Assembly: GCF_029167645.1 (NCBI RefSeq)
Contig: NZ_CP119147.1
Coordinates: 3,782,001 to 3,846,000, forward strand
Reading direction: 5' to 3'
DNA: 64,000 nt
Source of the DNA: Streptomyces sp. AM 2-1-1
Lineage (GTDB): Bacteria > Actinomycetota > Actinomycetes > Streptomycetales > Streptomycetaceae
Shown here: positions 1 through 64,000 of the stretch, piece by piece
Position numbering within the stretch: the stretch's first letter is position 1
How the letters are laid out: every line of letters starts with the position of its first letter
Made by a program: the position numbers and the translations under genes
Notes under the pieces: generated by a model
Database searches by the model: none
What the model was told of the DNA's origin: nothing
What the model saw: only the letters and a program-made list of their open reading frames with translations

Positions 1-53
1 ACTACGGCTGCCAGCAGAGCGTCCTGGACCTGCTCAACGCGGCCGGGCAGTAG
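1..53 (+). CDS. C-terminal end of an unidentified protein (partial)
   Basis: Only the last 16 residues (ending SVLDLLNAAGQ) and a TAG stop are inside the window. The tail is too short to assign a family. A strong hairpin follows directly, so this is the last gene of its transcript. Confidence 0.5.
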   Translation, partial: YGCQQSVLDLLNAAGQ

Positions 54-60
54 CCGGCGG

Positions 61-100
61 CGGGGGCGGTACGGGTCGCGCGGCACCCGTACCGCCCCCG
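61..100 (+). terminator. Rho-independent-type hairpin after the partial gene
   Basis: A perfect 16-bp inverted repeat (61-76 with 85-100) with an 8-nt loop starts 8 nt after the stop codon. There is no U-tract, as is common in Streptomyces terminators. Confidence 0.75.
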
Positions 101-260
101 TGCGCGAGGGCGGAGGCCAGGGGGTGGGCGGCTGGGGCCCAGCCGTCGAGTCGAGACGCCGTGCGTGTGACCCGGTCGTGATGGGGGAAATCTCGTGCAT
201 GTGGCCCGGGTCACACCCGCCAAGCCGGTGAGTTCCGGTGGCGCTCCGGGTCAACCAGGT

Positions 261-473
261 ATGACGAACCCCGTGAAAGGCCCCGCGAGTTACTTCCCCT
301 CCATCGAGAAGACGTACGGACGCCCCGTGGTGGAGTGGAAGGAACTGATCCGCTCCTCGCCCCTGACGAAGCACGGGGAGCTGGTCGGCTGGCTCAAGAC
401 CACCCACGGCCTGGGACACGGCCACGCCAACGCCCTGGTCGCCCACACCCTCGCGGAGAAAGCGGGCAGGTGA
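261..473 (+). CDS. Small DUF4287-like protein
   Basis: This 70-residue protein has the composition and pattern of the DUF4287 family: an N-terminal SYFPSIEKTYGRPVVEWKELI segment and a GLGHGHANALV segment. The family's function is not established. I chose the ATG at 261 over the in-frame ATG at 195 because the family similarity begins directly after it and the upstream codons look unstructured. The gene stands alone between the hairpin at 61-100 and an integrase remnant, close to the left edge of the tRNA-Ser insertion. It could be ordinary chromosomal cargo or part of an older mobile element. Confidence 0.7.
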   Translation: MTNPVKGPASYFPSIEKTYGRPVVEWKELIRSSPLTKHGELVGWLKTTHGLGHGHANALVAHTLAEKAGR

Positions 474-579
474 CCCCGGGTGGGGTGGTGCGATCGCCGG
501 ACCTCGCGGGCACACCTTCGGCGCGAGTCCCCGTGCCTCACCGGCGCTCCCGGCGAGGATCCGATCGCGGAGAAGTGGT

Positions 580-740
580 GGCGGCGACAGATCTTGGGCT
601 GGCTGTCCACGACGATGGCGGCCCGGTACCAGCACGTGACGGGCGGGATCCCCGCCGACGTCGCTCAGTGGGTCGGGCTCACCCGAAAGTGGCCCACGAG
701 GCCGACGGCAGCGGCGCGAAGAGGTCCGAAGAGTCTCGTT
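580..740 (+). pseudogene. 3' remnant of a tyrosine site-specific integrase
   Basis: One plus-strand frame across about 590-690 reads ILGWLSTTMAARYQHVT followed by GGIPADVAQWVGL. This matches the C-terminal catalytic block of actinobacterial phage/AICE tyrosine recombinases, in which the Tyr of ARYQHVT (codon at 627-629) is the nucleophile. Nothing resembling the rest of the roughly 400-residue enzyme is present upstream, where the DUF4287-like gene sits. The frame stays open to 935, straight through the neighbouring att repeat. An integrase ending next to an att site is the normal arrangement, so I read this as the decayed end of an element that used the same tRNA-Ser site. It is not functional. 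Confidence 0.65.
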
Positions 741-767
741 GAGACTACGGATGAGACCGGGAACGAA

Positions 768-799
768 GAAGGGCCTCGCAGCAAGCTGCGGGGCCCTTC
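768..799 (+). terminator. Hairpin between integrase remnant and left att repeat
   Basis: A 14-bp stem (768-781 with 786-799; one G-T pair) with a CAAG loop directly abuts and partly enters the left copy of the tRNA-Ser repeat. A closely related, even stronger hairpin lies at the same place beside the right copy (7301-7340). Confidence 0.65.
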
Positions 800-878
800 G
801 ACGTATTGCCTGGTGAGAGCAATGGCGGAGGATACGAGATTCGAACTCGTGAGGGGTTGCCCCCAACACGCTTTTCAA
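795..878. repeat. Left att-like direct repeat (tRNA-Ser 3' fragment)
   Basis: Positions 795-878 match 7332-7415 in direct orientation over 84 bp with two mismatches (at 811 and 875); the run 812-874 is identical. Bases 826-878 correspond to the tRNA-Ser(GGA) 3' half, from the discriminator base to the anticodon loop. The match stops after 878. This is the signature of site-specific integration into the 3' part of a tRNA gene, here on the minus strand, so the displaced 3' end lies at lower coordinates. Confidence 0.85.
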
Positions 879-1020
879 ATGTTCGTGTGGGGGTCCGGTG
901 GGGGGCGTAGGTGTCCTGACCTGGTGCGGAGCTGAGGGTGGCGGCACCTTCGAACGACGTCGGACGGGGGTGAACGAGACCAGAACTGAGACCATCCGAG
1001 CGAGGGCCCCGTCGGTACGG

Positions 1021-2379
1021 TCACTCCTCCTGGAGACGGATTGCAAGCACGGTCCCGTCGGCACGGATGGACACCGCGCTCCACTCTTTCGCTGTGCTGC
1101 GGCCCGGCCACTGGTCTCGGCGTTCGTGTACTTCGCGTCGATACTCGTTGACGCGCCCGTGGTGGAGGTGCGTGTACAGGCTCTTCTCGAGTCCGGAGAA
1201 AGCCTCCACGCGGGTGCCGTTGAGGCGGTAGATGTGGTCGGTGCCGACGAAGTCGATGTCGTGGATGCGGTGCTCCGCATCTCGCAGTCTGTCGCTGTTG
1301 GCGTGGACGTCGTGCTGGAAGTGGCGCCGCCCTTGCTCCTTGGTCAGGTACTGGGCGGTGGGTTTGCCACCTCCGGTGAAGGCGGTCAGCGTGGCCGCTT
1401 CTGTCCGTGCCAGCACGGTGCTGAACCAGTTGAACGACTCAGGCAGTACCTGGAACCCGGGGATGGTCGTCCGTTCTCGTTCCGCGTTCCGTACGACGTC
1501 GGCCACGCGGTTCTCCTGGCCCAGGGTGAGGTCCAGGTCGACTTCTGAGGTCTCTCCGGACGGGCGGAGGACGGTCGTGCCCGGCGCCTCCAGGATGTGC
1601 AAGGCGAGACTCTCCTTCTTGGGGATCTCCGTTCCGATGAGCAGGTACGGCACGGTGGTGTAGGGACCAATGTGAACGGACTCCACGTGGGCACCGGCCG
1701 TGCTGAGTTGCTTGTGCACCTGCTGAACGCTGCTGTGGGTGCCCTTCGAGGAGACGAGGAGGACCTTGGACGGCTGCCCCGGTTGCCAGGCTTCGACGAA
1801 GAAGTGGGGCCGTCGTTGCAGTGGTTCCGGGCGGGCGCCCGTTCCGGAGGTACTGCGGAGGGCCCAGCCGGCCTTCAGAGCGACGTCCGCGGGAATCACG
1901 GAGACCGAGTGGTCGGGGTACCGCGACCTGATCAATTCCTCGGCCAGCAGCGAGGCGAAGCCGGTGCCGATCTCCCCGGACTGCGTGGCCTTGTAGAAGC
2001 GCAAGAGATCGCGTCCTTCAGAGGACAGCTGCAGGTAGTCGCCTTGGTTGCCCTCCAGGGCCTGGATATAGCGCAGACTTCCCCAGTGCTCGGCCAATCC
2101 TCGTCCTGCGCCCTGCCGGGCCGAAGCGGCCCCGAGGCCGATGGCGTGAATGACCTGCCAGGGCGTGAGGGTCAGCGAACGTGGCGCGTTTCGGACAGCC
2201 CTGTAGTCGCTGCGCCGGCGAAGCGGTCCCTGCCCGTTGTCTATCCGCTTCTCGTCCTCGTCCTCCGCGGCCCCGGCGACGTGGGCGGCCAGCTCGGTGG
2301 ACGAGCGAACCTGAACGTGTGAAGTCTTGCTCAGCTCGTGGAGGATCTCGCTGACAGCCTTGGATTCGTCCTTGTTCAC
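1021..2379 (-). CDS. Orphan protein of the tRNA-Ser island
   Basis: I do not recognise this 452-residue protein. It appears soluble, with no signal peptide or obvious membrane segment. The N-terminal 60 residues are charged and probably helical (SEILHELSKTSHVQVRSSTEL). A central segment (HFFVEAWQPGQPSKVLLVSSKGTHSS) alternates strands with a Lys-Gly step reminiscent of restriction-like nuclease cores, but I cannot name a catalytic set, so no activity is assigned. The GTG at 2379 has a GGAAGG ribosome site 6 nt upstream; the in-frame ATG at 2409 has none. It is divergent from the six-gene operon starting near 2500, with only about 120 bp between them, so the two are probably co-regulated or functionally linked. 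Confidence 0.75.
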   Translation of the reverse strand: MNKDESKAVSEILHELSKTSHVQVRSSTELAAHVAGAAEDEDEKRIDNGQGPLRRRSDYRAVRNAPRSLTLTPWQVIHAIGLGAASARQGAGRGLAEHWGSLRYIQALEGNQGDYLQLSSEGRDLLRFYKATQSGEIGTGFASLLAEELIRSRYPDHSVSVIPADVALKAGWALRSTSGTGARPEPLQRRPHFFVEAWQPGQPSKVLLVSSKGTHSSVQQVHKQLSTAGAHVESVHIGPYTTVPYLLIGTEIPKKESLALHILEAPGTTVLRPSGETSEVDLDLTLGQENRVADVVRNAERERTTIPGFQVLPESFNWFSTVLARTEAATLTAFTGGGKPTAQYLTKEQGRRHFQHDVHANSDRLRDAEHRIHDIDFVGTDHIYRLNGTRVEAFSGLEKSLYTHLHHGRVNEYRREVHERRDQWPGRSTAKEWSAVSIRADGTVLAIRLQEE

Positions 2380-2499
2380 CGTTGACCTTCCGTCGACGCC
2401 GACTGGCATGAGCCGAAGGACGGTAGGCCGCGGCAGGGGAGCGCACTCAAGTGCGCACGAGGGGCGCAGGTTGGGAACCTGGAGATGGGCGGGACGATG

Positions 2500-2808
2500 A
2501 TCCCCGTCCGCATTCTGACCCTCGACGACGTCACAGTGCTACGACCGACCGACCACTCCGCGGTGTCGTCAGCGGATACCCGGTGGCAGGGCACCCTCCA
2601 TCTGCCCCACGGGCTCCGCCCACGACCTGTTCCGGCAGACCTGCGAGAGACGGCAGTGAGCGAGGGGCGGTCCCTGGAGGCCCTGGACGAGGCGGAACTG
2701 CGCTACGTCCTCACTTTCCTGGCCGAATCGACGACGACCACCATTCGGCAGGCCCGCGTCGAGGCCATCGTCTCCGCTCTCCCCATGGTTGCGAGGAGCC
2801 CCCGATGA
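2500..2808 (+). CDS. Orphan small protein, first gene of the island operon
   Basis: About 102 residues of unknown family. The N-terminal half looks like short beta strands and the C-terminal half like two helices (LEALDEAELRYVLTFLAE and TIRQARVEAIVSAL). The start is uncertain: ATG at 2500 follows a GGGCGGG stretch, while ATG at 2485 sits directly on a GGAG motif with no spacing. The TGA overlaps the ATG of the next gene in an ATGA junction (2805-2808), so the two are translationally coupled. It could be a small adaptor or a substrate-binding partner of the enzymes that follow, but nothing in the sequence proves this. Confidence 0.65.
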   Translation: MPVRILTLDDVTVLRPTDHSAVSSADTRWQGTLHLPHGLRPRPVPADLRETAVSEGRSLEALDEAELRYVLTFLAESTTTTIRQARVEAIVSALPMVARSPR

Positions 2809-3469
2809 CAGAAGCTCCCCCCTTCCTGGTCACCGTCGACGTCGGTGGAACGCTCGGCTCTGCCGACGGGCCCGGCTTGGCCATGCGGCTGGCCGAAGCA
2901 TCCCCGCTACCCGCAGGGCGTGCCCGCGAGGTCATGCGGACCAGCCTCCACACCCACCCGGCACTCACCGATCCCGTGGTCGCCGACGTCTGCGAAGCCT
3001 TGCGCATACCCGTGCACGCCTTCCCCCGTGACCTTCCGCCCGCCCCGTTCCGTCTCTTCCCCGGCACGATGCGGGCCCTGCGCCAGATGAGCGCAGTAGC
3101 CACCGTGGCCACCCTGTCCAACGTCACGTGCATCGACGCCGATACCGAGGGACTGCGCGACCTCCTCTCGCCCTGGGTGACCGACTTCTTCCCCTCCTGC
3201 CGCATCGGCTATACGAAACCCGACCCGCATGCCTTCCAGGCAGTCATCGAGCATTTCGGTGCGCAGCGCGATCAGGCCATCCATGTCGGTGACGACTGGG
3301 CCTGCGACATCGAGGGAGCTGTCGCGTCAGGAATCCGTCCCGTATGGATATCCCGTGGACGCCAAGCCCCGACGAAAACATGGTCGTTGAACATGGCGTG
3401 CTGGTCGCCATCGACCTTCCGGCAGCCGCCGAACACATCACCCACCTCGCAGCAGGGACGCCCCAATGA
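2805..3469 (+). CDS. HAD-superfamily hydrolase-like protein with a frameshift near its end
   Basis: HAD-like protein. Motif I is VDVGGT with nucleophile Asp12, but the usual second Asp two residues later is Gly14. Motif II is LSN, motif III is the Lys of YTKPDP, and motif IV is GDDWACD. Loss of the motif-I acid/base Asp argues against a standard phosphatase. The reading frame drifts at a CCCC run (3367-3370). One more C would give a natural tail, DENMVVEHGVLVAI up to LAAGTPQ, ending in TGA at 3467-3469 and overlapping the ATG of the methyltransferase. As given, the frame runs to 3569 through the next gene with an unnatural Pro/Arg-rich tail. It is either a real one-base deletion, a sequencing error or, less likely, a programmed shift. 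Confidence 0.8.
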
Positions 3470-4272
3470 GCCTCTTCACCGGAACCACTGCCTACTACCG
3501 ACAGTTCCGCCCCGGCATCCCCGACGCCGTAGCGTCGATCCTGGACCAGGCGGCTCCCGCACGACCTGACGGCGGTCGCCGGCTTCTGGATGTCGGCACG
3601 GGGACGGGGCTGGTGGCCGAAGCCCTGCTCGAACGCTTCGACGACATCATCGGCATTGACAACGACGCCGACATGCTCGCCGCCGCCGAGACGGCCCTGC
3701 GCCCGAAACTGCCCGCAGGCTCCCACCTCGCACTTGTGGAGAGCACTGCGGAGGACTTTGTCCCGCCCACTGGTTGGCAAGCCGAACTGGTCACGATCTG
3801 CCGGGCTTTCCACTGGCTCGACCAGGCCACGGTCCTGAACCTCCTGGACAGGCAGGTGGCCCCGGACGGCGCGGTCGCGATCTTCGGGGACAACAGCTTC
3901 TGGGCGGCGGGCAGCGACTGGAAGGAGGCGACCCGAGACGTCGTCAAGAGCTTCCTCGGCGAACAGCGGCGCGCGGGATCCGGGACCTTCCAGCACCACA
4001 ACCGCCCCTACAGCGAGATCATGGAGGAATCGCCGTTCAACGCGGTCGAGGAATTCCGTGTCCCGGTCGAGCGCACCTGGAGTGCTGACAGCATCCTCGG
4101 CTACCTCTACTCCACCTCCTTCGCCGCCCCGCACCTCTTCGGCGGCCGGTTGCAGGAGTTCGAGGCCGCCCTCAGGGAACGACTGGCCGACTTCAGCGAC
4201 GACGACACCTTCCCCGAGGAGAACGAGTTCCTCATCCGTCTCGGTCGGCGTGGTCAAGATGCCGGCCGGTGA
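3466..4272 (+). CDS. Class I SAM-dependent methyltransferase
   Basis: A 268-residue protein with a Rossmann-type SAM site: motif I RRLLDVGTGTGLVAEALL near residues 38-55, an acidic residue after the second strand (IGIDNDADML), and a motif IV-like segment ELVTICRAFHWLD. The AFHW segment is typical of the small-molecule methyltransferases related to Methyltransf_11/25. The substrate is unknown. Its ATG overlaps the corrected end of the HAD gene (ATGA), and its end overlaps the next start by 14 nt, so it is translated as part of the operon. The C-terminal 100 residues (about 170-268) form a variable helical cap, probably shaping the substrate pocket. Confidence 0.85.
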   Translation: MSLFTGTTAYYRQFRPGIPDAVASILDQAAPARPDGGRRLLDVGTGTGLVAEALLERFDDIIGIDNDADMLAAAETALRPKLPAGSHLALVESTAEDFVPPTGWQAELVTICRAFHWLDQATVLNLLDRQVAPDGAVAIFGDNSFWAAGSDWKEATRDVVKSFLGEQRRAGSGTFQHHNRPYSEIMEESPFNAVEEFRVPVERTWSADSILGYLYSTSFAAPHLFGGRLQEFEAALRERLADFSDDDTFPEENEFLIRLGRRGQDAGR

Positions 4273-5053
4273 GCAGCGGCGGAGCTTTGGAAAGCTCACT
4301 GGTCCGCAAGTCACGGCGGACGTGGGCGATCGGTCGGTCATCTGCCTGCCGGTCGGTTCGCTGGAACAGCACGGCCCCCATCTGCCCCTCAACACCGACA
4401 CCGTCATCGCCGAGCGATTCGCCGCGCGCCTGGCCGCACACGTCGCGGACCGGCACGACCTGTGGGTCGTGCCGCCCGTGCCGTACGGACTGTCCCCTGA
4501 GCACACCTGGTCACCCGGCACGATCACGCTGACTATCCCGCTCTACGCCGGTCTGATTGAAGCCCTCGTGGGGGAGTACCTCCGCGCGACACCTGCACGG
4601 GCCGTGCTGATCATCAACGGCCATGGCGGAAACAAGGGCGTCCTGGAAGCCCTCGTCCACCAGTTGCGGCGTACGCACGACGCGCCGATCTGCGTTGCCA
4701 ACCCCGCTTCTCTGGGCGTCGCTCACCGCGAGGACGACGCTGCCTTTCCCGAAGTCCACGCAGGCAACCGGGAGACGGCTCTCATGCTGGCCCTCGCCCC
4801 TGACCACGTACGGCTGGACCGACTGCCCGACGAGCCCACTACAGACCTCGGCCGGCGCGAGGAGATCCAGAGCATTGTGCTCGGCCGGGGCACGACCTGG
4901 CCCTGGTCCTCGGACGATCCCGCGATCTCGGCACACGGCGTCATCGGGGGCGATCCCCGGCGAGCCACCGTTGAGCACGGCCAAGCGCTCGTCGCTGCCG
5001 CCCTCGATGCCGGCACGGACATCCTCGACCGCCTCACCCCGCGGATCGACTGA
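4259..5053 (+). CDS. Creatininase-family metal-dependent amidohydrolase
   Basis: A 264-residue member of the creatininase/MftE/ArfB family of metal-dependent hydrolases acting on C-N bonds. Visible family motifs are GSLEQHGPHLPLNTD (residues about 33-47, metal-binding Glu36, His38 and Asp47), NGHGGN, and HAGNRETALM with its metal-binding Glu. Family members open creatinine, deformylate pyrimidine intermediates or trim peptides; which applies here cannot be read from sequence. The ATG at 4259 is the first start that keeps the family N terminus and overlaps the methyltransferase end by 14 nt. Sixteen bases separate it from the dioxygenase gene. Confidence 0.88.
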   Translation: MPAGEQRRSFGKLTGPQVTADVGDRSVICLPVGSLEQHGPHLPLNTDTVIAERFAARLAAHVADRHDLWVVPPVPYGLSPEHTWSPGTITLTIPLYAGLIEALVGEYLRATPARAVLIINGHGGNKGVLEALVHQLRRTHDAPICVANPASLGVAHREDDAAFPEVHAGNRETALMLALAPDHVRLDRLPDEPTTDLGRREEIQSIVLGRGTTWPWSSDDPAISAHGVIGGDPRRATVEHGQALVAAALDAGTDILDRLTPRID

Positions 5054-5069
5054 CGTACGGAGGAATCCC

Positions 5070-5837
5070 ATGAGTCTCACGACCGAGGACAAAGCCACCT
5101 TCAAACGGGACGGCGTCCTGATACGGCGCGGCCTGGCCACCCCTGACCACGTCCGGCAAGCCATTTCCGTCATCGCGAAGTCGTACCGCGAAGGGATGGC
5201 ACCCGAGGACATACCTGCCTACTCCCGGCGCACCTTCACTCCGGAGCTGGGTGACAGCGCCGAACTCCTCAGCCTGTACACGCAGACCGGTGCGGCTGGC
5301 CTCGCCGCTGATCTGCTCGGTGCGACGGCTCCGATCCTCACCGCGCAGGTCCAGATCCGCGTGCCCGAAGCCGAGTTCCCCGGCGTCCAGCAGGTGAAGG
5401 CCATGCACGTCGACGGCGTCTCCTGCCCCCACCTGGATCCGCAGGAGCTCCGCACGTTCTCCCTGCTCGTCGGCGTCGTCCTCTCCGACATCAACGAACC
5501 GCGCTGTGGTGCCCTGCACTACCTGCCCGGCGGCCACATCACCATGGCCCGTTGGTTCTCCGAAGAGTGGTCGCTCGGCGTGACCGACCAGGTTCCGCCA
5601 GAGATCGACAGCGAGGACGGCACCGCGTTCCTCGGCCGGCCAGGGGACGTCCTGCTCATGCACCATCTCGTCCCCCACACCGTCGGCCAGAACCTGAAGC
5701 CGTTTCCCAGGGTGATGGCCTATTTCAGGGTCAGTCACCCCGACCACGCGGGCCGTCGGCTCGAAGCCCTCCGCGACCCCTGGCTTGACTACCCGCCCCT
5801 GGCAGATCTCCCCTTCGCTCCCGACGTCAAGGAGTAG
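5070..5837 (+). CDS. Phytanoyl-CoA dioxygenase (PhyH)-family Fe(II)/2-oxoglutarate oxygenase
   Basis: A 255-residue double-stranded beta-helix oxygenase. The Fe(II) site is visible as the HxD motif in AMHVDGVSCPH (His113, Asp115) and a distal His in LLMHHLVPHTVGQN (residues 198-203), with an Arg (214 or 220) for the 2-oxoglutarate carboxylate. PhyH enzymes hydroxylate or halogenate small molecules, and are frequent tailoring enzymes in natural-product pathways. The ATG at 5070 has a GGAGG ribosome site 5-6 nt upstream. It is the fifth gene of the operon, 16 nt after the creatininase gene and 4 nt before the YrdC-like gene. The substrate is unknown. Confidence 0.88.
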   Translation: MSLTTEDKATFKRDGVLIRRGLATPDHVRQAISVIAKSYREGMAPEDIPAYSRRTFTPELGDSAELLSLYTQTGAAGLAADLLGATAPILTAQVQIRVPEAEFPGVQQVKAMHVDGVSCPHLDPQELRTFSLLVGVVLSDINEPRCGALHYLPGGHITMARWFSEEWSLGVTDQVPPEIDSEDGTAFLGRPGDVLLMHHLVPHTVGQNLKPFPRVMAYFRVSHPDHAGRRLEALRDPWLDYPPLADLPFAPDVKE

Positions 5838-5841
5838 AAAC

Positions 5842-6492
5842 ATGCGCATCATCCGACCCGAGGCACTCGACAGTGCGGCCCGCGCCGTCGAGGCCGGCGA
5901 GCTGGTCATCGTTCCCACCGCCCGCTGGTACATGATCTGCGCCGACGCGAGCAATGCCGACGCGTCGGGCAGCATCTTCAAGGGCAAGAAGCGCCCCAGT
6001 GCCAAATCCCTCGCTTACGTCGCCCCGTCCCTGGCGGTCTGCGACCAGCACTTCCATCTCAGCGATGAGGCACGGCGACTCGCTGAGTCGTTCTGGCCTG
6101 GCGACCTTGCTCTGCTCCTGCCTTGGCGGAGCTCGGAGGACGCATCCCGGCATGCCTCAGTCGGCTCCCCCGCACTCACCACGGTCGCCCCCGGAGTCCT
6201 CGGCGAACTGGCCGCAAGGGCGAAGGTGCCCATCGCCGCGACGACGGCGAACATCTCAGGCGACGCCGGCCCAGACGATCTCGGGCCCGCCATCGCCCTG
6301 GATGAAGTGCACGCCTTTCTCGCTGCCTCGGGCCTCAGGGTCTCCGTACTCGTGGACGGCGGGGTCTGCCCGGCTGCAAACCACATGACGATCGTGGACT
6401 GCTTCACTCCCGAGACGAAGCTCGTGCGTACTGGTCTCGTCCACCAACGGGCCGTTGCCGCTGCCCTTGGGCGGGAGATCAGGGCGTCGTGA
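5842..6492 (+). CDS. YrdC/Sua5-like protein, last gene of the island operon
   Basis: A 216-residue single-domain protein of the Sua5/YciO/YrdC family. The RNA/nucleotide-binding cleft signature is visible as IVPTARWY near residue 25 and FKGKKRPSAKSLAYV near 50-64, and the C-terminal half has IAATTANISGDAGPDDL. Housekeeping Sua5 makes threonylcarbamoyl-AMP for tRNA t6A. A second, operon-embedded copy usually serves another carbamoylation or adenylylation step, as in antibiotic carbamoyltransferases; that is inference here. A GGAG site overlaps the upstream stop region. No housekeeping tRNA-modification partners are nearby. It is probably not the essential t6A enzyme of this strain. Confidence 0.85.
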   Translation: MRIIRPEALDSAARAVEAGELVIVPTARWYMICADASNADASGSIFKGKKRPSAKSLAYVAPSLAVCDQHFHLSDEARRLAESFWPGDLALLLPWRSSEDASRHASVGSPALTTVAPGVLGELAARAKVPIAATTANISGDAGPDDLGPAIALDEVHAFLAASGLRVSVLVDGGVCPAANHMTIVDCFTPETKLVRTGLVHQRAVAAALGREIRAS

Positions 6493-6734
6493 CGCACTTA
6501 CCGCGCCGCCGTGGCCGACGTGCATCGAGCACGGCGGCATCGCTATGCCCGCTGACCGGATCGATGTGCGCGCAAGGCCCTGTTCCGGCATCCGCCAGTT
6601 GCCCCGCGCGAGGATAAGCGCATGACTAGGTGCAATTCAGACAAAAGCCCAGGTCATACCCGGTGATTCCGGGTGGTTCAGAAATGGTCCTGACAGCACG
6701 AATCGGGCCTGACGAGAAGTGAAGGAGCTGCATC

Positions 6735-7295
6735 ATGTATGACTGCGAGGGATGCGGACGGTCCCGGCAGGGACTGTTCTTCGGCTCCGGGATCGGCGAA
6801 GCGAAGTGGTGGTGCTGGGGCTGCCAGAGCACTGACCAAAAGGAACTGATCGGCTCTCTGGCTGACCGCGCCCGGGGCGTGCTCAGCCGTGATGCTGACG
6901 GCGTGCACTGGCCCTACGGCCCGAACATCTACGTCCAGATGCGCGCGGACCTGCTGGACTGGGCGGACCGGCACGACCTCAAGAGCGGCGACACGGGGTG
7001 CTCGTCTGGGCTCCACTGGCTCGACAAGGGCCGCTGCGCCAAGAGGGACTGCCACGGCAAGCCGGGGTTCTACGACCACACCACCACGTGGCTCTCCCGA
7101 ACCACCGGCAGGCCCGCTCTGGTCTTCAATCAGCCGTACGGGCAGGTGCACCCGGCCGAGGTTCGGGAGTCCGTCAATGAGTACCCGTCTCTCACGGCTG
7201 AGGTTGAGCCAGAGAGTTGGTACGGCGGGGGCACCACCGGTGTCTACATCTGGAATGACGGCAACCGCTCCGACGCTGTGCGGGCGCCACGATAA
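6735..7295 (+). CDS. Cys-rich orphan protein next to the right att repeat
   Basis: A 186-residue protein I cannot assign. The N terminus carries two CxxC pairs (CEGC at about 4-7 and CWGC at about 32-35) spaced like a zinc ribbon. The middle has HWLDKGRCAKRDCHGKPGFYDHTTTWLS, with more possible metal ligands. A GAAGGAG ribosome site lies 8 nt upstream of the ATG, supporting a real gene. It ends 6 nt before a 19-bp hairpin and about 40 bp before the tRNA-Ser repeat, the position where an integrase normally lies. It may be a mobile-element DNA-binding protein; this is inference. Confidence 0.7.
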   Translation: MYDCEGCGRSRQGLFFGSGIGEAKWWCWGCQSTDQKELIGSLADRARGVLSRDADGVHWPYGPNIYVQMRADLLDWADRHDLKSGDTGCSSGLHWLDKGRCAKRDCHGKPGFYDHTTTWLSRTTGRPALVFNQPYGQVHPAEVRESVNEYPSLTAEVEPESWYGGGTTGVYIWNDGNRSDAVRAPR

Positions 7296-7300
7296 CCGTA

Positions 7301-7340
7301 CGTCGAAGGCCCCCGCTGCAAGCAGCGGGGGCCTTCGACG
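7301..7340. terminator. Perfect 19-bp hairpin between island and tRNA-Ser
   Basis: 7301-7319 pairs perfectly with 7322-7340 around a 2-nt AA loop. It can terminate the Cys-rich gene (plus) and the tRNA-Ser transcript (minus). It overlaps the start of the right direct repeat, mirroring the hairpin at 768-799. Confidence 0.8.
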
Positions 7341-7415
7341 TATTGCCCGGTGAGAGCAATGGCGGAGGATACGAGATTCGAACTCGTGAGGGGTTGCCCC
7401 CAACACGCTTTCCAA
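7332..7415. repeat. Right att-like direct repeat inside tRNA-Ser
   Basis: Partner of 795-878 (84 bp, two mismatches). It contains the 3' half of the intact tRNA-Ser gene, so the tRNA remains functional after integration. The two repeats delimit a segment of about 6.5 kb. Confidence 0.85.
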
Positions 7416-7447
7416 GCGTGCGCCCTAGGCCACTAGGCGAATCCTCC
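7363..7447 (-). tRNA. tRNA-Ser(GGA)
   Basis: An 85-nt class II tRNA with a 7-bp acceptor stem (GGAGGAT with ATCCTCC), a long variable arm (GTTGGGGGCAACC), the T-loop GTTCGAATC and anticodon GGA in loop TTGGAAA. CCA is not encoded. It is the integration target of the island to its left. Confidence 0.95.
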
Positions 7448-7591
7448 GCCGCAAACAATACAAGACGTTGAGGGGTGCTCGCGAACACGTTCCCGGCAAG
7501 ATCGTCGGGACGGGGTCGCGGGGTCGGGTCGGGGGGACCTCGGGGCCGGGCGGGTGGACCTGGAGGGGTGGGGATCCGCTAAGGTGGGTGT

Positions 7592-7680
7592 CAGCCCCTC
7601 ACGTGGCGCTATCTGACTGAACTCCCCCAGGGCCGGAAGGCAGCAAGGGTAGGTTGGCTCTGGCGGGTGCGTGGGGGGCC
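7592..7680 (+). ncRNA. ffs: Small signal recognition particle RNA (4.5S type)
   Basis: The conserved SRP RNA apical hairpin, with GGCCGGAAGGCAGCAAGGGTA around 7631-7651, is present. The flanks (CCCCTCACG at the 5' side, CGTGGGGGG at the 3' side) can pair into the long terminal helix. The RNA joins Ffh in co-translational membrane targeting. Location just upstream of dnaX is the usual actinobacterial arrangement. Ends are approximate to a few bases. Confidence 0.9.
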
Positions 7681-7900
7681 CTTTGCGTTCCCGGGGCGGT
7701 GCTGTCGGGCTCGGGTCGGGGGCGGTTCGACGCCGGCGCTTCCGGGCGGTTCGAACGGCCGCGCACCGCAGCGGCCCGGAGATGTGATCTACCTCTCCCT
7801 CGCCCGGCCGTCGGCCGGCGTGGCCGGTGTGACCAGGGTCCCCGGTCGTGAGGGCTCGGAGCGGAGTCGGTTGTCGGTGCGTCCCGATAACCTCGTAACT

Positions 7901-10186
7901 GTGTCGTCCCTTGCGCTGTACCGCCGCTACCGCCCCGAGTCGTTCGCCGAGGTCATCGGTCAGGAGCATGTCACTGACCCGCTCCAGCAGGCCCTGCGGA
8001 ACAACCGGGTCAATCACGCGTACCTGTTCAGCGGGCCGCGTGGGTGTGGAAAGACGACCAGCGCCCGCATCCTCGCCCGCTGCCTGAACTGCGAGCAGGG
8101 TCCGACGCCGACGCCGTGCGGGACGTGTCAGTCCTGCCAGGACCTGGCGCGCAACGGCCCGGGTTCGATCGACGTCATCGAGATCGACGCGGCTTCGCAC
8201 GGTGGTGTGGACGACGCCCGTGACCTGCGGGAGAAGGCGTTCTTCGGGCCGGCCTCCAGCCGCTACAAGATCTACATCATCGACGAGGCGCACATGGTCA
8301 CCCCGGCAGGGTTCAACGCCCTGCTGAAGGTGGTCGAGGAGCCGCCGGAGCACCTCAAGTTCATCTTCGCGACGACCGAGCCCGAGAAGGTCATCGGCAC
8401 GATCCGCTCGCGTACCCACCACTACCCGTTCCGGCTCGTGCCGCCCGGCACCCTGCGCTCGTACCTCGCGGAGGTCTGCGGCAAGGAGAACAGCGCGGTC
8501 GAGGACGGCGTGCTGCCGCTCGTCGTACGGGCCGGGGCCGGCTCCGTCCGTGACTCGATGTCCGTCATGGACCAGCTGCTGGCCGGGGCGGGTGACGCGG
8601 GCGTGACGTACGCCATGGCCACCTCGCTCCTCGGTTACACGGACGGGTCGCTGCTCGACTCGATGGTGGACGCCTTCGCGGCCGGTGACGGCGCGGCGGC
8701 GTTCGAGGTCGTGGACCGGGTGATCGAGGGCGGCAACGACCCGCGCCGGTTCGTCGCCGACCTGTTGGAGCGCCTGCGCGACCTGGTGATCCTGGCAGCG
8801 GTGCCGGACGCCGGGGAGAAGGGGCTCATCGACGCCCCCGCCGACGTGGTCGAGCGGATGCTGGACCAGGCGTCCGTCTTCGGCGCCGCCGAGTTGAGCC
8901 GCGCCGCCGACCTGGTCAACCAGGGGCTGACGGAGATGCGCGGGGCGACCTCGCCGCGCCTCCAGGTCGAGCTGATCTGCGCCCGGGTGCTGCTGCCCGC
9001 CGCCTTCGACGACGAGCGGTCGTTCCAGGCGCGGCTGGACCGCCTGGAACGCGGGGGCGCCTTCGCGGCAGGAGCGGGAGCCGGAGCGGGGTTCGGTGCG
9101 GCGGCGGGACCCGCCGGGCCGGTGCAGGCCGCACCGCCCGCGCTGGGGTACGTACCCGGGCCCGAGGCGCACCCGCCCATGGCGCCCGCGCCCACCGCCC
9201 CGTACAACCCGCCGGCCGCGTACACCCCGCCCGCCCCGGCGCCGTACGAGGCCCCCGCCCCGCAGCCCTCACCTCAGCCCCAGCCCCAGCCGTCGCAGCA
9301 GCCTCCGGTGGAGGCGCCCGCCGCCCAGCGGCCGGGTGCCTGGCCCACCCCGACCGCCGCCGGTGGTGGTGGCGGAGGTGAGCAGGCGCGCCGCCCCGGA
9401 GGCTGGCCGACGGCTTCCACGCCGGGGGGTCCTGCCCCCCGTCCGGCTGCGGCAGCCCCCGCGGTGTCGGGCCCCCCTCACCCCCAGGCGCCCGGCGCGC
9501 CGGCCGGGGGGCAGGACATGGTGCAGGGCGCCGGTCAGGTGCGGAACATGTGGCCGGACATCCTGGAGGCGGTGAAGAACCGCCGCCGTTTCACCTGGAT
9601 CCTGCTCAGCCAGAACGCGCAGGTGACCGGCTTCGACGGGACCACTCTGCAGATCGGTTTCGTCAGCGCCGGCGCCCGGGACAACTTCGCGAGCAGTGGC
9701 AGCGAGGAGGTCCTGCGTCAGGCGCTGGCCGAGGGGTTCAACGCCCAGTGGCGCGTCGAGACCGTCATCGACCCCTCCGGCGGGGGCGGCCAGCCGCCGC
9801 AGGGCGGGGGCAGCCGGCCCGGTGGCGGGGCTCCGGCGTACCAGGCTCCGCCCCAGCAGGCGTACGAGCAGCGGCCCGCGCCCGCTGCGGCGCCCCAGCC
9901 CTACCAGCCGCCGTCGCCCCAGCAGGCCCCGCCGTCGCCCCAGGGCCCGCCGGTGCAGCCGTCCCCCCGGCCTCGGGGTGGCGGCGTTGGTCAGGGACCG
10001 GGCGGTGCCGGGCCGGCGGCGGTGGCGTACGACCGGTCCGCGCCCGAGCCGGGGCCCACGGTCGCGCCGGAGGACGACATCCCGGAGGAGGACGACCCCG
10101 ATTTCGTCGAGTCGACGGTCTCCGGACACGATCTGATCATCCGCGAACTCGGTGCCACCGTCCTGGAGGAGTTCACCAACGAGTAG
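7901..10186 (+). CDS. dnaX: DNA polymerase III subunit gamma/tau
   Basis: A 761-residue clamp-loader ATPase. Walker A is GPRGCGKTT (residues 45-53). A zinc module has Cys at about 61, 64, 73, 76 and 79 (CLNC, CGTCQSC). Walker B is IIDEAH near 130, and an SRC-like arginine step follows in GTIRSRTHH. After about residue 375 comes a long Pro/Gln/Ala-rich linker, then a folded domain from about 545 ([26 protein letters not shown]), matching the tau C-terminal region. I chose the GTG at 7901 because family similarity starts with [14 protein letters not shown]. There is no ribosome site, but a TAACCT hexamer lies 7 nt upstream, suggesting a leaderless transcript. Confidence 0.95.
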
Positions 10187-10340
10187 CCGGGACGGCCGTC
10201 CGGCAGGTGGTCCGGTTCCGGCCCGTCGCCGGGGACCCGTCCCGTCCGGCGCCCTCCCCGACCCTCCTCGCGCATGTCCCGGCCGCGGTGGGCCGGTGTC
10301 CACGGACCGGCGGCCGTCGAGGCCCCCGGCCCCCGGCGGA

Positions 10341-10346
10341 TAGGCT
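10341..10346 (+). promoter_or_regulatory. -10-like TAGGCT of purD, leaderless arrangement
   Basis: TAGGCT lies exactly 7 nt upstream of the purD GTG and no Shine-Dalgarno sequence is present. This spacing would place the transcription start at or beside the start codon. Confidence 0.55.
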
Positions 10347-10353
10347 GCACCCC

Positions 10354-11613
10354 GTGAAGGTCCTCGTCATCGGCGGCGGCGCCCGCGAACACGCCCTGTG
10401 CCGCTCTCTTTCCCTCGACCCCGAGGTCACCGCTCTGTACTGCGCTCCCGGCAACGCCGGTATCGCGGAGGTGGCCGAACTGCGCCCGGTCGACGCGCTC
10501 GACGGTGATGCCGTCGCGCGTCTCGCCACCGAACTCGGTGCCGGGCTGGTGGTCGTCGGCCCGGAGGCGCCGCTGGTCGCCGGAGTCGCCGACGCCGTGC
10601 GCGCGGCCGGCATCCCCTGCTTCGGCCCGTCCGGTGAGGCGGCCCGGCTCGAAGGCTCCAAGGCGTTCGCCAAGGACGTCATGGCCGGGGCCGGCGTCCC
10701 GACCGCCCGGAGCTACGTCTGCACCACCGCCGAGGAGATCGACACCGCTCTCGACGCCTTCGGTGCTCCGTACGTCGTCAAGGACGACGGGCTCGCCGCG
10801 GGCAAGGGCGTCGTGGTCACCGACGACGTCGAGGTGGCCCGAGCCCACGCGCTGGCCTGTGACCGGGTGGTCATCGAGGAGTTCCTCGACGGTCCCGAGG
10901 TGAGTCTTTTCGCGATCACCGACGGCACGACGGTGGTGCCGCTCCAGCCCGCCCAGGACTTCAAGCGCGCCCTCGACGGTGACGAGGGCCCGAACACCGG
11001 CGGCATGGGTGCCTACTCCCCGTTGCCGTGGGCGGATCCGAAGCTGGTCGACGAGGTGCTGGAGACGGTGCTCCAGCCGACCGTCGACGAGCTGCGCCGG
11101 CGCGGTACCCCCTTCTCCGGCCTCCTCTACGCGGGTCTCGCGCTGACCTCGCGCGGCGTGCGCGTCATCGAGTTCAACGCGCGCTTCGGCGATCCCGAGA
11201 CCCAGGTGGTCCTGGCCCGTCTGAAGACCCCGCTCGCCGCTCTGCTGCTCGCCTCCGCGAACGGCACGCTCGACGTGGTGCCGCCGCTGAACTGGCTCGA
11301 CGACGCCGCCGTCACCGTGGTCATCGCCTCGCACAACTACCCGGACACCCCGCGCACGGGTGACCCGATCGAGGGCCTCGCCGACGTCGCGGCCCAGGAC
11401 GCCCCGCACGCGTACGTCCTGCACGCCGGGACGAAGGCGGACGGCCGTACGGTCCTGAGCGCCGGCGGCCGGGTCCTGTCGGTGACCGCGACGGGACCGG
11501 ACCTCGGCAAGGCCCGCGAGCGCGCGTACGCGGCCCTCGGCCGGATCCGGCTCGACGGCTCCCAGCACCGTACGGACATCGCGCGGAAGGCTGCCGAGGA
11601 CGCCGGGGCCTGA
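10354..11613 (+). CDS. purD: Phosphoribosylamine-glycine ligase
   Basis: GAR synthetase (419 aa), step 2 of de novo purine synthesis: phosphoribosylamine + glycine + ATP to GAR. It begins [16 protein letters not shown], the family N-terminal dinucleotide-like fold. The ATP-grasp region includes [25 protein letters not shown] and GGMGAYSP, and [11 protein letters not shown] is the family metal-binding block. The length is normal. The GTG start at 10354 fits the family N terminus and the -10-like hexamer 7 nt upstream. It stands alone as a purine gene between dnaX and a membrane protein, with a hairpin terminator 15 nt downstream. Confidence 0.97.
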
Positions 11614-11627
11614 TCCGAGTTCTGGAC

Positions 11628-11668
11628 ACGGAAGTGGCGGTCGGGGAACACCCGGCCGCCACTTCCGT
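11628..11668 (+). terminator. purD terminator
   Basis: A perfect 13-bp stem (11628-11640 with 11656-11668) with a 15-nt loop, 15 nt after the purD stop codon. Confidence 0.8.
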
Positions 11669-12087
11669 CTCCGGAGGTCCCGCGGCCTCCCGCGCTCGCG
11701 GGCCGCTCCACCCTGCCCTTTTCCCCGGCACCGCTCGGTCCTTCCCCCGCGCCGCCCGGCGCTCCCCCCGCACCGCTCGGCGCTTCCGCCCCCGCACCGC
11801 CCGGCCCCTTCGCCACCCCGGCCGTGCGCCGGAGCACGCCCTCGCGTGCGCGCTGCGTAAGCGGGGGGACGGCTTTACTCATCCTCGGCGATAAGTCAGC
11901 AGCTTTGCCCAAAGCCATTCCATCGGGTGACGGCTGCGCCATCCGGATGACCCCCGGGAAAGCCCCAACTAGGGTGCGCCGCAAGGATTCCGGCACTTGG
12001 CCCACTGACATTGCGATGTCCGTGGGCGGTGCCACAGTGGGGGAGTGAACTACACCGTCGCGGGGGCAGAGGGGGTGACTTCCGGTC
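11669..12087. other. Intergenic region between purD terminator and M48-like gene
   Basis: No convincing gene. The left half is a low-complexity CCGC-rich stretch. The right half (about 11880-12050) is less GC-rich and probably carries the promoter of the following membrane-protein gene; I cannot fix the exact hexamers. Confidence 0.5.
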
Positions 12088-13884
12088 GTGTCCGGTACGG
12101 AGACCGTTGAGGACCTGGGCATGCGGGCCGCCCGGGCGCGGGCCCTCGCGCTGCTGCGCATCCGCAGTAGCGCGGTGGCGCTGGCGATCCTGCCCGCGGC
12201 GGTGGCCGTGGTCATGATCGTCGCCACCGCGCAGGGACGTCTGACCGGAGTCGGCTGGAACACCGCCCGCTGGGTGGTGGGCGCGACGGCCGTCGTCTTC
12301 CTGCTGCTCGCCGCGACGGTCGCCGTCTCCGTCGCGCGCGCCCGGCCCGCGCTCAGCCCGACCGTGGCCGTGGAGGAGAAGTCGGCCCCCGACCTCTACC
12401 GTCTGGTGCGCGAGCTCGCCGACCGCATGGATGTGCCCGCGCCCTCGGCGATAGCGCTCACCCCCGACTGCGACAGCTGGCTGGAGGACCGCACCCATCC
12501 GACCGCGCGGACGGTCTCCGCGGCCCCGTCCGGGGAACCGGCCGGTGAGCGGCGCGACCGCGTCCGCGCGGCGCCGGTGCTGGTCATCGGGTCGCCGTTC
12601 CTGTGGTGGATGCGGGTGGGTGAGCTCCGCGCGGTCCTCGCTCCGGTCGTCGCCGGTACGGGCCTCGCGGCGAACCCCGACATAGCGGCGGCCCGGCGGT
12701 TCGTGCGGGGCCTGGACGGCGTGGTCGCCGACGCGGGCGCCCCGCGCACCGGGGCCGGGCGCTCCGGCGCGTTCGGCCGGCTGCCGCGCGCTTTCACCGG
12801 CTGGGCCGCCCGCCTGCTGCTCCGCAGGTGCCGGGGGCACGCCGCCGAGATGGAGCGGTGCGTCGCACTCTCCGCCTCGCTGCGCGCCCACGGCGTGGAC
12901 TACGGCGTACGGGCCGTCGCCCAGGAGCAGGTGGGACTCGTCTACGCCGGCTGGGACCGGCTGCTGACCCGGGTCGCGCTGCCCGCCTGGCGGATGGGCC
13001 GGTGGCCGGCGCGGCTGGACGCGGGCGTGGTCTCCGCGCTCACCGAGCTCTCCCGGCGTGACCGGCTCGCGGAGGGTTTCGCCGCCCGCCTCGACGAGCG
13101 GCCCGCCTGCGACCTCCTCGAAGAGCCCGGTACGGCCGACGAAGCGGCGTCCCTGCTGGCCGCGCGGCTCTTCCACGGCGCCCCGGCGCAGGGCGGCGAG
13201 TGGTCGCCGGTCGACTGGCAGCGCTACCCGGAAGAGGTCGTCGACCGGAAGTGGCGCGCGGAGGCGGCCCGGCTGCACGGCGTCATGGACACCCTCGGCC
13301 CGCAGGGCCCGGGCGCGGACGGGCCCCGCCCGGCCGCCCTCGCTCCGGAAGGGCTCCGTACGGGCGGAGTCGCCGGAGCGGCCCCGTCCGCCCCCACGCT
13401 GGCGCGGGTCATCGACCACCTGGTGGGCCGGGGCGGCAGCGAGGAGCTCGCGGCCGCCGTGGGAGCGGCCGTGGCCCGCGAGGAAGCCGCGGAGGCCACG
13501 GCCCGCGCCGCCGCGACCCCCGCCCCCGGCGCACCGGCCGGCCAGACGTCCGGCGCTCCCGGGGCGAACGGCCCGGCCGTGGACCCGCTCGACCTCTGGG
13601 GTCCCGGGCCACTCCCGCTCTTCCCGCTGCAGCCGCCCCGTACGGGTACGGAGGTGCTCGCCGACCATGTGACGGCCATGGTCTGCTGCGCGGCCGTGGA
13701 CACGGCGGGCGCGGCGCCCGGCCTCGACTGGCTCGACGGCCCCGCCCTGCTGGTCGACGGAGCGCGCCGCACCGACCTGGGCGCGCCGGTGCTCAGCCTG
13801 GTGGAGGACGGAGATGCGGAGCCGCTGCGCACCTGGCTGTCCGAGCTCGGCATCCGGGTGGACAAGCCGGTCCGGTTGGTCTGA
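12088..13884 (+). CDS. Membrane protein resembling an M48 peptidase that lost its HExxH motif
   Basis: A 598-residue protein with two N-terminal membrane segments (about residues 28-47 and 62-83). The following part (DLYRLVRELADRMDVPAPSAIALTPDCDSW) resembles the region preceding the active site of M48 zinc peptidases. Where M48 enzymes have a helix with HExxH, this protein reads GELRAVLAPVVAGTG, so the zinc ligands are absent. The C-terminal half has an Ala/Gly/Pro-rich linker and a PLDLWGPGPLPLFPLQPP segment. It is probably a conserved, non-catalytic relative with a binding or regulatory role. The GTG at 12088 was taken as the first start of the open frame; it lacks a strong ribosome site. 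Homologues sit between purD and purC in other Streptomyces, as far as I recall. Confidence 0.75.
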   Translation: MSGTETVEDLGMRAARARALALLRIRSSAVALAILPAAVAVVMIVATAQGRLTGVGWNTARWVVGATAVVFLLLAATVAVSVARARPALSPTVAVEEKSAPDLYRLVRELADRMDVPAPSAIALTPDCDSWLEDRTHPTARTVSAAPSGEPAGERRDRVRAAPVLVIGSPFLWWMRVGELRAVLAPVVAGTGLAANPDIAAARRFVRGLDGVVADAGAPRTGAGRSGAFGRLPRAFTGWAARLLLRRCRGHAAEMERCVALSASLRAHGVDYGVRAVAQEQVGLVYAGWDRLLTRVALPAWRMGRWPARLDAGVVSALTELSRRDRLAEGFAARLDERPACDLLEEPGTADEAASLLAARLFHGAPAQGGEWSPVDWQRYPEEVVDRKWRAEAARLHGVMDTLGPQGPGADGPRPAALAPEGLRTGGVAGAAPSAPTLARVIDHLVGRGGSEELAAAVGAAVAREEAAEATARAAATPAPGAPAGQTSGAPGANGPAVDPLDLWGPGPLPLFPLQPPRTGTEVLADHVTAMVCCAAVDTAGAAPGLDWLDGPALLVDGARRTDLGAPVLSLVEDGDAEPLRTWLSELGIRVDKPVRLV

Positions 13885-13921
13885 CGAGGCGCACACGAGG
13901 CAGGCGAAACGGTCCGCCTGC

Positions 13922-13981
13922 ACCGCCCGTTCCGCCTTTCGCCGCCTGGACCGCCCGTTCCGCAATGCACCGCCCGTTCCG
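13922..13981. repeat. Three copies of ACCGCCCGTTCCG
   Basis: The 13-mer occurs at 13922-13934, 13950-13962 and 13969-13981, start-to-start spacing 28 and 19 bp, in the non-coding DNA just after the M48-like gene. It could be a small repeat array or protein-binding cluster. Confidence 0.6.
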
Positions 13982-14022
13982 CTCGGACCGCTGAGACAGC
14001 GTGCTGCGACGAGTGTCCCGCT

Positions 14023-14090
14023 GCGCCCAGCCCAGCCCAGCCCAGCCCCGCAACGCCCAGCCCCGCAACGCCCAGCCCCGCCGCGCCCAG
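14023..14090. repeat. C-rich mini-tandem repeat
   Basis: CCCAG units followed by repeated GCAACGCCCAGCCCC (15 bp) units, the last one diverged. It lies outside genes and looks like slippage-generated low-complexity DNA. Confidence 0.7.
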
Positions 14091-14228
14091 CTCGGCGGGC
14101 GCCCCGCCCCTGCGGGCCGGGACCGGCGGCCCGTGGCCGGAGAGGTCCAGGGCCGCCCCGACCCCGCTCGCGGCGGTGACGCACGGCGCTCGTGTCCGCC
14201 CGCGCGCCCCGCGCGGAGACAACACGCC

Positions 14229-14307
14229 TCCGGAATACGGAAATGTGTCCCGGTCGACCGCAACAGGCGCTCCGTATACGGAAATATGGCACCGTATACG
14301 CAATCGG
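14229..14307. promoter_or_regulatory. Cluster of CCGTATACGG-like operator candidates
   Basis: Three related elements: TCCGGAATACGGAAATGTG at 14229-14247, TCCGTATACGGAAATATGG at 14271-14289 and ACCGTATACGCAATCGG at 14291-14307. The core CCGTATACGG is a perfect palindrome. The first two copies start 42 bp apart, four helical turns. This is unusually AT-rich and ordered for the region, about 250 bp upstream of the next gene. Confidence 0.5.
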
Positions 14308-14550
14308 TCCGCGCAGGCGGTGTCGACAGGGTCGTCGCCGCGCCCCGCGCACGCGCCGGGAAGTGGCGCTCGCCGCCGTTTTCGCGCCGGTGCACGCCCC
14401 CGGACGGGCCCAATACCCGGAAGGTCAGGTTCCGTTCACGTCAATTCACGACGAACGGTGACGGGGCGCGTGCGTTATGTGATGTGCTGGGATCAGCCCT
14501 GACACAGGGCGCGCCAGAGTGGTACGGGGGACGTGAGGGAGGGGCCGGTC

Positions 14551-16008
14551 ATGGGGGCGGAGCACAGTCGCCGATGGGAGTCGGGTGCCCTCGCGCACGC
14601 CGTCAGCGATCCGTTCGGACAGGGCCCGCTGCCCTGGCTGCGCGGGAGCGAGAACTACCTCAACGACACGGGGCAGGTCGTCCCCTGGTACGCGGATCCC
14701 GAGCTCGGCCGCAGCGGCGGTGGGCCGCGCACCGCCGATGACGTGCACCGACAGGTGAAGGGGTTCGCGTCGCCCGGAGCGGCGGCGCCCGGGGAGGCCA
14801 TCGACTTCCACATCACCGTCGACCCGCCGCAGCAGTTCTACGTCGACATCTACCGCATCGGTCACTACGGCGGCGACGGAGCCCGGAAGATCACCACCAG
14901 TCCGCGTCAGTCCGGCATCGTGCAACCCCCGCCGCTCGCCGCCGACAAGACTGTTTCCTGCCACCATTGGTGGCTCTCCTGGCGGCTCCAGATCCCGAGC
15001 TACTGGTCGGTGGGCGCCTACGTCGCCGTGCTGACCACCGTGGACGGCCACCGGTCGCACGTCCCGTTCACGGTCCGGGACGACCATCCGGCCGATCTGT
15101 TGCTCCTGCTCCCGGACATCACCTGGCAGGCGTACAACCTCTACCCCGAGGACGGGCGGACGGGTGCGAGCCTCTACCACGCCTGGGACGAGGAGGGCGG
15201 GCTGCTGGGCGAGGAGGAGGCCGCGGTCACGGTCTCCTTCGACCGCCCGTACGCGGGCGCCGGGCTGCCGTTGCACGTGGGCCACGCGTACGACTTCATC
15301 CGCTGGGCGGAGCGGTACGACTACAGCCTCGCCTACGCGGACGCCCGCGACCTGCACGCGGGCCGTATCGATCCAGGCCGTTACCGGGGGCTGGTCTTCC
15401 CCGGCCACGACGAGTACTGGTCGGTCCCGATGCGGCGCACCGCGGAGCTGGCGCGGGACACCGGCACCTCGCTGGTCTTCCTCTCCGCCAACACCATGTA
15501 CTGGCAGGTCTCCCTGGCGCCGTCCGCGTCCGGGGTGCCCGACCGCCTCCTCACCTGCCGCAAGCGCCAGGGGCCGGGGAAGGCCGCGCTGTGGCGGGAG
15601 ATCGACAAGCCGGAGCAGCAGTTGCTCGGCATCCAGTACGCGGGCCGGGTGCCGGAGCCCTCGCCGCTCATCGTGCGCAACGCCGGCCACTGGCTCTGGC
15701 GGGGGACCGGGGCCGGGGACGGCGACGAGATCGCCGGGCTGGTGGCCGGCGAGGCCGACCGGTACTACCCGCGCACCGCGCTGCCGGAGCACGAGCAGCG
15801 CATCCTGCTCGCGCACTCGCCGTACGAGGACTCCGAGGGCGCCCGGCGCTACCAGGAGACCTCGCTCTACCAGGCGCCGTCGGGGGCCCTGGTCTTCGCC
15901 TCCGGCACGTTCGCCTGGTCGCCGGCGCTGGACCGGCCGGGACACACGGACGAACGTGTCCAGCGGGCCACGGCCAACCTGCTCAACCGGATCTGCAAGC
16001 GCGACTGA
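14551..16008 (+). CDS. N,N-dimethylformamidase large-subunit-like protein
   Basis: A 485-residue protein resembling the C-terminal domain of the N,N-dimethylformamidase beta (large) subunit family. A beta-rich N-terminal half contains EAIDFHITVDPPQQFYVDIYRIGHYGG; the second half has a class I amidotransferase-like fold signature, ADLLLLLPDITWQAYNLY and GLVFPGHDEYWSVPMR. No small subunit gene is nearby, so formamide hydrolysis itself is unproven. The ATG at 14551 was chosen over GTG 14533 because GGGAGGGG precedes it at proper spacing. It is a single gene between the M48-like gene and purC. The operator-like cluster at 14229-14307 may control it. Confidence 0.75.
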   Translation: MGAEHSRRWESGALAHAVSDPFGQGPLPWLRGSENYLNDTGQVVPWYADPELGRSGGGPRTADDVHRQVKGFASPGAAAPGEAIDFHITVDPPQQFYVDIYRIGHYGGDGARKITTSPRQSGIVQPPPLAADKTVSCHHWWLSWRLQIPSYWSVGAYVAVLTTVDGHRSHVPFTVRDDHPADLLLLLPDITWQAYNLYPEDGRTGASLYHAWDEEGGLLGEEEAAVTVSFDRPYAGAGLPLHVGHAYDFIRWAERYDYSLAYADARDLHAGRIDPGRYRGLVFPGHDEYWSVPMRRTAELARDTGTSLVFLSANTMYWQVSLAPSASGVPDRLLTCRKRQGPGKAALWREIDKPEQQLLGIQYAGRVPEPSPLIVRNAGHWLWRGTGAGDGDEIAGLVAGEADRYYPRTALPEHEQRILLAHSPYEDSEGARRYQETSLYQAPSGALVFASGTFAWSPALDRPGHTDERVQRATANLLNRICKRD

Positions 16009-16140
16009 ACGCTCCCCGCGGCCGGCCGGGCGCCTCCGGTGCGACGCCGTCCCCCACCGGACCGCCCCACGCGGCGGGGACGCACCGGCATACGGGACAA
16101 TCGGACCCGCGACCCTTGGATCAACCTACGCGGAGGCAGC

Positions 16141-17055
16141 GTGTCCGGTTTCGTAGAAAAGCCCGAGCCCGTCCAGGTGCCGGGCCTCACCCACCTGCAC
16201 ACCGGCAAGGTGCGTGAGCTGTACCGGAACGAGGCGGGCGACCTCGTCATGGTCGCCAGCGACCGCATCTCCGCCTACGACTGGGTGCTGCCGACCGAGA
16301 TCCCGGACAAGGGGCGGGTGCTCACCGCGCTGTCGCTCTGGTGGTTCGAGCAGCTCGGCGACCTGGTGCCGAACCACGTCATCTCCACCGAGGTGCCGGC
16401 CGGCGCCCCCGCCGACTGGGAGGGCCGCACGACGATCTGCCGTTCGCTGCGGATGGTCCCGGTCGAGTGCGTGGCGCGCGGCTATCTGACCGGCTCCGGG
16501 CTCCTCGAGTACGACGCCTCGCGCACGGTCTGCGGCATCGGGCTCCCGGAGGGTCTCGTCGACGGCTCCGAACTGCCGGGACCGATCTTCACGCCGGCGA
16601 CGAAGGCGGCCGTGGGCGACCACGACGAGAACGTCAGCTACGAGGCGGTCGCGCACACCGTCGGTGTGGAGACGGCCACGCGGTTGCGGCAGTTGACGCT
16701 CGACGTGTACCGGCGTGCCCGGGACGTCGCGCACGGACGCGGCCTCATCCTGGCGGACACGAAGTTCGAGTTCGGTTACGCGCCCGGCGCGGACGGCGTC
16801 GAGGAGCTGATCCTCGGCGACGAGGTGCTGACCCCGGACTCCTCGCGCTTCTGGCCGCTCGCGGAGTGGGAGCCCGGCCACGCCCAGCCCTCGTACGACA
16901 AGCAGTTCGTCCGGGACTGGCTGACCTCGCCGGCCTCGGGCTGGGACCGCAAGAGCGAGACCCCGCCGCCCGCGCTCCCGCAGGACGTCGTGGACGCGAC
17001 CCGCGCCAAGTACATCGAGGCGTACGAACTGCTCACCGGCCTCCGCTGGTCGTAG
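16141..17055 (+). CDS. purC: Phosphoribosylaminoimidazole-succinocarboxamide synthase
   Basis: SAICAR synthetase (304 aa), which joins CAIR and aspartate using ATP in purine synthesis. Family landmarks are HTGKVRELYRNEAGDLVMVASDRISAYDWVLP at the N terminus, VECVARGYLTGSG, and ILADTKFEFGYAPG. The GTG at 16141 has a GGAGG ribosome site 5-8 nt upstream and matches the family start. Its last codons and stop are included in a 26-bp tandem repeat that continues downstream. It is separated from other purine genes and terminated by the hairpin near 17260. Confidence 0.97.
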   Translation: MSGFVEKPEPVQVPGLTHLHTGKVRELYRNEAGDLVMVASDRISAYDWVLPTEIPDKGRVLTALSLWWFEQLGDLVPNHVISTEVPAGAPADWEGRTTICRSLRMVPVECVARGYLTGSGLLEYDASRTVCGIGLPEGLVDGSELPGPIFTPATKAAVGDHDENVSYEAVAHTVGVETATRLRQLTLDVYRRARDVAHGRGLILADTKFEFGYAPGADGVEELILGDEVLTPDSSRFWPLAEWEPGHAQPSYDKQFVRDWLTSPASGWDRKSETPPPALPQDVVDATRAKYIEAYELLTGLRWS

Positions 17056-17114
17056 CCCGTACCGGCCCGCGCTGGTCGTAGCCCGCACCGGCCTCCGCTG
17101 GTCGTAGCCCGTAC
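17037..17114 (+). repeat. 26-bp tandem repeat across the purC stop codon
   Basis: Three adjacent 26-bp units: 17037-17062, 17063-17088 and 17089-17114. Copies 1 and 3 are identical; copy 2 differs at three positions. Each unit repeats the purC C-terminal codons plus the TAG. The unit length is not a multiple of three, so it duplicates DNA rather than protein. Confidence 0.85.
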
Positions 17115-17445
17115 CGGCCCGCGCCGGTCACCGTCCGCACCGGCACCCGCGTGCCCGCACCTTCGCACCGGCACCCGCGTGTTCGGGCGGGGGCGCCGCG
17201 CCCGCACGGGGGAGCCGTAACGGGAAGCCGTACCGCCGCACTCCACTGCCGCCGCCCGGTCCGAGCGGCGGCGGCAGTGTGCCGTGTACGGCTCCGAGGG
17301 GCGTCCGGCCCCGCGAGGTCCGCGGGGCCCACGCCGCCGGCCCCGCACCCCGGTCCGTAGACCCCGCGAGGTGCGCGGGCCCACCACGCGGGGCCCACCA
17401 CGCCGGGCCCCGCGCCCGACCCCGTACCGGGATCCCCGCCGCGGA
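17056..17445. other. Intergenic region between purC and the SDR gene
   Basis: No gene seen. It contains the purC tandem repeats, a stem-loop at 17244-17279 and C-rich low-complexity DNA (about 17300-17430) with repeated CGCGAGGTC/GCGGGCCCAC words. Confidence 0.6.
17244..17279. terminator. Strong hairpin between purC and the convergent SDR gene
   Basis: The 12-bp core CACTGCCGCCGC pairs with GCGGCGGCAGTG around a loop. It is placed between two convergent genes and may serve both. Confidence 0.7.
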
Positions 17446-18123
17446 CTACCGGGTGGTCGACAGGCCCTCCTTGACGTGCCGGGTGATCTCGTCGGCGAGG
17501 ATCTCGGGCAGCCCCTTCTCGATGCCGTCGAGTGCCTGCGCGGCGACGTCCGCCGGGTCGGCCTTGCGGTCGGTGGGTACGCCGGCGGCCATGTCGGTGT
17601 CCATGTACGCGACGTGCAGGGCCGAGACGGCGATCCCGCGCGGTGCCAGTTCTTCCCGGACCGCGCGGGTGAGTGCCCACGCGGCAGCCTTCGTCGCCGC
17701 GTAGGAGCCGAGTTCGGCCGGGTGCAGCCACGACAGGACGGAGAGGACGTTGAGCACCGCTCCGCCCCCGTTGCCCGCGATGACCGGGGCGAACGCCCGT
17801 GTCACGGCGAGCGGCCCGAAGTAGTTCGTCTCCATCTCCTGCCGGACCGCGTCGGTGTGGCCCGCGATGAGGGGCGTGGAGGTGGAGATCCCGGCGTTGT
17901 TGATCAGCAGGGTCGCGTCCGGGGCGAGGGCGGCGGCGGCCCGGACCGATTCCTCGTCCGTCACGTCCAGCCGGAGCGGGACGACGCCCGGCAGGTCCAC
18001 CGTCTCGGGGCGGCGGGCCGCCGCGTACACCTTCGCCCCCCGTTCGACGAGCTGCGCGGCGAGATGCCGGCCCAGTCCCCGGTTGGCGCCCGTGACCACG
18101 GCGACCGCGTTCCTCAACTCCAT
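17446..18123 (-). CDS. Short-chain dehydrogenase/reductase (SDR)
   Basis: A 225-residue classical SDR. The NAD(P)-binding motif is TGANRGLG (residues about 11-18) and the NNAG motif is LLINNAGIS. The catalytic Ser-Tyr-Lys set is visible as S in LSVLSWLH and YAATKAA. The substrate is unknown. The ATG at 18123 has a GAGGAG ribosome site 8 nt upstream. It is divergent from a TetR regulator, with an inverted repeat between them, the usual arrangement for a repressor controlling its neighbour. Confidence 0.9.
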   Translation of the reverse strand: MELRNAVAVVTGANRGLGRHLAAQLVERGAKVYAAARRPETVDLPGVVPLRLDVTDEESVRAAAALAPDATLLINNAGISTSTPLIAGHTDAVRQEMETNYFGPLAVTRAFAPVIAGNGGGAVLNVLSVLSWLHPAELGSYAATKAAAWALTRAVREELAPRGIAVSALHVAYMDTDMAAGVPTDRKADPADVAAQALDGIEKGLPEILADEITRHVKEGLSTTR

Positions 18124-18164
18124 CGAAGCTCCTCGGTTTCGCGGCGGGAGCATGGCCCCGCTCC

Positions 18165-18186
18165 TTAGATGATGGCCGCAATCTAA
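18165..18186. promoter_or_regulatory. Candidate TetR operator TTAGAT-N10-ATCTAA
   Basis: A perfect 6-bp inverted repeat with a 10-bp spacer (18165-18170 and 18181-18186) in the 121-bp gap between the divergent SDR and TetR genes. The placement fits autoregulation and SDR control. Confidence 0.55.
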
Positions 18187-18244
18187 CGCGGGGGCTACGA
18201 TAGATGTCAACTGGCATCCAAGCGGGGAAGCGGGGAGGTGGCCG

Positions 18245-18817
18245 ATGGGCCGCGTGTCGCAGGCGCAGGCGGAGGAGAACCGCCGACGAGTCGTGGAGAC
18301 AGCCTCGCGGCTCTTCCGCGAGCAGGGCACGCACGTCAGCGTCGCCGATCTGATGAGGGAGGCCGGGCTGACCCACGGGGGCTTCTACAAGCAGTTCGCC
18401 TCCAAGGAGGCGCTCGTCGACGAAGCCACCGCCCACGCGTTCGACGCGTACTCCCGGCACGGCGTGGGGAGCGCACCGCCCTCGGACCGGAACGAGGCCG
18501 CCCGGCGGCAGGCGCTGGTCGACGGCTACCTCTCGGTCGAGCACCGCGACGCTCCGGCCGACGGCTGTCCCGTCGCCGCACTCGCCACCGACATGGCGCG
18601 CGAGCCCGGAAACCGCGAGGCCCGGAGGGTGTACGCCGAGGGGGCGGGTGCCTTCGCCGAGGCGCTCGCCACCGAGGACCGGGACGGTCTGGCGCAACTC
18701 GCCACCCTGGTCGGTGCGTTGGTCCTCTCCCGGGCCACCGAAGGGTTCCCGGTCTCCGAGGAGATCCTCGCCGCCGCGCGCACCGCGCTGACGCCGCCCG
18801 CTCACCCTGCCGACTGA
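18245..18817 (+). CDS. TetR-family transcriptional regulator
   Basis: A 190-residue regulator. The N-terminal helix-turn-helix reads RRRVVETASRLFREQGTHVSVADLMREAGLTHGGFYKQFASKEALV, the standard TetR DNA-binding domain with the FYxxFxSKExL signature. The C-terminal ligand domain has a Cys (DGCPVAAL), the pattern of the C-terminal group often paired with oxidoreductases. GGGAGGTG lies before the ATG. It most likely represses the divergent SDR gene through the TTAGAT repeat between them; the inducer is unknown. Confidence 0.92.
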   Translation: MGRVSQAQAEENRRRVVETASRLFREQGTHVSVADLMREAGLTHGGFYKQFASKEALVDEATAHAFDAYSRHGVGSAPPSDRNEAARRQALVDGYLSVEHRDAPADGCPVAALATDMAREPGNREARRVYAEGAGAFAEALATEDRDGLAQLATLVGALVLSRATEGFPVSEEILAAARTALTPPAHPAD

Positions 18818-18830
18818 TCGCCCGCCCGCC

Positions 18831-18876
18831 CGCCGGCCGGACCTGGCGCCGTCCGCCGGCCGGACCTGGCGCCGTC
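18831..18876. repeat. 23-bp direct repeat after the TetR gene
   Basis: Two perfect adjacent 23-bp copies (18831-18853 and 18854-18876), rich in CGGCCGG, just downstream of the TetR stop. Probably a slippage product. Confidence 0.75.
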
Positions 18877-18909
18877 CGCCGTGCGCGCTGCGACCGGCCC
18901 CGGTGCGAC

Positions 18910-18946
18910 GAAGAAGGCCCCGGTCCTGGGGACCGGGGCCTTCTTC
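18910..18946 (-). terminator. Terminator of the first tRNA-Gly
   Basis: A perfect 16-bp stem (18910-18925 with 18931-18946) and 5-nt loop, 2 nt beyond the encoded CCA end of the minus-strand tRNA-Gly. Confidence 0.85.
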
Positions 18947-18948
18947 CG

Positions 18949-19024
18949 TGGAGCGAACGACGAGGTTCGAACTCGCGACCTCAACCTTGGCAAGGTTGCG
19001 CTCTACCAGCTGAGCTACGTTCGC
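18949..19024 (-). tRNA. tRNA-Gly(GCC)
   Basis: 76 nt including the encoded CCA. The acceptor stem is GCGAACG with CGTTCGC, anticodon GCC in loop TTGCCAA, and T-loop GTTCGAACC. Confidence 0.95.
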
Positions 19025-19046
19025 AGGCGCCGAAGCGCGAGGACAA

Positions 19047-19600
19047 CTATACCCATCCCTGAGCGTGCGCGAAACGCACTGCCGCGCGACGGCTCTTCAC
19101 GCCGAGTTCGGAGACCGCCGAGGAGAGGGGGTCGCGGACGGTCCCGGGGAGAGCGACGCCCGTGCGGCGATCTCCGCGACCGGGGCGCCGTCCCCCGCCG
19201 GTGCGCACACCTCGGCTTCCCGGGCAGTGAGCGGCGAGTCCCCGCGGAGATCGCGTCCGCGCCGATTCCGGGTCCGCGTAACGGCATTCGCCGTGCACGA
19301 TCCGGCTGATCCCGGCCGGACGGCGGGTGCTGAGGGTCTTGGGCACGTCTTGGGCACGGAGCCGCGCACCCCCGCGGTCGGGGCCCGCTCCGGGTGCCCG
19401 GCCGCCCGTGACCACTCACGATCATGGCGTGGCGGGCCGGCGGACGGGTCCGGGGGATGTGGCCACGCTCACACCGTCCGCACCCGGCATCCGGAGCTCG
19501 AGGACCGCGACGTCGGGCCGGCGGGCCGGGGCCATGGCAACGGACCCGCCGGGGCCGGGGCCCGACGGCGGTGCGCACCGTCATCGCTCCGCACGACATC
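19047..19600 (-). pseudogene. Decayed LuxR-type response regulator
   Basis: Fragments of a NarL/DesR-type regulator appear in order on the minus strand, but in different frames. These are MIVSGHGRPG (receiver beta4 region), VPKT (receiver Lys), YADPESA and DAISAG, DSPLTAREAEV followed by GAPVAEIAARASLSPG (LuxR helix-turn-helix), then PGTVRDPLSSAVSELGVKSRRAAVRFAHAQGWV to the natural C terminus. At least three frame changes separate them, so no functional protein can be made. No sensor kinase gene remains upstream. The remnant lies between two tRNA-Gly genes. Confidence 0.75.
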
Positions 19601-19610
19601 CGTCATGAGC

Positions 19611-19652
19611 GGGGGGCGGGTGACGGGCGACGGGGGGCGGGTGACGGGCGAC
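19611..19652. repeat. 21-bp tandem repeat near the regulator remnant
   Basis: Two perfect copies of a 21-bp unit (GGGGGGCGGGTGACGGGCGAC) next to the decayed regulator, at its former 5' side. Confidence 0.75.
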
Positions 19653-19740
19653 GGGAGTCCGCGAGCCCGGAGGAGTCCTCAACCCGGCTGATCCGCGCGG
19701 GAGATCGGCCGGCCGGGGAGCGCCGCGCTCCGAGCAGACG

Positions 19741-19775
19741 AAAAAAGACCCCGGTCGGTGACGACCGGGGTCTTT
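19741..19775 (-). terminator. Terminator of the second tRNA-Gly
   Basis: The stem AGACCCCGGTCG with CGACCGGGGTCT is followed on the minus strand by a run of U residues (plus-strand A-tract 19741-19746). It is a canonical intrinsic terminator. Confidence 0.9.
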
Positions 19776-19779
19776 CTCA

Positions 19780-19855
19780 TGGAGCGGACGACCAGGTTCG
19801 AACTGGCGACCTCAACCTTGGCAAGGTTGCGCTCTACCAACTGAGCTACGTCCGC
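19780..19855 (-). tRNA. tRNA-Gly(GCC), second copy
   Basis: 76 nt including the encoded CCA. Acceptor stem is GCGGACG with CGTCCGC, anticodon GCC. It differs from the first tRNA-Gly(GCC) mainly in the acceptor and T stems. Confidence 0.95.
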
Positions 19856-19934
19856 ATTGCCTCCGCTCGGCTTTCACCGGGCGGCGCGAGCACCACTCTA
19901 CCCGATCCACCGGAGTGGTCGGAAAGCGATACAG

Positions 19935-20006
19935 AGCGGGTGACAGGAATCGCACACTGCGCCTCCCCCCTGGAAGGGGGGTGTTCTACTACTGAACTAC
20001 ACCCGC
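19935..20006 (-). tRNA. tRNA-Gly(TCC)
   Basis: 72 nt. Acceptor stem is GCGGGTG with CACCCGC, and the anticodon stem-loop CCCCCTTCCAGGGGG gives anticodon TCC. CCA is not encoded. Confidence 0.93.
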
Positions 20007-20184
20007 ACGCTGCTGTGGTTGGGGCCTTTCGGCCTTGCCCCTTGGCGTGATCCAGACTCTATCCGACCTGCGGGGGTGCAACGCAAGTCGGCTCCCCCAC
20101 GAATGTCGCGGCGGGGTCCTGGGGGCCGCCGGTCCGGAGGCACTGGCGGCCCTCCGGACCCCGGTGCCGGGGCCCGCCCACCCG

Positions 20185-20520
20185 TCAACTCGCCTGTTCG
20201 AACGCCTCGTAGACCTTCTTGGGGATGCGGCCCCGGGCCGGCACCTCCATCCGGTGCGACCGCGCCCAGGCGCGGACGGCCGCCGGATCGGGGGCGAGGG
20301 ACGTGTGGTGGTAGGAAACGGGAGCCTTGCCGTGCTTTCCGGCATTTGTCTGCTTTCGACCGGCGGCCACGTACGGCGCCAGGGTCTTCCGCAGCTTTTT
20401 CGCGTTGGCGGGATTGAGATCGATCTCGTAGGACTTCCCGTCGAGGGCGAAAGTGACCGTTTCCGCCGCCTGTCCTCCGTCGATGTCGTCGGAGAGCGTG
20501 ACCACTACGCGCTGCGCCAC
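20185..20520 (-). CDS. Lsr2-family nucleoid-associated protein
   Basis: A 111-residue Lsr2 protein, an H-NS-like silencer binding AT-rich, often foreign DNA. The N-terminal dimerisation part begins AQRVVVTLSDDIDGGQAAETVTFALDGKSYEIDLN. The C-terminal AT-hook-like motif is RGRIPKKV, after VRAWARSHRMEV. The GTG at 20520 has GAAAGGA upstream. It lies alone between tRNA-Gly genes and purS. Streptomyces usually carry two Lsr2 paralogues; which one this is cannot be told from the window alone. Confidence 0.93.
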   Translation of the reverse strand: MAQRVVVTLSDDIDGGQAAETVTFALDGKSYEIDLNPANAKKLRKTLAPYVAAGRKQTNAGKHGKAPVSYHHTSLAPDPAAVRAWARSHRMEVPARGRIPKKVYEAFEQAS

Positions 20521-21097
20521 GGATATCGGTCCTTTCCTACGGTGCCCGCGCGGGTGAGTGCGCGGACACGGGCCTTCCGGCGGCTTGGGGTGGTGACGTG
20601 GAACCGGGCCGGGCTCCGGGTCGCCGGCCGCCGGCGCCGCGGTGCGGGGTCGCCCCGCAATTCCGGTGGGTGGACGACGGCGGTCGCGGCACCTCGTCGC
20701 GCTGCGGAAGGCCGCCGTGCACTCGGCACGCGGACGCTCCTTCGCCGTGCGACGCACCGCATCCGACGCCGCGCCCTCATCCACCACGCATTGCGGGACC
20801 GCCCGGAGGCGTCGGTGTCCCGTGTGTTCCCGGGGCCGTGTCCCTTTCCCTGGTAATCATTTGTACAGCGGTGAAACGGCATTGTGAAGCCCGCCCAATT
20901 GTTTCGCGTGTCCGTCCGCAATCGGCCGGGATTTTTTCCCCGGACTTTTCCCCGGAGTGGTGGTGATCGATATCCGCGCGTGCTCCGCGGGACCTTGTCT
21001 ACCCGCGTAGAACTTTCCGCCAGGTACGCTGACAGGACCCGCGGGGGTCTGGGGAACCCCCCGGAGAACCAGCCGCACCACACCATTGGGAGTGCCA
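20521..21097. other. Intergenic region between lsr2 and purSQL
   Basis: No convincing gene. The right half is relatively AT-rich (20860-21030) and must contain the divergent promoters. TTTTTCCCCGGACTTTTCCCC at about 20935-20955 is a short CCCCGGACTTTT-like repeat. I cannot assign exact -35 and -10 boxes. Confidence 0.5.
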
Positions 21098-21358
21098 GTG
21101 GCACGCGTCGTAGTCGACGTCATGCTCAAGCCGGAGATCCTCGACCCGCAGGGACAGGCGGTGCAGCGCGCACTGCCCCGTCTCGGCTTCGAGGGAATCG
21201 CCGACGTACGCCAGGGGAAGCGTTTCGAGCTTCAGGTCGAAGGGCCGGTCGACGATGCCGCCCTGGCCCGGATCAACGAACTCGCCGAGACCTTCCTCGC
21301 GAACACCGTCATCGAGGACTTCGTCGTGAAGGTGGAGTCCGAGGAGGCCGCGAAGTGA
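21098..21358 (+). CDS. purS: Phosphoribosylformylglycinamidine synthase subunit PurS
   Basis: An 86-residue small subunit of FGAM synthase, bridging PurQ and PurL in the ammonia-channelling complex. The sequence [31 protein letters not shown] is diagnostic, as is [14 protein letters not shown] at the end. GTG 21098 is preferred over TTG 21086 and GTG 21092 because GGGAG sits 5 nt upstream and the family starts M-ARVVVDV. Its TGA overlaps the purQ GTG start (GTGA). Confidence 0.95.
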
Positions 21359-22035
21359 CCGCTCGTATCGGCGTCGTCACTTTCCCCGGCACCCTCGACG
21401 ACCAGGACGCGCTGCGCGCGGTCCGGGTCGCCGGGGCCGAACCCGTGTCGCTGTGGCACCGCGACAAGGACCTGCACCAGGTCGACGCGGTCGTTCTCGC
21501 GGGCGGCTTCTCCTACGGCGACTACCTGCGCGCCGGGGCCATCTCCCGGTTCTCGCCGGTCATGGAGCCGATCATCGAGCAGGCGAAGGCCGGCATGCCG
21601 GTCCTCGGCATCTGCAACGGCTTCCAGATCCTGACCGAGGCGCACCTGCTGCCCGGCGCGATGCTGCGCAACAACCACCTCCACTTCATCTGCCGCGACC
21701 AGAAGCTGCGGGTGGAGAACGCGGGGACGGCCTGGACCGCGGACTACGCGGACGGCCAGGAGATCTCCGTACCGCTGAAGAACATGGACGGCCGGTACAC
21801 CGCCGACGAGCGCACGCTCGACGAGCTGGAGGCCGAGGGCCGCGTCGCGTTCCGCTACGTCGACGTGAACCCCAACGGCTCGCTCCGTGACATCGCCGGC
21901 ATCAGCAACGCCGCCGGCAACGTCGTCGGCCTCATGCCGCACCCCGAGCACGCGGTGGAGCCGCTGGTCGGCACCGGCGGCACGGACGGCCTCGGTTTCT
22001 TCACCTCGATCATCAAGAAGCTGGTCAACGCATGA
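21355..22035 (+). CDS. purQ: Phosphoribosylformylglycinamidine synthase subunit PurQ
   Basis: A 226-residue class I glutamine amidotransferase that supplies ammonia to PurL. The catalytic Cys is in GICNGFQIL, and the His/Glu pair in [10 protein letters not shown]. Other landmarks are [15 protein letters not shown] and NPNGS. The GTG start overlaps purS and its stop overlaps the purL ATG (ATGA), so the three subunits are translationally coupled and made in step. Confidence 0.97.
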
Positions 22036-24281
22036 GCCTGGATACGGTCAAGCACGCGGCCGAGACCCCGGACGACGAGCAGCCCTGGAAGGAACTCGGC
22101 CTCAAGGAGGACGAGTACGCCCGGATCCGCGAGATCCTGGGCCGCCGTCCCACCGGTGCCGAGCTCGCCATGTACTCGGTGATGTGGTCCGAGCACTGCT
22201 CCTACAAGAGCAGCAAGGTCCACCTCAAGCAGTTCGGCGAGAAGGTCCCGGCCAACGACGCGATGCTCGTCGGCATCGGCGAGAACGCCGGTGTGGTCGA
22301 CGTCGGCCAGGGTTACGCGGTCACCTTCAAGGTCGAGTCGCACAACCACCCGTCGTACATCGAGCCCTACCAGGGCGCGGCGACCGGCGTCGGCGGCATC
22401 GTGCGCGACATCCTCGCCATGGGTGCCCGCCCGATCGCGGTCGTCGACCCGCTGCGCTTCGGTGCGGCCGACCACCCCGACACCAAGCGCGTCCTGCCGG
22501 GCGTCGTCGCGGGAATCGGCGGCTACGGCAACTGCCTCGGCCTGCCGAACATCGGCGGCGAGGTCGTCTTCGACGCCTGCTACCAGGGCAACCCGCTCGT
22601 CAACGCCGGCTGCATCGGCGTGATGAAGCACGAGGACATCCACCTCGCGCAGGCCTCCGGCCCCGGCAACAAGGTCATCCTCTACGGTGCCCGCACCGGC
22701 GGCGACGGCATCGGCGGCGTCTCGGTCCTCGCGTCCGAGACCTTCGAGTCGACGGGTCCCGCGAAGCGCCCGGCCGTCCAGGTCGGCGACCCCTTCCAGG
22801 AGAAGCTCCTCATCGAGTGCACCCTGGAGATCTTCAAGGAGAAGCTCGTCGCGGGCATCCAGGACCTCGGCGGCGCCGGGCTCTCCTGCGCCACGTCCGA
22901 GCTGGCCTCCGCCGGCTCCGGCGGCATGCGCGTCGAGCTGGACACCGTGCCGCTGCGCGACTCCTCCCTCTCGCCCGAGGAAATCCTCATGAGCGAGTCG
23001 CAGGAGCGCATGTGCGCGATCGTCGAGCCGCAGCACGTGGACCGCTTCCTGGAGATCTGCGAGAAGTGGGACGTCATCGCCACCGTCATCGGTGAGGTGA
23101 CCGAGGGCTCGCAGCTGGAGATCTTCTGGCACGGCGAGCAGATCGTGGACGTTCCGCCGCGGTCCGTCGCGCACGAGGGCCCGACCTACCACCGCCCCTT
23201 CGCCCGTCCCTCCTGGCAGGACGCGCTCCAGGCCGACGACGCGGGCAAGCTCGCCCGCCCGGCGAACGGCGACGAACTGCGCGCGCAGGTGCTCCAGCTC
23301 GTCTCCTCGCCGAACCAGGCGTCGAAGACGTGGATCACGGACCAGTACGACCGGTTCGTGCAGGGCAACACGGTGCTCGCGATGCCCGAGGACGCCGGCA
23401 TGGTCCGCATCGACGAGGAGACCAACCTCGGTGTGGCCATGGCGACCGACGGCAACGGCCGCTACGCGAAGCTCGACCCGTACACCGGCGCCCAGCTCGC
23501 GCTGGCGGAGTCCTACCGCAACGTCGCCGCATCCGGCGCCAAGCCGCTCGCGATCTCGGACTGCCTGAACTTCGGTTCGCCCGAGGACCCGGACGTCATG
23601 TGGCAGTTCGCCGAGGCCACCCGCGGTCTCGCGGACGGCTGCCTGGAGCTGGGTACCCCGGTCACCGGCGGCAACGTCTCGCTCTACAACCAGACCGGTG
23701 ACACGGCGATCCACCCGACGCCGGTCGTGGCCGTGCTCGGTGTGATCGACGACGTCACCCGGCGCACCCCGGTCGCGTTCGCGCAGGAGGGGCAGCTGCT
23801 CTACCTGCTCGGCGACACGCACGAGGAGTTCGGCGGCTCGGCCTGGTCCGAGGTCGTCCACCAGCACCTCGGCGGGATGCCGCCCAAGGTCGACCTGGGC
23901 CGCGAGAAGCTCCTCGGGGAGATCCTCATCTCGGCCTCGCGCGACGGCATGATCGACGCCGCGCACGACCTCTCCGACGGCGGTCTCGTCCAGGCGGTCA
24001 CCGAGTCCTGCCTGCGCGGCGGGAAGGGCGCCCGGCTGGTCGTCCCGGACGGTCTGGACGCGTTCACCTTCCTCTTCTCCGAGTCGGCGGGGCGCGCGGT
24101 CGTCTCGGTGCCGCGGAGCGAGGAACTCCGCTTCAACGACATGTGCGGGGCGCGGGGTCTGCCCGTCACCCGCATCGGTGTCGTGGACGGCGAGGAGATC
24201 GAGGTGCAGGGTGAGTTCAGCATCCCGCTGGACGAGCTGCGGACGGCGCACGAGGGAACGATTCCGGCGCTCCTCGCCTGA
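22032..24281 (+). CDS. purL: Phosphoribosylformylglycinamidine synthase subunit PurL
   Basis: A 749-residue small-type PurL, the catalytic ATP-dependent subunit converting FGAR to FGAM. The family blocks are [20 protein letters not shown], the ATP/Mg-binding [41 protein letters not shown], and in the second half GGNVSLYN and AHDLSDGGL. The length is normal for the PurS-PurQ-dependent type. It ends the purSQL operon; a hairpin follows 49 nt after the stop. Confidence 0.97.
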
Positions 24282-24330
24282 GTCCTCCCCCCTGAGCCCT
24301 CCTGGGGCCTTCCTCCCGAGGCACGTACGC

Positions 24331-24366
24331 CGCTGCCCCCGTCCGGTCCGCCGGGCGGGGGCAGCG
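24331..24366 (+). terminator. purSQL terminator
   Basis: An 11-bp stem CGCTGCCCCCG with CGGGGGCAGCG and a 14-nt loop, 49 nt past the purL stop. Confidence 0.75.
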
Positions 24367-24452
24367 CGTTGTCCGGGGCCGGGTCGTCCCTAAGGACGGG
24401 GCGCCGGACGCCGTGGGCGGGGACGCCCTTCGGCAGCCGTACGCTCGGTGCC

Positions 24453-25253
24453 ATGCCGCCGTCACGCAAGCGCGCCCGCCGCTACGACCCCGACCGCACC
24501 CGGACCGCCGTACTGGACCAGTTCGCACAGGTCCGCCGGGCGGTGGCCGGGCTCTCCCCCGAGCAGCTCGCGCTGCCGGCCCGGCCCGGCGACCGGACCG
24601 TGCGCGAACTCACCGTCCGTCTCGCGACGGCGCTCTCCTCCGTCAGCCGGAGTCTGGAGCTGCCCGAGCCGCGCGGCGCCAAGCCGGAGTTGACCCCGGT
24701 CGCGTGGGTGCTCATGCCCGCGGCGCGGGCCGACCGGACCGACGAGGAGACGCGCGCCCTCGCCGCGTGCCACCCCGATCCGGCCCTGCTCTTCGACGAG
24801 GTCGCGGCCGGCTTCGCGGCGGCGGTGGCCTCGGCCTCGCCCGACCGGCTGGTGGCCACCCCGGCCGGTTCGATGCGGCTGGGCGACCACCTGGTCACCC
24901 GGACCGTCGAGTTGATCGTGTCCACGGACGACCTGAACGCCGCGACCGGCCTGGACATCCCGTACGACCGGCAGGCCCTGGCCGCCGCCACCCGGCTGCT
25001 CGCGGACGCCCTCGCCGAGCGGGCGCCCGGTGGCTCGGTGGAGGTGCGGGTGCCGCCGTTCGCCGTGGTGCAGTGCGTCGGCGGCCCCCAGCACACCCGC
25101 GGTACGCCCCCGAACGTCGTCGAGACCGACCCCCTCACCTGGGTCCGGCTGGCCACCGGACGGGCCGGCTGGGCCGGGGAACGGGAGGCCGCACGGGTCT
25201 CCGCGAGCGGCGAACGCGCCGATCTGGGCGGGCTGCTGCCCCTGACGAGCTGA
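24453..25253 (+). CDS. Mycothiol maleylpyruvate isomerase/DinB-like, sterol-carrier-type protein
   Basis: A 266-residue protein of the actinobacterial maleylpyruvate isomerase (MDMPI)/DinB-like helical family with a C-terminal SCP-like domain. The N-terminal helix bundle reads VLDQFAQVRRAVAGLSPEQLALPARPGDRTVRELTVRLA. The second half has GSVEVRVPPFAVVQCVGGPQHTRGTPPNVVETDPLTWVRLATGR, the end of the SCP-like fold. The usual metal-binding His (HxxD) of active members is not evident. TACGCT lies 7 nt before the ATG, and no ribosome site is seen, so translation may be leaderless. Substrate and role are unknown. Confidence 0.75.
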   Translation: MPPSRKRARRYDPDRTRTAVLDQFAQVRRAVAGLSPEQLALPARPGDRTVRELTVRLATALSSVSRSLELPEPRGAKPELTPVAWVLMPAARADRTDEETRALAACHPDPALLFDEVAAGFAAAVASASPDRLVATPAGSMRLGDHLVTRTVELIVSTDDLNAATGLDIPYDRQALAAATRLLADALAERAPGGSVEVRVPPFAVVQCVGGPQHTRGTPPNVVETDPLTWVRLATGRAGWAGEREAARVSASGERADLGGLLPLTS

Positions 25254-25351
25254 GCCGGCCCCCTGTCCGCGCCGCCGCTCGCTGTCAGGCGCGGGCGGCG
25301 GTACGGGCAGGGGGCGCGGCGGATCACGGGGGACGGGGGAGGGAGCGGGTA

Positions 25352-26824
25352 TCAGGACGGGTACGGCAGCAGCTCCGCGTCGGTCCGCTCCCAGGAGGCC
25401 CGCAGTTCGGCGAGGAGCGCCGGCTTCTCGGCGGCCCGGTTCGCCTGTTCCCGCTGGTCCTCGCGCAGGTTGAAGAGCTGGTCGGCGCCGCCCTTGCCCC
25501 GGTAGTACTTCCAGTCGCCCCGGCGCACCGCGCGCTCGCCGCGCACCCGCCAGAACAGGTCGCGCTCCGCCACCCGTTCGCCCCGCAGCAGGTAGCCACC
25601 GAGGCTGGTGCCGTCCAGCGGGTACGCCGGGGCGGGACGGGCGCCCGCGATCTCCAACAGCGTTGCGGTCCAGTCCGGCGAGAACACCGGCACGTCGCTG
25701 ACCTGCCCGGCGTCGATCCGGGCCGGCCAGCGCAGCAGTGCGGGCACCCGGATGCCGCCCTCCTGGAGGGAGCTCTTGCTGCCGGAGAGCGGCCACTGGT
25801 AGGAGAAGCGCTCGCCGCCGTTGTCGCTGGCGAAGAAGACCAGGGTGTCCTCCTCCTGACCCGACTTCTTCAGCGCGTCGAGCACCTTTCCGACCGAACG
25901 GTCGAGGTCCTCGACCATCTGCCGGTACTTCTCGACCGAGCCGCCGTCGTTGTGGAAGAGGGCGGCTCGATTGCCCGCCTTGATCTGCCGGACGACCTCC
26001 GCGCTCTCCTCGGTGTCGCCGTCCGCGATCCACGGCCAGTGCGGGGTGGTGAAGTTGAGGTTCAGCAGCCACGGCTTGTCGTGGTCGCGCCGGACGTACT
26101 CGCTCGCCCGCTCGGTCAGGATGCGCGTGTAGTAACGGAGGTCCTTGTACTCGGCGTCGCCCTCGTAGAGGTCGTACTCGCCGCCGAGACCGAGCTTGGA
26201 GTAGTACTCCAGCGCCCCGCCGAAGTTGCCGAAGAACTCGTCCCAGCCGGACTTGGTGGGGCTGTAGTCCGGCAGGTAGCCGCAGTGCCACTTGCCGATC
26301 AGCGCGGTGGCGTAGCCGGTGCCGCGCAGCAGTGAGGCGAGCGTCGGGTGCGTCGGCTCCAGGCCCACCGACCTGTCCGCGATCGGCTCGGCGAGACCGC
26401 CGGCCGTGCGCCCCGGATAACGGCCGGTGTAGAGGCTGAAGCGGGTGGGCGAGCAGGTGGCGGAGCCGGAGTACGCGTCCGTGAACCGCACGCCCTGGCG
26501 CCCGAGGCGGTCCAGGTTCGGCGTCCTGATGTGCGGGGCGCCGTACGAGGACAGGTCGGCCCAGCCGAGGTCGTCGCCGAGGATGTAGAGGATGTTGGGG
26601 CGCCGGGAGTGCTTGCCCCGCGCCGCCCGGAAGGGCTTCTCGGCCACCGCCTCGTGGGGTGCGGACCTCTCCTGGCCGGCGGCCGGGGCGGCGGACGCGG
26701 GTCCGGCCGCCGCGCCCACGGCGACGCCGGCGGCCGTGGCGCCGACGGCGGTGGTGAAGGCGCGACGGGGGAAGGAGCCGGAGGGCTCGGAAGGACGGGG
26801 GACCGCGTTCTGGTCGGAAGGCAT
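25352..26824 (-). CDS. Exported sulfatase (alkaline-phosphatase superfamily)
   Basis: A 490-residue type I sulfatase that would hydrolyse sulfate esters outside the cell. The formylglycine site CSPTR lies near residue 120 (C-x-P-x-R), preceded by metal ligands ILGDDLGWADLSSYG, with the following GRYPGR and a second metal site in FFASDNGGE. A Tat-type signal (RRAFTTAVGATAAGVAVGAAAGPASA) covers about residues 18-45. ATG 26824 is preferred because GGAG lies 5 nt upstream; TTG 26839 has none. On the same strand 366 nt upstream is a cysteine-type leader peptide, suggesting control by cysteine supply. It is convergent with the MDMPI-like gene. Confidence 0.92.
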   Translation of the reverse strand: MPSDQNAVPRPSEPSGSFPRRAFTTAVGATAAGVAVGAAAGPASAAPAAGQERSAPHEAVAEKPFRAARGKHSRRPNILYILGDDLGWADLSSYGAPHIRTPNLDRLGRQGVRFTDAYSGSATCSPTRFSLYTGRYPGRTAGGLAEPIADRSVGLEPTHPTLASLLRGTGYATALIGKWHCGYLPDYSPTKSGWDEFFGNFGGALEYYSKLGLGGEYDLYEGDAEYKDLRYYTRILTERASEYVRRDHDKPWLLNLNFTTPHWPWIADGDTEESAEVVRQIKAGNRAALFHNDGGSVEKYRQMVEDLDRSVGKVLDALKKSGQEEDTLVFFASDNGGERFSYQWPLSGSKSSLQEGGIRVPALLRWPARIDAGQVSDVPVFSPDWTATLLEIAGARPAPAYPLDGTSLGGYLLRGERVAERDLFWRVRGERAVRRGDWKYYRGKGGADQLFNLREDQREQANRAAEKPALLAELRASWERTDAELLPYPS

Positions 26825-27189
26825 GACGACTCCGGGCAAGGGGGTCCCGCCGGATCACCGGCGCGTGGGGGCGCGCTCGGCTCCGTACGGGAACGGGCGG
26901 GAGAGCAGGGGGACGAAGGGGGTGTCCGGCGGACGGGGCGGAGCGTCACGGGGGCGTGCCCCGCGGTGCGGCACGTACGCCCGGGGTGGACACGCCTCCT
27001 GGGTACGCGTGCCGGGTCCGTCCGTCCGTGCGCTGGTCCCCGTGCGTGCGCGGTGAACGCCTGCGGGGCGTCAGCGGGTGAGCGGTGTCAGCGGGTGCAC
27101 GGCGAGGGCGCGCGGACGGAGTGCCCGGAACCGGGCGAGGGCCCGGCCGGCGCGGCGACCGAGGACGCGGCGGGGGGCCGGGGGGTGGA

Positions 27190-27282
27190 TCAGGAGCAGC
27201 GACAGATGGCGCTCGCCAGGCGTCCCAGATCGACGTGGCGGCGCTCCACGAGCGTGACCGAGAGATCACCGAGGGGCTGCAT
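27190..27282 (-). CDS. Cysteine-responsive-type leader peptide upstream of the sulfatase
   Basis: A 30-codon ORF with the core ERRHVDLGRLASAICRCS and stop. It matches the actinobacterial putative leader-peptide family (pattern RRHVDL-x-R-x-x-(S/T)A-x-C) found ahead of sulfur-assimilation and transport genes. Two Cys codons lie near the end, so ribosome stalling during cysteine shortage could expose or hide a downstream structure. It is on the same strand as the sulfatase, whose start is 366 nt downstream. The family match is what I recall; coupling to the sulfatase is inferred from position. Confidence 0.7.
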   Translation of the reverse strand: MQPLGDLSVTLVERRHVDLGRLASAICRCS

Positions 27283-27746
27283 GGCCCGGAGCCTGCCGTC
27301 TCGCTGTGTCCGTGTCAACGAGCGTCTCGTTCTGCGGACAGCAGTACCGTTATCCGGACAGGGCGCACGCGTCGGCGGCGTCGGCAGGGGCGTCCGAGCC
27401 CGCTGTCCGCCCCGCGCGGTGTGAGGCTCGCCACCCGGTGGACGGCCGCGGGGACCCGGGCCCGGCCTTCGGCCCACCTCACCCAGCGCGACGGAAGGCC
27501 GGGGCCGGTGCTGGTCGTACCGGCTCCGCCCCGGGTCCTCGGGGGCCGCAGCGCTGGGGTCCGGCACCCGGGGGGCTCGGCGGGGCGCGCTCCGGGGCGC
27601 GGCGGTGATCACCCGGGGTGATCGAAGGGATCGGCCGGAAACGGACTTCCCGCTCCACGTCCGCGCACGTCCGGGCGGCCCCGGCCACCGGTGCTCGCTC
27701 CGTCCCCAATTCGGACCAGTGGTCGACCTCGCCTACACTCGGTGGC
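27283..27746. other. Intergenic region upstream of purF and the leader peptide
   Basis: No convincing gene. It must hold the divergent promoters for the leader peptide-sulfatase unit and for purF. TACACT at 27734-27739 lies 7 nt before the purF GTG and resembles a leaderless -10. Confidence 0.5.
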
Positions 27747-29273
27747 GTGCCTCGTGGTGATGGACGACTCAACCACGACCTGCTCCCCGGCGAGAAGGGC
27801 CCTCAGGACGCTTGCGGCGTCTTCGGGGTCTGGGCTCCCGGCGAAGAGGTCGCCAAGCTCACCTATTTCGGACTGTATGCCCTGCAGCACCGTGGACAGG
27901 AGTCCGCGGGCATCGCAGTGAGCAACGGGTCCCAGATCCTGGTCTTCAAGGACATGGGACTGGTCTCGCAGGTCTTCGACGAAACGTCTCTGGGGTCGCT
28001 CCAGGGCCATATCGCGGTCGGTCATGCCCGTTACTCCACCACCGGTGCCTCGGTGTGGGAGAACGCGCAGCCGACGTTCCGTGCCACCGCGCACGGCTCG
28101 ATCGCCCTCGGCCACAACGGCAACCTGGTCAACACGGCCCAGCTCGCGGAGTTGGTCGCCGACCTGCCGCGCAAGGACGGCCGTGCCACCCAGGTCGCCG
28201 CGACCAACGACACCGACCTCGTGACGGCGCTGCTCGCCGGGCAGACCGACGACGACGGAAAGCCGCTCACCATCGAGGAAGCCGCCACCCAGGTGCTTCC
28301 CCAGGTCCGCGGCGCCTTCTCGCTGGTCTTCATGGACGAACACACCCTCTACGCCGCCCGGGACCCGCAGGGCATCCGCCCGCTCGTCCTCGGCCGCCTC
28401 GAACGCGGCTGGGTCGTCGCGTCGGAGTCCGCCGCCCTCGACATCTGCGGCGCCAGCTTCGTCCGCGAGATCGAGCCGGGCGAGCTGGTCGCCATCGACC
28501 AGAACGGTCTGCGCACCTCCCGCTTCGCGGAAGCGAAGCCCAAGGGATGCGTCTTCGAGTACGTCTACCTGGCCCGTCCCGACACCGACATCGCCGGGCG
28601 GAACGTCTACCTCTCCCGCGTCGAGATGGGCCGGCGCCTCGCCGCCGAGGCCCCCGCCGACGCGGACCTGGTGATAGCGACACCGGAATCCGGCACCCCC
28701 GCCGCGATCGGTTACGCCGAAGCCAGCGGCATCCCGTTCGGCGCCGGACTGGTCAAGAACGCGTATGTGGGGCGGACCTTCATCCAGCCCTCGCAGACCA
28801 TCCGCCAGCTGGGCATCCGCCTGAAGCTGAACCCGCTCAAGGAAGTCATCAAGGGCAAGCGCCTGGTGGTCGTCGACGACTCGATCGTCCGCGGCAACAC
28901 CCAGCGCGCGCTGGTCCGGATGCTCCGCGAGGCGGGCGCCGCCGAGATCCACATCCGGATCTCGTCCCCGCCGGTCAAGTGGCCGTGCTTCTTCGGCATC
29001 GACTTCGCGACCCGCGCCGAGCTCATCGCCAACGGCATGTCGATCGACGAGATCGCCACGTCGATGGGGGCGGACTCGCTCTCGTACATCTCGATCGACT
29101 CGATGATCGAGGCGACGACGATCCAGAAGCCCAACCTCTGCCGCGCCTGCTTCGACGGTGAATACCCGATGGAGCTCCCGGACCCGGAGCTGCTCGGCAA
29201 GCAGCTGCTGGAGACCGAGCTGGCCGCCGGCCCCGCCGCCACCGCGGCGGCCGACGCGCTGCGTCGTCCGTGA
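27747..29273 (+). CDS. purF: Amidophosphoribosyltransferase
   Basis: A 508-residue first committed enzyme of purine synthesis: PRPP + glutamine to phosphoribosylamine. The Ntn glutaminase nucleophile is the Cys of DACGVFGVWAP after a short propeptide. The glutamine site shows HRGQESAGIAV and HNGNLVN, and the PRPP-binding loop is VVVDDSIVRGNT. The C-terminal Cys cluster (NLCRACFDG) plus CPFF-like KWPCFFGIDF indicates the Fe-S type. GTG 27747 is chosen because the propeptide VPRGDGRLNHDLLPGEKGPQDACG is typical. No ribosome site; TACACT 7 nt upstream suggests a leaderless mRNA. purM follows 57 nt downstream, probably co-transcribed. Confidence 0.97.
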   Translation: MPRGDGRLNHDLLPGEKGPQDACGVFGVWAPGEEVAKLTYFGLYALQHRGQESAGIAVSNGSQILVFKDMGLVSQVFDETSLGSLQGHIAVGHARYSTTGASVWENAQPTFRATAHGSIALGHNGNLVNTAQLAELVADLPRKDGRATQVAATNDTDLVTALLAGQTDDDGKPLTIEEAATQVLPQVRGAFSLVFMDEHTLYAARDPQGIRPLVLGRLERGWVVASESAALDICGASFVREIEPGELVAIDQNGLRTSRFAEAKPKGCVFEYVYLARPDTDIAGRNVYLSRVEMGRRLAAEAPADADLVIATPESGTPAAIGYAEASGIPFGAGLVKNAYVGRTFIQPSQTIRQLGIRLKLNPLKEVIKGKRLVVVDDSIVRGNTQRALVRMLREAGAAEIHIRISSPPVKWPCFFGIDFATRAELIANGMSIDEIATSMGADSLSYISIDSMIEATTIQKPNLCRACFDGEYPMELPDPELLGKQLLETELAAGPAATAAADALRRP

Positions 29274-29330
29274 TCCGGACCGGCCGGCGTTCCCTCCAGC
29301 CCCGTATTCCCACACGAAAGATCCCGGGCA

Positions 29331-30404
29331 ATGTCTGAGACAACAGGTGCTTCCTACGCGGCGGCCGGCGTCGACATCGAGGCCGGCGACCGCGCGGTCG
29401 AGCTGATGAAGGAGTGGGTGAAGAAGACGAAGCGCCCCGAGACCGAGGGTCTCGGCGGTCTCGGCGGTTTCGCCGGCCTCTTCGACGCCTCCGCCCTCAA
29501 GCGCTACGAGCGCCCGCTGCTGGCGTCCGCCACCGACGGCGTCGGCACGAAGGTCGACCTCGCGCGGCAGATGGGCGTCTACGACACCATCGGCCACGAC
29601 CTGGTCGGCATGGTCGTCGACGACCTCGTCGTCTGCGGTGCCGAACCGCTCTTCATGACCGACTACATCTGCGTCGGCAAGGTGCACCCCGAGCGTGTCG
29701 CGTCGATCGTGAAGGGCATCGCCGAAGGCTGCGTCCTCGCGGGCTGCGCCCTCGTCGGCGGTGAGACGGCCGAGCACCCCGGGCTCCTGGGGCCGGACGA
29801 CTTCGACGTCGCCGGCGCGGGTACGGGCGTGGTCGAGGCCGACCTGCTGCTCGGCCCCGACCGCATCCGCGAGGGCGACGCGGTCATCGCCATGGCCTCG
29901 TCCGGTCTTCACTCCAACGGGTACTCGCTCGTGCGCCACGTGGTGTTCGACCGGGCCGGCTGGAGCCTGGACCGCCAGGTGGAGGAGTTCGGCCGCACCC
30001 TCGGCGAGGAGCTGCTGGAGCCCACCCGGATCTACTCGCTGGACTGCCTCGCCCTCACCCGTACGACCGAGGTGCACGGCTTCAGCCACGTCACCGGCGG
30101 TGGCCTGGCGAACAACCTCGCCCGGGTGATCCCGGCCGGGCTGCACGCCACCGTGGACCGGTCCACCTGGACCCCGGGCGCCGTCTTCGACCTGGTCGGC
30201 AAGGCCGGCAAGGTCGAGCGGCTGGAGCTGGAGAAGACGCTGAACATGGGCGTCGGCATGATCGCGATCGTCCCGGCGGACTCCGTGGACGTGGCACTGA
30301 CGACGCTGGCCGACCGCGGGGTCGACTCCTGGGTCGCCGGTGAGATCACCGAGCGCGGCGACCACGCCACGGGTGCCGAACTGACCGGCGACTACGCACG
30401 CTGA
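29331..30404 (+). CDS. purM: Phosphoribosylformylglycinamidine cyclo-ligase
   Basis: A 357-residue AIR synthetase, ATP-dependent cyclisation of FGAM. Family blocks: YERPLLASATDGVGTKVDLARQM, TIGHDLVGMVVDDLVVCGAEPLFMTDYI, GCALVGGETAEHPG, ASSGLHSNGYSLVR, and HVTGGGLANNLARVIP. The length is normal. It is 57 nt after purF, with no terminator between. The stem-loop at 30587 ends the unit. Confidence 0.97.
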   Translation: MSETTGASYAAAGVDIEAGDRAVELMKEWVKKTKRPETEGLGGLGGFAGLFDASALKRYERPLLASATDGVGTKVDLARQMGVYDTIGHDLVGMVVDDLVVCGAEPLFMTDYICVGKVHPERVASIVKGIAEGCVLAGCALVGGETAEHPGLLGPDDFDVAGAGTGVVEADLLLGPDRIREGDAVIAMASSGLHSNGYSLVRHVVFDRAGWSLDRQVEEFGRTLGEELLEPTRIYSLDCLALTRTTEVHGFSHVTGGGLANNLARVIPAGLHATVDRSTWTPGAVFDLVGKAGKVERLELEKTLNMGVGMIAIVPADSVDVALTTLADRGVDSWVAGEITERGDHATGAELTGDYAR

Positions 30405-30586
30405 TCACGCGGGACCGTGCCGGAGGGCGGGCGACAGCGGTCGTCCGTCCGCCCGGGAGGCTCCGTCCGGGCGTCGTCGCCACCCGGGCGCGGCCGCTCC
30501 CCCGCGAGGGATCCCGGCCGCCTCGGACCCGACGTGCGTGCGCGGGCCTCGGAAGACCCCCACCCCACCGTGTCCGGACAGCACAG

Positions 30587-30617
30587 AACCCGGTCCGGGA
30601 CGGGCCCGGACCGGGTT
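30587..30617. terminator. Bidirectional terminator between purM and the DUF3073 gene
   Basis: A perfect 13-bp stem AACCCGGTCCGGG with CCCGGACCGGGTT and a 5-nt loop, followed by GTTGTTGTG. It separates two convergent genes. Confidence 0.85.
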
Positions 30618-30634
30618 GTTGTGTCAGCGCGAGG

Positions 30635-30886
30635 TCAAGCGCCGCGGCGCTGGGACGAGGGACCGGACTCCTCGTCCTCGTCCTCGTCGTCGTTGTACAG
30701 ACTTGCGTACTGTGCGTACGGGTCATCTTCCTCGTCGTCGTCCTCGAACGGCTCGGCGTTCGGTGGCTGACTCGAAGGTGATGCGCCCAGCTCATTGGCC
30801 AGACGTGACAGGTCGGTTCCGCCGCTGCTGTACTTCAGCTGGCGGGCGACCTTTGTCTGCTTGGCCTTTGCCCGGCCGCGCCCCAT
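30635..30886 (-). CDS. DUF3073 small acidic protein
   Basis: An 83-residue DUF3073 protein conserved in actinobacteria next to purM. The N terminus is basic (MGRGRAKAKQTKVARQLKYSSGGTDLSRLANEL). The C-terminal half is very acidic (EDDDEEDD, NDDEDEDEES), probably disordered. ATG 30886 has GAGGGGG upstream; longer in-frame versions lack one. The function is unknown; basic head and acidic tail could suit RNA or ribosome association, but this is only a guess. Confidence 0.92.
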   Translation of the reverse strand: MGRGRAKAKQTKVARQLKYSSGGTDLSRLANELGASPSSQPPNAEPFEDDDEEDDPYAQYASLYNDDEDEDEESGPSSQRRGA

Positions 30887-31156
30887 GGCTCGACCCCCTC
30901 GGTGACGGGGCTCGACGGCCCCAGAGTCTTGACACGCGTTCATGTTTCGGGACGGCCCCTCGGATGAGAGTCCGTACCCGTAGGGCTTCAACGGTACCTG
31001 CTTCCGTGGCCATACGGTACGCCGCCCGCGTCTTGCGCCCCGGTGCAGGACCAGTGAGGAGCCCCGTCCTCGCTGGTCAACTGCGATTTTAACCTCTTGT
31101 GGGCCTCCGACCCGCCGACCGGGGTGAGTCTTGTCTCGCCGGCCGGCGGGCGGTCG

Positions 31157-32275
31157 TCAGGAGCGGGCGGGACGACGTGCTTCGGCCATCCTGCGTTCGG
31201 CGATCCGGTCGGCGGCGGCGGCCGGCGGAATCCCGTCCTCCTTCGCACGTGCGAATATGGCCAGCGTGGTGTCGAAGATCTCCGCCGCCTTCGCCTTGCA
31301 GCGGTCGAAGTCGAAACCGTGCAGCTCGTCGGCGACCTGGATCACGCCGCCGGCGTTCACCACGTAGTCGGGGGCGTACAGGATCGCGCGGTCCGCGAGG
31401 TCCTTCTCCACACCCGGGTGCGCGAGCTGGTTGTTGGCCGCCCCGCACACCACCTTCGCCGTGAGCACCGGCACGGTGCGGTCGTCCAGCGCGCCGCCGA
31501 GCGCGCAGGGCGCGTAGATGTCGAGCCCTTCGGTGCGGATGAGCGCGTCGGTGTCGGCCGCGACGGCGATCCCGGGGTGCGCGTCGGTGAGCGCGCGCAC
31601 CGACTCCTCGCGCACGTCCGTGACGACGACCTCGGCGCCGTCCTCCAGGAGGTGGCCGACCAGGTGGCGGCCGACCTTGCCGACCCCCGCGACGCCGACC
31701 TTCCGGCCGCGCAGGGTCGGATCGCCCCACAGGTGCTGGGCCGATGCCCGCATCCCCTGGAAGACACCGAACGCGGTGAGCACGGACGAGTCACCCGCAC
31801 CGCCGTTCTCGGGGGAGCGGCCGGTGGTCCAGCGGCACTCGCGGGCGACGACGTCCATGTCCGCGACGTACGTGCCGACGTCGCAGGCCGTGACGTACCG
31901 CCCGCCGAGCGAGGCGACGAACCGGCCGTAGGCGAGCAGGAGTTCCTCGGTCTTCACGAGGTCGGGGTCGCCGATGATGACGGCCTTCCCGCCGCCGTGG
32001 TCGAGCCCGGCCATGGCGTTCTTGTACGACATCCCGCGCGCGAGGTTCAGCGCGTCGGCGACGGCCTCCGCCTCGGTCGCGTAGGGGTGGAAACGGGTGC
32101 CGCCGAGGGCCGGGCCCAGGGCGGTGGAGTGGAGGGCGATGACGGCCTTGAGGCCGCTGGCCCGGTCCTGGCAGATGACGACCTGCTCATGGCCTCCCTG
32201 GTCCGAGTGGAACAGGGTGCGCAGGACGTCCACGGGCGCGTCGTGCGCGCCGGGTACGCCGGTCACATCGGTCAC
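31157..32275 (-). CDS. vdh: Valine (branched-chain amino acid) dehydrogenase
   Basis: A 372-residue Glu/Leu/Phe/Val dehydrogenase that deaminates valine, leucine and isoleucine with NAD+, feeding branched-chain precursors for fatty acids and polyketides. Blocks: [44 protein letters not shown], with catalytic Lys residues in SYKNA and [18 protein letters not shown] is the NAD site and [36 protein letters not shown] follows. GTG 32275 (VTDVTG) is preferred because GGGAG lies about 8 nt upstream and known Streptomyces Vdh begins similarly; TTG 32290 overlaps that ribosome site. Confidence 0.95.
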
Positions 32276-32455
32276 GGTGGTGACTCCCAAGTACGAAGCG
32301 GCGGAACTGGAAGGGGACTTCTGAGGGTGGGAAGGCCCCGGCGGGCCGGCAGGACCGGCCCGTCCGGTCCTGAGCGTAGGCGCTGCTCACGCGCGGATCG
32401 CCCTTCTGCCGTGGATCACCCCCCGGGGGAGTACCGGCGTGACACGATCAGCTTC

Positions 32456-33301
32456 ATGTCGGTGGTGTCTTCGGTGCTCGTCCCTTACACGTCCTATCTG
32501 CGGGTGTACGAGCCGCTCGCCGCCTTCCCGGAGGCCGAGCGCGCGCACTGGACGCGCTACGCGCAACGTGCCGTCTTCCCCACGGCCCAGGACGAACTCC
32601 GCCGTTCCCTGGCGGATTTGCTGCCCACGCCGCCGGTCGGGGTGAGCCCGCACGAGAGCGCGGACGCCTTCGTGACGGAGCTCGACGGGATGGTCTGCGT
32701 CTGCCCGTGGCGGACCCGGCTGCGCGGCTGGCTGGCTCTGGGGGAACTCGAGGAGATGTTTTCGGCCAATGTGCTGGACGCCGTCCTGCCTCCGGTGATC
32801 CGCGAGCAGCAGGCCGCCGACCATGAGCGGTGGCAGCGGCGGAACCCGGACGCGCGGCCCTGGATCAGGACCGCGGTCTGGCACGTACCGGTCCGCTGGT
32901 TCGTGCTCTTCGCCGACGGGGAGCGGGAGTACGGCGCCCCGGACGGCGCGGGCGGCCCGGCCTCGCTGCGGTACCGGACCCCGATGGTGGAGGCGCGCCG
33001 CCGGCTGGCCCGGGGGCTGCGGACCCTGCGCGAGACCGTGGACGACGGCTCGCTGGCGGACGGTCTGGTCGACGTGGGGCGGTGGCTGGAGGAGTTCCAC
33101 CCCCGGTCGCTGGTCGAGCTGGACTACGCGGGGCTGGTGCACGCGGTGCCGGCGGAGCGGCTCGCCGAGGACCGGTCGGCGGCCGACGCGGCCGAGGGCA
33201 TCGCGGCACTGCGCGCCGGCGACACCGACCGTGCGGCGGTGGCGTACGGCCGGCTCGCGGAACGCTGGCGGGCGGTGCGGGACCTGCGGTTCGCCAACTG
33301 A
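32456..33301 (+). CDS. Conserved hypothetical protein divergent from vdh
   Basis: A 281-residue soluble protein I cannot link to a known function. It is Leu- and Arg-rich with conserved-looking segments VPYTSYLRVYEPLAAFPEAERAHWTRYA, WRTRLRGWLALGELEEMFS and VWHVPVRWFVLFADGERE. It resembles a family conserved in Streptomyces between vdh and bldC, as I remember it. CACGAT lies 7 nt before the ATG without a ribosome site, so it may be leaderless. The gap to vdh is 180 bp. Confidence 0.8.
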   Translation: MSVVSSVLVPYTSYLRVYEPLAAFPEAERAHWTRYAQRAVFPTAQDELRRSLADLLPTPPVGVSPHESADAFVTELDGMVCVCPWRTRLRGWLALGELEEMFSANVLDAVLPPVIREQQAADHERWQRRNPDARPWIRTAVWHVPVRWFVLFADGEREYGAPDGAGGPASLRYRTPMVEARRRLARGLRTLRETVDDGSLADGLVDVGRWLEEFHPRSLVELDYAGLVHAVPAERLAEDRSAADAAEGIAALRAGDTDRAAVAYGRLAERWRAVRDLRFAN

Positions 33302-34172
33302 CCGGAGCGCCGGTTGATCGCGTCTTCCTCACCCCGTGTCACCCCGAGGGGCGATACGAATCGCATCACAGCGGCATGAAAAGCCCGAAGGTGGGCAACT
33401 TCCTGCCGAGGCGGTCAATGGGGATCAATCGGTCCGAACCATCCCCGTACGGCCCACCGCCTCCTCCGCCAGGAAGGCCGGCCCCGAGCGGGCGGCCCCG
33501 ACCGGGAAGGGAGTTGAGGGATCGGATGATCACCGGCGCGGGATGCCCGCACGCACGCGAACCCACGGAGTGCACCGGGAGACGCGGGGCCGGGGCGTGA
33601 CCCGGCGGGGTTCCGCCCACGGCCCAGGTGTGCGGACCGGGGGCGTGAGGGTGGCCGGCTGACGCCCCGTGAGGCATGTCCCCCGGGACGGAAGATACGG
33701 GTGGAGCGGGGGCTACGGCTCACGTCCTAGGTCTTACGTCCTGAACCGGTCGATTGGCCGCAAGCGTGACGGACGGCACTAAGGCCGCCCTTGCGCCCAT
33801 CCCCACCCCTCGTGCCAAAATAGGACAAGGAGTCCCGGGAGGGCTCTGTCCGTCCAACTATGGGCGGATTGCTCTGCATTGCGCGCTATGGGGGTCCAGT
33901 GGCTCCTGATCGCCCTGTGACTGATCGTTACTGACGAGTGACTGTCCGCTATGGCATGGTCCATCGGCATCCGTCGCTGATGAACACCTGGGAGGGCAAT
34001 TCCATCGGTTTGGCCGACGTGGCTGGACGGATGGTGTAGTTGTAGTGCCGAGGACAAGCCGTTCGTCCTATAACCGACTCGGTCCCCGTCCGCCATTTCG
34101 GGCAACGTGGGCCAAGGTGCAGAATTTAGAGGAAAGAACCGAGATGGTTCGGTTCTCCCGAGGAGGCCGCTC
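33302..34172. other. Long upstream region of bldC
   Basis: 871 bp without a convincing gene; the open frames in it have random-looking composition. It is less GC-rich toward the right (33820-34140), which fits promoters and a leader for bldC. TATAAC near 34069 is a possible -10 box. An 8-bp hairpin sits just before the bldC ribosome site (34135-34156). Confidence 0.55.
34135..34156 (+). promoter_or_regulatory. Hairpin in the bldC leader
   Basis: AGAACCGA (34135-34142) pairs with TCGGTTCT (34149-34156) around a 6-nt loop, ending 4 nt before the AGGAGG ribosome site. It could influence initiation. Confidence 0.5.
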
Positions 34173-34379
34173 ATGACCGCTCGCACCCCTGATGCCGAGC
34201 CGCTGCTGACCCCGGCTGAGGTTGCCACGATGTTCCGCGTGGACCCGAAGACGGTCACCCGTTGGGCCAAGGCTGGCAAGCTCACGTCCATCCGCACGCT
34301 CGGTGGACATCGCCGATACCGCGAGGCAGAGGTCCGCGCACTGCTTGCGGGTATTCCGCAGCAGCGCAGCGAGGCCTGA
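34173..34379 (+). CDS. bldC: Developmental MerR-like regulator BldC
   Basis: A 68-residue MerR-type DNA-binding protein: PLLTPAEVATMFRVDPKTVTRWAKAGKLTSIRTLGGHRRYREAEVRALL is a single winged-helix domain without an effector domain. BldC delays entry into sporulation and is needed for normal aerial growth and secondary metabolism in Streptomyces; it binds direct repeats cooperatively. The ATG at 34173 has an AGGAGG ribosome site 6 nt upstream. It is a single gene with a long upstream region and a strong terminator downstream. Confidence 0.98.
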   Translation: MTARTPDAEPLLTPAEVATMFRVDPKTVTRWAKAGKLTSIRTLGGHRRYREAEVRALLAGIPQQRSEA

Positions 34380-34512
34380 AACACCCCTGTCGCCGCTTCA
34401 CGACCGGGCAGCTGACGGCCCCCCAACCGCCGCCGCCCACCCCTGGCTCCATACGACGGGCGCCCGCCCCAACGGGCGCCATACCTGTGCGATGCGGGTA
34501 CGTCGTCAAGAT

Positions 34513-34550
34513 CGCGCTGGACTCCGCCGGGTCCAGCGCGGTCTTTTTTT
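34513..34550 (+). terminator. bldC terminator
   Basis: A perfect 10-bp stem CGCGCTGGAC with GTCCAGCGCG followed by GTCTTTTTTT: a textbook intrinsic terminator, about 135 nt after the bldC stop. Confidence 0.92.
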
Positions 34551-35540
34551 GTGCCCGGACGCCTGTGCGGTCGGAACGGGAGGCGTGTGCGGCCGTCACG
34601 GTCGTCCGGCGGGCGCGGCCGGCACATGCCGGACGGAACGGGCCGTCACGTCGCGCTCCGCCCTGCGGCGGGCCTTGCGGGCCGGTGTCGCCCCTGCGCG
34701 TACGAGTTCTCCACCCAGGGTGCCACGCGGCCTCATCGGCGGGTGCGGGTGGGGTGTGGGCGCCCGTGTGGGTCCCCGTGCGGCCCGGTGGAGGGGTCTG
34801 CCCGGAGGCGGGGGAGCTGCCCGCACGGGCCGGGGGAAACCGGAGGGATGGATTCCACGGGAACTCTCCGGTGGAGTGCAATTGCACATATTAAATTCGA
34901 CACTTGTAGGAAGAGGGTAAAGTCACCCTGTCCAAAAACTTGTTCAGTGACTCCCGTCACACTGCTTGCCGCTTGCCAACGTCCAGCCTGCCACCGCGAG
35001 AAGACGGAACGCCTCGCCGATGGTCAGGAGACCGGGGGTCTTCGGTCCTCCGTCCGGGTGGTCTCCGCACCCGGTCCGGTGGTCGGGACGGGCGCGGCCG
35101 AGGGCGCCCGGAGGGCTCCCCGGGAGCCGCCTGGTCCGCCGGGCCCCGGAGACGTGCTCTCGCGCCCGTCACGGCCTCCTGAGCGCCCTTCAGCTCCCCC
35201 GGCCCTCGCCCGTCTTCCCCGGGGCCCTCGGCTCCCGGACGGCCTCCTCGCGCCCGCACCCGGGGCCGGTCGCGGGCTCCGGGCGGCGAGCGGGCGCCGA
35301 CGCGGGGCGGGCCGGCGCCACCGGAGGCGGTGCCGACCGACGTGACGGCGGTCGCCGGTCGCCGCCCGAGGGGGCCCGCAGCAGCGCCCGGACCTCGTGT
35401 CCCGCTTCGCACGTGTGCACGGTCGCCCCCGGGGGGCCCGCCGACGGGAAGACGGAACGGCACGGCCCGTACGTTCCCCGGTGCACGTGACCCACGGGCG
35501 GGCCGGCCGCCGAAGCGGACGTCACGGAGGCGGAACGCAC
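34551..35540. other. Region between bldC and tRNA-Asp without a supported gene
   Basis: About 1 kb. Several open frames exist on both strands but none shows a recognisable domain, and the composition is Arg/Pro-rich in all of them. A marked AT-rich patch at 34870-34945 looks like a promoter. What it would drive is unclear. Confidence 0.5.
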
Positions 35541-35570
35541 GAAGGCCCGGATCTGATGATCCGGGCCTTC
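35541..35570 (-). terminator. Terminator of the first tRNA-Asp
   Basis: The 12-bp stem GAAGGCCCGGAT with ATCCGGGCCTTC around TGATG-type loop bases lies 9 nt beyond the tRNA 3' end on the minus strand. Confidence 0.85.
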
Positions 35571-35578
35571 GACATGTG

Positions 35579-35653
35579 CGGTCCTGACGGGATTTGAACC
35601 CGCGGCCTCCACCTTGACAGGGTGGCGAGCACTCCAAACTGCTCCACAGGACC
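35579..35653 (-). tRNA. tRNA-Asp(GTC), copy 1
   Basis: 75 nt with acceptor stem GGTCCTG / CAGGACC, anticodon GTC in loop CTGTCAA, T-loop GTTCAAATC. Identical to 41082-41156. CCA not encoded. Confidence 0.95.
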
Positions 35654-35801
35654 TTGCTGTCGTTCTCGCTTCCGTACTCTCGTCCGGCTGCGAAACAGGA
35701 CTGTACAGGAGGTCGGCGGGCCAGGTCGAATTCACCCGGCGTGACGGCCTGCTCACCGACCCGAAGGGCGGTGAGCAGGCCGGATCCCCCGACGGCACGG
35801 C

Positions 35802-38800
35802 CTACGGTGCGGCGGCGTCGATCGCCTTCACGATCCGCTTGTCCGACACCGGGAAGGCCGTTCCCAGCGCGTGCGCGAAGTAACTGACCCGCAGCTCCTC
35901 GATCATCCAGCGGATGTCGAGCACCTCCTGCGGCACGGGCCGCCCCTGCGGCAACTGCTCCAGCAGCCAGGCGTACTCGTCCTGCATCTCGTGGACCTTC
36001 TCCATGCGCGTGGTGTCGCGCTGGACCGAGGTCGGCATCTGCTGGAGCCGGCGGTCCGCCGCGACGAGGTAGCGCATCAGGTCGGGCAGCCTGCGCAGCC
36101 CGGTCGCGGTGACGAAGCCGGCCGGCACGAGCCGTGCCAGCTGCTCCCGTACGTCCGCGACGTTCTTCACCAGCGTCAGGCTGTTCGTGGCCTTCAGACG
36201 GCGCTCGCAGGCCTGCCAGGCGGCCAGGATCTGCTGGACCTGGCCGACCGTGCGGACCGTGAGGTCGACCAGGTCGGCACGGACCTTGTCGTACAGGGCG
36301 GTGAAGGCCGCCTCGTCCCAGGCGGGGCCGCCGTGGGCGGCGATCAGGCGGTCGGCGGCGGCGGTGGCGCAGTCCTCGAAGAGGGCCTGCACCGAGCCGT
36401 GCGGATTGCGCGACAGCGCCAGCTTCTGCTGGTTGGTGAGCTTGTCCGAGGCGAACTTCGCCGGGTTGACCGGGATGTTCAGCAGGATGAGCCGACGGGT
36501 TCCGCGCCACATCGCCTGCTGCTGCTCGGCCTCGGTGTCGAAGAGCCGTACGGCCACCGTCCCGCCCTGGTCCACCAGCGCCGGGTACGCCTTGACCGGC
36601 TGCCCGGCCCGCCGGGTCTCGAAGACCCGGTCCAGCGTGCCGATGGTCCAGCCGGTGAGCCCCGAACGCTCGACGGAGACCCCCGAGGGCCCCGCGGTCG
36701 CCGCGGCGGCCTGGGAGAGCGCCTGGCGGGCCTTCGGGCGCAACCGGAGCTTGAGCGCGTCGAGGTCCTTGTCCTCGGCGACCTTGCGCCGCCGCTCGTC
36801 GACGATCCGGAAAGTGATCTTCAGGTGTTCCGGTACCCGGCCCAGGTCGAAGTCGTCCGCGGTGACCGGCACCCCGACCATCCGCTGGAGTTCGCGGGCG
36901 AGCGTGGTGGGCAGCGGCTCCTGGAGCGGGACGGCCCGGTCGAGGAACTTGTCCGCGTAGTTGGGGGCGGGCACGTAGTGGCGGCGGATCGGCTTGGGCA
37001 GCGAGCGGATCAGCTCGGTGACGACCTCCTCGCGGAGCCCCGGGATCTGCCAGTCGAAGCCCTCGGAGGTGACCTGGTTGAGCACCTGGAGCGGGATGTG
37101 GACGGTCACGCCGTCCGCGTCCGCGCCGGGCTCGAACTGGTACGTCACCTTGAACTTGAGCTTCCCCTGCCGCCAGGAGTCCGGGTAGTCGTCCTTGGTG
37201 ACGGCCCCGGCCTTCTCGTTGATGAGCATGGAGCGCTCGAAGTCCAGCGCGTCCGGCTCGTCCCGGCGCTTGTGCTTCCACCAGGAGTCGAAGTGCGCGC
37301 CGGACACGATGTGTTCGGGGATGCGCTGGTCGTAGAAGTCGAAGAGCGTCTCGTCGTCCACGAGGATGTCGCGGCGCCGGGCGCGGTGCTCCAACTCCTC
37401 GACCTCGCCGAGGAGTTTGCGGTTGTCGTGGAAGAACTGGTGGTGCGTCCGCCAGTCCCCCTCCACCAGGGCGTTCCGGATGAAGAGGTCGCGGGACGCC
37501 TCCTGGTCGATTCGGCCGAAATTGACCTTGCGCTGGGCGATGATCGGTACCCCGTAGAGGGTGACCCGCTCGTAGGCCATCACCGCCGCCTGGTCCTTCT
37601 CCCAGTGCGGCTCGCTGTAGGTGCGCTTCAGCAGGTGCTGGGCCACCGGCTCGATCCACTCCGGCTCGACCTTCGCGTTGACGCGCGCCCAGAGCCGGGA
37701 GGTCTCCACCAGTTCGGCCGACATCACGAACCGGGGCTGCTTCTTGAAGAGCGAGGAGCCCGGGAAGATCGCGAACTTGGCGCTGCGCGCGCCCAGGTAC
37801 TCGTTCTTCTCGGTGTCCTTGAGACCGATGTGCGAAAGCAGACCGGCCAGCAGCGAGGTGTGCACCGCCTGCTCGGGGATGGCCCCGCCGACCGTCGGCT
37901 CCTCGACCTTGATGTCCATCTGCCGGGCGACCGTGCGCAGCTGGGCGTAGATGTCCTGCCATTCGCGGATGCGCAGGAAGTTGAGGTACTCCTGCTTGCA
38001 CATCCGGCGGAAGCTGGCCGAACCGCGCTCCCTCTGCTGCTCGCGGACGTAGTCCCAGAGCTTCAGGTACGCCAGGAAGTCCGAGGTCTCGTCCTTGAAC
38101 CGGGCGTGCTGCTGGTCGGCCTGCGTCTGCTTGTCCGAGGGCCGCTCGCGCGGGTCCTGGATGGAGAGCGCGGCGGCGATGACCATCACCTCGCGGGCGC
38201 AGCCGTTGCGGTCGGCCTCGATCACCATCCGGGCCAGGCGCGGGTCCACCGGAAGCTGTGAGAGTTTGCGGCCGAGCGGGGTGAGCCGCTTGCGCGCGTC
38301 CTTCTCCGCGGGGTCCAGCGCGCCCAGCTCCTGGAGCAGCTGCACCCCGTCGCGGATGTTGCGGTGGTCCGGCGGGTCGATGAACGGGAACTTCTCGATC
38401 TCGCCGAGGCCGGCCGCGGTCATCTGGAGGATGACGGAGGCGAGGTTGGTCCGCAGGATCTCCGCGTCGGTGAACTCCGGCCGGGTCAGGAAGTCGTCCT
38501 CGGAGTACAGCCGGATGCAGATGCCGTCGGACGTGCGCCCGCAGCGGCCCTTGCGCTGGTTGGCGCTGGCCTGCGAGATCGCCTCGATCGGCAGCCGCTG
38601 GACCTTTGTGCGGTGGCTGTAGCGGGAGATGCGGGCGGTGCCCGGGTCGATCACGTACTTGATGCCGGGGACGGTCAGCGAGGTCTCGGCCACGTTGGTC
38701 GCGAGGACGATGCGGCGGGTGACGCCGCTGGGGGTCCGCTGGAACACCCGGTGCTGCTCGGCGTGGGAGAGGCGCGCGTAGAGGGGGAGCACCTCGGTGT

Positions 38801-39743
38801 GGCGGAGGTTGCGCTTGCCGAGCGCGTCGGCCGTGTCGCGGATCTCGCGCTCGCCGGAGAGGAAGACCAGCACGTCGCCGGGGCCGGCGGAGTGGAGCTC
38901 GTCCACCGCCTCGCAGATCGCGGTGATCTGGTCGCGGTCGGCGTCCTCGCCGCCCTCTTCGAGCAGCGGGCGGTAGCGGACCTCCACCGGGTAGGTGCGC
39001 CCGCTGACCTCGACGATCGGGGCGTCCCCGAAGTGCCGGGAGAACCGCTCCGGGTCGATCGTCGCCGAGGTGATGACGACCTTCAGGTCCGGGCGCTTCG
39101 GCAGCAGCCGGGCCAGGTAGCCGAGGAGGAAGTCGATGTTGAGCGACCGCTCGTGCGCCTCGTCGATGATGATCGTGTCGTACGCGAGCAGCTCGCGGTC
39201 GGTCTGGATCTCGGCCAGCAGGATGCCGTCCGTCATCAGCTTCACGAAGGTCGACTCGGGGTTCACCTGGTCGGTGAAGCGGACCTTCCAGCCGACGGTC
39301 TCGCCGAGCGGGGTGTCGAGCTCCTCCGCGACCCGCTCCGCGACCGTGCGGGCCGCGATCCGGCGGGGCTGGGTGTGCCCGATCATGCCGCGTACCCCGC
39401 GCCCGAGCTCCATGCAGATCTTGGGGATCTGGGTGGTCTTGCCGGAGCCGGTCTCGCCCGCGACGATCACGACCTGGTGGTCGCGTATCGCCTCCAGGAT
39501 CACGTCCTTCTTCTGGCTCACCGGAAGCTGGTCCGGGTACGACACGGTGGGCAGCCGGGAGGCGCGCGCGGCGAGCCGTTCGGCGGCCTTGCCCGCTTCG
39601 GCCGCGATCTCGTCCACGACGGACTGACGGGCCTCGGGCTTGCGGATGCGACGCGCCCCTTCGAGACGCCGGCCGAGCCGGTGCGCGTCACGGAGCGAGA
39701 GCTGTCCGAGCTGGGACTGGAGATCAGCGAAGGAAGTAGACAT
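35802..39743 (-). CDS. hrpA: ATP-dependent RNA helicase HrpA (DEAH box)
   Basis: A 1313-residue DEAH-box helicase, the usual length of bacterial HrpA. Motif I is GETGSGKTTQIPK (about residues 96-108), motif II DEAH in IIIDEAHERS, motif III SATID, and motif VI QRKGRCGRTSDG. After the helicase core come the HA2/OB-fold region and the long bacterial C-terminal DUF3418 part. HrpA enzymes remodel RNA and rescue stalled or collided ribosomes. The ATG at 39743 matches the family start. It is flanked by identical tRNA-Asp genes at 35.6 and 41.1 kb. Confidence 0.96.
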   Translation of the reverse strand: MSTSFADLQSQLGQLSLRDAHRLGRRLEGARRIRKPEARQSVVDEIAAEAGKAAERLAARASRLPTVSYPDQLPVSQKKDVILEAIRDHQVVIVAGETGSGKTTQIPKICMELGRGVRGMIGHTQPRRIAARTVAERVAEELDTPLGETVGWKVRFTDQVNPESTFVKLMTDGILLAEIQTDRELLAYDTIIIDEAHERSLNIDFLLGYLARLLPKRPDLKVVITSATIDPERFSRHFGDAPIVEVSGRTYPVEVRYRPLLEEGGEDADRDQITAICEAVDELHSAGPGDVLVFLSGEREIRDTADALGKRNLRHTEVLPLYARLSHAEQHRVFQRTPSGVTRRIVLATNVAETSLTVPGIKYVIDPGTARISRYSHRTKVQRLPIEAISQASANQRKGRCGRTSDGICIRLYSEDDFLTRPEFTDAEILRTNLASVILQMTAAGLGEIEKFPFIDPPDHRNIRDGVQLLQELGALDPAEKDARKRLTPLGRKLSQLPVDPRLARMVIEADRNGCAREVMVIAAALSIQDPRERPSDKQTQADQQHARFKDETSDFLAYLKLWDYVREQQRERGSASFRRMCKQEYLNFLRIREWQDIYAQLRTVARQMDIKVEEPTVGGAIPEQAVHTSLLAGLLSHIGLKDTEKNEYLGARSAKFAIFPGSSLFKKQPRFVMSAELVETSRLWARVNAKVEPEWIEPVAQHLLKRTYSEPHWEKDQAAVMAYERVTLYGVPIIAQRKVNFGRIDQEASRDLFIRNALVEGDWRTHHQFFHDNRKLLGEVEELEHRARRRDILVDDETLFDFYDQRIPEHIVSGAHFDSWWKHKRRDEPDALDFERSMLINEKAGAVTKDDYPDSWRQGKLKFKVTYQFEPGADADGVTVHIPLQVLNQVTSEGFDWQIPGLREEVVTELIRSLPKPIRRHYVPAPNYADKFLDRAVPLQEPLPTTLARELQRMVGVPVTADDFDLGRVPEHLKITFRIVDERRRKVAEDKDLDALKLRLRPKARQALSQAAAATAGPSGVSVERSGLTGWTIGTLDRVFETRRAGQPVKAYPALVDQGGTVAVRLFDTEAEQQQAMWRGTRRLILLNIPVNPAKFASDKLTNQQKLALSRNPHGSVQALFEDCATAAADRLIAAHGGPAWDEAAFTALYDKVRADLVDLTVRTVGQVQQILAAWQACERRLKATNSLTLVKNVADVREQLARLVPAGFVTATGLRRLPDLMRYLVAADRRLQQMPTSVQRDTTRMEKVHEMQDEYAWLLEQLPQGRPVPQEVLDIRWMIEELRVSYFAHALGTAFPVSDKRIVKAIDAAAP

Positions 39744-40070
39744 ACGGATCCCAGGATCTCACCCGCGCCCGAAGAGTGGCGAACCGATTTCGCACCGCCC
39801 GGGTACGGGCGTCCCGCGACCCCCGCGCCGGTACGCCCGTCCGGGCGGGGTGCGGCACGTACGATCTGCGGCAAGTCGACCGTTTCGAGGCCACCGGGAA
39901 GGGGCCCGCACGTGTCCCGTACGACGTGCCCGCGCCCGGCGAGCCGGACCGCCGTGCCGCGCCCCGGCATCCGGATAGCCCCGGGTGGCCGCGCCCGCTG
40001 AGCCGCACCGCCGCCGGCCGCCCCCTCTTCTCCGCCGCCCCGCATCCGTACGACGCTCCCGGAGTGCCGC

Positions 40071-40847
40071 ATGCCCCTGCCCCAGAAGAAGAGCCGGTCG
40101 AGGAAGCCGCTGCTGTTCGGCTCCGCGGTCGTCCTCGCCGCCGCCCTGCTCGGTTACGTCTCGTACCGGGCGACCGACCCCGGCCCGTCCCCGTCCGCCA
40201 CGGCCGGCGAGTCGGCCCGGCCCGAGGCGGGGGAGTACTCCGAGACGGCGAAGCTCGCCCGCCGCGAACCGGGCGACCCGCTGGCGCTCGGCCGTACGGA
40301 CGCGCTCGTCGTCCTGGTCGAGTACGGCGACTTCCAGTGCGGCTACTGCGCCACGTTCGCCCGGGACACCGAGCCGGCCCTGGTCGACGCCTACGTGGCC
40401 GACGGCACCCTGCGCATCGAGTGGCGCAACTTCCCGATCTTCGGCGAGGAGTCCGAGGCCGCCGCCCGCGCCGCCTGGGCCGCGGGCCGGCAGAAGCGCT
40501 TCTGGGAGTTCCACCGGGCCGCGTACGCCGAGGGTTCCCGGAAGAAGGGGTTCGGTCCCGAACGGCTCACCGCCCTCGCGAAGGAGGCGGGGGTGGCGGA
40601 CCTGGAGCGGTTCCGCACCGATCTCGACAGCGCCGAGGCGGCGGAGTCGGTCGGCCGGGACCAGGCCGAGGCGTACGGGCTCGGTGCCACCTCCACGCCG
40701 TCCTTCCTCGTCAACGGCCGCCCGCTGGCGGGCGCCCAGCCCGACGCGACCTTCACCTCCGCCATCGAGGAGGCCGCCGAGGCGGCCCGCACCGGCTCCG
40801 CCGTGCCGACCGAGAGCGTCGGCCAGGCGGGGAACCGGGCCCGGTGA
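40071..40847 (+). CDS. Membrane-anchored DsbA-family thiol oxidoreductase
   Basis: A 258-residue protein with an N-terminal basic stretch and one membrane segment (LLFGSAVVLAAALLGYV, about 14-30), then an extracytoplasmic thioredoxin-fold domain. The active-site CGYC is at 90-93 in EYGDFQCGYCATFA and the cis-Pro loop is ATSTPSFLVNGRPL near 225. The DsbA-type helical insertion lies between. It probably oxidises or isomerises disulfides of secreted proteins. No DsbB/VKOR partner is adjacent. A bidirectional hairpin follows at 40949. Confidence 0.92.
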   Translation: MPLPQKKSRSRKPLLFGSAVVLAAALLGYVSYRATDPGPSPSATAGESARPEAGEYSETAKLARREPGDPLALGRTDALVVLVEYGDFQCGYCATFARDTEPALVDAYVADGTLRIEWRNFPIFGEESEAAARAAWAAGRQKRFWEFHRAAYAEGSRKKGFGPERLTALAKEAGVADLERFRTDLDSAEAAESVGRDQAEAYGLGATSTPSFLVNGRPLAGAQPDATFTSAIEEAAEAARTGSAVPTESVGQAGNRAR

Positions 40848-40948
40848 CGGCCGCACCGGTCCGACCGGCCCGCGTACCGGACGGACCGGTGCGGCGGGTT
40901 GGACCGCGCCGGTGGGGTGGACAGGGCCTCGGGGCGGGCCGGAAACGG

Positions 40949-40980
40949 CGGAAGCCCCATCCGTGGGGATGGGGCTTCCG
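40949..40980. terminator. Hairpin between DsbA-like gene and tRNA cluster
   Basis: A perfect 14-bp stem CGGAAGCCCCATCC with GGATGGGGCTTCCG and a GTGG loop, 5 nt beyond the tRNA-Phe 3' end. It can terminate both directions. Confidence 0.9.
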
Positions 40981-40985
40981 GGAGG

Positions 40986-41059
40986 TGGCTGGGGCCGGGA
41001 TCGAACCGGCGACCTATCGCTTTTCAGGCGATCGCTCGTACCAACTGAGCTACCCAGCC
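40986..41059 (-). tRNA. tRNA-Phe(GAA)
   Basis: 74 nt. Acceptor stem GGCTGGG / CCCAGCC, anticodon GAA in loop CTGAAAA, T-loop GTTCGATCC. CCA not encoded. Third in a Glu-Asp-Phe cluster read on the minus strand. Confidence 0.94.
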
Positions 41060-41081
41060 ACGCAGCTCCTGAGAACTGCAG

Positions 41082-41156
41082 CGGTCCTGACGGGATTTGA
41101 ACCCGCGGCCTCCACCTTGACAGGGTGGCGAGCACTCCAAACTGCTCCACAGGACC
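41082..41156 (-). tRNA. tRNA-Asp(GTC), copy 2
   Basis: 75 nt, identical to 35579-35653. Middle gene of the tRNA-Glu-Asp-Phe cluster. Confidence 0.95.
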
Positions 41157-41194
41157 AAGCAATGTGCGAGACAAGTCTCGCACACGGTAAAGCG

Positions 41195-41267
41195 TGCCCC
41201 CAACGGGATTCGAACCCGTGCTACCGCCTTGAAAGGGCGGCGTCCTGGGCCACTAGACGATGAGGGC
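41195..41267 (-). tRNA. tRNA-Glu(TTC)
   Basis: 73 nt. Acceptor stem GCCCTCA / TGGGGGC with one G-T pair, anticodon TTC in loop CTTTCAA, T-loop GTTCGAATC. First gene of the minus-strand cluster. Confidence 0.94.
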
Positions 41268-41380
41268 TAAAGGCCCACCGGCTTGCTTTCCAGCGCGTCG
41301 GGGACGTGAGAAGCATATGGGATCCCGGAGCTAACGCCAAAACGGTTTCCCGGCGGGGTCGTGGCGGCGGTGCGGCGAGG

Positions 41381-43024
41381 TCACGGGGAGGGCCGGCGCT
41401 CCCCGGCCGGGGAGGGGGCGGCGGGGACCGGGGAGCCGGGCGAAGAGGGCGTGGCGGGGGTGGGGGAGCCGGGGCTCGCGGTCCCCGAGGGGGTCGCCTC
41501 GGGGGTGTTCTCCTCCGGCAGGTGGCGGCTGACCTCGGCCGTCGTCAGCCCCAGTCCGCCCAGCGTGATCTCGTCCCAGGCCTGCAGACGGCGGGTCGCC
41601 CGGTCCAGGTAGAGGACCGAGGCGCGCACCTTCTCCGGCTTCTCGTTCTGGACGGCGCGCAGGCCGCCGCCGCCGGTGGACCCCTCCACCTTCAACCGGG
41701 TGCCGAGCGGGAGGACCTCGTTGACCCGGTGGTGGACGTGGCCGGCGAGGACGAGCGGGACCGTGCCGTCCGTCTGCCGGGCCGCCTGGGGATCGTGCGC
41801 CACCGCGATGTCCACCGGGGTGCCGGCCCGGGTCTGGTCGCGGAGGGCGGAGGCCAGCCGGAGACCGGCCATCCGCTCGGCCGCCTCACCGCCCCGGGCC
41901 AGCGACCGGTCGGGGGTGAACTGGGGGTCGCCGGTGCCCGCGATGCGCAGCCCCGCGACGGTCACCGTGCTCCCCTCGTCCAGCACGTGCGCGTTCTCGA
42001 GGCCCCGGAGGTAGGTCTGCGTGTCGGAGGAGTCGTGGTTGCCGCGCACCCAGACGTACGGGGCGCCGAGGTCGCGGACCGGATCGAGGAAGCCGTTCTC
42101 GGTGGTGGTGCCGTGGTCCATGGTGTCGCCGGAATCGATGATCACGTCGATGCCGTACTGCTCGACGAGCGAGGCGACGATGTGCCAGGACGCCGGGTTG
42201 AGGTGGATGTCCGAGACGTGCAGGACCCGCAGGGTGCCCGGGTCCGGCTGGTAGACGGGGAGCGTGGAGGTGGCGTCGTACAGCCGGGAGACGTTGGTGA
42301 CCAGCCGGGCCAGCTCCTGCTGGTAGACGTCGAACTCGGTGACGATCGAACGGGCGTCGCCGACCACCGAGGGGGCGCTGGAGAGCAGCCCCGAGAACTT
42401 CGGTTCCAGCACCGACTTCGGGTTCCAGGTGGCGTACGCGCTCACCCCCGACGCGGTCAGCAGCACCAGCGCGAGGCCGCCGGCGGCCAGCGCCGGGCGC
42501 GGGCGCCGGTAGACGATCAGGCCGAGCGCCGTCGCCCCGGTCAGGACGGCGACCACCGACCGCACCGCCAGCTCCCGCGCGCCGGCCGCGATGTCCTCGG
42601 TGACCTCGTCCTGGAGCCCGGAGAATCGTTCCGGCTTCTCCACCAGCCGCTGCGAGCGCTCGGGATCGAGGCGGTCCACGTCCACGTCGAGGCGGACGGG
42701 AGCGATGTGCGAGTCCAGCTCCAGCGCGCCGAGCGGGGAGACGTCCACCCGGGTGCCCCCGGTGAGCGAGGGGCGCAGGGCCATCGTGGTGTCCATGGGG
42801 CCGACCGGCGTACGCACGTCCCCCACGACCAGCAGCCCGAGCCAGGCGCCCAGCACCACCACCGCGAGCATCGCAAGCCCCCGCACCAGCGGGCGCGGCC
42901 GGCGTCCCGCGAGTTCGGGCACCGGCATCGGGGCGGTCCGGCGGCTCCGCCGGGAGCGGCCGGACCGCGAACGGGCCGCACGGGCGGACACCGAACGGGA
43001 CGGACGGAACGGGACACGAACCAT
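41381..43024 (-). CDS. Membrane-anchored metallophosphoesterase
   Basis: A 547-residue protein with membrane segments near the N terminus (PLVRGLAMLAVVVLGAWLGLLVVGD) and around residues 150-195 (VVAVLTGATALGLIV, ALAAGGLALVLLTASGVSAYA). The calcineurin-like phosphoesterase domain follows: HVSDIHLN, DSGDTMDHG, WVRGNHDS, AHDP and LAGHVHH are the five metal-binding motifs in order. The C terminus is Pro/Ser-rich. The phosphodiester substrate is unknown. The start is uncertain: ATG 43024 gives a short basic N terminus; an ATG at 43057 is also possible. It is divergent from the small zincin gene. Confidence 0.9.
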   Translation of the reverse strand: MVRVPFRPSRSVSARAARSRSGRSRRSRRTAPMPVPELAGRRPRPLVRGLAMLAVVVLGAWLGLLVVGDVRTPVGPMDTTMALRPSLTGGTRVDVSPLGALELDSHIAPVRLDVDVDRLDPERSQRLVEKPERFSGLQDEVTEDIAAGARELAVRSVVAVLTGATALGLIVYRRPRPALAAGGLALVLLTASGVSAYATWNPKSVLEPKFSGLLSSAPSVVGDARSIVTEFDVYQQELARLVTNVSRLYDATSTLPVYQPDPGTLRVLHVSDIHLNPASWHIVASLVEQYGIDVIIDSGDTMDHGTTTENGFLDPVRDLGAPYVWVRGNHDSSDTQTYLRGLENAHVLDEGSTVTVAGLRIAGTGDPQFTPDRSLARGGEAAERMAGLRLASALRDQTRAGTPVDIAVAHDPQAARQTDGTVPLVLAGHVHHRVNEVLPLGTRLKVEGSTGGGGLRAVQNEKPEKVRASVLYLDRATRRLQAWDEITLGGLGLTTAEVSRHLPEENTPEATPSGTASPGSPTPATPSSPGSPVPAAPSPAGERRPSP

Positions 43025-43211
43025 TGGACCCGTATGCCCGGTCCGCCCTCCGGCCATGCGGCGGGGGCGGGGCACGCCCGCGTACGGGTTGCGGGAGCGG
43101 CGGACAGTGCTCCTCCCCGGTCGTACGGGCGCGTAGGGGGGCGTACGGGACGTAGCGGACGTGCGGCGGACGGGCGGGCGCGCCGGGGCGGGCGTGCGTG
43201 ACAATGGCGGG

Positions 43212-43562
43212 GTGCTGGAGATGACGCGCGAGCAGTTCGAAGAGCTGGTGAGTGAGGCGCTCGACCGGATCCCGCCGGAGCTGACGCGGCTGATGGACAA
43301 CGTCGCGGTGTTCGTCGAGGACGAACCGGACCCCGGCGACCCCGAGTTGCTCGGGCTCTACGAGGGAACGCCGCTCACCGAACGGGGCGAGTGGTACGCG
43401 GGCGTCCTGCCGGACCGGATCACCGTCTACCGCGGCCCGACGCTGCGGATGTGCGAGACCCGCGAGGACGTCGTCGCGGAGACCGAGATCACCGTGGTCC
43501 ACGAGATCGCCCACCACTTCGGGATCGACGACGCGCGGCTGCACGCGCTGGGTTACGCGTGA
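43212..43562 (+). CDS. Small metallopeptidase-fold protein (zincin, DUF1025-type)
   Basis: A 116-residue minimal zincin. [20 protein letters not shown] contains HExxH with the third ligand Asp in the family pattern HExxHxxGxxD. The N terminus ([21 protein letters not shown]) is the family hallmark. The known fold is a gluzincin-like minigene with unknown substrate. GTG 43212 is preferred: GACAAT lies 6 nt upstream and no ribosome site exists, suggesting a leaderless mRNA; ATG 43221 is an alternative. Its stop overlaps the GTG of the first FluC gene. Confidence 0.88.
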
Positions 43563-44035
43563 GCCGTCCCGGCGAGCCCCGCCGGGACGAGCCCGTCCTG
43601 CCCGCCCTGCCGGGGCCCCGCGAGGCGGCGGTGGTCGCCGTCGTGGCGGCCGGCGGAGCGCTCGGCGCCACCGCGCGGTACGCGGCGACGCTGGCCTGGC
43701 CCACCGGCGCGGGGGCCTTCCCGTGGACGGTCCTCGCCGTCAACGTCGCCGGCTGCGCGCTGATCGGCGTCCTCATGGTGCTGACCGTCGAGCTCTCCGT
43801 GGTCACCCGCCCGCTGCTGCGCCCCTTTCTCGGCGTGGGCGTCCTCGGCGGCTTCACCACCTTCTCCACGTACGCGGCCGACGTCTCGAAGCTGCTCCAG
43901 CGTCAGGAGGCGGCGACGGCCCTGGCCTACGCCGCCCTCACGGTGATGGGGGCGCTCGGCGCGGTCGGGGTCGCTGCGGCGGCGACGCGGGCGTGCGTGG
44001 CCCGCGTCCGGCGGGCGGGCGGGGACACGCGGTGA
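43559..44035 (+). CDS. crcB: Fluoride channel subunit FluC (CrcB), first copy
   Basis: A 158-residue four-helix membrane protein of the FluC/CrcB fluoride channel family. Family motifs: [10 protein letters not shown] near residue 32, [17 protein letters not shown], and [12 protein letters not shown], with the fluoride-lining Phe and Ser/Thr residues. The start GTG overlaps the zincin stop. A second copy follows with a 4-nt overlap, so the pair probably forms a heterodimeric channel protecting against environmental fluoride. Confidence 0.93.
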
Positions 44036-44412
44036 ACTGGCTGCTGGTGATCGTCGGCGGGGCGGTGGGCGCGCCCCTGCGCCACCTGACGGACCGTCTG
44101 GTGCGCCGGTACCACGGAGCGGGGCTCGCGTACGTCTTCCCCTGGGGCACCTTCACGGTCAATGCCGCGGGCAGTCTGCTGCTCGGGGCGCTGACCGGCG
44201 CGGCCGTCTCCGCGCCGGCCTACGCCCTGCTGGGCACGGGGCTCTGCGGGGCGCTGACCACGTACTCGACCTTCTCCTACGAGACGCTCCGGATGGCCGA
44301 GACCGGACGGGGCTTCCTCGCGGGGGCCAACGTGGTGGCCTCGCTGCTGGTGGGGCTCGGCGCGGTGTTCCTCGGCGCGGAGGTGGCGGGCGGGGCCGGG
44401 TTCGGCGGGTGA
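44032..44412 (+). CDS. crcB: Fluoride channel subunit FluC (CrcB), second copy
   Basis: A 126-residue FluC protein: [30 protein letters not shown] and [13 protein letters not shown] match the family. The GTG start overlaps the preceding gene (GTGA). Having two adjacent, divergent copies indicates obligate heterodimers in which each subunit supplies one pore. No fluoride riboswitch is visible upstream. Confidence 0.93.
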
Positions 44413-44643
44413 CGTCGGCGGGGGAGTGGAACGGGTGCGGCGGGGGCGGGTGCCGGGTGCCGGGTGCGGTGGCTGACGTCCGTGGGGACGTGGCGTCTCC
44501 GGGCGGTCTCGTTCGGGTGGGCCTCATGCGGGTGATGACCGGCGGATGAGGCGCACCGCTCGCGCCGTGGGCGTGTCCCAGGCGGGGTCCGGGGAGTTGG
44601 GCACCACGCACCCGTTCCCACGTTCCCGTCCCGGAGGTGCCCC

Positions 44644-45177
44644 GTGCGCCCGTTGCCCGTTCCCGCCCGCTGGGCGGTTCTCGCCGCGCTGATGCTGGGC
44701 GCCTCCACCGGGTGCGTGAGCGTCGACGCGGAGAAGACCGGGCCGCGTCCCTCGCGGTCCGCCGGTGCGGCCGGTGCGGTCGAGGAGCAGGACAGCGGGG
44801 TGGCCGGTACGTCCGGCCGCCCGGGCCCCGGTGACGGCAGCCGTCACCACACCGACCGGGGCAAGGACGGGAAGCCTGATCCCAAGCGCGCCGATGATTC
44901 CGCCTCGCCCAGCCCTTCGGCCAAGAAGCCGGCGCCCGGCAGGCCCACGCCCAGCCGGGACGGGGACGGAGGCGGGGCAGTGGTGGTGGTGCCGCCCGGG
45001 ATCACGGCGGGACCCGGGGACCCCGGCGTCACGGCCGCTCCGGTCACGCCCGACCCCACACCACCGCCGGTCACCGACCCGGCCCCGGGCGGGGACACGG
45101 GTGGCCCGGGTCAGCCGGCGGAGTCACCGGACGTGCCGGAGGAACCCTCGCCACCCGCGGCCTCCCCGGTGGAGTGA
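44644..45177 (+). CDS. Low-complexity lipoprotein
   Basis: A 177-residue putative lipoprotein. A signal peptide (VLAALMLGASTGC) ends with a lipobox-like ASTGC at about residues 20-24. The remainder is Gly/Pro/Ser-rich, presumably an extended cell-wall-spanning spacer without a folded domain. The GTG start has GGAGG 6-8 nt upstream. Function unknown. It stands alone between the FluC pair and the leader of the DEAD helicase. Confidence 0.65.
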   Translation: MRPLPVPARWAVLAALMLGASTGCVSVDAEKTGPRPSRSAGAAGAVEEQDSGVAGTSGRPGPGDGSRHHTDRGKDGKPDPKRADDSASPSPSAKKPAPGRPTPSRDGDGGGAVVVVPPGITAGPGDPGVTAAPVTPDPTPPPVTDPAPGGDTGGPGQPAESPDVPEEPSPPAASPVE

Positions 45178-45651
45178 GAAGCCGGAGTGAGATGCCGGTG
45201 CGGAGTGCCGGGGTGGAGCGGTGCGGCGCATCGGGAAGTACGCCGGAGCGGTGCGGGGGAGCGCGTGCGCGGAGTGCGTCGGTGGGCCCGTTCCGGCGAT
45301 GCGCCGGGCACGTGGTCCGGTCGAGTGGTTCGGGCGAGTGGTTCGGGCGACGACGTCGGCCTCGACCAGGCCCGGGCGGCGCTGCGGACAGGCCGCCGGG
45401 ATGATCGCTCCGATAGCATCACCGCAGGTCAGAGCCGTATGGCAGCGCTTGCTCGGGAGGCGGTTTGCGCAATACGGGGGAGAGTGCGTATGGTAGTAGA
45501 TCGTTTGATCCTATGCCCGGCGCCGACACAGAAGAGCGCCGTGTGGCGCGTACTCTCCCTTGCCGTGGCTGGACCGCATTGAGGCGGTCGACATTGCGAA
45601 AACACGGAGTTACGGGCGCGTGCCGAGACTCCGGAAGGTTTCGCATTTCGC
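45178..45651. other. Leader region of the DEAD-box helicase gene
   Basis: 474 bp. The left part is repetitive (GGAGTG, GGTTCGGGCGAGTG words). From about 45420 the base composition becomes more AT-rich, fitting a long 5' UTR. It contains a short ORF with its own ribosome site (45490-45582). Confidence 0.55.
45490..45582 (+). CDS. Possible upstream ORF in the helicase leader
   Basis: A 30-codon ORF starting MVVDRLILCP with a GGGGGAG ribosome-site-like sequence about 7 nt upstream, ending 69 nt before the helicase start. It could be a regulatory peptide or simply fortuitous. No family is recognised. Confidence 0.4.
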   Translation: MVVDRLILCPAPTQKSAVWRVLSLAVAGPH

Positions 45652-48018
45652 ATGTCAATTTCCAGTTCTGACCACGCCGTCATGTCCGAAGACATCGACA
45701 ACACCGAGCTCGCCCAGGTCGTCGAGCTCCCCACCGAGGCCGTCGTGGCCGAGGTCGCCCCCGCCCCCGTCGAGGTGACCGGCGAGCAGGCCCCCGAGGC
45801 CGTCTCCACCGAGGCCGAGGCCGAGGCCGCCACCGTCGAGACCGGGTCCGTCTCCGACGAGACCGTCTCCGACGAGGTCGCGGAGTCCGACGAGGACGCC
45901 GAGCCGACCCTCACCTTCGCCTCCCTGGGCCTGCCCGACGGCATCGTCCGCAAGCTGGCGCAGAACGGCGTGACCAGCCCCTTCCCGATCCAGGCCGCGA
46001 CCATCCCGGACGCCCTGGCCGGCAAGGACATCCTGGGCCGCGGCCGTACCGGCTCCGGCAAGACGCTCTCCTTCGGTCTGCCGACCCTGGCCGCGCTCGC
46101 CGGTGGTCACACCGAGAAGAAGAAGCCCCGCGCGATCATCCTCACGCCGACCCGTGAGCTCGCGATGCAGGTCGCGGACGCGCTCCAGCCGTACGGCGAC
46201 GTGCTCGGCCTCAAGATGAAGGTCGTCTGCGGCGGTACGTCCATGAGCAACCAGATCTACGCCCTGGAGCGCGGTGTCGACGTCCTCGTCGCCACCCCGG
46301 GCCGTCTGCGCGACATCATCAACCGCGGCGCCTGCTCGCTCGCGAACGTCCAGGTCGCCGTCCTCGACGAGGCCGACCAGATGTCCGACCTGGGCTTCCT
46401 GCCCGAGGTCACCGAGCTGCTCGACCAGATCCCCGGCGGCGGCCAGCGGATGCTCTTCTCCGCCACCATGGAGAACGAGATCGGCACCCTGGTCAAGCGC
46501 TACCTGACCAACCCGGTCACGCACGAGGTCGACAGCGCCCAGGGCAACGTCTCGACCATGTCGCACCACGTCCTCGTCGTGAAGCCGAAGGACAAGGCGC
46601 CGGTCACGGCCGCCATCGCCGCCCGCAAGGGCCGCACGATCATCTTCGTCCGCACCCAGCTGGGCGCCGACCGCATCGCCGAGCAGCTCATCGAGTCCGG
46701 TGTGAAGGCCGACGCGCTGCACGGCGGCATGACGCAGGGTGCTCGCACCCGCGTCCTGGAGGACTTCAAGAAGGGCTTCGTCAACGCCCTGGTCGCCACC
46801 GACGTCGCCGCCCGCGGCATCCACGTCGACGGCATCGACCTGGTGCTGAACGTGGACCCGGCCGGCGACCACAAGGACTACCTGCACCGCTCGGGCCGTA
46901 CCGCCCGTGCCGGCAAGTCCGGTGTCGTCGTCTCGCTGGCGCTTCCGCACCAGCGTCGCCAGATCTTCCGCCTGATGGAGGACGCGGGCGTCGACGCCTC
47001 GCGCCACATCGTCCAGGGCGCGGGCGTCTTCGAGCCCGAGGTCGCCGAGATCACCGGCGCCCGTTCGCTCACCGAGGTCCAGGCCGACTCGGCGAACAAC
47101 GCCGCCAAGCAGGCCGAGCGCGAGGTCGCCGAGCTGACCAAGCAGCTGGAGCACGTGCAGCGCCGCGCCGGTGAACTCCGCGAGGAGGCCGACCGCCTGG
47201 TGGCCCGTGCCGCGCGCGAGCGGGGCGACGACCCGGAGCAGGCGGTGGCCGAGGCCGTCGCCGAGGCGGAGGCCGCCGTCGAGGCAGCCGTCGCCGTGCC
47301 GGAGCAGCAGCCGGCGGTCCGCGAGGAGCGCCGTGACGAGCGTGGCAACTACGAGCGCCGCGACAACCGCGGTGGTGACCGTGGTGGTTACCGCGGTGGC
47401 AACGACCGTCGTGACGACCGTCCGTCGGGCGGCTTCCGTTCCGGTGGCGACCGTCCGTCGGGTGGTTTCCGTTCCGGTGGTGACCGTCGTGACGACCGTG
47501 GTGGGCGTCCGTTCCAGGGTCGTGACGACCGTCCGTCGGGCGGCTTCCGTTCCGGTGGCGACCGTCCGTCGGGTGGTTTCCGTTCCGGTGGTGACCGTCG
47601 TGACGACCGTGGTGGGCGTCCGTTCCAGGGTCGCGACGACCGTCCGTCGGGCGGTTTCCGTTCCGGTGGCGACCGCCGTGACGACCGCCCCTCCGGTGGC
47701 TTCCGCGCCGGCGGTGACCGTCGTGACGACCGTGGTGGGCGTCCGTTCCAGGGTCGCGACGACCGTCCGTCGGGCGGCTTCCGCTCGGGTGGCGACCGTC
47801 GTGACGACCGCCCCTCCGGTGGCTTCCGCGCCGGTGGCGACCGTCCGGTCAACCGCGACCGTCGTGACGACCGCCCGACCGGCGGCTTCCGCTCCGGTGG
47901 CACCGGCGACCGCCCGCAGGGCCGTCGTGACGACCACCGCGGTGGCGGCAGCACCGGTACGAGCACCGGCAGTTTCGGCCGCCGTGACGACAAGCCCCGC
48001 TGGAAGCGCAACGGCTGA
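45652..48018 (+). CDS. DEAD-box RNA helicase with C-terminal RGG-like repeats
   Basis: A 788-residue RNA helicase. An acidic N-terminal extension (about 1-85) precedes the core: Q motif region FASLGLPDGIVRKLAQNGVTSPFPIQAATIP, motif I GRTGSGKT (131-138), PTRELA, DEAD in VLDEADQM, SAT in FSATMEN, and HRSGRTARAG. From about residue 560 the tail is a disordered array of RRDDRPSGGFRSGGDR-type repeats, an RGG-like RNA-binding/condensate region. Enzymes of this type aid ribosome assembly and RNA unwinding, often in the cold. ATG 45652 is distant from its GGAAGG site; ATG 45682 is an alternative. A 21-bp hairpin ends the transcript. Confidence 0.93.
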   Translation: MSISSSDHAVMSEDIDNTELAQVVELPTEAVVAEVAPAPVEVTGEQAPEAVSTEAEAEAATVETGSVSDETVSDEVAESDEDAEPTLTFASLGLPDGIVRKLAQNGVTSPFPIQAATIPDALAGKDILGRGRTGSGKTLSFGLPTLAALAGGHTEKKKPRAIILTPTRELAMQVADALQPYGDVLGLKMKVVCGGTSMSNQIYALERGVDVLVATPGRLRDIINRGACSLANVQVAVLDEADQMSDLGFLPEVTELLDQIPGGGQRMLFSATMENEIGTLVKRYLTNPVTHEVDSAQGNVSTMSHHVLVVKPKDKAPVTAAIAARKGRTIIFVRTQLGADRIAEQLIESGVKADALHGGMTQGARTRVLEDFKKGFVNALVATDVAARGIHVDGIDLVLNVDPAGDHKDYLHRSGRTARAGKSGVVVSLALPHQRRQIFRLMEDAGVDASRHIVQGAGVFEPEVAEITGARSLTEVQADSANNAAKQAEREVAELTKQLEHVQRRAGELREEADRLVARAARERGDDPEQAVAEAVAEAEAAVEAAVAVPEQQPAVREERRDERGNYERRDNRGGDRGGYRGGNDRRDDRPSGGFRSGGDRPSGGFRSGGDRRDDRGGRPFQGRDDRPSGGFRSGGDRPSGGFRSGGDRRDDRGGRPFQGRDDRPSGGFRSGGDRRDDRPSGGFRAGGDRRDDRGGRPFQGRDDRPSGGFRSGGDRRDDRPSGGFRAGGDRPVNRDRRDDRPTGGFRSGGTGDRPQGRRDDHRGGGSTGTSTGSFGRRDDKPRWKRNG
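47400..47900 (+). repeat. Intragenic DNA repeats encoding the RGG-like tail
   Basis: A unit of 111 bp (37 codons) starting at 47413 recurs nearly identically at 47524, and shorter 39- and 66-bp sub-repeats of RPSGGFRSGGDR codons continue to about 47900. In-frame expansions and contractions are to be expected here. Confidence 0.85.
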
Positions 48019-48061
48019 CCGGTCGTCCACGACCTGACGGCTTCCTGAGCCGTTGACCGTC

Positions 48062-48107
48062 CACCAGGGCCCGTACGACACCGCGAGGTGTCGTACGGGC
48101 CCTGGTG
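48062..48107 (+). terminator. Helicase terminator
   Basis: A perfect 21-bp stem (48062-48082 with 48087-48107) and GCGA tetraloop, 43 nt after the stop codon: one of the strongest hairpins in the window. Confidence 0.92.
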
Positions 48108-48320
48108 CGTGTCCGGGCCCGCACGGTGCCTCCGGCGACCGTGCCCCCGGCCGGCGGGTGGCGCGGCCCGCTTCGGCCGGCCCCTTCCGCCTGCTCACGA
48201 GGCCGCGATCCACCGCCCCATGACCACCCGACGGCCCGGCTGCCCGGCACGACGGACCCTGACGGGATACCGGCTCGGCTCGCGGGTTCGGGCGGGCTAT
48301 GCTCGTGGGTGATCCGGTAA

Positions 48321-48394
48321 GGGCCGTTAGCTCAATTGGTCAGAGCAGCGGACTTTTAATCCGTTGGTTGTGGGTTCGAGTCCCACACGGCCTA
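48321..48394 (+). tRNA. tRNA-Lys(TTT)
   Basis: 74 nt with acceptor stem GGGCCGT / ACGGCCT (one G-T pair), anticodon TTT in loop CTTTTAA, T-loop GTTCGAGTC. CCA not encoded. Confidence 0.95.
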
Positions 48395-48512
48395 CCGATC
48401 GCAGGGCGGGGAGACCTCCTCGGACCTGCTGCGAAGCGCCCCGATCGGCTCCGGCCCGCCGGGGCGCTTCGTCGCTACCGGCCGCGTGCGCGCGCGAGGG
48501 CCGCGTTGACGG

Positions 48513-49095
48513 TCATGCCGGGGCGCCCGGGTGGGCCTTCGACTGCAAGCGCGAGGCGGCGTCCGCCCAGAGCGGCATGCCGAAGACTCCGGCGACGGCT
48601 CCGTCCTCGTACCAACCGGTGCCGGACAGCCAGACCTCCAGCCACTCGGCGAGGCTGCCCGCGTCCACGAACCAGGCTCCGGACAGGTCCTGGTCGCGGA
48701 TCGCGTTCGGTTCGAAGAGCAGGACGGCAGCGTCCTCGCTCAGGCAGTCGACCGCGGCGACCATGGCGCAGCCCCAGTCCAGGACGGGTACGACCCCCCC
48801 GGGGCCAGGACCACCAAGTGTCCGCGTCGGCGGGCGGAAGGCGATCGAGATAGCTCTCCACCACGGTGGTTTCGTCGTCGGACCCGGGCGCGGGTGTGAG
48901 CGACAGCAGGGATTCCTCCGGGCCGAATCCCCCGTTGCCCACCTGCCGGTACAGCGCGGCGAGGTGGGGGTGGAGCCGGAATCCGAGCCGGTTCTCCGCG
49001 GCCGTCAGTTGGAGGGCGGTGAGGGGTGTCTGGAGGCGTTCGCTCTTCGCGGCCTCGGCCGCGACCCGTCCGAGCAGATCGTCGAAGTCGTTCAT
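48513..49095 (-). pseudogene. SMI1/KNR4-family protein interrupted by a frameshift
   Basis: The first part (MNDFDDLLGRVAAEAAKSERLQTPLTALQLTAAENRLGFRLHPHLAALYRQVGNGGFGPEESLL to DTWWSWP) is a typical SMI1/KNR4 N terminus. The second part (VPVLDWGCAMVAAVDCLSEDAAVLLFEPNAIRDQDL to SKAHPGAPA, stop at 48513) continues the same family in another frame. The switch falls at a run of seven C (48794-48800, plus strand); removing one base restores a single 190-plus-residue protein. Family members serve as immunity proteins of polymorphic toxins or as stress-related adaptors. Either a recent inactivation or a homopolymer sequencing error. Confidence 0.75.
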
Positions 49096-49180
49096 GCGGC
49101 CCATCCTCGCCGCTCGGCCGTCGCCCCCACGGTCGGAGGGTCCGGCGGAGGGGTCCGTCGGGTCGGCCGAGCGCGTCCCC

Positions 49181-50023
49181 TCAGCCGAGGATGCCCATTC
49201 CGCCGGCCTCGGCCTCCGTTGCGGTGCCCGGGACGGTGACCTCGACGGGGCGGCCGAGGTCGGTGAGGGTCAGCGTGCTGACGGACGTGGCGGCGCCCTC
49301 GATCCGCAGCGACATCCGGATCCGCGTGGCGCGCCCGTGCCCGTCCACCCACACGTCGACGGGTACCGGGATCTCGCCGCCCACCATCTGGCGCAGCGTC
49401 TTCGCGGTCGTCAGCGACTCCTCGGACATCTCCAGCGTCAGGGCCTCGAAGGGGAGCCGGCCGCGGTAGTGCGTGGTCGGCGTGGAGCCCGTCTTCTCCT
49501 CGCCGGCCGCACGGAAGTCCGTGCCCATGGCGGCCTGCCGCAGCGTGTACTCGGGGTCGTTGGCGGGAGACCGGAGGATGTGCTGGGCTTCGAGGTCGTC
49601 CCGGTCGACGACGGACCACCCCCTCGTCCCGCTCCCTGCCGTGCCCCGCAGATAGACCTTCCCGTCGGCGAAGACCTCGTCGAAGCGGGCCGCCGACGCC
49701 GGCTCGACGTCTGTGGTGCCCCGGTGGTGGACGAAGTCGTGCGCGCCGCCGCCGGATATGACGTAGGTGGCGTCGGCGCCCGTGCCCAACTCCGTGCGGT
49801 GCGCGGTGCGTGCCGTGGTGCGGCCGGTCGCCTCGACGGCGGCGAGGACGAGCCGCGTGGGGTCGCTCTCCGGCGTGGGGGAGACGCTCTTCGCCGGGTT
49901 GATCGGGTCCGCCACACTCGCCCGCTCCGTCGCGCCCGCGCTCTCGGTGGAGGAGGACGTGCCGCAACCGCCCGCGAGCAGCGCGGTGCAGACGAAGGCG
50001 AGGGAGAGGGCACGGCGCAGCAA
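49181..50023 (-). CDS. LolA/LppX-like lipoprotein
   Basis: A 280-residue lipoprotein: signal peptide LRRALSLAFVCTALLAGGC with lipobox LAGGC (Cys near residue 20). The mature part has the alternating strands of LolA/LprG-like lipid-binding folds (YVISGGGAHDFVHHRGTTDVEP, KVYLRGTAG, DVWVDGHGRATRIRMSLRI). Probably surface-anchored on the outer face of the membrane. The start is read as TTG at 50023, with GGAG 7 nt upstream. It may carry a hydrophobic ligand; none can be named. Confidence 0.75.
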   Translation of the reverse strand: MLRRALSLAFVCTALLAGGCGTSSSTESAGATERASVADPINPAKSVSPTPESDPTRLVLAAVEATGRTTARTAHRTELGTGADATYVISGGGAHDFVHHRGTTDVEPASAARFDEVFADGKVYLRGTAGSGTRGWSVVDRDDLEAQHILRSPANDPEYTLRQAAMGTDFRAAGEEKTGSTPTTHYRGRLPFEALTLEMSEESLTTAKTLRQMVGGEIPVPVDVWVDGHGRATRIRMSLRIEGAATSVSTLTLTDLGRPVEVTVPGTATEAEAGGMGILG

Positions 50024-50136
50024 GGAGGGCTCCGGATCGTCAGGGGTGGGGCGCGCCCCCTGAGGCGGCGGGCCGGCGTGGTCCGCAGCCTACGTACCTG
50101 TGAGTCACCTGTGCGCCGTCGGGGCCCGCTCCGTAC

Positions 50137-50325
50137 TCACCGCTCGTCGGCGAGCGCCTTCCGGAGGCGGTGGCCGCGGCTGTGCGCCGGGGGTCTGTAC
50201 TCCGGAGCGCCCGGGGGGTGGGCGTACGCGTCGGGGCGGGCGCCGGAGGCGGAGTGGCCCTCGGACGTGATCACGGCAGATCCGCTGATGGTGCGGTCGC
50301 AGTCGACGCAGATGAGGGGGATCAC
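50137..50325 (-). CDS. Small hypothetical protein coupled to the next gene
   Basis: A 62-residue protein starting VIPLICVDCDRTISGSAVI, with a CxxC pair near the N terminus that could bind zinc. The GTG start overlaps the upstream stop (GTGA, 50322-50325), so it is translated with the 50322-50735 gene. Function unknown; both lie divergent from a GntR regulator. Confidence 0.65.
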   Translation of the reverse strand: MIPLICVDCDRTISGSAVITSEGHSASGARPDAYAHPPGAPEYRPPAHSRGHRLRKALADER

Positions 50326-50735
50326 TGGCGGGCCGCCCGCCACGCGCGGCTGAGACGGTCCGCGATCGCGCACTCCGCGCGGTCCGAGCGGCAGGCCGCG
50401 CATTCCGAGGTGTGGGTGATCAGGGTGCGGTACTCGGTGTCCCCGGGGGCGCCGGGGTCGGCCGGTTCTGCCATGTCGGTGCTCTTCCGTGTCGGGGCGG
50501 GATGGTCGATCTCGGCCCACACCCGGGCGATGCCGTCGGCACCGACCTCGTGGCCGAAGCGGTCACCGTGCGCCAGCGTCATGAGGATCGTGCTGTGGAG
50601 AGCGTTGCTCAGCGGAGAGGGGAGCGGGGCCTCCACCCGGACGGCGCCGGGTGCGCGTGTCACGCGTGGCTCGGTACCTGTCGCGGCGGCGAGCATGCCC
50701 GCGAGGGCGGCGACGCGCGGCGGTACGGAGGGCAT
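50322..50735 (-). CDS. Hypothetical protein, divergent from GntR
   Basis: A 137-residue protein of unknown function. The C-terminal part carries HTSECAACRSDRAECAIADRLSRAWRAAR with three Cys residues, possibly a small metal or RNA-binding module. It forms a two-gene unit with the CxxC protein, reading away from the GntR gene across a palindromic operator, so it is probably a GntR target. Confidence 0.65.
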   Translation of the reverse strand: MPSVPPRVAALAGMLAAATGTEPRVTRAPGAVRVEAPLPSPLSNALHSTILMTLAHGDRFGHEVGADGIARVWAEIDHPAPTRKSTDMAEPADPGAPGDTEYRTLITHTSECAACRSDRAECAIADRLSRAWRAARQ

Positions 50736-50768
50736 GGCTCTCCCCTGGGTGATTGCCTCACACTTCGT

Positions 50769-50788
50769 GAAGCTGAATATTCAGCTTC
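50769..50788. promoter_or_regulatory. 20-bp perfect palindrome, candidate GntR operator
   Basis: GAAGCTGAATATTCAGCTTC is a perfect 20-bp palindrome between the divergent hypothetical pair (start 50735) and the GntR gene (start 50844). It is markedly AT-rich for this genome. A GntR-family dimer would fit it well. Confidence 0.7.
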
Positions 50789-50843
50789 GACCTGATGGGT
50801 TAGCTTTGTCAATGTCCGACTTCCACTGCTGGGAGCTGTGCAT

Positions 50844-51605
50844 ATGCCTCGCGACACCCCTTACCTCCAGGTGGCCGACGCTCTCCGCGACCGCATTCGG
50901 GCGGGCGAGTGGGCGGTGGGTGACAAGTTGCCGAGCCGGGCCCGGATCGCCGAGGAGTACGAGGTCGGCGCCTCCGTCGCGCAGCGCGCCATGGAACGGC
51001 TCACCATCGAGGGCATCCTCGAAGGCCGCTCCGGATCCGGTACCTACGTCCGCCGGCCGCGTGAGCGCCGGCGCATGATCCGCACCAGGCGTCCCGAGCA
51101 CCGCGGTGCCTCGCCCTACCGTGCCGTCCTCAACCACCAGGACCACGAGGGGACGTGGGAATCGCGCTCCTCCGCGCGGACTCCCGCGCCCGAGCGCATC
51201 GCGAGGCGGCTGGAGATCGAGCCCGGCGACCTCTGCGTCGTCACCGACTACGAGTTCCTCGCCGACGGTCTCCCCGTCCAGCTCTCCCGCAGCTGGGAGC
51301 CGATGGCGATCACCGGCGAGACTCCGGTCGTGCTCCCCGAGATGGGTCCGCACGCCGGGATCGGTGTCGTCGAGCGGATGCGGTCGATCGGCGTGCTCGT
51401 CGAACGGGCCGTCGAGATCCCGCGCCCCGCCCGCGCGACGCAGGAGCAGGCGAATCTCCTCGGTATCAGCATCGGCGGCCTGATCACCGAAGTGGAGCGC
51501 ACCTTCTACGACGTCGACGGCCGCCCGGTCGAGACCGCCGACATCGTCGTGCCGGACGTGCGGTGGGAGATCGCGTACGAGTTCGCCGTCCAGCGACGGG
51601 AGTAG
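50844..51605 (+). CDS. GntR-family regulator with UTRA domain
   Basis: A 253-residue regulator of the HutC subfamily. The N-terminal winged helix is YLQVADALRDRIRAGEWAVGDKLPSRARIAEEYEVGASVAQRAMERLTIEGILEGRSGSGTYV, followed by a UTRA effector domain (residues about 90-245, ending VPDVRWEIAYEFAV). ATG 50844 is preferred over GTG 50838 because GGGAG lies 8 nt upstream. It likely controls itself and the divergent small genes through the palindrome at 50769. The effector ligand is unknown. Confidence 0.92.
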   Translation: MPRDTPYLQVADALRDRIRAGEWAVGDKLPSRARIAEEYEVGASVAQRAMERLTIEGILEGRSGSGTYVRRPRERRRMIRTRRPEHRGASPYRAVLNHQDHEGTWESRSSARTPAPERIARRLEIEPGDLCVVTDYEFLADGLPVQLSRSWEPMAITGETPVVLPEMGPHAGIGVVERMRSIGVLVERAVEIPRPARATQEQANLLGISIGGLITEVERTFYDVDGRPVETADIVVPDVRWEIAYEFAVQRRE

Positions 51606-51790
51606 GGGCGCGAAAGCACCGGCTCCCCTGCGACGGGGAGCGGGGCTGTGACAGGGCTCGGATCCGCACCCGGCCGGGGTCGGCGTGGCGCCGTACCGTC
51701 CGGACGCGACGGCGCCTCCGTCCTGTCTGCCGGATGGCAGGACGGGGGCGCCGGTGGTGGCGGGAGGGGACCGGAGCCGGGCCGGCCGGC

Positions 51791-52225
51791 TCAGGCGCCG
51801 GTCGGGGCCTTGGTGCCGGCGGTCCCGGCGCCGTCCGCGGCCCCACTGGCCTCGGCGGCCTCGGCCGTCTCGGGGGCGGCCTCCCCGGCCTCGGGGGCGG
51901 TCGTCGGCCGAGGCGCGTCGGCCGGCGCGGTGGCGGGTGCGGCGGCGGTTGCGGCTGCCGCCCGGGCCGCCGACGCGGCCTTGCTCTGGTAGACCATCAG
52001 CCCGATGAACCCGGCGAGGAAGCCGCTGATCAGGCCGGATATCGCGTTGTTCAGGGCGTTGGTGCCCTCGCCGTCCGGCATGCCGATGACGAAGTAGACC
52101 ACCAGCGCGCTCATCAGGGCCCCGGCGAGGCCCCCGATGATCGCGCTCCCCGCCGAGGTACGTACCCGGGCCCCCAGCGACGGCTCCGACGGGGTGGAAG
52201 GGGCGGGAGTGAGCGGCGCGGTCAT
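51791..52225 (-). CDS. Small membrane protein with Ala-rich tail
   Basis: A 144-residue protein with two predicted membrane segments (SAIIGGLAGALMSALVVYFVIG and NAISGLISGFLAGFIGLMVY, about residues 26-47 and 57-78) and a long Ala/Pro/Glu-rich disordered C terminus. GGAGGA lies 6 nt before the ATG at 52225; longer upstream frames lack support. Function unknown. Confidence 0.75.
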   Translation of the reverse strand: MTAPLTPAPSTPSEPSLGARVRTSAGSAIIGGLAGALMSALVVYFVIGMPDGEGTNALNNAISGLISGFLAGFIGLMVYQSKAASAARAAAATAAAPATAPADAPRPTTAPEAGEAAPETAEAAEASGAADGAGTAGTKAPTGA

Positions 52226-52714
52226 GGTGGAGTCCTCCGGGGGCGGGCTGCGGTGCGGGACCGGGGGCGCGTGGCCGACACCGGGGCAGGGCGAATCCGC
52301 CACCTCGGGGGCACATGTCCTCACGGGCAGCCCGCCGGTACCGGGGGATGCAGCCATATCCTTGGCCAGAAGAGGACGCCTGGCAACTACCTGACGTAAA
52401 AACAGCGTTGCATCAGTGGCTGCGATGTTTTGCCCCGAACTGCGCCTCGCCCCCCGTGGGATGACGTGCCCTCGCCGGAAGGCGAACCCGATCGGTGTGC
52501 TGCGGCGGGTGGTTGTGGTTCGTTCGGCCACGCTCTCGGCCGCATCCTCGGGCCCGCGCCCGGCCGCCCCGTGGTCGTCGCTTCATGCCGTCCGCGCGCC
52601 CGGCCGGCGCACGTGAGGGCGACGGCCGGCCGGGCCTGTCGGTCCGGGGAGGCGCCGGTCGTACGCCGGGTGGTCAGGAGCTCGTCCGGGATGCCGTACA
52701 GTTGTGTTCATCGA
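52226..52714. other. Intergenic region before tRNA-fMet
   Basis: 489 bp with no convincing gene. The patch around 52380-52450 is less GC-rich and may contain promoters for the membrane-protein gene; the promoter of tRNA-fMet should lie at about 52665-52710. Confidence 0.5.
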
Positions 52715-52788
52715 CGCGGGGTGGAGCAGCTCGGTAGCTCGCTGGGCTCATAACCCAGAGGTCGCAGGTTCAAATCCTGTCCCCGCTA
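52715..52788 (+). tRNA. Initiator tRNA-fMet(CAT)
   Basis: 74 nt, starting CGCGGGG and ending CCCCGCTA. The unpaired first position (C1 opposite U72) and the three G-C pairs flanking the anticodon loop (GGGCTCATAACCC) identify the initiator type. Anticodon CAT. Confidence 0.93.
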
Positions 52789-52798
52789 CTGAAGGCCC

Positions 52799-52827
52799 GG
52801 GCCCGGCACGCACAGCGTGCCGGGCCC
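52799..52827 (+). terminator. tRNA-fMet terminator
   Basis: A perfect 13-bp stem GGGCCCGGCACGC with GCGTGCCGGGCCC and ACA loop, 10 nt after the tRNA. Confidence 0.9.
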
Positions 52828-53209
52828 GAGTCGTTTCCCCGGACGCGTGGGGCCGCCCGTTCGCTCGGCGGCGCGTTCTCGCTCCTCCGACGGGACGGCG
52901 TAACGATCTGCCGCGCCAGGCATGAACCGGTCCCTCCGGGAAATTATTCGCACGCCCGGACGGTCGACGCCGTGTCGGCGAACGCGTGGGCGAGCCGGGG
53001 GTGAGGATCGGGGTGAACGCTCCGGTGCTTCCGTACGCGGTGCGCCGGCGCACGCGGCGCGGAGAGCACCCGTCCGGCCGAGTGGGTGGGCGTACTCCGG
53101 CGGTGGGGCGCTCGGCGGTGAGCCACACGCTCCCCCCAATGGACGACGGTGAGTCGCCGCTCGGCGCGGCTCGGGGCGGTCCGGGCGGGGCGCGGTAGGT
53201 TCCGCTGCC
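52828..53209. other. Intergenic region before the PP2C phosphatase
   Basis: 382 bp without a supported gene. TAGGTT at 53196-53201 lies 8 nt before the GTG of the phosphatase and is a candidate leaderless -10. Confidence 0.5.
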
Positions 53210-54397
53210 GTGGCGGGACAGGGCAGGAGAAGCGCACAGGTGGGGAAACGGCAGTACGAACGTGGCGGAGCCGCCGGGGATGTGAGTGCGCGGCGGTTCG
53301 TGCGGGTTCTGCCTGCCCTGCTCGTCGTGGGCGGGCTCGTCTTCGACATCGCCTCACCGCCCCGGTTCACCGCGGTGCCGCTCTTCGTCGCCGCTCCGCT
53401 GATCGCCGCGCCGTTCGCCTCCCGGGCCGGCACCGTCCGGGTCGGGGTGGTCTCGCTCGCCGCCGTCATCGCGATGCGGGTGTACGTGGGCACCCTCGGC
53501 GACATCGTGCCGATCATCGAGACGCTCACCGTGCTCACCGCGGCGGTGCTGGCGCTCGTCATCAACGGGGTCGTACGGCGCGGCAACGAACAACTCGCCT
53601 CCGCCCGGATCATCGCGGAGACCGCCATGCGCGCGGTGCTGCCCGTGCCGGCCGACCGGATCGGCGGCCTGCACGTCGCCGCACGGTACGAGGCGGCGCA
53701 GGCGGACGAGTACGTCGGCGGAGACCTCTTCGCCGTCGCCGACACCCCGTACGGCGTGCGGCTCGTCCTGGGCGACGTGCGCGGCAAGGGACTCGACGCG
53801 GTCGAGGCGGTGGCGGTGATCATCGGGGCGTTCCGGGAGGCCGCCGAGCAGGAACGGTCACTGGAGGGGGTGGCGCAGCGGCTGGAGCGCGCGCTCGCCC
53901 GGGACGCGGCGCGGCGCGGAGGGCTGGACCCGGTGGAGGGTTTCGTCACCGCGGTGCTCGCCGAGATCCCGCCCGGCTCCGCGACCGTACGGATCGTCAA
54001 CCGGGGCCACCCCGAACCCCTGCTGCTGCACCCGGCGGGCGCGCTGGACGTGCTGCGGCCCCGTACGCCCGCGCTGCCGCTCGGCATGGCGCTGGGGGTC
54101 TGGCCGGACCAGGCGGACGAGTGGGACCTCCCCCCGGGCGCGACACTGCTGGCCTACACGGACGGGCTCTCCGAAGCGCGGGACAGGGCGGGCGTGTTCT
54201 ACGACCCGGCGGAGCGGCTGCGCGGCCGGATCTTCCCCGGGCCCGAGGAACTGCTCTCGGCGCTCACCGACGACGTCCGGCTGCACACCGGTGGCCGCTC
54301 GACGGACGACCTCGCGCTGCTCGCGGTCGCCCGGCCGGCGGAGGACCAGCCGGAGCGCAGGACCACCGTGCCGATCGTGGGCCGGGGCAACGGCTGA
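53210..54397 (+). CDS. Membrane-anchored PP2C (SpoIIE-type) phosphatase
   Basis: A 395-residue protein. Three to four hydrophobic segments occupy about residues 32-115 (VLPALLVVGGLVFDIA, AVPLFVAAPLIAAPF, VGVVSLAAVIAM, VLTAAVLALVINGVV). A SpoIIE/PP2C phosphatase domain follows: ADEYVGGDLFAVADTPYGVRLVLGDVRGKG holds the metal-binding Asp residues, and LLAYTDGLSEARD and DDLALLAV complete the set. In Streptomyces such proteins usually dephosphorylate anti-anti-sigma factors in stress and development pathways. No linked sigma module is in the window. GTG 53210 lacks a ribosome site; TAGGTT is 8 nt upstream. Confidence 0.92.
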   Translation: MAGQGRRSAQVGKRQYERGGAAGDVSARRFVRVLPALLVVGGLVFDIASPPRFTAVPLFVAAPLIAAPFASRAGTVRVGVVSLAAVIAMRVYVGTLGDIVPIIETLTVLTAAVLALVINGVVRRGNEQLASARIIAETAMRAVLPVPADRIGGLHVAARYEAAQADEYVGGDLFAVADTPYGVRLVLGDVRGKGLDAVEAVAVIIGAFREAAEQERSLEGVAQRLERALARDAARRGGLDPVEGFVTAVLAEIPPGSATVRIVNRGHPEPLLLHPAGALDVLRPRTPALPLGMALGVWPDQADEWDLPPGATLLAYTDGLSEARDRAGVFYDPAERLRGRIFPGPEELLSALTDDVRLHTGGRSTDDLALLAVARPAEDQPERRTTVPIVGRGNG

Positions 54398-54701
54398 CGC
54401 CGTGACGTGGGCGTGGACACCGGTGGGGACAAGGGGCCCGGCCCGGGGTGGTTCCGTGCACCTCGGGAGGATCAGGGACGGGGCGACGGACCGTAGCGGG
54501 GTGGTGCCGCTCGATAACATATGACGCACCGTCAGAAAATCCGGGTTGCGGGACTGGGTCGCAAGTCGCCCCGATGGGGGCTGATATGCCCAGGTAAATG
54601 CCGTCCCTCAGTGGGGATGATCAAGGGGAACGGCTTGGAATCGAAGCCGTGTGTCTATTAACGTTCGATAACGCAGCGCGGTCGTCCCAGCCGTCGTCCC
54701 A
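54398..54701. other. Promoter region of the riboswitch-controlled peptidase
   Basis: About 300 bp between the phosphatase and the c-di-AMP riboswitch. It is AT-richer around 54510-54680 and probably contains the promoter. No gene seen. Confidence 0.5.
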
Positions 54702-54858
54702 GACGGCGCCGTGCGCGAGCGCCGAATTCCGCAAGGGAACCGGGGAACCACTACTTGGGGTGAATCGGACACCTGTGTCTCGTGAGAGACGTCAGGCGCC
54801 CGTAGGAGACCTTCCTGCTCCGAACCCGTCAGCTAACCCGGTAGGCGAGAAGGAAGGA
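54702..54858 (+). promoter_or_regulatory. c-di-AMP riboswitch (ydaO/yuaA type)
   Basis: Conserved ydaO elements are present in order: GCCGAATTCCGCAAGGGAACCGGGGAACC (about 54721-54749), TTGGGGTGAATCGGAC, then GGAGACCTTCCTGCTCCGAACCCGTCAGCTAACCCGGTAGGCGAGAAGGAAGGA (ending about 54858). In Streptomyces this class sits ahead of cell-wall hydrolase genes (rpfA and M23 peptidases); c-di-AMP binding turns expression off. It is about 16 nt upstream of the peptidase start. Confidence 0.92.
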
Positions 54859-54873
54859 AAGGAGTGCGCCCAC

Positions 54874-55947
54874 GTGGCGTCCAATCAGCCTGCCCCCGAG
54901 GCCCCGTCACCCTTCATTCCCCGCGACGGCTCCGGTGCCCCCGGGGACGCCGGCGCGGCGTGGGAGGGGGAATGGAACCCCACCGAGGACTCCCTCCGGC
55001 CCGTGCGCGGCCGACACCGGGTGGCCAAGCAGCGGGGTCTCGCGCGTAGCTCCACCGTCCTCGGCGTCGGTGTCCTCGCGGCCGTCGGCGCGGGAGGCAT
55101 GGCCACCGCGCAGAGCAAACCGCCGGTCTCCCTCTCTCTTCCCGATTCGCTCACGGACAATCTTCCGGACGCCAAGTCCCTTCCCGGGCTGGGCGCTCTG
55201 ATCACCGCGGTCGGGTCCGGCGGCTCCGACGCCCACGCCGCCCCCGTACCCGTGGCGGCGGCCGCGCCGTTCACCACGGCCGGGCTCACCGCCGAGGAGA
55301 CCCAGCAGGGGGCCACCGACGCGGGCGAGGCACTGCGCGCCCGCATCCTCCAGCAGGCCGAGCAGCAGCAGTCAGCCGCCGACGCGGACGCGAAGGCGGC
55401 CGAGGAGGCGGCGGCCGCCGCCAAGGCCGAGGCCGAGGCGAAGAAGCAGCGGGACGACGCCACGGCCAAGGCCGCGGCGGAGAAGAAGGCGGCCGAGGAG
55501 GCCGCAGCACAGAAAGCCGAAGCGGAGAGACTCGCCAAGCTCGCCGCCAGTTACGCGGTCCCCACCTCCTCGTACACGATCACCTCCACCTTCGGGCAGG
55601 CCGGCACGATGTGGGCCTCCGGGCAGCACACCGGCCTCGACTTCGCCGCCCCGACCGGCACCCCGGTCAAGGCCGTGCACGGCGGCACCGTCAAGTCGGC
55701 GGGCTGGTCGGGTTCGTACGGGTACCGCACGGTCCTGGAGCTCGCCGACGGTACGGAGATCTGGTACTGCCACCAGTCCTCCATGGACGTCGTCGTCGGC
55801 CAGCAGGTCTCCACGGGCGACACCATCGGCCGTGTCGGAGCCACCGGCAACGTCACCGGGCCGCACCTCCACCTCGAAGTCCACACCCCCGACGGCACCA
55901 GCATCGACCCGATGGCCTGGCTGACCGGCAAGGGCCTCACGATCTGA
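54874..55947 (+). CDS. Secreted M23 (LytM-type) peptidoglycan endopeptidase
   Basis: A 357-residue protein. A hydrophobic segment (STVLGVGVLAAVGAGGMATA, about residues 53-72) directs export. An Ala/Glu/Lys coiled-coil (about 155-225, QQAEQQQSAADADAKAAEEAAAAAKAEAEAKKQ) leads to a C-terminal M23 domain: GQHTGLDFAAPTGTPV with His and Asp zinc ligands, and HLHLEVHTPDG with the third ligand and catalytic His. It cleaves cell-wall peptide cross-links. The GTG at 54874 lies 10 nt after GGAAAGGAG. The upstream c-di-AMP riboswitch couples expression to cell-wall and osmotic status. Confidence 0.94.
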   Translation: MASNQPAPEAPSPFIPRDGSGAPGDAGAAWEGEWNPTEDSLRPVRGRHRVAKQRGLARSSTVLGVGVLAAVGAGGMATAQSKPPVSLSLPDSLTDNLPDAKSLPGLGALITAVGSGGSDAHAAPVPVAAAAPFTTAGLTAEETQQGATDAGEALRARILQQAEQQQSAADADAKAAEEAAAAAKAEAEAKKQRDDATAKAAAEKKAAEEAAAQKAEAERLAKLAASYAVPTSSYTITSTFGQAGTMWASGQHTGLDFAAPTGTPVKAVHGGTVKSAGWSGSYGYRTVLELADGTEIWYCHQSSMDVVVGQQVSTGDTIGRVGATGNVTGPHLHLEVHTPDGTSIDPMAWLTGKGLTI

Positions 55948-56058
55948 CACCCCGGGGCGGGCGCCGTCGGGGCGCCCGCACCCGTCCGCGGGGGCGCCGG
56001 CCCCGGGCCCCCGGCCGCAGGCCCGGCCGACCGCCGCACTCCGCGGTCCACCCGGACC

Positions 56059-56098
56059 CCGGCAGCCCCGACGCTCCCCCCGGCGTCAGGGCTGCCGG
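56059..56098 (+). terminator. M23 peptidase terminator
   Basis: Stem CCGGCAGCCC / GGGCTGCCGG, with a second inner GACGC/GCGTC helix, about 110 nt after the stop codon. Confidence 0.7.
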
Positions 56099-56212
56099 TC
56101 TTCCCCCGCCGGTCGCCGCCGGGGCCCGCGCCCGCGCGGACCGCCCGGACGTCACCCGTACGCACGACCGGGAACCGGAATAGGGGCTCCCGTCCACGGG
56201 GTTGCACCCCCT

Positions 56213-57160
56213 ATGACTTCTTCTCTCCGCACGCTCGGCACGTCAGGTCTCCGGGTCTTCCCGCTCGCCCTCGGCGGCAACGTCTTCGGCTGGACCGCCG
56301 ACGAGGCCCAGTCCTTCGCGGTCCTCGACGCCTACGCGGCGGCCGGCGGCAACTTCGTCGACACGGCCGACGCCTACTCGTCCTGGGCCCCCGGCAACCA
56401 GGGCGGCGAGTCGGAGACCCTCATCGGAAAGTGGCTCAGGGCCCGCGGCAACCGCGCGGACGTCGTCGTCGCCACGAAGGTCGGTGCCCACCCCGAGTAC
56501 CGGGGTCTCGCCCCCGCCACCGTCAAGGGCGCCGTGGAGGAGTCCCTGCGGCGGCTCGGTACCGACCACATCGACCTCTACTACACGCACTTCGACGACG
56601 AGAGCGTGCCGGTGGAGGAGATCATCACCGCCCTCGACCAGTTGGTGAAGGAGGGCAAGGTCCGCGAGATCGGTGCCTCCAACATCAGCCCCGCCCGTCT
56701 GCGGGCCTCGCTCGACTTCTCCGAGCGCGAAGGGCTCGCCCGGTACGTCGCCCTCCAGCCGCAGTACAACCTGGTCTCCCGCGACACCTACGAGGGTCCG
56801 GCGCAGGACCTCAGCGCCGAGGCCGGCCTCGGCGCCGTCCCGTACTCCGCGCTGGCCTCGGGCTTCCTCACCGGCAAGTACCGGCCCGGCGCGCGCGTGG
56901 AGAGTGCCCGCGCCGAGAAGGCCGGGGCGTACCTGGAGTCCGAGCGGGGCCAGAAGGTGCTGAGCGCGCTCGACGCCGTCGCCGAAGCGCGGGGCACCAA
57001 GATCGCCACCGTCGCGCTGGCCTGGCTGGCGTCCCGCCCGACGGTCGTGGCGCCGATCGCCTCGGCCCGTACGCCGGAGCAGCTGCCCGAGCTCCTCGCG
57101 GTCGCGGACCTGGTGCTCAGTGACGAGGAGGCGGACCGGCTCACCGCCGCCTCCGCCTGA
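56213..57160 (+). CDS. Aldo/keto reductase
   Basis: A 315-residue NADPH-dependent aldo/keto reductase with a TIM-barrel. Catalytic tetrad: Asp in FVDTADAYSSW with Tyr, Lys in VVVATKVGAHPEY, and His in YYTHFDDESVPVEE. The coenzyme side shows GASNISPARLR, QPQYNLVSR and YSALASGFLTGKY. The ATG at 56213 follows a GGGGTTGCACCCCCT context without a strong ribosome site. It is probably a detoxification reductase; the substrate is unknown. It is convergent with the PrsW gene. Confidence 0.93.
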   Translation: MTSSLRTLGTSGLRVFPLALGGNVFGWTADEAQSFAVLDAYAAAGGNFVDTADAYSSWAPGNQGGESETLIGKWLRARGNRADVVVATKVGAHPEYRGLAPATVKGAVEESLRRLGTDHIDLYYTHFDDESVPVEEIITALDQLVKEGKVREIGASNISPARLRASLDFSEREGLARYVALQPQYNLVSRDTYEGPAQDLSAEAGLGAVPYSALASGFLTGKYRPGARVESARAEKAGAYLESERGQKVLSALDAVAEARGTKIATVALAWLASRPTVVAPIASARTPEQLPELLAVADLVLSDEEADRLTAASA

Positions 57161-57199
57161 GCGGTCCGAGCGGCCGCTGCCGGAGACACGGGTCCGGGG

Positions 57200-58768
57200 T
57201 CACTGCGGAGGGTGCAGGTAGGGGTTGTGACCGTCGTACCGCTGGTGCGGAGGCGGCTCCTGCGGCGCCGGTGCGTGGGCCGGCCGCCCGTCGCCGTACG
57301 GGGCCGTCGTCCCGGTTCCGTAGGGGGACAAGGGCGGCCGGGCGCCGGGCGGGACGGCCCAGGGCTGCGGCGGGCGGGGCGCGTGGGCTCGGTGTACCGC
57401 GTGTGACGCGTGGGCTCCGTAGCCGTACGGTGCGGCCGCGGGGCGGCGGACGACGGGGCGGTGGACACTGCGGGCCGCGTGGGTCAGGGCGGGGGCCGCG
57501 ATGTTCCGGCGCTCCCAGAGGTGGTGCAGCAACTCCTGCTCGCGGGCCGCGAAGTCGGCGCCCACCGTGCCGCGCCGGGCGTCCCGGCGCAGTGCGGCGA
57601 GGGAGGTCGCGAACGACTCGTACTCGGCGACCGCACGGGCCGCCGCCCGCCCCCTGGCCCGGTCCGCGCCGCCGTGCCAGTGCCGCGCCAGGTCGCGGGC
57701 CATCCCCCGCGCGCGCATCGAGGCGAGCGCGAGCGGTTCGGCCGGGGTGAGCCAGCCCGCCACCGCGTACGCCGGGAACTCGGCGGCGAGCGTCCGCAGC
57801 TCCCGCTGCCGCGACCAGAGGGCCAGCCAGGTCAGCAGCCCGAACGCGGGCATCATGACGACGCCGTAGACCAGGTAGAAGCCGTACGGTCCGAGGACCG
57901 CCGAGCCGTTCCACAGCGCGTGCATGCTCATCGCGAGCACCAGACCCAGCAGCGGAAGCACGACCCGGCGGACCCGCCGCCGGCGGCCGGTGGCGGCGAA
58001 CCCGAATCCGATGCCCGTCAGGACGGTGAACACCGGGTGCGCGAAGGGCGACAGGACGATCCGCACGAAGAAGGTGCCGACCGTCAGGGACGCGATGCCC
58101 ACCGTCCCCAACTGCCGGTCCTCACCGAACGCGTTGCCGAGGTAGAGGATGTTCTCGGTGAACGCGAAGCCGGTCGCGGTGAAGCCCGCCACCACGATCC
58201 CGTCGACGATTCCGCTGAACTCGCGCCTGCGGAACAGGAAGATCATCAGCACGGCGGCGCCCTTGGCGCTCTCCTCGACGATCGGGGCGACGACGGTCGC
58301 CCCCAGCGTGTCGGCCCCGGTGGGGTCCGCCGTGGCGACCGCGATCCAGTGCGTCGCGAAGGAGTTGGCGATGATCGCGACCAGCGCCGCCGCGCAGGAA
58401 CCCCAGGCGAAGGAGAACAGGAGGTTCCGCCAGGGCGCCGGTTCCACCCGGTCCAGCCAGCGGAACGCGGTCATCAGCAGCGGCACCGGCAGCACGGCGA
58501 GCCCGAGACCGACGAGGAACCCTTCCGTCCCGGTCTCCTCCCGGACGAGCGCCAGGATGAGCAGCCCGCAGATCGCCAGCGTGACGATCACCGCCCCCGC
58601 GCGGAACGCCCTGCTGCGCCATATCAGCCCGACGCGGCGGGGGCGGTAGCGCCACTGACCGCGCTCGGGGACGGCACCCAGGATCTCCCCGATCCGTCGC
58701 TCTTCGAGCACGGGGACGGCGGGTTGGGGATGCGGGGGCTGTAGGTGCTGCTCGGACCCGGCGGACAT
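57200..58768 (-). CDS. PrsW-family intramembrane metalloprotease
   Basis: A 522-residue polytopic membrane protein. About eight hydrophobic segments fill residues 50-330. PrsW active-site motifs: EESAKG (Glu-Glu), FTENILYLG (Glu), SPFAHPVFT (His) and MSMHALWNG (His). In Bacillus, PrsW cleaves an anti-sigma factor; the target here is unknown. The C-terminal 200 residues, including a Tyr/Pro/Gly-rich tail (PYGYGAHASHAVHRAH), are cytoplasmic-looking and characteristic of the Streptomyces version. The ATG at 58768 fits the N terminus. Confidence 0.92.
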   Translation of the reverse strand: MSAGSEQHLQPPHPQPAVPVLEERRIGEILGAVPERGQWRYRPRRVGLIWRSRAFRAGAVIVTLAICGLLILALVREETGTEGFLVGLGLAVLPVPLLMTAFRWLDRVEPAPWRNLLFSFAWGSCAAALVAIIANSFATHWIAVATADPTGADTLGATVVAPIVEESAKGAAVLMIFLFRRREFSGIVDGIVVAGFTATGFAFTENILYLGNAFGEDRQLGTVGIASLTVGTFFVRIVLSPFAHPVFTVLTGIGFGFAATGRRRRVRRVVLPLLGLVLAMSMHALWNGSAVLGPYGFYLVYGVVMMPAFGLLTWLALWSRQRELRTLAAEFPAYAVAGWLTPAEPLALASMRARGMARDLARHWHGGADRARGRAAARAVAEYESFATSLAALRRDARRGTVGADFAAREQELLHHLWERRNIAAPALTHAARSVHRPVVRRPAAAPYGYGAHASHAVHRAHAPRPPQPWAVPPGARPPLSPYGTGTTAPYGDGRPAHAPAPQEPPPHQRYDGHNPYLHPPQ

Positions 58769-58840
58769 GGTCCGACCCTAACGAGCGGGACCGACAACTG
58801 ACCAGGAGGTTCCGGGCCGGGCGGCGGCCCCGCGCCGCTC

Positions 58841-59767
58841 TCAGACCCGGGTGAAGAGGAGGTCGTGGACGGCGTGGCCCTTGTCGAGGCCCTGCCCCTC
58901 GAACCGGGTCAGCGGCCGGAACGCGGGGCGCGGGGCGTAACCGCCGTCCGCCTGCGTGTTCTCGAACCGGGGGTGCGCGGAGAGCACCTCCAGCATCTGC
59001 TCGGCGTACGGCTCCCAGTCGGTCGCGCAGTGGACCACCGCACCCGGCTTCATCCGCCCCGACACCAGGTCCAGGAAGTCCGGCTGGATCAGCCGCCGCT
59101 TGTGGTGACGGCTCTTGGGCCAGGGGTCGGGGAAGTACACCCGGAGCCCGTCGAGGGACTCGGGCTTCAGCATCTCGCGCAGCAGGATGATCGCGTCGCC
59201 GTTGGCGACCCGCACGTTCTCGGAACCGGCCTGCTCGGCGAGGCGGAGGAGGTTGCCCTGGCCGGGGGTGTGCACGTCGACGGCGAGGATGCCCGTGCCC
59301 GGGTCGTCCGCCGCCATCTGGGCCGTGGCCTCGCCCATACCGAAACCGATCTCCAGCACCACCGGCAGGCCGTCGAAGATCTGGTCGAGATCCAGCACGC
59401 GCAGGCCGTCGATGTCGAAGCCCCACAGAGGCCAGAGGCGTTCGAGGGCGTCCTGCTGGCCGATGGTGACCCGGCTGCGGCGCGGCTGGAAGCTCCGGAT
59501 CCGGCGCTCGTGGTGCGAGCCGGCCGGGTCGGCGGCGGGGCCGCCGGGGAAGCGCGGCTCCTGGCGCAGCCTGCGCTGCCGGTCGAAGGAGGCGGCCCGC
59601 CGGGCGGCGGCGTCCGCGGCTTCCGCTTCCGCCGCGGCCTCCGCGCTCCGTGCGGGGTCCGCCGGCTGTGCGGCCGTCCGCTTTGGGGAGTGCGCGGCGG
59701 TGTGCGCGCTGGGGGCCTCGGCAGGCGCGCCGGGCTCCGTGCTGGGGTTCAGGGGCTGCTCAGACAC
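58841..59767 (-). CDS. trmB: tRNA (guanine-N7)-methyltransferase
   Basis: A 308-residue TrmB, which methylates G46 of tRNA. After an Ala-rich N-terminal extension (about 1-90, unusually long but common in Streptomyces), the core has VVLEIGFGMGEATAQMA (SAM motif I), NGDAIILL, and the RNA-binding/catalytic FPDPWPKSRHHKRRLI. GTG 59767 overlaps the end of the oxidase gene by 8 nt, so it is translated as the second gene of a two-gene unit. Confidence 0.95.
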   Translation of the reverse strand: MSEQPLNPSTEPGAPAEAPSAHTAAHSPKRTAAQPADPARSAEAAAEAEAADAAARRAASFDRQRRLRQEPRFPGGPAADPAGSHHERRIRSFQPRRSRVTIGQQDALERLWPLWGFDIDGLRVLDLDQIFDGLPVVLEIGFGMGEATAQMAADDPGTGILAVDVHTPGQGNLLRLAEQAGSENVRVANGDAIILLREMLKPESLDGLRVYFPDPWPKSRHHKRRLIQPDFLDLVSGRMKPGAVVHCATDWEPYAEQMLEVLSAHPRFENTQADGGYAPRPAFRPLTRFEGQGLDKGHAVHDLLFTRV

Positions 59768-61061
59768 AATGCCCCGATTCTACGGCGGGCGGCCTCCACC
59801 CCGCCCCCTGTGCCAGGGCCATGGCCCGTCGGGCGATCTCGCGGCCCACGGGCAGCGCCGTGGCGAACGCGGCGTCCGCGGGGGTGTGAAGGACGTGCAC
59901 GGTGTGCGGAGCTTCCCGGATCAGGAAATCCTCGACCGGTGTGCCGTCACCGTGCACCGCCTGGGCCCGCACACCGGGGTGCACCGGACACAGATCGGCC
60001 TCGCTCACGTCGGGCAGCAGCCGCCGCAGGGCGGCCGCGACCGCCGCCCGCGCGGCGGGGTCCGGGGCGGCACGCTCCGCCCGCTCGGGACCGGCTCCCG
60101 GCAGGTGTGCGTCGCCGCGGCCGTACCCTCCCCGCCGCCGGGCGGTCCGCCAGGAGGCCGGCCGGGTCAGCACGGAGAACAGGCCGGGAGGACCGCCGCT
60201 CGCGGGACGCCCGGACGCCGTCGCGCCGACCGGCCCCACGAGGACCGTGCCGTCGACCGACCGCAGGACGCCCGGGATCGGCCGCACCCCGGCGTACGGG
60301 TGCTCGGGCGCCGGCACCGGGTGGACCACCCCGCGCACCAGCGCGGGCCCGCGCAGCTCGTAGTACGTGTCCCGGACCGGCACGACGCGCACGCCGGGTT
60401 CGTCGCCGGCGAGCCGCGCCACCCGGTCGCTCCGCGGACCCGCGGCGTTGACCAGGGCCCGGGCGCGGACGACCGTCCCGTCCGTGGTGCGGGCGGCGAC
60501 ACCCCACGGCCGCCGGTCCACCGCGGTCACCCGCGCGGCGCACCGTACGACCGATCCGGCGGCGGAGACCTCGCCGGCGAGCGCCGCGAGGACCCCGGCC
60601 GCGTCGCACACCCCGGTGGTGGAGACCCGGATCGCCGCCTGCCCGCGCACCCGCGGTTCGTACCGCGCGATCTGCGCCGGGCCCAGCTCGCGCACCGGCA
60701 GCCCGTGCTCCCGGCCGCGCTGCGCGAGGGCGTGCAGCCGGGGGAGGTCGGCGCGGTCCGTCGCCACGATCAGCTTGCCGGTGACGGTGTGGGCGATGCC
60801 GTGCCGTGCGCAGAAGTCGGTCATCTCCCCGCCGCCGCGCGCGGCGAAACGGGCGGTGAGGGAGCTCCGCCGCTGGTGGACGCCGCTGTGGATCAGCCCG
60901 CCGTCCGGGCGCGTGAGGTGGTGGGCGGGGCTCGACGCCTCCTCCAGCACGGTGACCCGGGTGCCCGGCGCGGCCCGCGTCAGCGCGTACGCCGTCGACA
61001 GACCGACGATCCCGCCGCCGATCACCAGCACGTCGCAGTCGTACTCCGCGTGTGTCCGCAT
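59760..61061 (-). CDS. lhgO: L-2-hydroxyglutarate oxidase-like FAD protein
   Basis: A 433-residue FAD-dependent oxidoreductase. The Rossmann motif CDVLVIGGGIVGLSTAYAL is at residues about 9-27; GGLIHSGVH, CERGKLIVA-like VTGKLIVATD and VNAAGPRSDRVAR follow, and VHPGVRAQ near the C terminus is the family block. LhgO oxidises L-2-hydroxyglutarate to 2-oxoglutarate. ATG 61061 (GGGAGGTG upstream) is better than the 61112 alternative. It is co-transcribed with trmB, whose start it overlaps; the pairing is unrelated in metabolism. Confidence 0.88.
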   Translation of the reverse strand: MRTHAEYDCDVLVIGGGIVGLSTAYALTRAAPGTRVTVLEEASSPAHHLTRPDGGLIHSGVHQRRSSLTARFAARGGGEMTDFCARHGIAHTVTGKLIVATDRADLPRLHALAQRGREHGLPVRELGPAQIARYEPRVRGQAAIRVSTTGVCDAAGVLAALAGEVSAAGSVVRCAARVTAVDRRPWGVAARTTDGTVVRARALVNAAGPRSDRVARLAGDEPGVRVVPVRDTYYELRGPALVRGVVHPVPAPEHPYAGVRPIPGVLRSVDGTVLVGPVGATASGRPASGGPPGLFSVLTRPASWRTARRRGGYGRGDAHLPGAGPERAERAAPDPAARAAVAAALRRLLPDVSEADLCPVHPGVRAQAVHGDGTPVEDFLIREAPHTVHVLHTPADAAFATALPVGREIARRAMALAQGAGWRPPAVESGHCV

Positions 61062-61194
61062 CACGCCACCTCCCACCCCGATAGTGCACTGACCCGCTGA
61101 CAACCGGGTCAAACCCAGAACCGGGCGGGGACGTGGCGGGCGCTCCGGCGGCCGGGAGTGTGCCCGGCGCCCCGGCGGGTCCGTGACGGGGCCG

Positions 61195-62730
61195 TCAGGC
61201 GGGCGCGACCAGCAGCGGCCGGGCCCGCTCGCGCAGCTCGACGACGCGCGGCTCGTCCCCGTACGGTTCGAGGCGGTGCAGCAGGTCGCGGACGTATTCG
61301 GTGGTCCGGGCGGAGGAGATCCGCCCCGCGACCTCCACCGCGCGGGTGCCGGCGGCGCAGGCCGCGTCGAGGTTGCCCGATTCCAGTTCGGCCACGGCGG
61401 AGACGACCAGCCGCAGACCGTGCGAGCGGACGAAATCGTCGGTGGGCCGGGAGAGCGCGAGCTCGGTGAACCTGCGCACCTGGCGGGGGGCCTTGAGGTC
61501 GCGGTAGCACTCGGCGGCGTCGGCGGCGAACCGGTCGTAGGAGTAGAAGCCGAGCCACGACGGGTCGGCGTCCCCCGGACGGGACCGCTCCAGCCAGCTC
61601 TCCGCCCCCCGGAGCGCCGCCCCGGCCGCCGGGGCGTCCCCCGCCTTGGCGTGGGCGCGCGCCTCCACCAGCCGGAAGAAGCTCAAGGTCCGGGCCGTCG
61701 CGAGCCCCCGGTTGCGCTCGACCGCCGCCTGCGCGAGGTCGACCCCCTCGTCGGCGAAGCCCCGGTAGGTGGCCTGGAGCGACATCGAGGCGAGGACGTA
61801 ACCGCCGAGCGGGACGTCCGCGGCGGCGCGGGCGAGCCGCAGCGCCTGGATGTAGTACCGCTGGGCGGCTTCCTGCTGACCGGTGTCGAACGCCATCCAC
61901 CCGGCCAGCCGGGTCAGTTCGGCCGCGGCGCCGAAGAGCGCACGCCCCACCTCGTCGCTGTACGAACCGAGCAGCAGGGGCGCGGCGTCGACGCGTAAAC
62001 ACTCCGGCACCATCGACGAACGCCAGTCCCCGCCGCCGTACTTGGAGTCCCAGCGGCGCGCGTCCTGGGCGGCCTCGCGCAGCTTGGCGACATCGCTGTG
62101 ACCGACCCGGAGCGGCGAGGCGTCGGCCACCGACTCGGGCCCCGGCTGCACGGGGACGCTCCCGGGGAGCACCGGGCCGCCCGGCGGCGGACCCGCGCCG
62201 GGGGCCGGCCGACCGCTCCCCGGACCGTCGAGGAGCGCGGTCCGCGCCGCGGCGGAGTCCCGGGCGACCGAGGGGTCGACGGGTGTTATCAGCCAGCGCG
62301 AGGCGGGCGTCGCATAGGCACTGACCGCGAACGATCCCGCCAACGACTGCCAGATGCCGTTGCCGCCGCGCCGCCCGGCGAGATCCAGGCGGTACAGCTC
62401 CGTCGCGGAGCGCACGGCCTCCGCGACGTCGCGCGGGAAGGCGAGGCCGACCTCCGGCGCCGGGTCGGCGTCGGCGAGGCCGATCTCGTGCAGCGGCACC
62501 GGCCGGCCGAGCTTGGCCCCGATCGCGGCGGCGATGAGGTGGGGTGCCGCGCCCTGCGGCACCATCCCCTTGGCCACCCACCGGGCCACCGAGGTCTTGT
62601 CGTAGCGAAGCGTCAGACCGCGCTGTGCTCCGAGGTCGTTGACCCGCCGGGCGAGCCCGGCATTGCTGATTCCCGCGAGGGCGAGAACCGTGCCGAGCTT
62701 CTCGTTCGGCCCGCGTTGCTCCCTGGACAT
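61195..62730 (-). CDS. NsdA-like TPR regulator of development or antibiotic production
   Basis: A 511-residue protein. The N terminus is a divergent helix-turn-helix ([60 protein letters not shown]). The C-terminal half, from about 240, is helical TPR-like repeats ([60 protein letters not shown]). This architecture is the Streptomyces NsdA/sporulation-associated family, whose members repress antibiotic production or affect sporulation. The ATG at 62730 has a GAGGGG ribosome site. A long regulatory region lies upstream, followed by a divergent lasso-type gene. Confidence 0.85.
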
Positions 62731-63485
62731 GGCCACCCCTCGACACACAGACAGCCGCCGCGTCACCGGGGGCGGTGTGCGGCATTCGTACCGTGTTCTC
62801 CCCGCGGCGGGCTCCCGGGGCCAGGCGCACACGCAGGTGGCCGAACCCCGTGGAATATGCCGCCGTGCTGAGACCATCGGTAAACCCAGCGTAGTTCTCC
62901 GCATCCCTACCGTTAAGGGGCATGGGTCCGGATGGCGGGATTGTGGCCCGCGCCCGGGCTCGCCCGGAGACCCGGCGGGGGGACGGCGGGGGCGGGGCCC
63001 GGTGCCGGACGTGCCCCGGCCGTGTGGCCGTGCGCCCGGCCGTGCGCTCTCGCCGGAGCGGTGTCGAAGCGCTTCCATGGAGCCTGCGTGGGTCGGCCCG
63101 CCGCCCTGGACTCGGCGGGCTGGGGGACACTGCCGCCCCATTCCCCGCGGGCGGCGGACCGGCCCGGGAGGTGCGCGCCATCTCCCGGGCCGAGCGCTGC
63201 GCGGACGCCGCCGGGCGGTACGCCGGCACGGAACGCGCGGGGGCCGTGCCGGAGGGGGCGCCGCGCGCAGGGCGCCGGACGGGCCCGGGACGCGTCCGGG
63301 CACGGGAGCCCGAGCGGAGCGACGCCGTGGCGGAGCATGGGAAGAATGGCCGAATATCGACGGCGACCGTTCCGCCCCAATTCACCGCGAGAGCGCTCCT
63401 CGGGTGGCCTGAATACGTCTGATGGGCGTGGGTGCACACCGGCGCCGACGCCGAAAGGGGCGCGGACGGCGTGGGTGCGAAGGGC

Positions 63486-63535
63486 GACGGAACGACCCTC
63501 GCCCGGGTATGACGGAACGTCCCTCGCCCGGGTAT
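63486..63535 (+). repeat. 25-bp tandem repeat upstream of the lasso-cyclase-like gene
   Basis: Two adjacent 25-bp copies (63486-63510 and 63511-63535) with one mismatch, each beginning GACGGAACG. The inverted form GTCGTTCCGT recurs at 63630-63639. Candidate regulator-binding sites. Confidence 0.75.
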
Positions 63536-63571
63536 GGGGGTGTCACGGGACCATGGGGGCGCCACGGCACC

Positions 63572-63613
63572 GTGGGGGTGCACCTGCTCGCTGTGGGGGT
63601 GCGCCTGCTCGCT
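63572..63613 (+). repeat. 21-bp tandem repeat upstream of the lasso-cyclase-like gene
   Basis: Two copies (63572-63592, 63593-63613) of GTGGGGGTGCACCTGCTCGCT with one A/G difference. Twenty-one bp is two helical turns, so both would face the same side. Confidence 0.7.
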
Positions 63614-63807
63614 CCAACGAGCGGAACCTGTCGTTCCGTTGACGGGTCGGTCCGTCCGCGGCCGTCGGGGCCCATGCCAGGGGCGCATGCTCTTCCGGCG
63701 TGCGCCGCGCGTACCCCCTCCCGTCCGCGACAGTCGTGGCAGCATGTCCCGCAGCGGCGGCGCGGCGGACCATGCGCGCCGCCAGTCCACAGCCCGTGGA
63801 GGCGGCG

Positions 63808-64000
63808 ATGCGTTGGTTGGTGGGGTGGAGCAGTGTCGCCGCGAGCTTCGGCACGGCGGGCGCCGTCGGCGCGGCCGGAGAGGGGCGCACGGTCCACCCG
63901 GTGGGATCCCAACTCCTGTGGGACGATCCCGATCCCCTGTGGGCGGTCGGCGACTGGCGGCCCGACGAGATCCGGCTCATCGACGCGGCGACGACGGTCG
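63808..64000 (+). CDS. Start of a lasso-peptide macrolactam cyclase-like protein (partial)
   Basis: The first 64 residues (MRWLVGWSSVAASF, then LLWDDPDPLWAVGDWRPDEIRLIDAATTV) are inside the window. The MRW-x-x-G start and the W-x-VGDWRP-x-E-(I/V)R segment match what I recall of the N terminus of albusnodin/ikarugamycin-type asparagine-synthase-like macrolactam cyclases, which adenylate and cyclise lasso precursors. GGAGG lies 5 nt before the ATG. The catalytic synthetase domain is beyond the edge, so the assignment rests on a short region. Confidence 0.55.
   Translation, partial: MRWLVGWSSVAASFGTAGAVGAAGEGRTVHPVGSQLLWDDPDPLWAVGDWRPDEIRLIDAATTV

Follow-up and report, generated by a model that had tools for sequence, protein, structure and literature searches.

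Six coupled genes on a tRNA-Ser island of Streptomyces sp. AM 2-1-1 derive from the distal part of a nine-gene operon by truncation and are probably a remnant of a small-molecule pathway

Binding of threonine by TsaC/Sua5 enzymes involves the residues T33, S181 and R195, according to excerpts of PMC10321239. A YrdC/TsaC-like domain is also carried by the carbamoyltransferases TobZ (excerpts of PMC10321239) and GdmN (PMC9633730), and such natural-product carbamoyltransferases have this domain in common with the YrdC-like protein studied here, which differs from them by standing alone. Its gene lies in the window, the whole stretch of 64,000 nucleotides from Streptomyces sp. AM 2-1-1 that was analysed. 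The protein belongs to the same sequence family as TsaC/Sua5 (match to a chain of PDB 6f89, E 8.5e-21), but differs in that its gene sits in an operon of tailoring-type enzymes. None of the operon's proteins was found to contain a Kae1/TsaD-like domain. Six plus-strand reading frames were confirmed at 2485..6492, on an island of 6.5 kb that is integrated at tRNA-Ser, and the region has the following features:

763..885, no strand: left copy of the attachment site, in which the 3' portion of tRNA-Ser(GGA) is duplicated along with adjoining sequence (direct repeat)
1021..2409, minus strand: up462, an uncharacterised protein of 462 aa at the island's left end (reading frame)
2473..6492, plus strand: operon fragment, distal part of the nine-gene operon (alignment with L009 and L008)
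2485..2808, plus strand: orfA remnant, 107 aa, shorter at the N-terminus by about 40 residues than its ~148-aa family
2805..3569, plus strand: HAD-family phosphatase-like protein (Pfam HAD families), with a frameshift near the C-terminus
3466..4272, plus strand: SAM-dependent methyltransferase (MT; Pfam Methyltransf_11), possible self-protection gene
4259..5053, plus strand: creatininase-family metal-dependent amidohydrolase (Pfam Creatininase)
5070..5837, plus strand: PhyH-type Fe(II)/2-oxoglutarate oxygenase (Pfam PhyH; invariant iron-site residues)
5842..6492, plus strand: YrdC/Sua5-family enzyme of the PTxRWYM subfamily (Pfam Sua5_yciO_yrdC, motif alignment)
6735..7295, plus strand: uncharacterised protein of 186 aa encoded within the island (reading frame)
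7300..7422, no strand: right copy of the attachment site, which overlaps the intact tRNA gene (direct repeat)
7360..7447, minus strand: tRNA-Ser (GGA), integration target (ARAGORN)

Five of the six window proteins scored above Pfam family cut-offs, with strong matches to Creatininase (192 bits) and Sua5_yciO_yrdC (86.1 bits) and moderate ones to Methyltransf_11 (42.9 bits), the HAD families (~35) and PhyH (31.3, cut-off 22). The sequence-only reading had described a coupled enzyme set; this set is real, and it is conserved. The tight coupling stands for most junctions, as the start of HAD overlaps the end of orfA as ATGA, the creatininase-type gene overlaps MT by 14 nt, and gaps of 16 nt and 4 nt separate the creatininase-type gene from PhyH and PhyH from the YrdC-like gene; the 104-nt overlap of HAD and MT is, however, the outcome of a frameshift. 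No sigma-70-type promoter was found in a scan of 2380-6800, which carries little weight in Streptomyces.

In relatives, the six genes are the distal section of a coupled operon of nine genes, in the order radical-SAM-like, phosphoketolase-like, enolase-superfamily, orfA, HAD, MT, creatininase-type, PhyH and YrdC-like. Of 12 distinct close loci, 10 have all nine genes in this order (L009-L014, L050, L051 and two linear plasmids, the count for L103 coming from annotation only); these loci are not all independent because L011 and L012 are closely related. Strains with the full operon include S. aureocirculatus (L009) and S. avidinii, on its plasmid (L081). The contigs of L008, L014 and L015 (30477, 52917 and 117443 nt long) recur as L040, L052 and L053 and were each counted once, and L013 and G035 are probably one species. 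Among the eight loci compared first, seven carry the three upstream genes, the exception being L008, where the phosphoketolase-like gene is missing and the enolase-superfamily gene lacks its first 86 residues. The order of the six window genes is likewise conserved in seven of the eight, far beyond chance, with L015 as the exception by the absence of its creatininase-type gene. The homologues are thus not scattered without order, and no match to a described cluster was seen among the papers listed. The distant actinomycete G425 has a contiguous but reordered version (creatininase-type, phosphoketolase-like, radical-SAM-like, orfA-like, PhyH, YrdC-like, a 392-aa protein, enolase-like, HAD, MT), its orfA-like gene being a weak match to orfA. 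The operon was accordingly found in Streptomyces, Saccharopolyspora, two linear plasmids and one distant actinomycete, and homologues of single members are named from Kribbella, Kitasatospora, Micromonospora and Actinoplanes. As the earlier reading had stated for the six genes, no description of the nine-gene pathway was found among the open-access papers listed. Carriage as phage cargo was dropped as an explanation, since none of 13 pattern matches in viral contigs was related to the YrdC-like protein.

The window copy begins at a joint. L009 aligns over window positions 2473-6476 and L008 over 2498-6492, and the left limit of the operon fragment lies within this joint, at 2470-2498. Relatives of orfA have about 40 extra N-terminal residues, and the window holds unrelated DNA at that place; since the window copy begins within orfA, the 107-aa protein previously regarded as an orphan is a truncated member of a ~148-aa family; 7996 candidates were scored, and 292 of them were homologues at E<=1e-3. 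A full-length orfA relative (L012) matched OmdA only below the cut-off (E 0.085, 13.3 bits against 25.6), and the predicted structure (pLDDT 83.1, pTM 0.60) gave no PDB match at E<=1e-3. HAD is damaged near its C-terminus: one base is deleted relative to all eight relatives, in each of which HAD is a single frame ending in an ATGA overlap with MT, and because of this deletion the window frame extends to 3569, 104 nt into MT.

The first three enzymes have no close counterparts in the window strain. At E<=1e-30 no radical-SAM-like homologue was found in its genome, the phosphoketolase-like gene, absent from the window, is matched in the genome just by a distant 861-aa frame (37%, limit 1e-5), and enolase-superfamily homologues reach at most 30% (limit 1e-3). 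Location of the upstream half elsewhere in the genome was therefore rejected, and so was a complete six-gene operon, as the upstream genes and the orfA N-terminus are missing; the proposal that the six genes make up a whole pathway finds no support. G055 has a radical-SAM-like gene that is intact but distant (46%) and for which no partners were recognised. Several sources call the relatives' first protein radical SAM. The usual radical SAM cluster motif is CX3CX2C, which this protein lacks; CX2CX2C is found in 119 of 120 among the matches listed. Its fold search returned 17 PDB matches at E<=1e-3, weak and mixed, six of them chains of radical SAM enzymes (four of lipoyl synthase, plus SkfB and AprD4; query TM 0.35-0.43) and the remainder aldolases, lyases and other folds. 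The relatives' second protein shares the XFP_N, XFP and XFP_C domains of phosphoketolase, but is shorter (683 aa, against models of 788-825 aa) and, at 375.6 bits, falls short of the subfamily cut-off (777).

The YrdC-like protein was compared with TsaC/Sua5 at the residues of the active site. Two further PF01300 proteins are encoded in the genome, one with the usual PTDTVYG motif; the PTDTVYG loop of this Sua5-type protein reads PTxRWYM in the YrdC-like protein, and PTxRWYM is present in 115 of 120 among the matches listed. Among the same listed matches, the Lys and Arg of the ATP-site KxR are kept in 120 of 120, and at SxN the Asn is kept in 81 of 120 with the Ser position taken by T (78), V (39) or S (3). 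The threonine-binding set is incomplete, as among the matches listed the equivalents of T33 and R195 are kept in 115/120 and 120/120, and that of Ser181 is replaced by Met, Leu, Thr or Ile in 120/120. The protein is also below the NCBIfam t6A cut-offs (TIGR00057, 83.9 < 123.2; PRK10634.1, 34.3 < 175). Because KxR is kept but the threonine-binding serine is lost, the name L-threonylcarbamoyladenylate synthase is probably wrong, and judged from these residues the protein probably forms an N-carbamoyl-AMP on some acceptor that is not threonine; the carbamoyl-AMP-type activation proposed earlier is thus retained with a changed substrate.

The creatininase-type protein shares Pfam Creatininase with MftE and creatininase. 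Its best NCBIfam match is MftE, at 137.3 bits, below the cut-offs of both MftE (172, TIGR03964) and creatininase (235), and a role as the mycofactocin creatininase was rejected on this score; solved creatininase has Tyr-Glu after Gly-His, where this protein has Gly-Gly. PhyH-type 2-oxoglutarate oxygenases carry an HxD...H iron site and a 2OG-binding Arg, and the corresponding H113, D115, H203 and R214 are invariant in 11 of 11 sequences.

Outside the cluster, MT behaves differently from PhyH. Among 295 genomes, four others carry an intact MT but not the cluster, at three tree positions, these loci coming from searches with MT itself as query, whereas PhyH without the cluster was found in no genome apart from the window's. 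This comparison covered MT, PhyH, YrdC and the radical-SAM-like gene (limits 1e-40, 1e-20, 1e-15 and 1e-30); in the comparison of MT sequences, that of L050 extended past its stop. Since MT is kept alone and PhyH never is, this genomic pattern suggests that MT may be a self-protection (immunity) gene, but its retention could also come from some other benefit. More distant MT relatives adjoin APH-type kinases. In PADLOC, MT matched mad2 only in part (47.3 bits), HAD reached 13.3 bits and nothing else was hit, so that the defence role raised earlier, and a defence island, find no support there.

The island location, in turn, was confirmed. Repeats of the tRNA 3' end lie at both borders (763-885 and 7300-7422; 123 nt at 90%, or 111 nt at 93.7%) with an identical 39-nt core, for which the chance expectation is none, and an empty site was seen in one of five relatives' loci compared (G005). 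No integrase was recognised among the proteins of 763-7300 by Pfam, NCBIfam, PADLOC or PHROG, and the same four gave no match for up462 or the 186-aa protein. Matches to up462 occur in 48 of 295 genus genomes, its own counted, and window positions 768-2470 align with G155 as one block at 89.6%.

Taken together, we consider it fairly likely that the six genes are what truncation has left of the distal part of a conserved operon of nine genes, which most likely makes a small metabolite. As the copy lies on an island without the first three enzymes, it is probably a leftover in the window strain, a truncated and non-producing remnant of an undescribed small-molecule pathway. In such a pathway the radical-SAM-like, phosphoketolase-like ThDP and enolase-superfamily enzymes would build and reshape a small phosphorylated skeleton, probably sugar-derived, and HAD would remove phosphate. 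The YrdC-like enzyme would carboxylate and adenylate an amine, probably on an amino-acid-like intermediate because the threonine-site Arg is kept and the Ser lost; the creatininase-type enzyme would hydrolyse an amide or cyclic amide, PhyH would hydroxylate or cyclise, and MT would modify the product or an intermediate and probably also confer self-protection. The window strain is probably unable to make the product by itself, and retains at best late tailoring activities, chiefly that of MT. We put forward more tentatively that a stand-alone TsaC-like enzyme was re-purposed for a new amino-acid-like acceptor, that MT is the immunity gene, retained where the remaining genes have been lost time and again, and that the island shows one such loss caught halfway.

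Private-substitution ratios, a home-made count and not a fitted model, bear on two other readings. The joint ratio of MT, creatininase-type, PhyH, YrdC-like and HAD genes was 0.141 (0.118-0.189 in three relatives), that of PhyH 0.168 (relatives 0.119-0.141), that of the orfA remnant 0.176 (relatives 0.065 and 0.080) and that of MT 0.059; most of these substitutions may be older than the truncation. Decay without any function, MT included, with the survivors being a matter of time, would fit the damaged orfA and HAD, the missing upstream genes, the losses common in the family (L008, L015, L044) and the raised single-gene ratios of PhyH and orfA, but four genes (MT, creatininase-type, PhyH and YrdC-like) are intact, MT has a low ratio and repeatedly survives intact, and we regard such decay as rather unlikely. 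The same four intact genes, a joint ratio within the range of complete-cluster relatives and carriage on an island would instead suit a working stand-alone module that captures an intermediate or product released by neighbours with the full operon and tailors or detoxifies it. This is improbable in view of the truncated orfA and frameshifted HAD, and of the radical-SAM-like gene being present in eight of nine genus genomes with PhyH, all but that of the window. Enzymes of these types are also used in tRNA modification, and the YrdC family and the kept KxR pair would allow a set in which the YrdC-like protein makes a threonylcarbamoyl-type adenylate and MT and PhyH modify a nucleoside. With two other PF01300 proteins in the genome, one of them PTDTVYG, the threonine-binding Ser replaced in all 120 of the matches listed, no TsaD-like protein among the nine operon families and a patchy distribution, we find modification of tRNA or nucleotides highly improbable.

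If the reading of a remnant of a nine-gene pathway is true, the operon would be a testable set of biosynthetic genes not described in any of the open-access papers listed. Its YrdC-like member would represent a TsaC-like subfamily that is mostly labelled as tRNA-modification enzymes yet is without a key threonine contact, and MT would be a candidate immunity gene, flagged by its repeated survival without the cluster. This pattern of survival would be useful for spotting the resistance genes of orphan clusters.

The six reading frames described in the sequence-only reading were confirmed in the window, and five of the six proteins gave Pfam matches above the cut-off, strong for the creatininase-type and YrdC-like proteins and moderate for HAD, the SAM-dependent methyltransferase (MT) and PhyH. 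The genome has 7.2 Mb in 2 contigs and, judging by its relatives, belongs to Streptomyces. The six genes, a fragment of an operon, lie in a 6.5-kb island block together with up462 and a gene for a 186-aa protein:

1021-2409, minus strand: 462-aa protein (up462) at the left end of the island
2485-2808: orfA remnant
2805-3569: HAD gene
3466-4272: MT gene
4259-5053: creatininase-type gene
5070-5837: PhyH gene
5842-6492: YrdC-like gene
6735-7295: 186-aa protein, Cys-rich N-terminus, no match in Pfam, NCBIfam, PADLOC or PHROG

The orfA and HAD frames are joined by an ATGA overlap, MT and the creatininase-type gene overlap by 14 nt, and gaps of 16 and 4 nt precede PhyH and the YrdC-like gene, respectively. 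HAD extends 104 nt into MT because a one-base deletion near its end, relative to all eight relatives, shifts the frame. The block is flanked by a 123-nt direct repeat (763-885 and 7300-7422, 90%) which includes the 3' part of tRNA-Ser(GGA) and has a 39-nt core identical between both copies. In G005, one of five relatives' loci compared, window positions 588-878 and 7300-7695 are contiguous, as an empty site. No integrase was recognised in the island with Pfam, NCBIfam, PADLOC or PHROG. The up462 family was found in 48 of 295 genus genomes, this one included, and an att-like repeat lies beside up462 in G000 (the genome of the window), G155 and G176 with differing neighbours; up462 may mark a tRNA-Ser island hotspot. 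Directly left of the island is a gene for a DUF4287 protein (195-473, 91 bits), whose DNA has matches at scattered places in other genomes.

A search of genome contigs with the window PhyH protein matched eight loci; six are from Streptomyces, and the other two from a Saccharopolyspora and from 'Actinobacteria bacterium OK074'. Seven of the eight keep the six genes in order, the exception (L015) being without the creatininase-type gene. In the relatives, genes for a 365-aa radical-SAM-like, a 683-aa phosphoketolase-like and a 356-aa enolase-superfamily protein are coupled upstream of orfA, and HAD, XRE/DUF5919, Nudix and HD genes are found further upstream in all eight loci. In L008 the phosphoketolase-like gene is missing and the enolase-superfamily gene is without its first 86 residues. 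Counting G201, G290 and two plasmids, from S. avidinii and S. goshikiensis (the latter by annotation), nine genes in a single order were present in 10 of 12 distinct loci.

More distant arrangements were also observed. A second type (L041 and L042, 39-66% identity; a further locus, L043, is cut by a contig end) has radical-SAM-like, enolase-like, orfA, HAD, MT, PhyH, YrdC-like and phosphoketolase-like genes. A third type (L046-L048, 28-45%) holds radical-SAM-like, enolase-like, HAD and phosphoketolase-like genes together with MT and, by eye, a different PhyH-like gene. In G425, from another family of the same phylum, the cluster genes form a contiguous run: creatininase-type, phosphoketolase-like, radical-SAM-like, an orfA-like frame (matching over only 34 columns), PhyH, YrdC-like, a 392-aa protein, enolase-like (E 3e-6), HAD and MT. 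The 392-aa protein (L071, 12684-13859) looks ATP-grasp-like by eye and gave no Pfam match. The strongest sign that the operon functions would form one pathway is their recurrence in another gene order in G425. Of 396 genomes from the phylum, two matched the radical-SAM-like profile, and the protein was found in 16 of 295 genus genomes. The pathway is therefore rare and patchily distributed, as is secondary metabolism.

The upstream operon proteins gave no tblastn match at a meaningful E-value in the window. The whole genome has no radical-SAM-like homologue at E<=1e-30; its sole phosphoketolase frame is a distant one of 861 aa (37%), and its enolase-superfamily matches reach 30% at most. The orfA of relatives has about 40 extra N-terminal residues, and what precedes 2485 in the window frame is unrelated to them. 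In DNA alignments the joint between the left part of the island and the operon fragment falls at 2470-2498. Positions 768-2470, which include the att-like repeat and up462, align as a single block (89.6%) with G155, where up462 is followed by an HsdM-like gene (by eye), and the window matches L009 from 2473 and L008 from 2498. The window copy is truncated.

We counted private nonsynonymous/synonymous substitutions at columns conserved in all other sequences, a home-made ratio and not a fitted model. The joint ratio of the window HAD (codons 1-196), MT, creatininase-type, PhyH and YrdC-like genes was 0.141, as compared to 0.118, 0.128 and 0.189 in the relatives L008, L009 and L010. MT (0.059) was below all three, HAD (0.227), creatininase-type (0.151) and YrdC-like (0.105) were inside their range, and PhyH (0.168 vs. 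0.119-0.141) and the orfA remnant (0.176 vs. 0.065 and 0.080) were above it. No general relaxation of the window genes is visible in these ratios, and most of their private changes may be older than the truncation.

In PhyH, H113, D115, H203 and R214 were conserved in 11 of 11 sequences, with EvdO2 (E 0.00056) and ectoine hydroxylase (E 0.0051) as weak PDB relatives. MftE is the nearest NCBIfam model of the creatininase-type protein, although the score is under the MftE cut-off. The YrdC-like protein matched Sua5 structures. In P. abyssi Sua5, K56xR58/S143xN145 bind ATP and T33/S181/R195 bind threonine (PMC10321239). Mapped through the structure-match alignment onto the 120 relatives listed of 300 matches, the ATP-site K and R were present in all 120; in the threonine site R195 was kept in 120 and T33 in 115, whereas S181 was replaced in 120. 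The loop reads PTxRWYM in 115 of the 120, unlike PTDTVYG in the Sua5-type protein of the same genome, and the named relatives listed are mostly labelled L-threonylcarbamoyladenylate synthase or Sua5/YciO/YrdC/YwlC family protein. We infer from these residues that the YrdC-like protein would be an N-carbamoyl-adenylate-forming enzyme with an acceptor other than threonine. A structure model of the relatives' radical-SAM-like protein (pLDDT 82.5, pTM 0.84) gave 17 PDB matches at E<=1e-3, six of them radical SAM chains (best lipoyl synthase, query TM 0.41) and the remainder other folds. The cysteine motif of this protein reads CX2CX2C, where CX3CX2C is usual. Reaction order and product of the operon are inferred only.

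Close MT homologues (at least 77%) occurred in 11 of 295 genus genomes and distant ones (38-55%) in 25 further. Six of the 11 carry the cluster including the radical-SAM-like gene. The window accounts for one more, and the remaining four (G117, G244, G169 and G164) have MT in a genome without any radical-SAM-like, PhyH or intact YrdC-like gene. Within 20 kb of these MTs no other operon genes were found, barring a YrdC fragment in G117 and a HAD end in G244. In comparison with L012, a single deletion that begins at the MT stop and extends to about 15290 is common to the loci of G169 and G164; the locus of G117 has a separate one. The cluster-free MTs branch at three places within the cluster MTs (codon tree; supports 94, 96, 98/93), and all four have open reading frames. 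Their private ratios are 0.062-0.246 vs. 0.058-0.419 for cluster MTs. As a control, PhyH was found in nine of the 295 genomes, the same six cluster genomes, two second-type genomes and the window, and in none without the cluster apart from the window. YrdC matches occurred in 12 genomes, of which G090 and G227 hold only distant ones (36-37%). Radical-SAM-like fragments of 306, 176 and 79 of 365 residues remain in G225, G253 and G246, and G055 has an intact, distant gene (46%), for which no further member of the cluster was detected in 20 kb, a case against a strict contrast in which only MT survives. In the same locus (L045, stretch 10179-17285), about 4 kb from this gene, is a NodU/TobZ-type carbamoyltransferase lookalike (by eye), which perhaps could replace the YrdC step.

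MT relatives at about 51% (L100, 8837-11807, L101 and L102) have two APH-type kinases, one on each side; these loci also hold relatives of an amino acid permease and a 313-aa protein from downstream of several complete clusters. On a plasmid, an MT relative at 38.5% lies among phosphotransferase, MFS and ABC transporter, GNAT and M15 genes. The array there (L104, NZ_CP109456.1) comprises ABC transporter, HIT, phosphotransferase, MFS, Nudix, two methyltransferase, GNAT, M15 peptidase, FxLD methyltransferase and PIG-L genes, and resembles an assemblage of genes that modify drugs or metabolites. A role of MT as a modification or protection enzyme would fit, and MT is a candidate immunity gene.

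The PMC open-access literature, among the papers listed, held no description of the gene set, in line with the sequence-only reading, whose author knew of no described pathway that has it; subscription journals and cluster databases, outside this scope, could hold one. The gene family is real and interesting, but the window holds only a truncated, island-borne remnant. The novelty is to be found not in the six-gene unit first proposed but in the complete operon, the subfamily of the YrdC-like protein and the pattern of MT survival.
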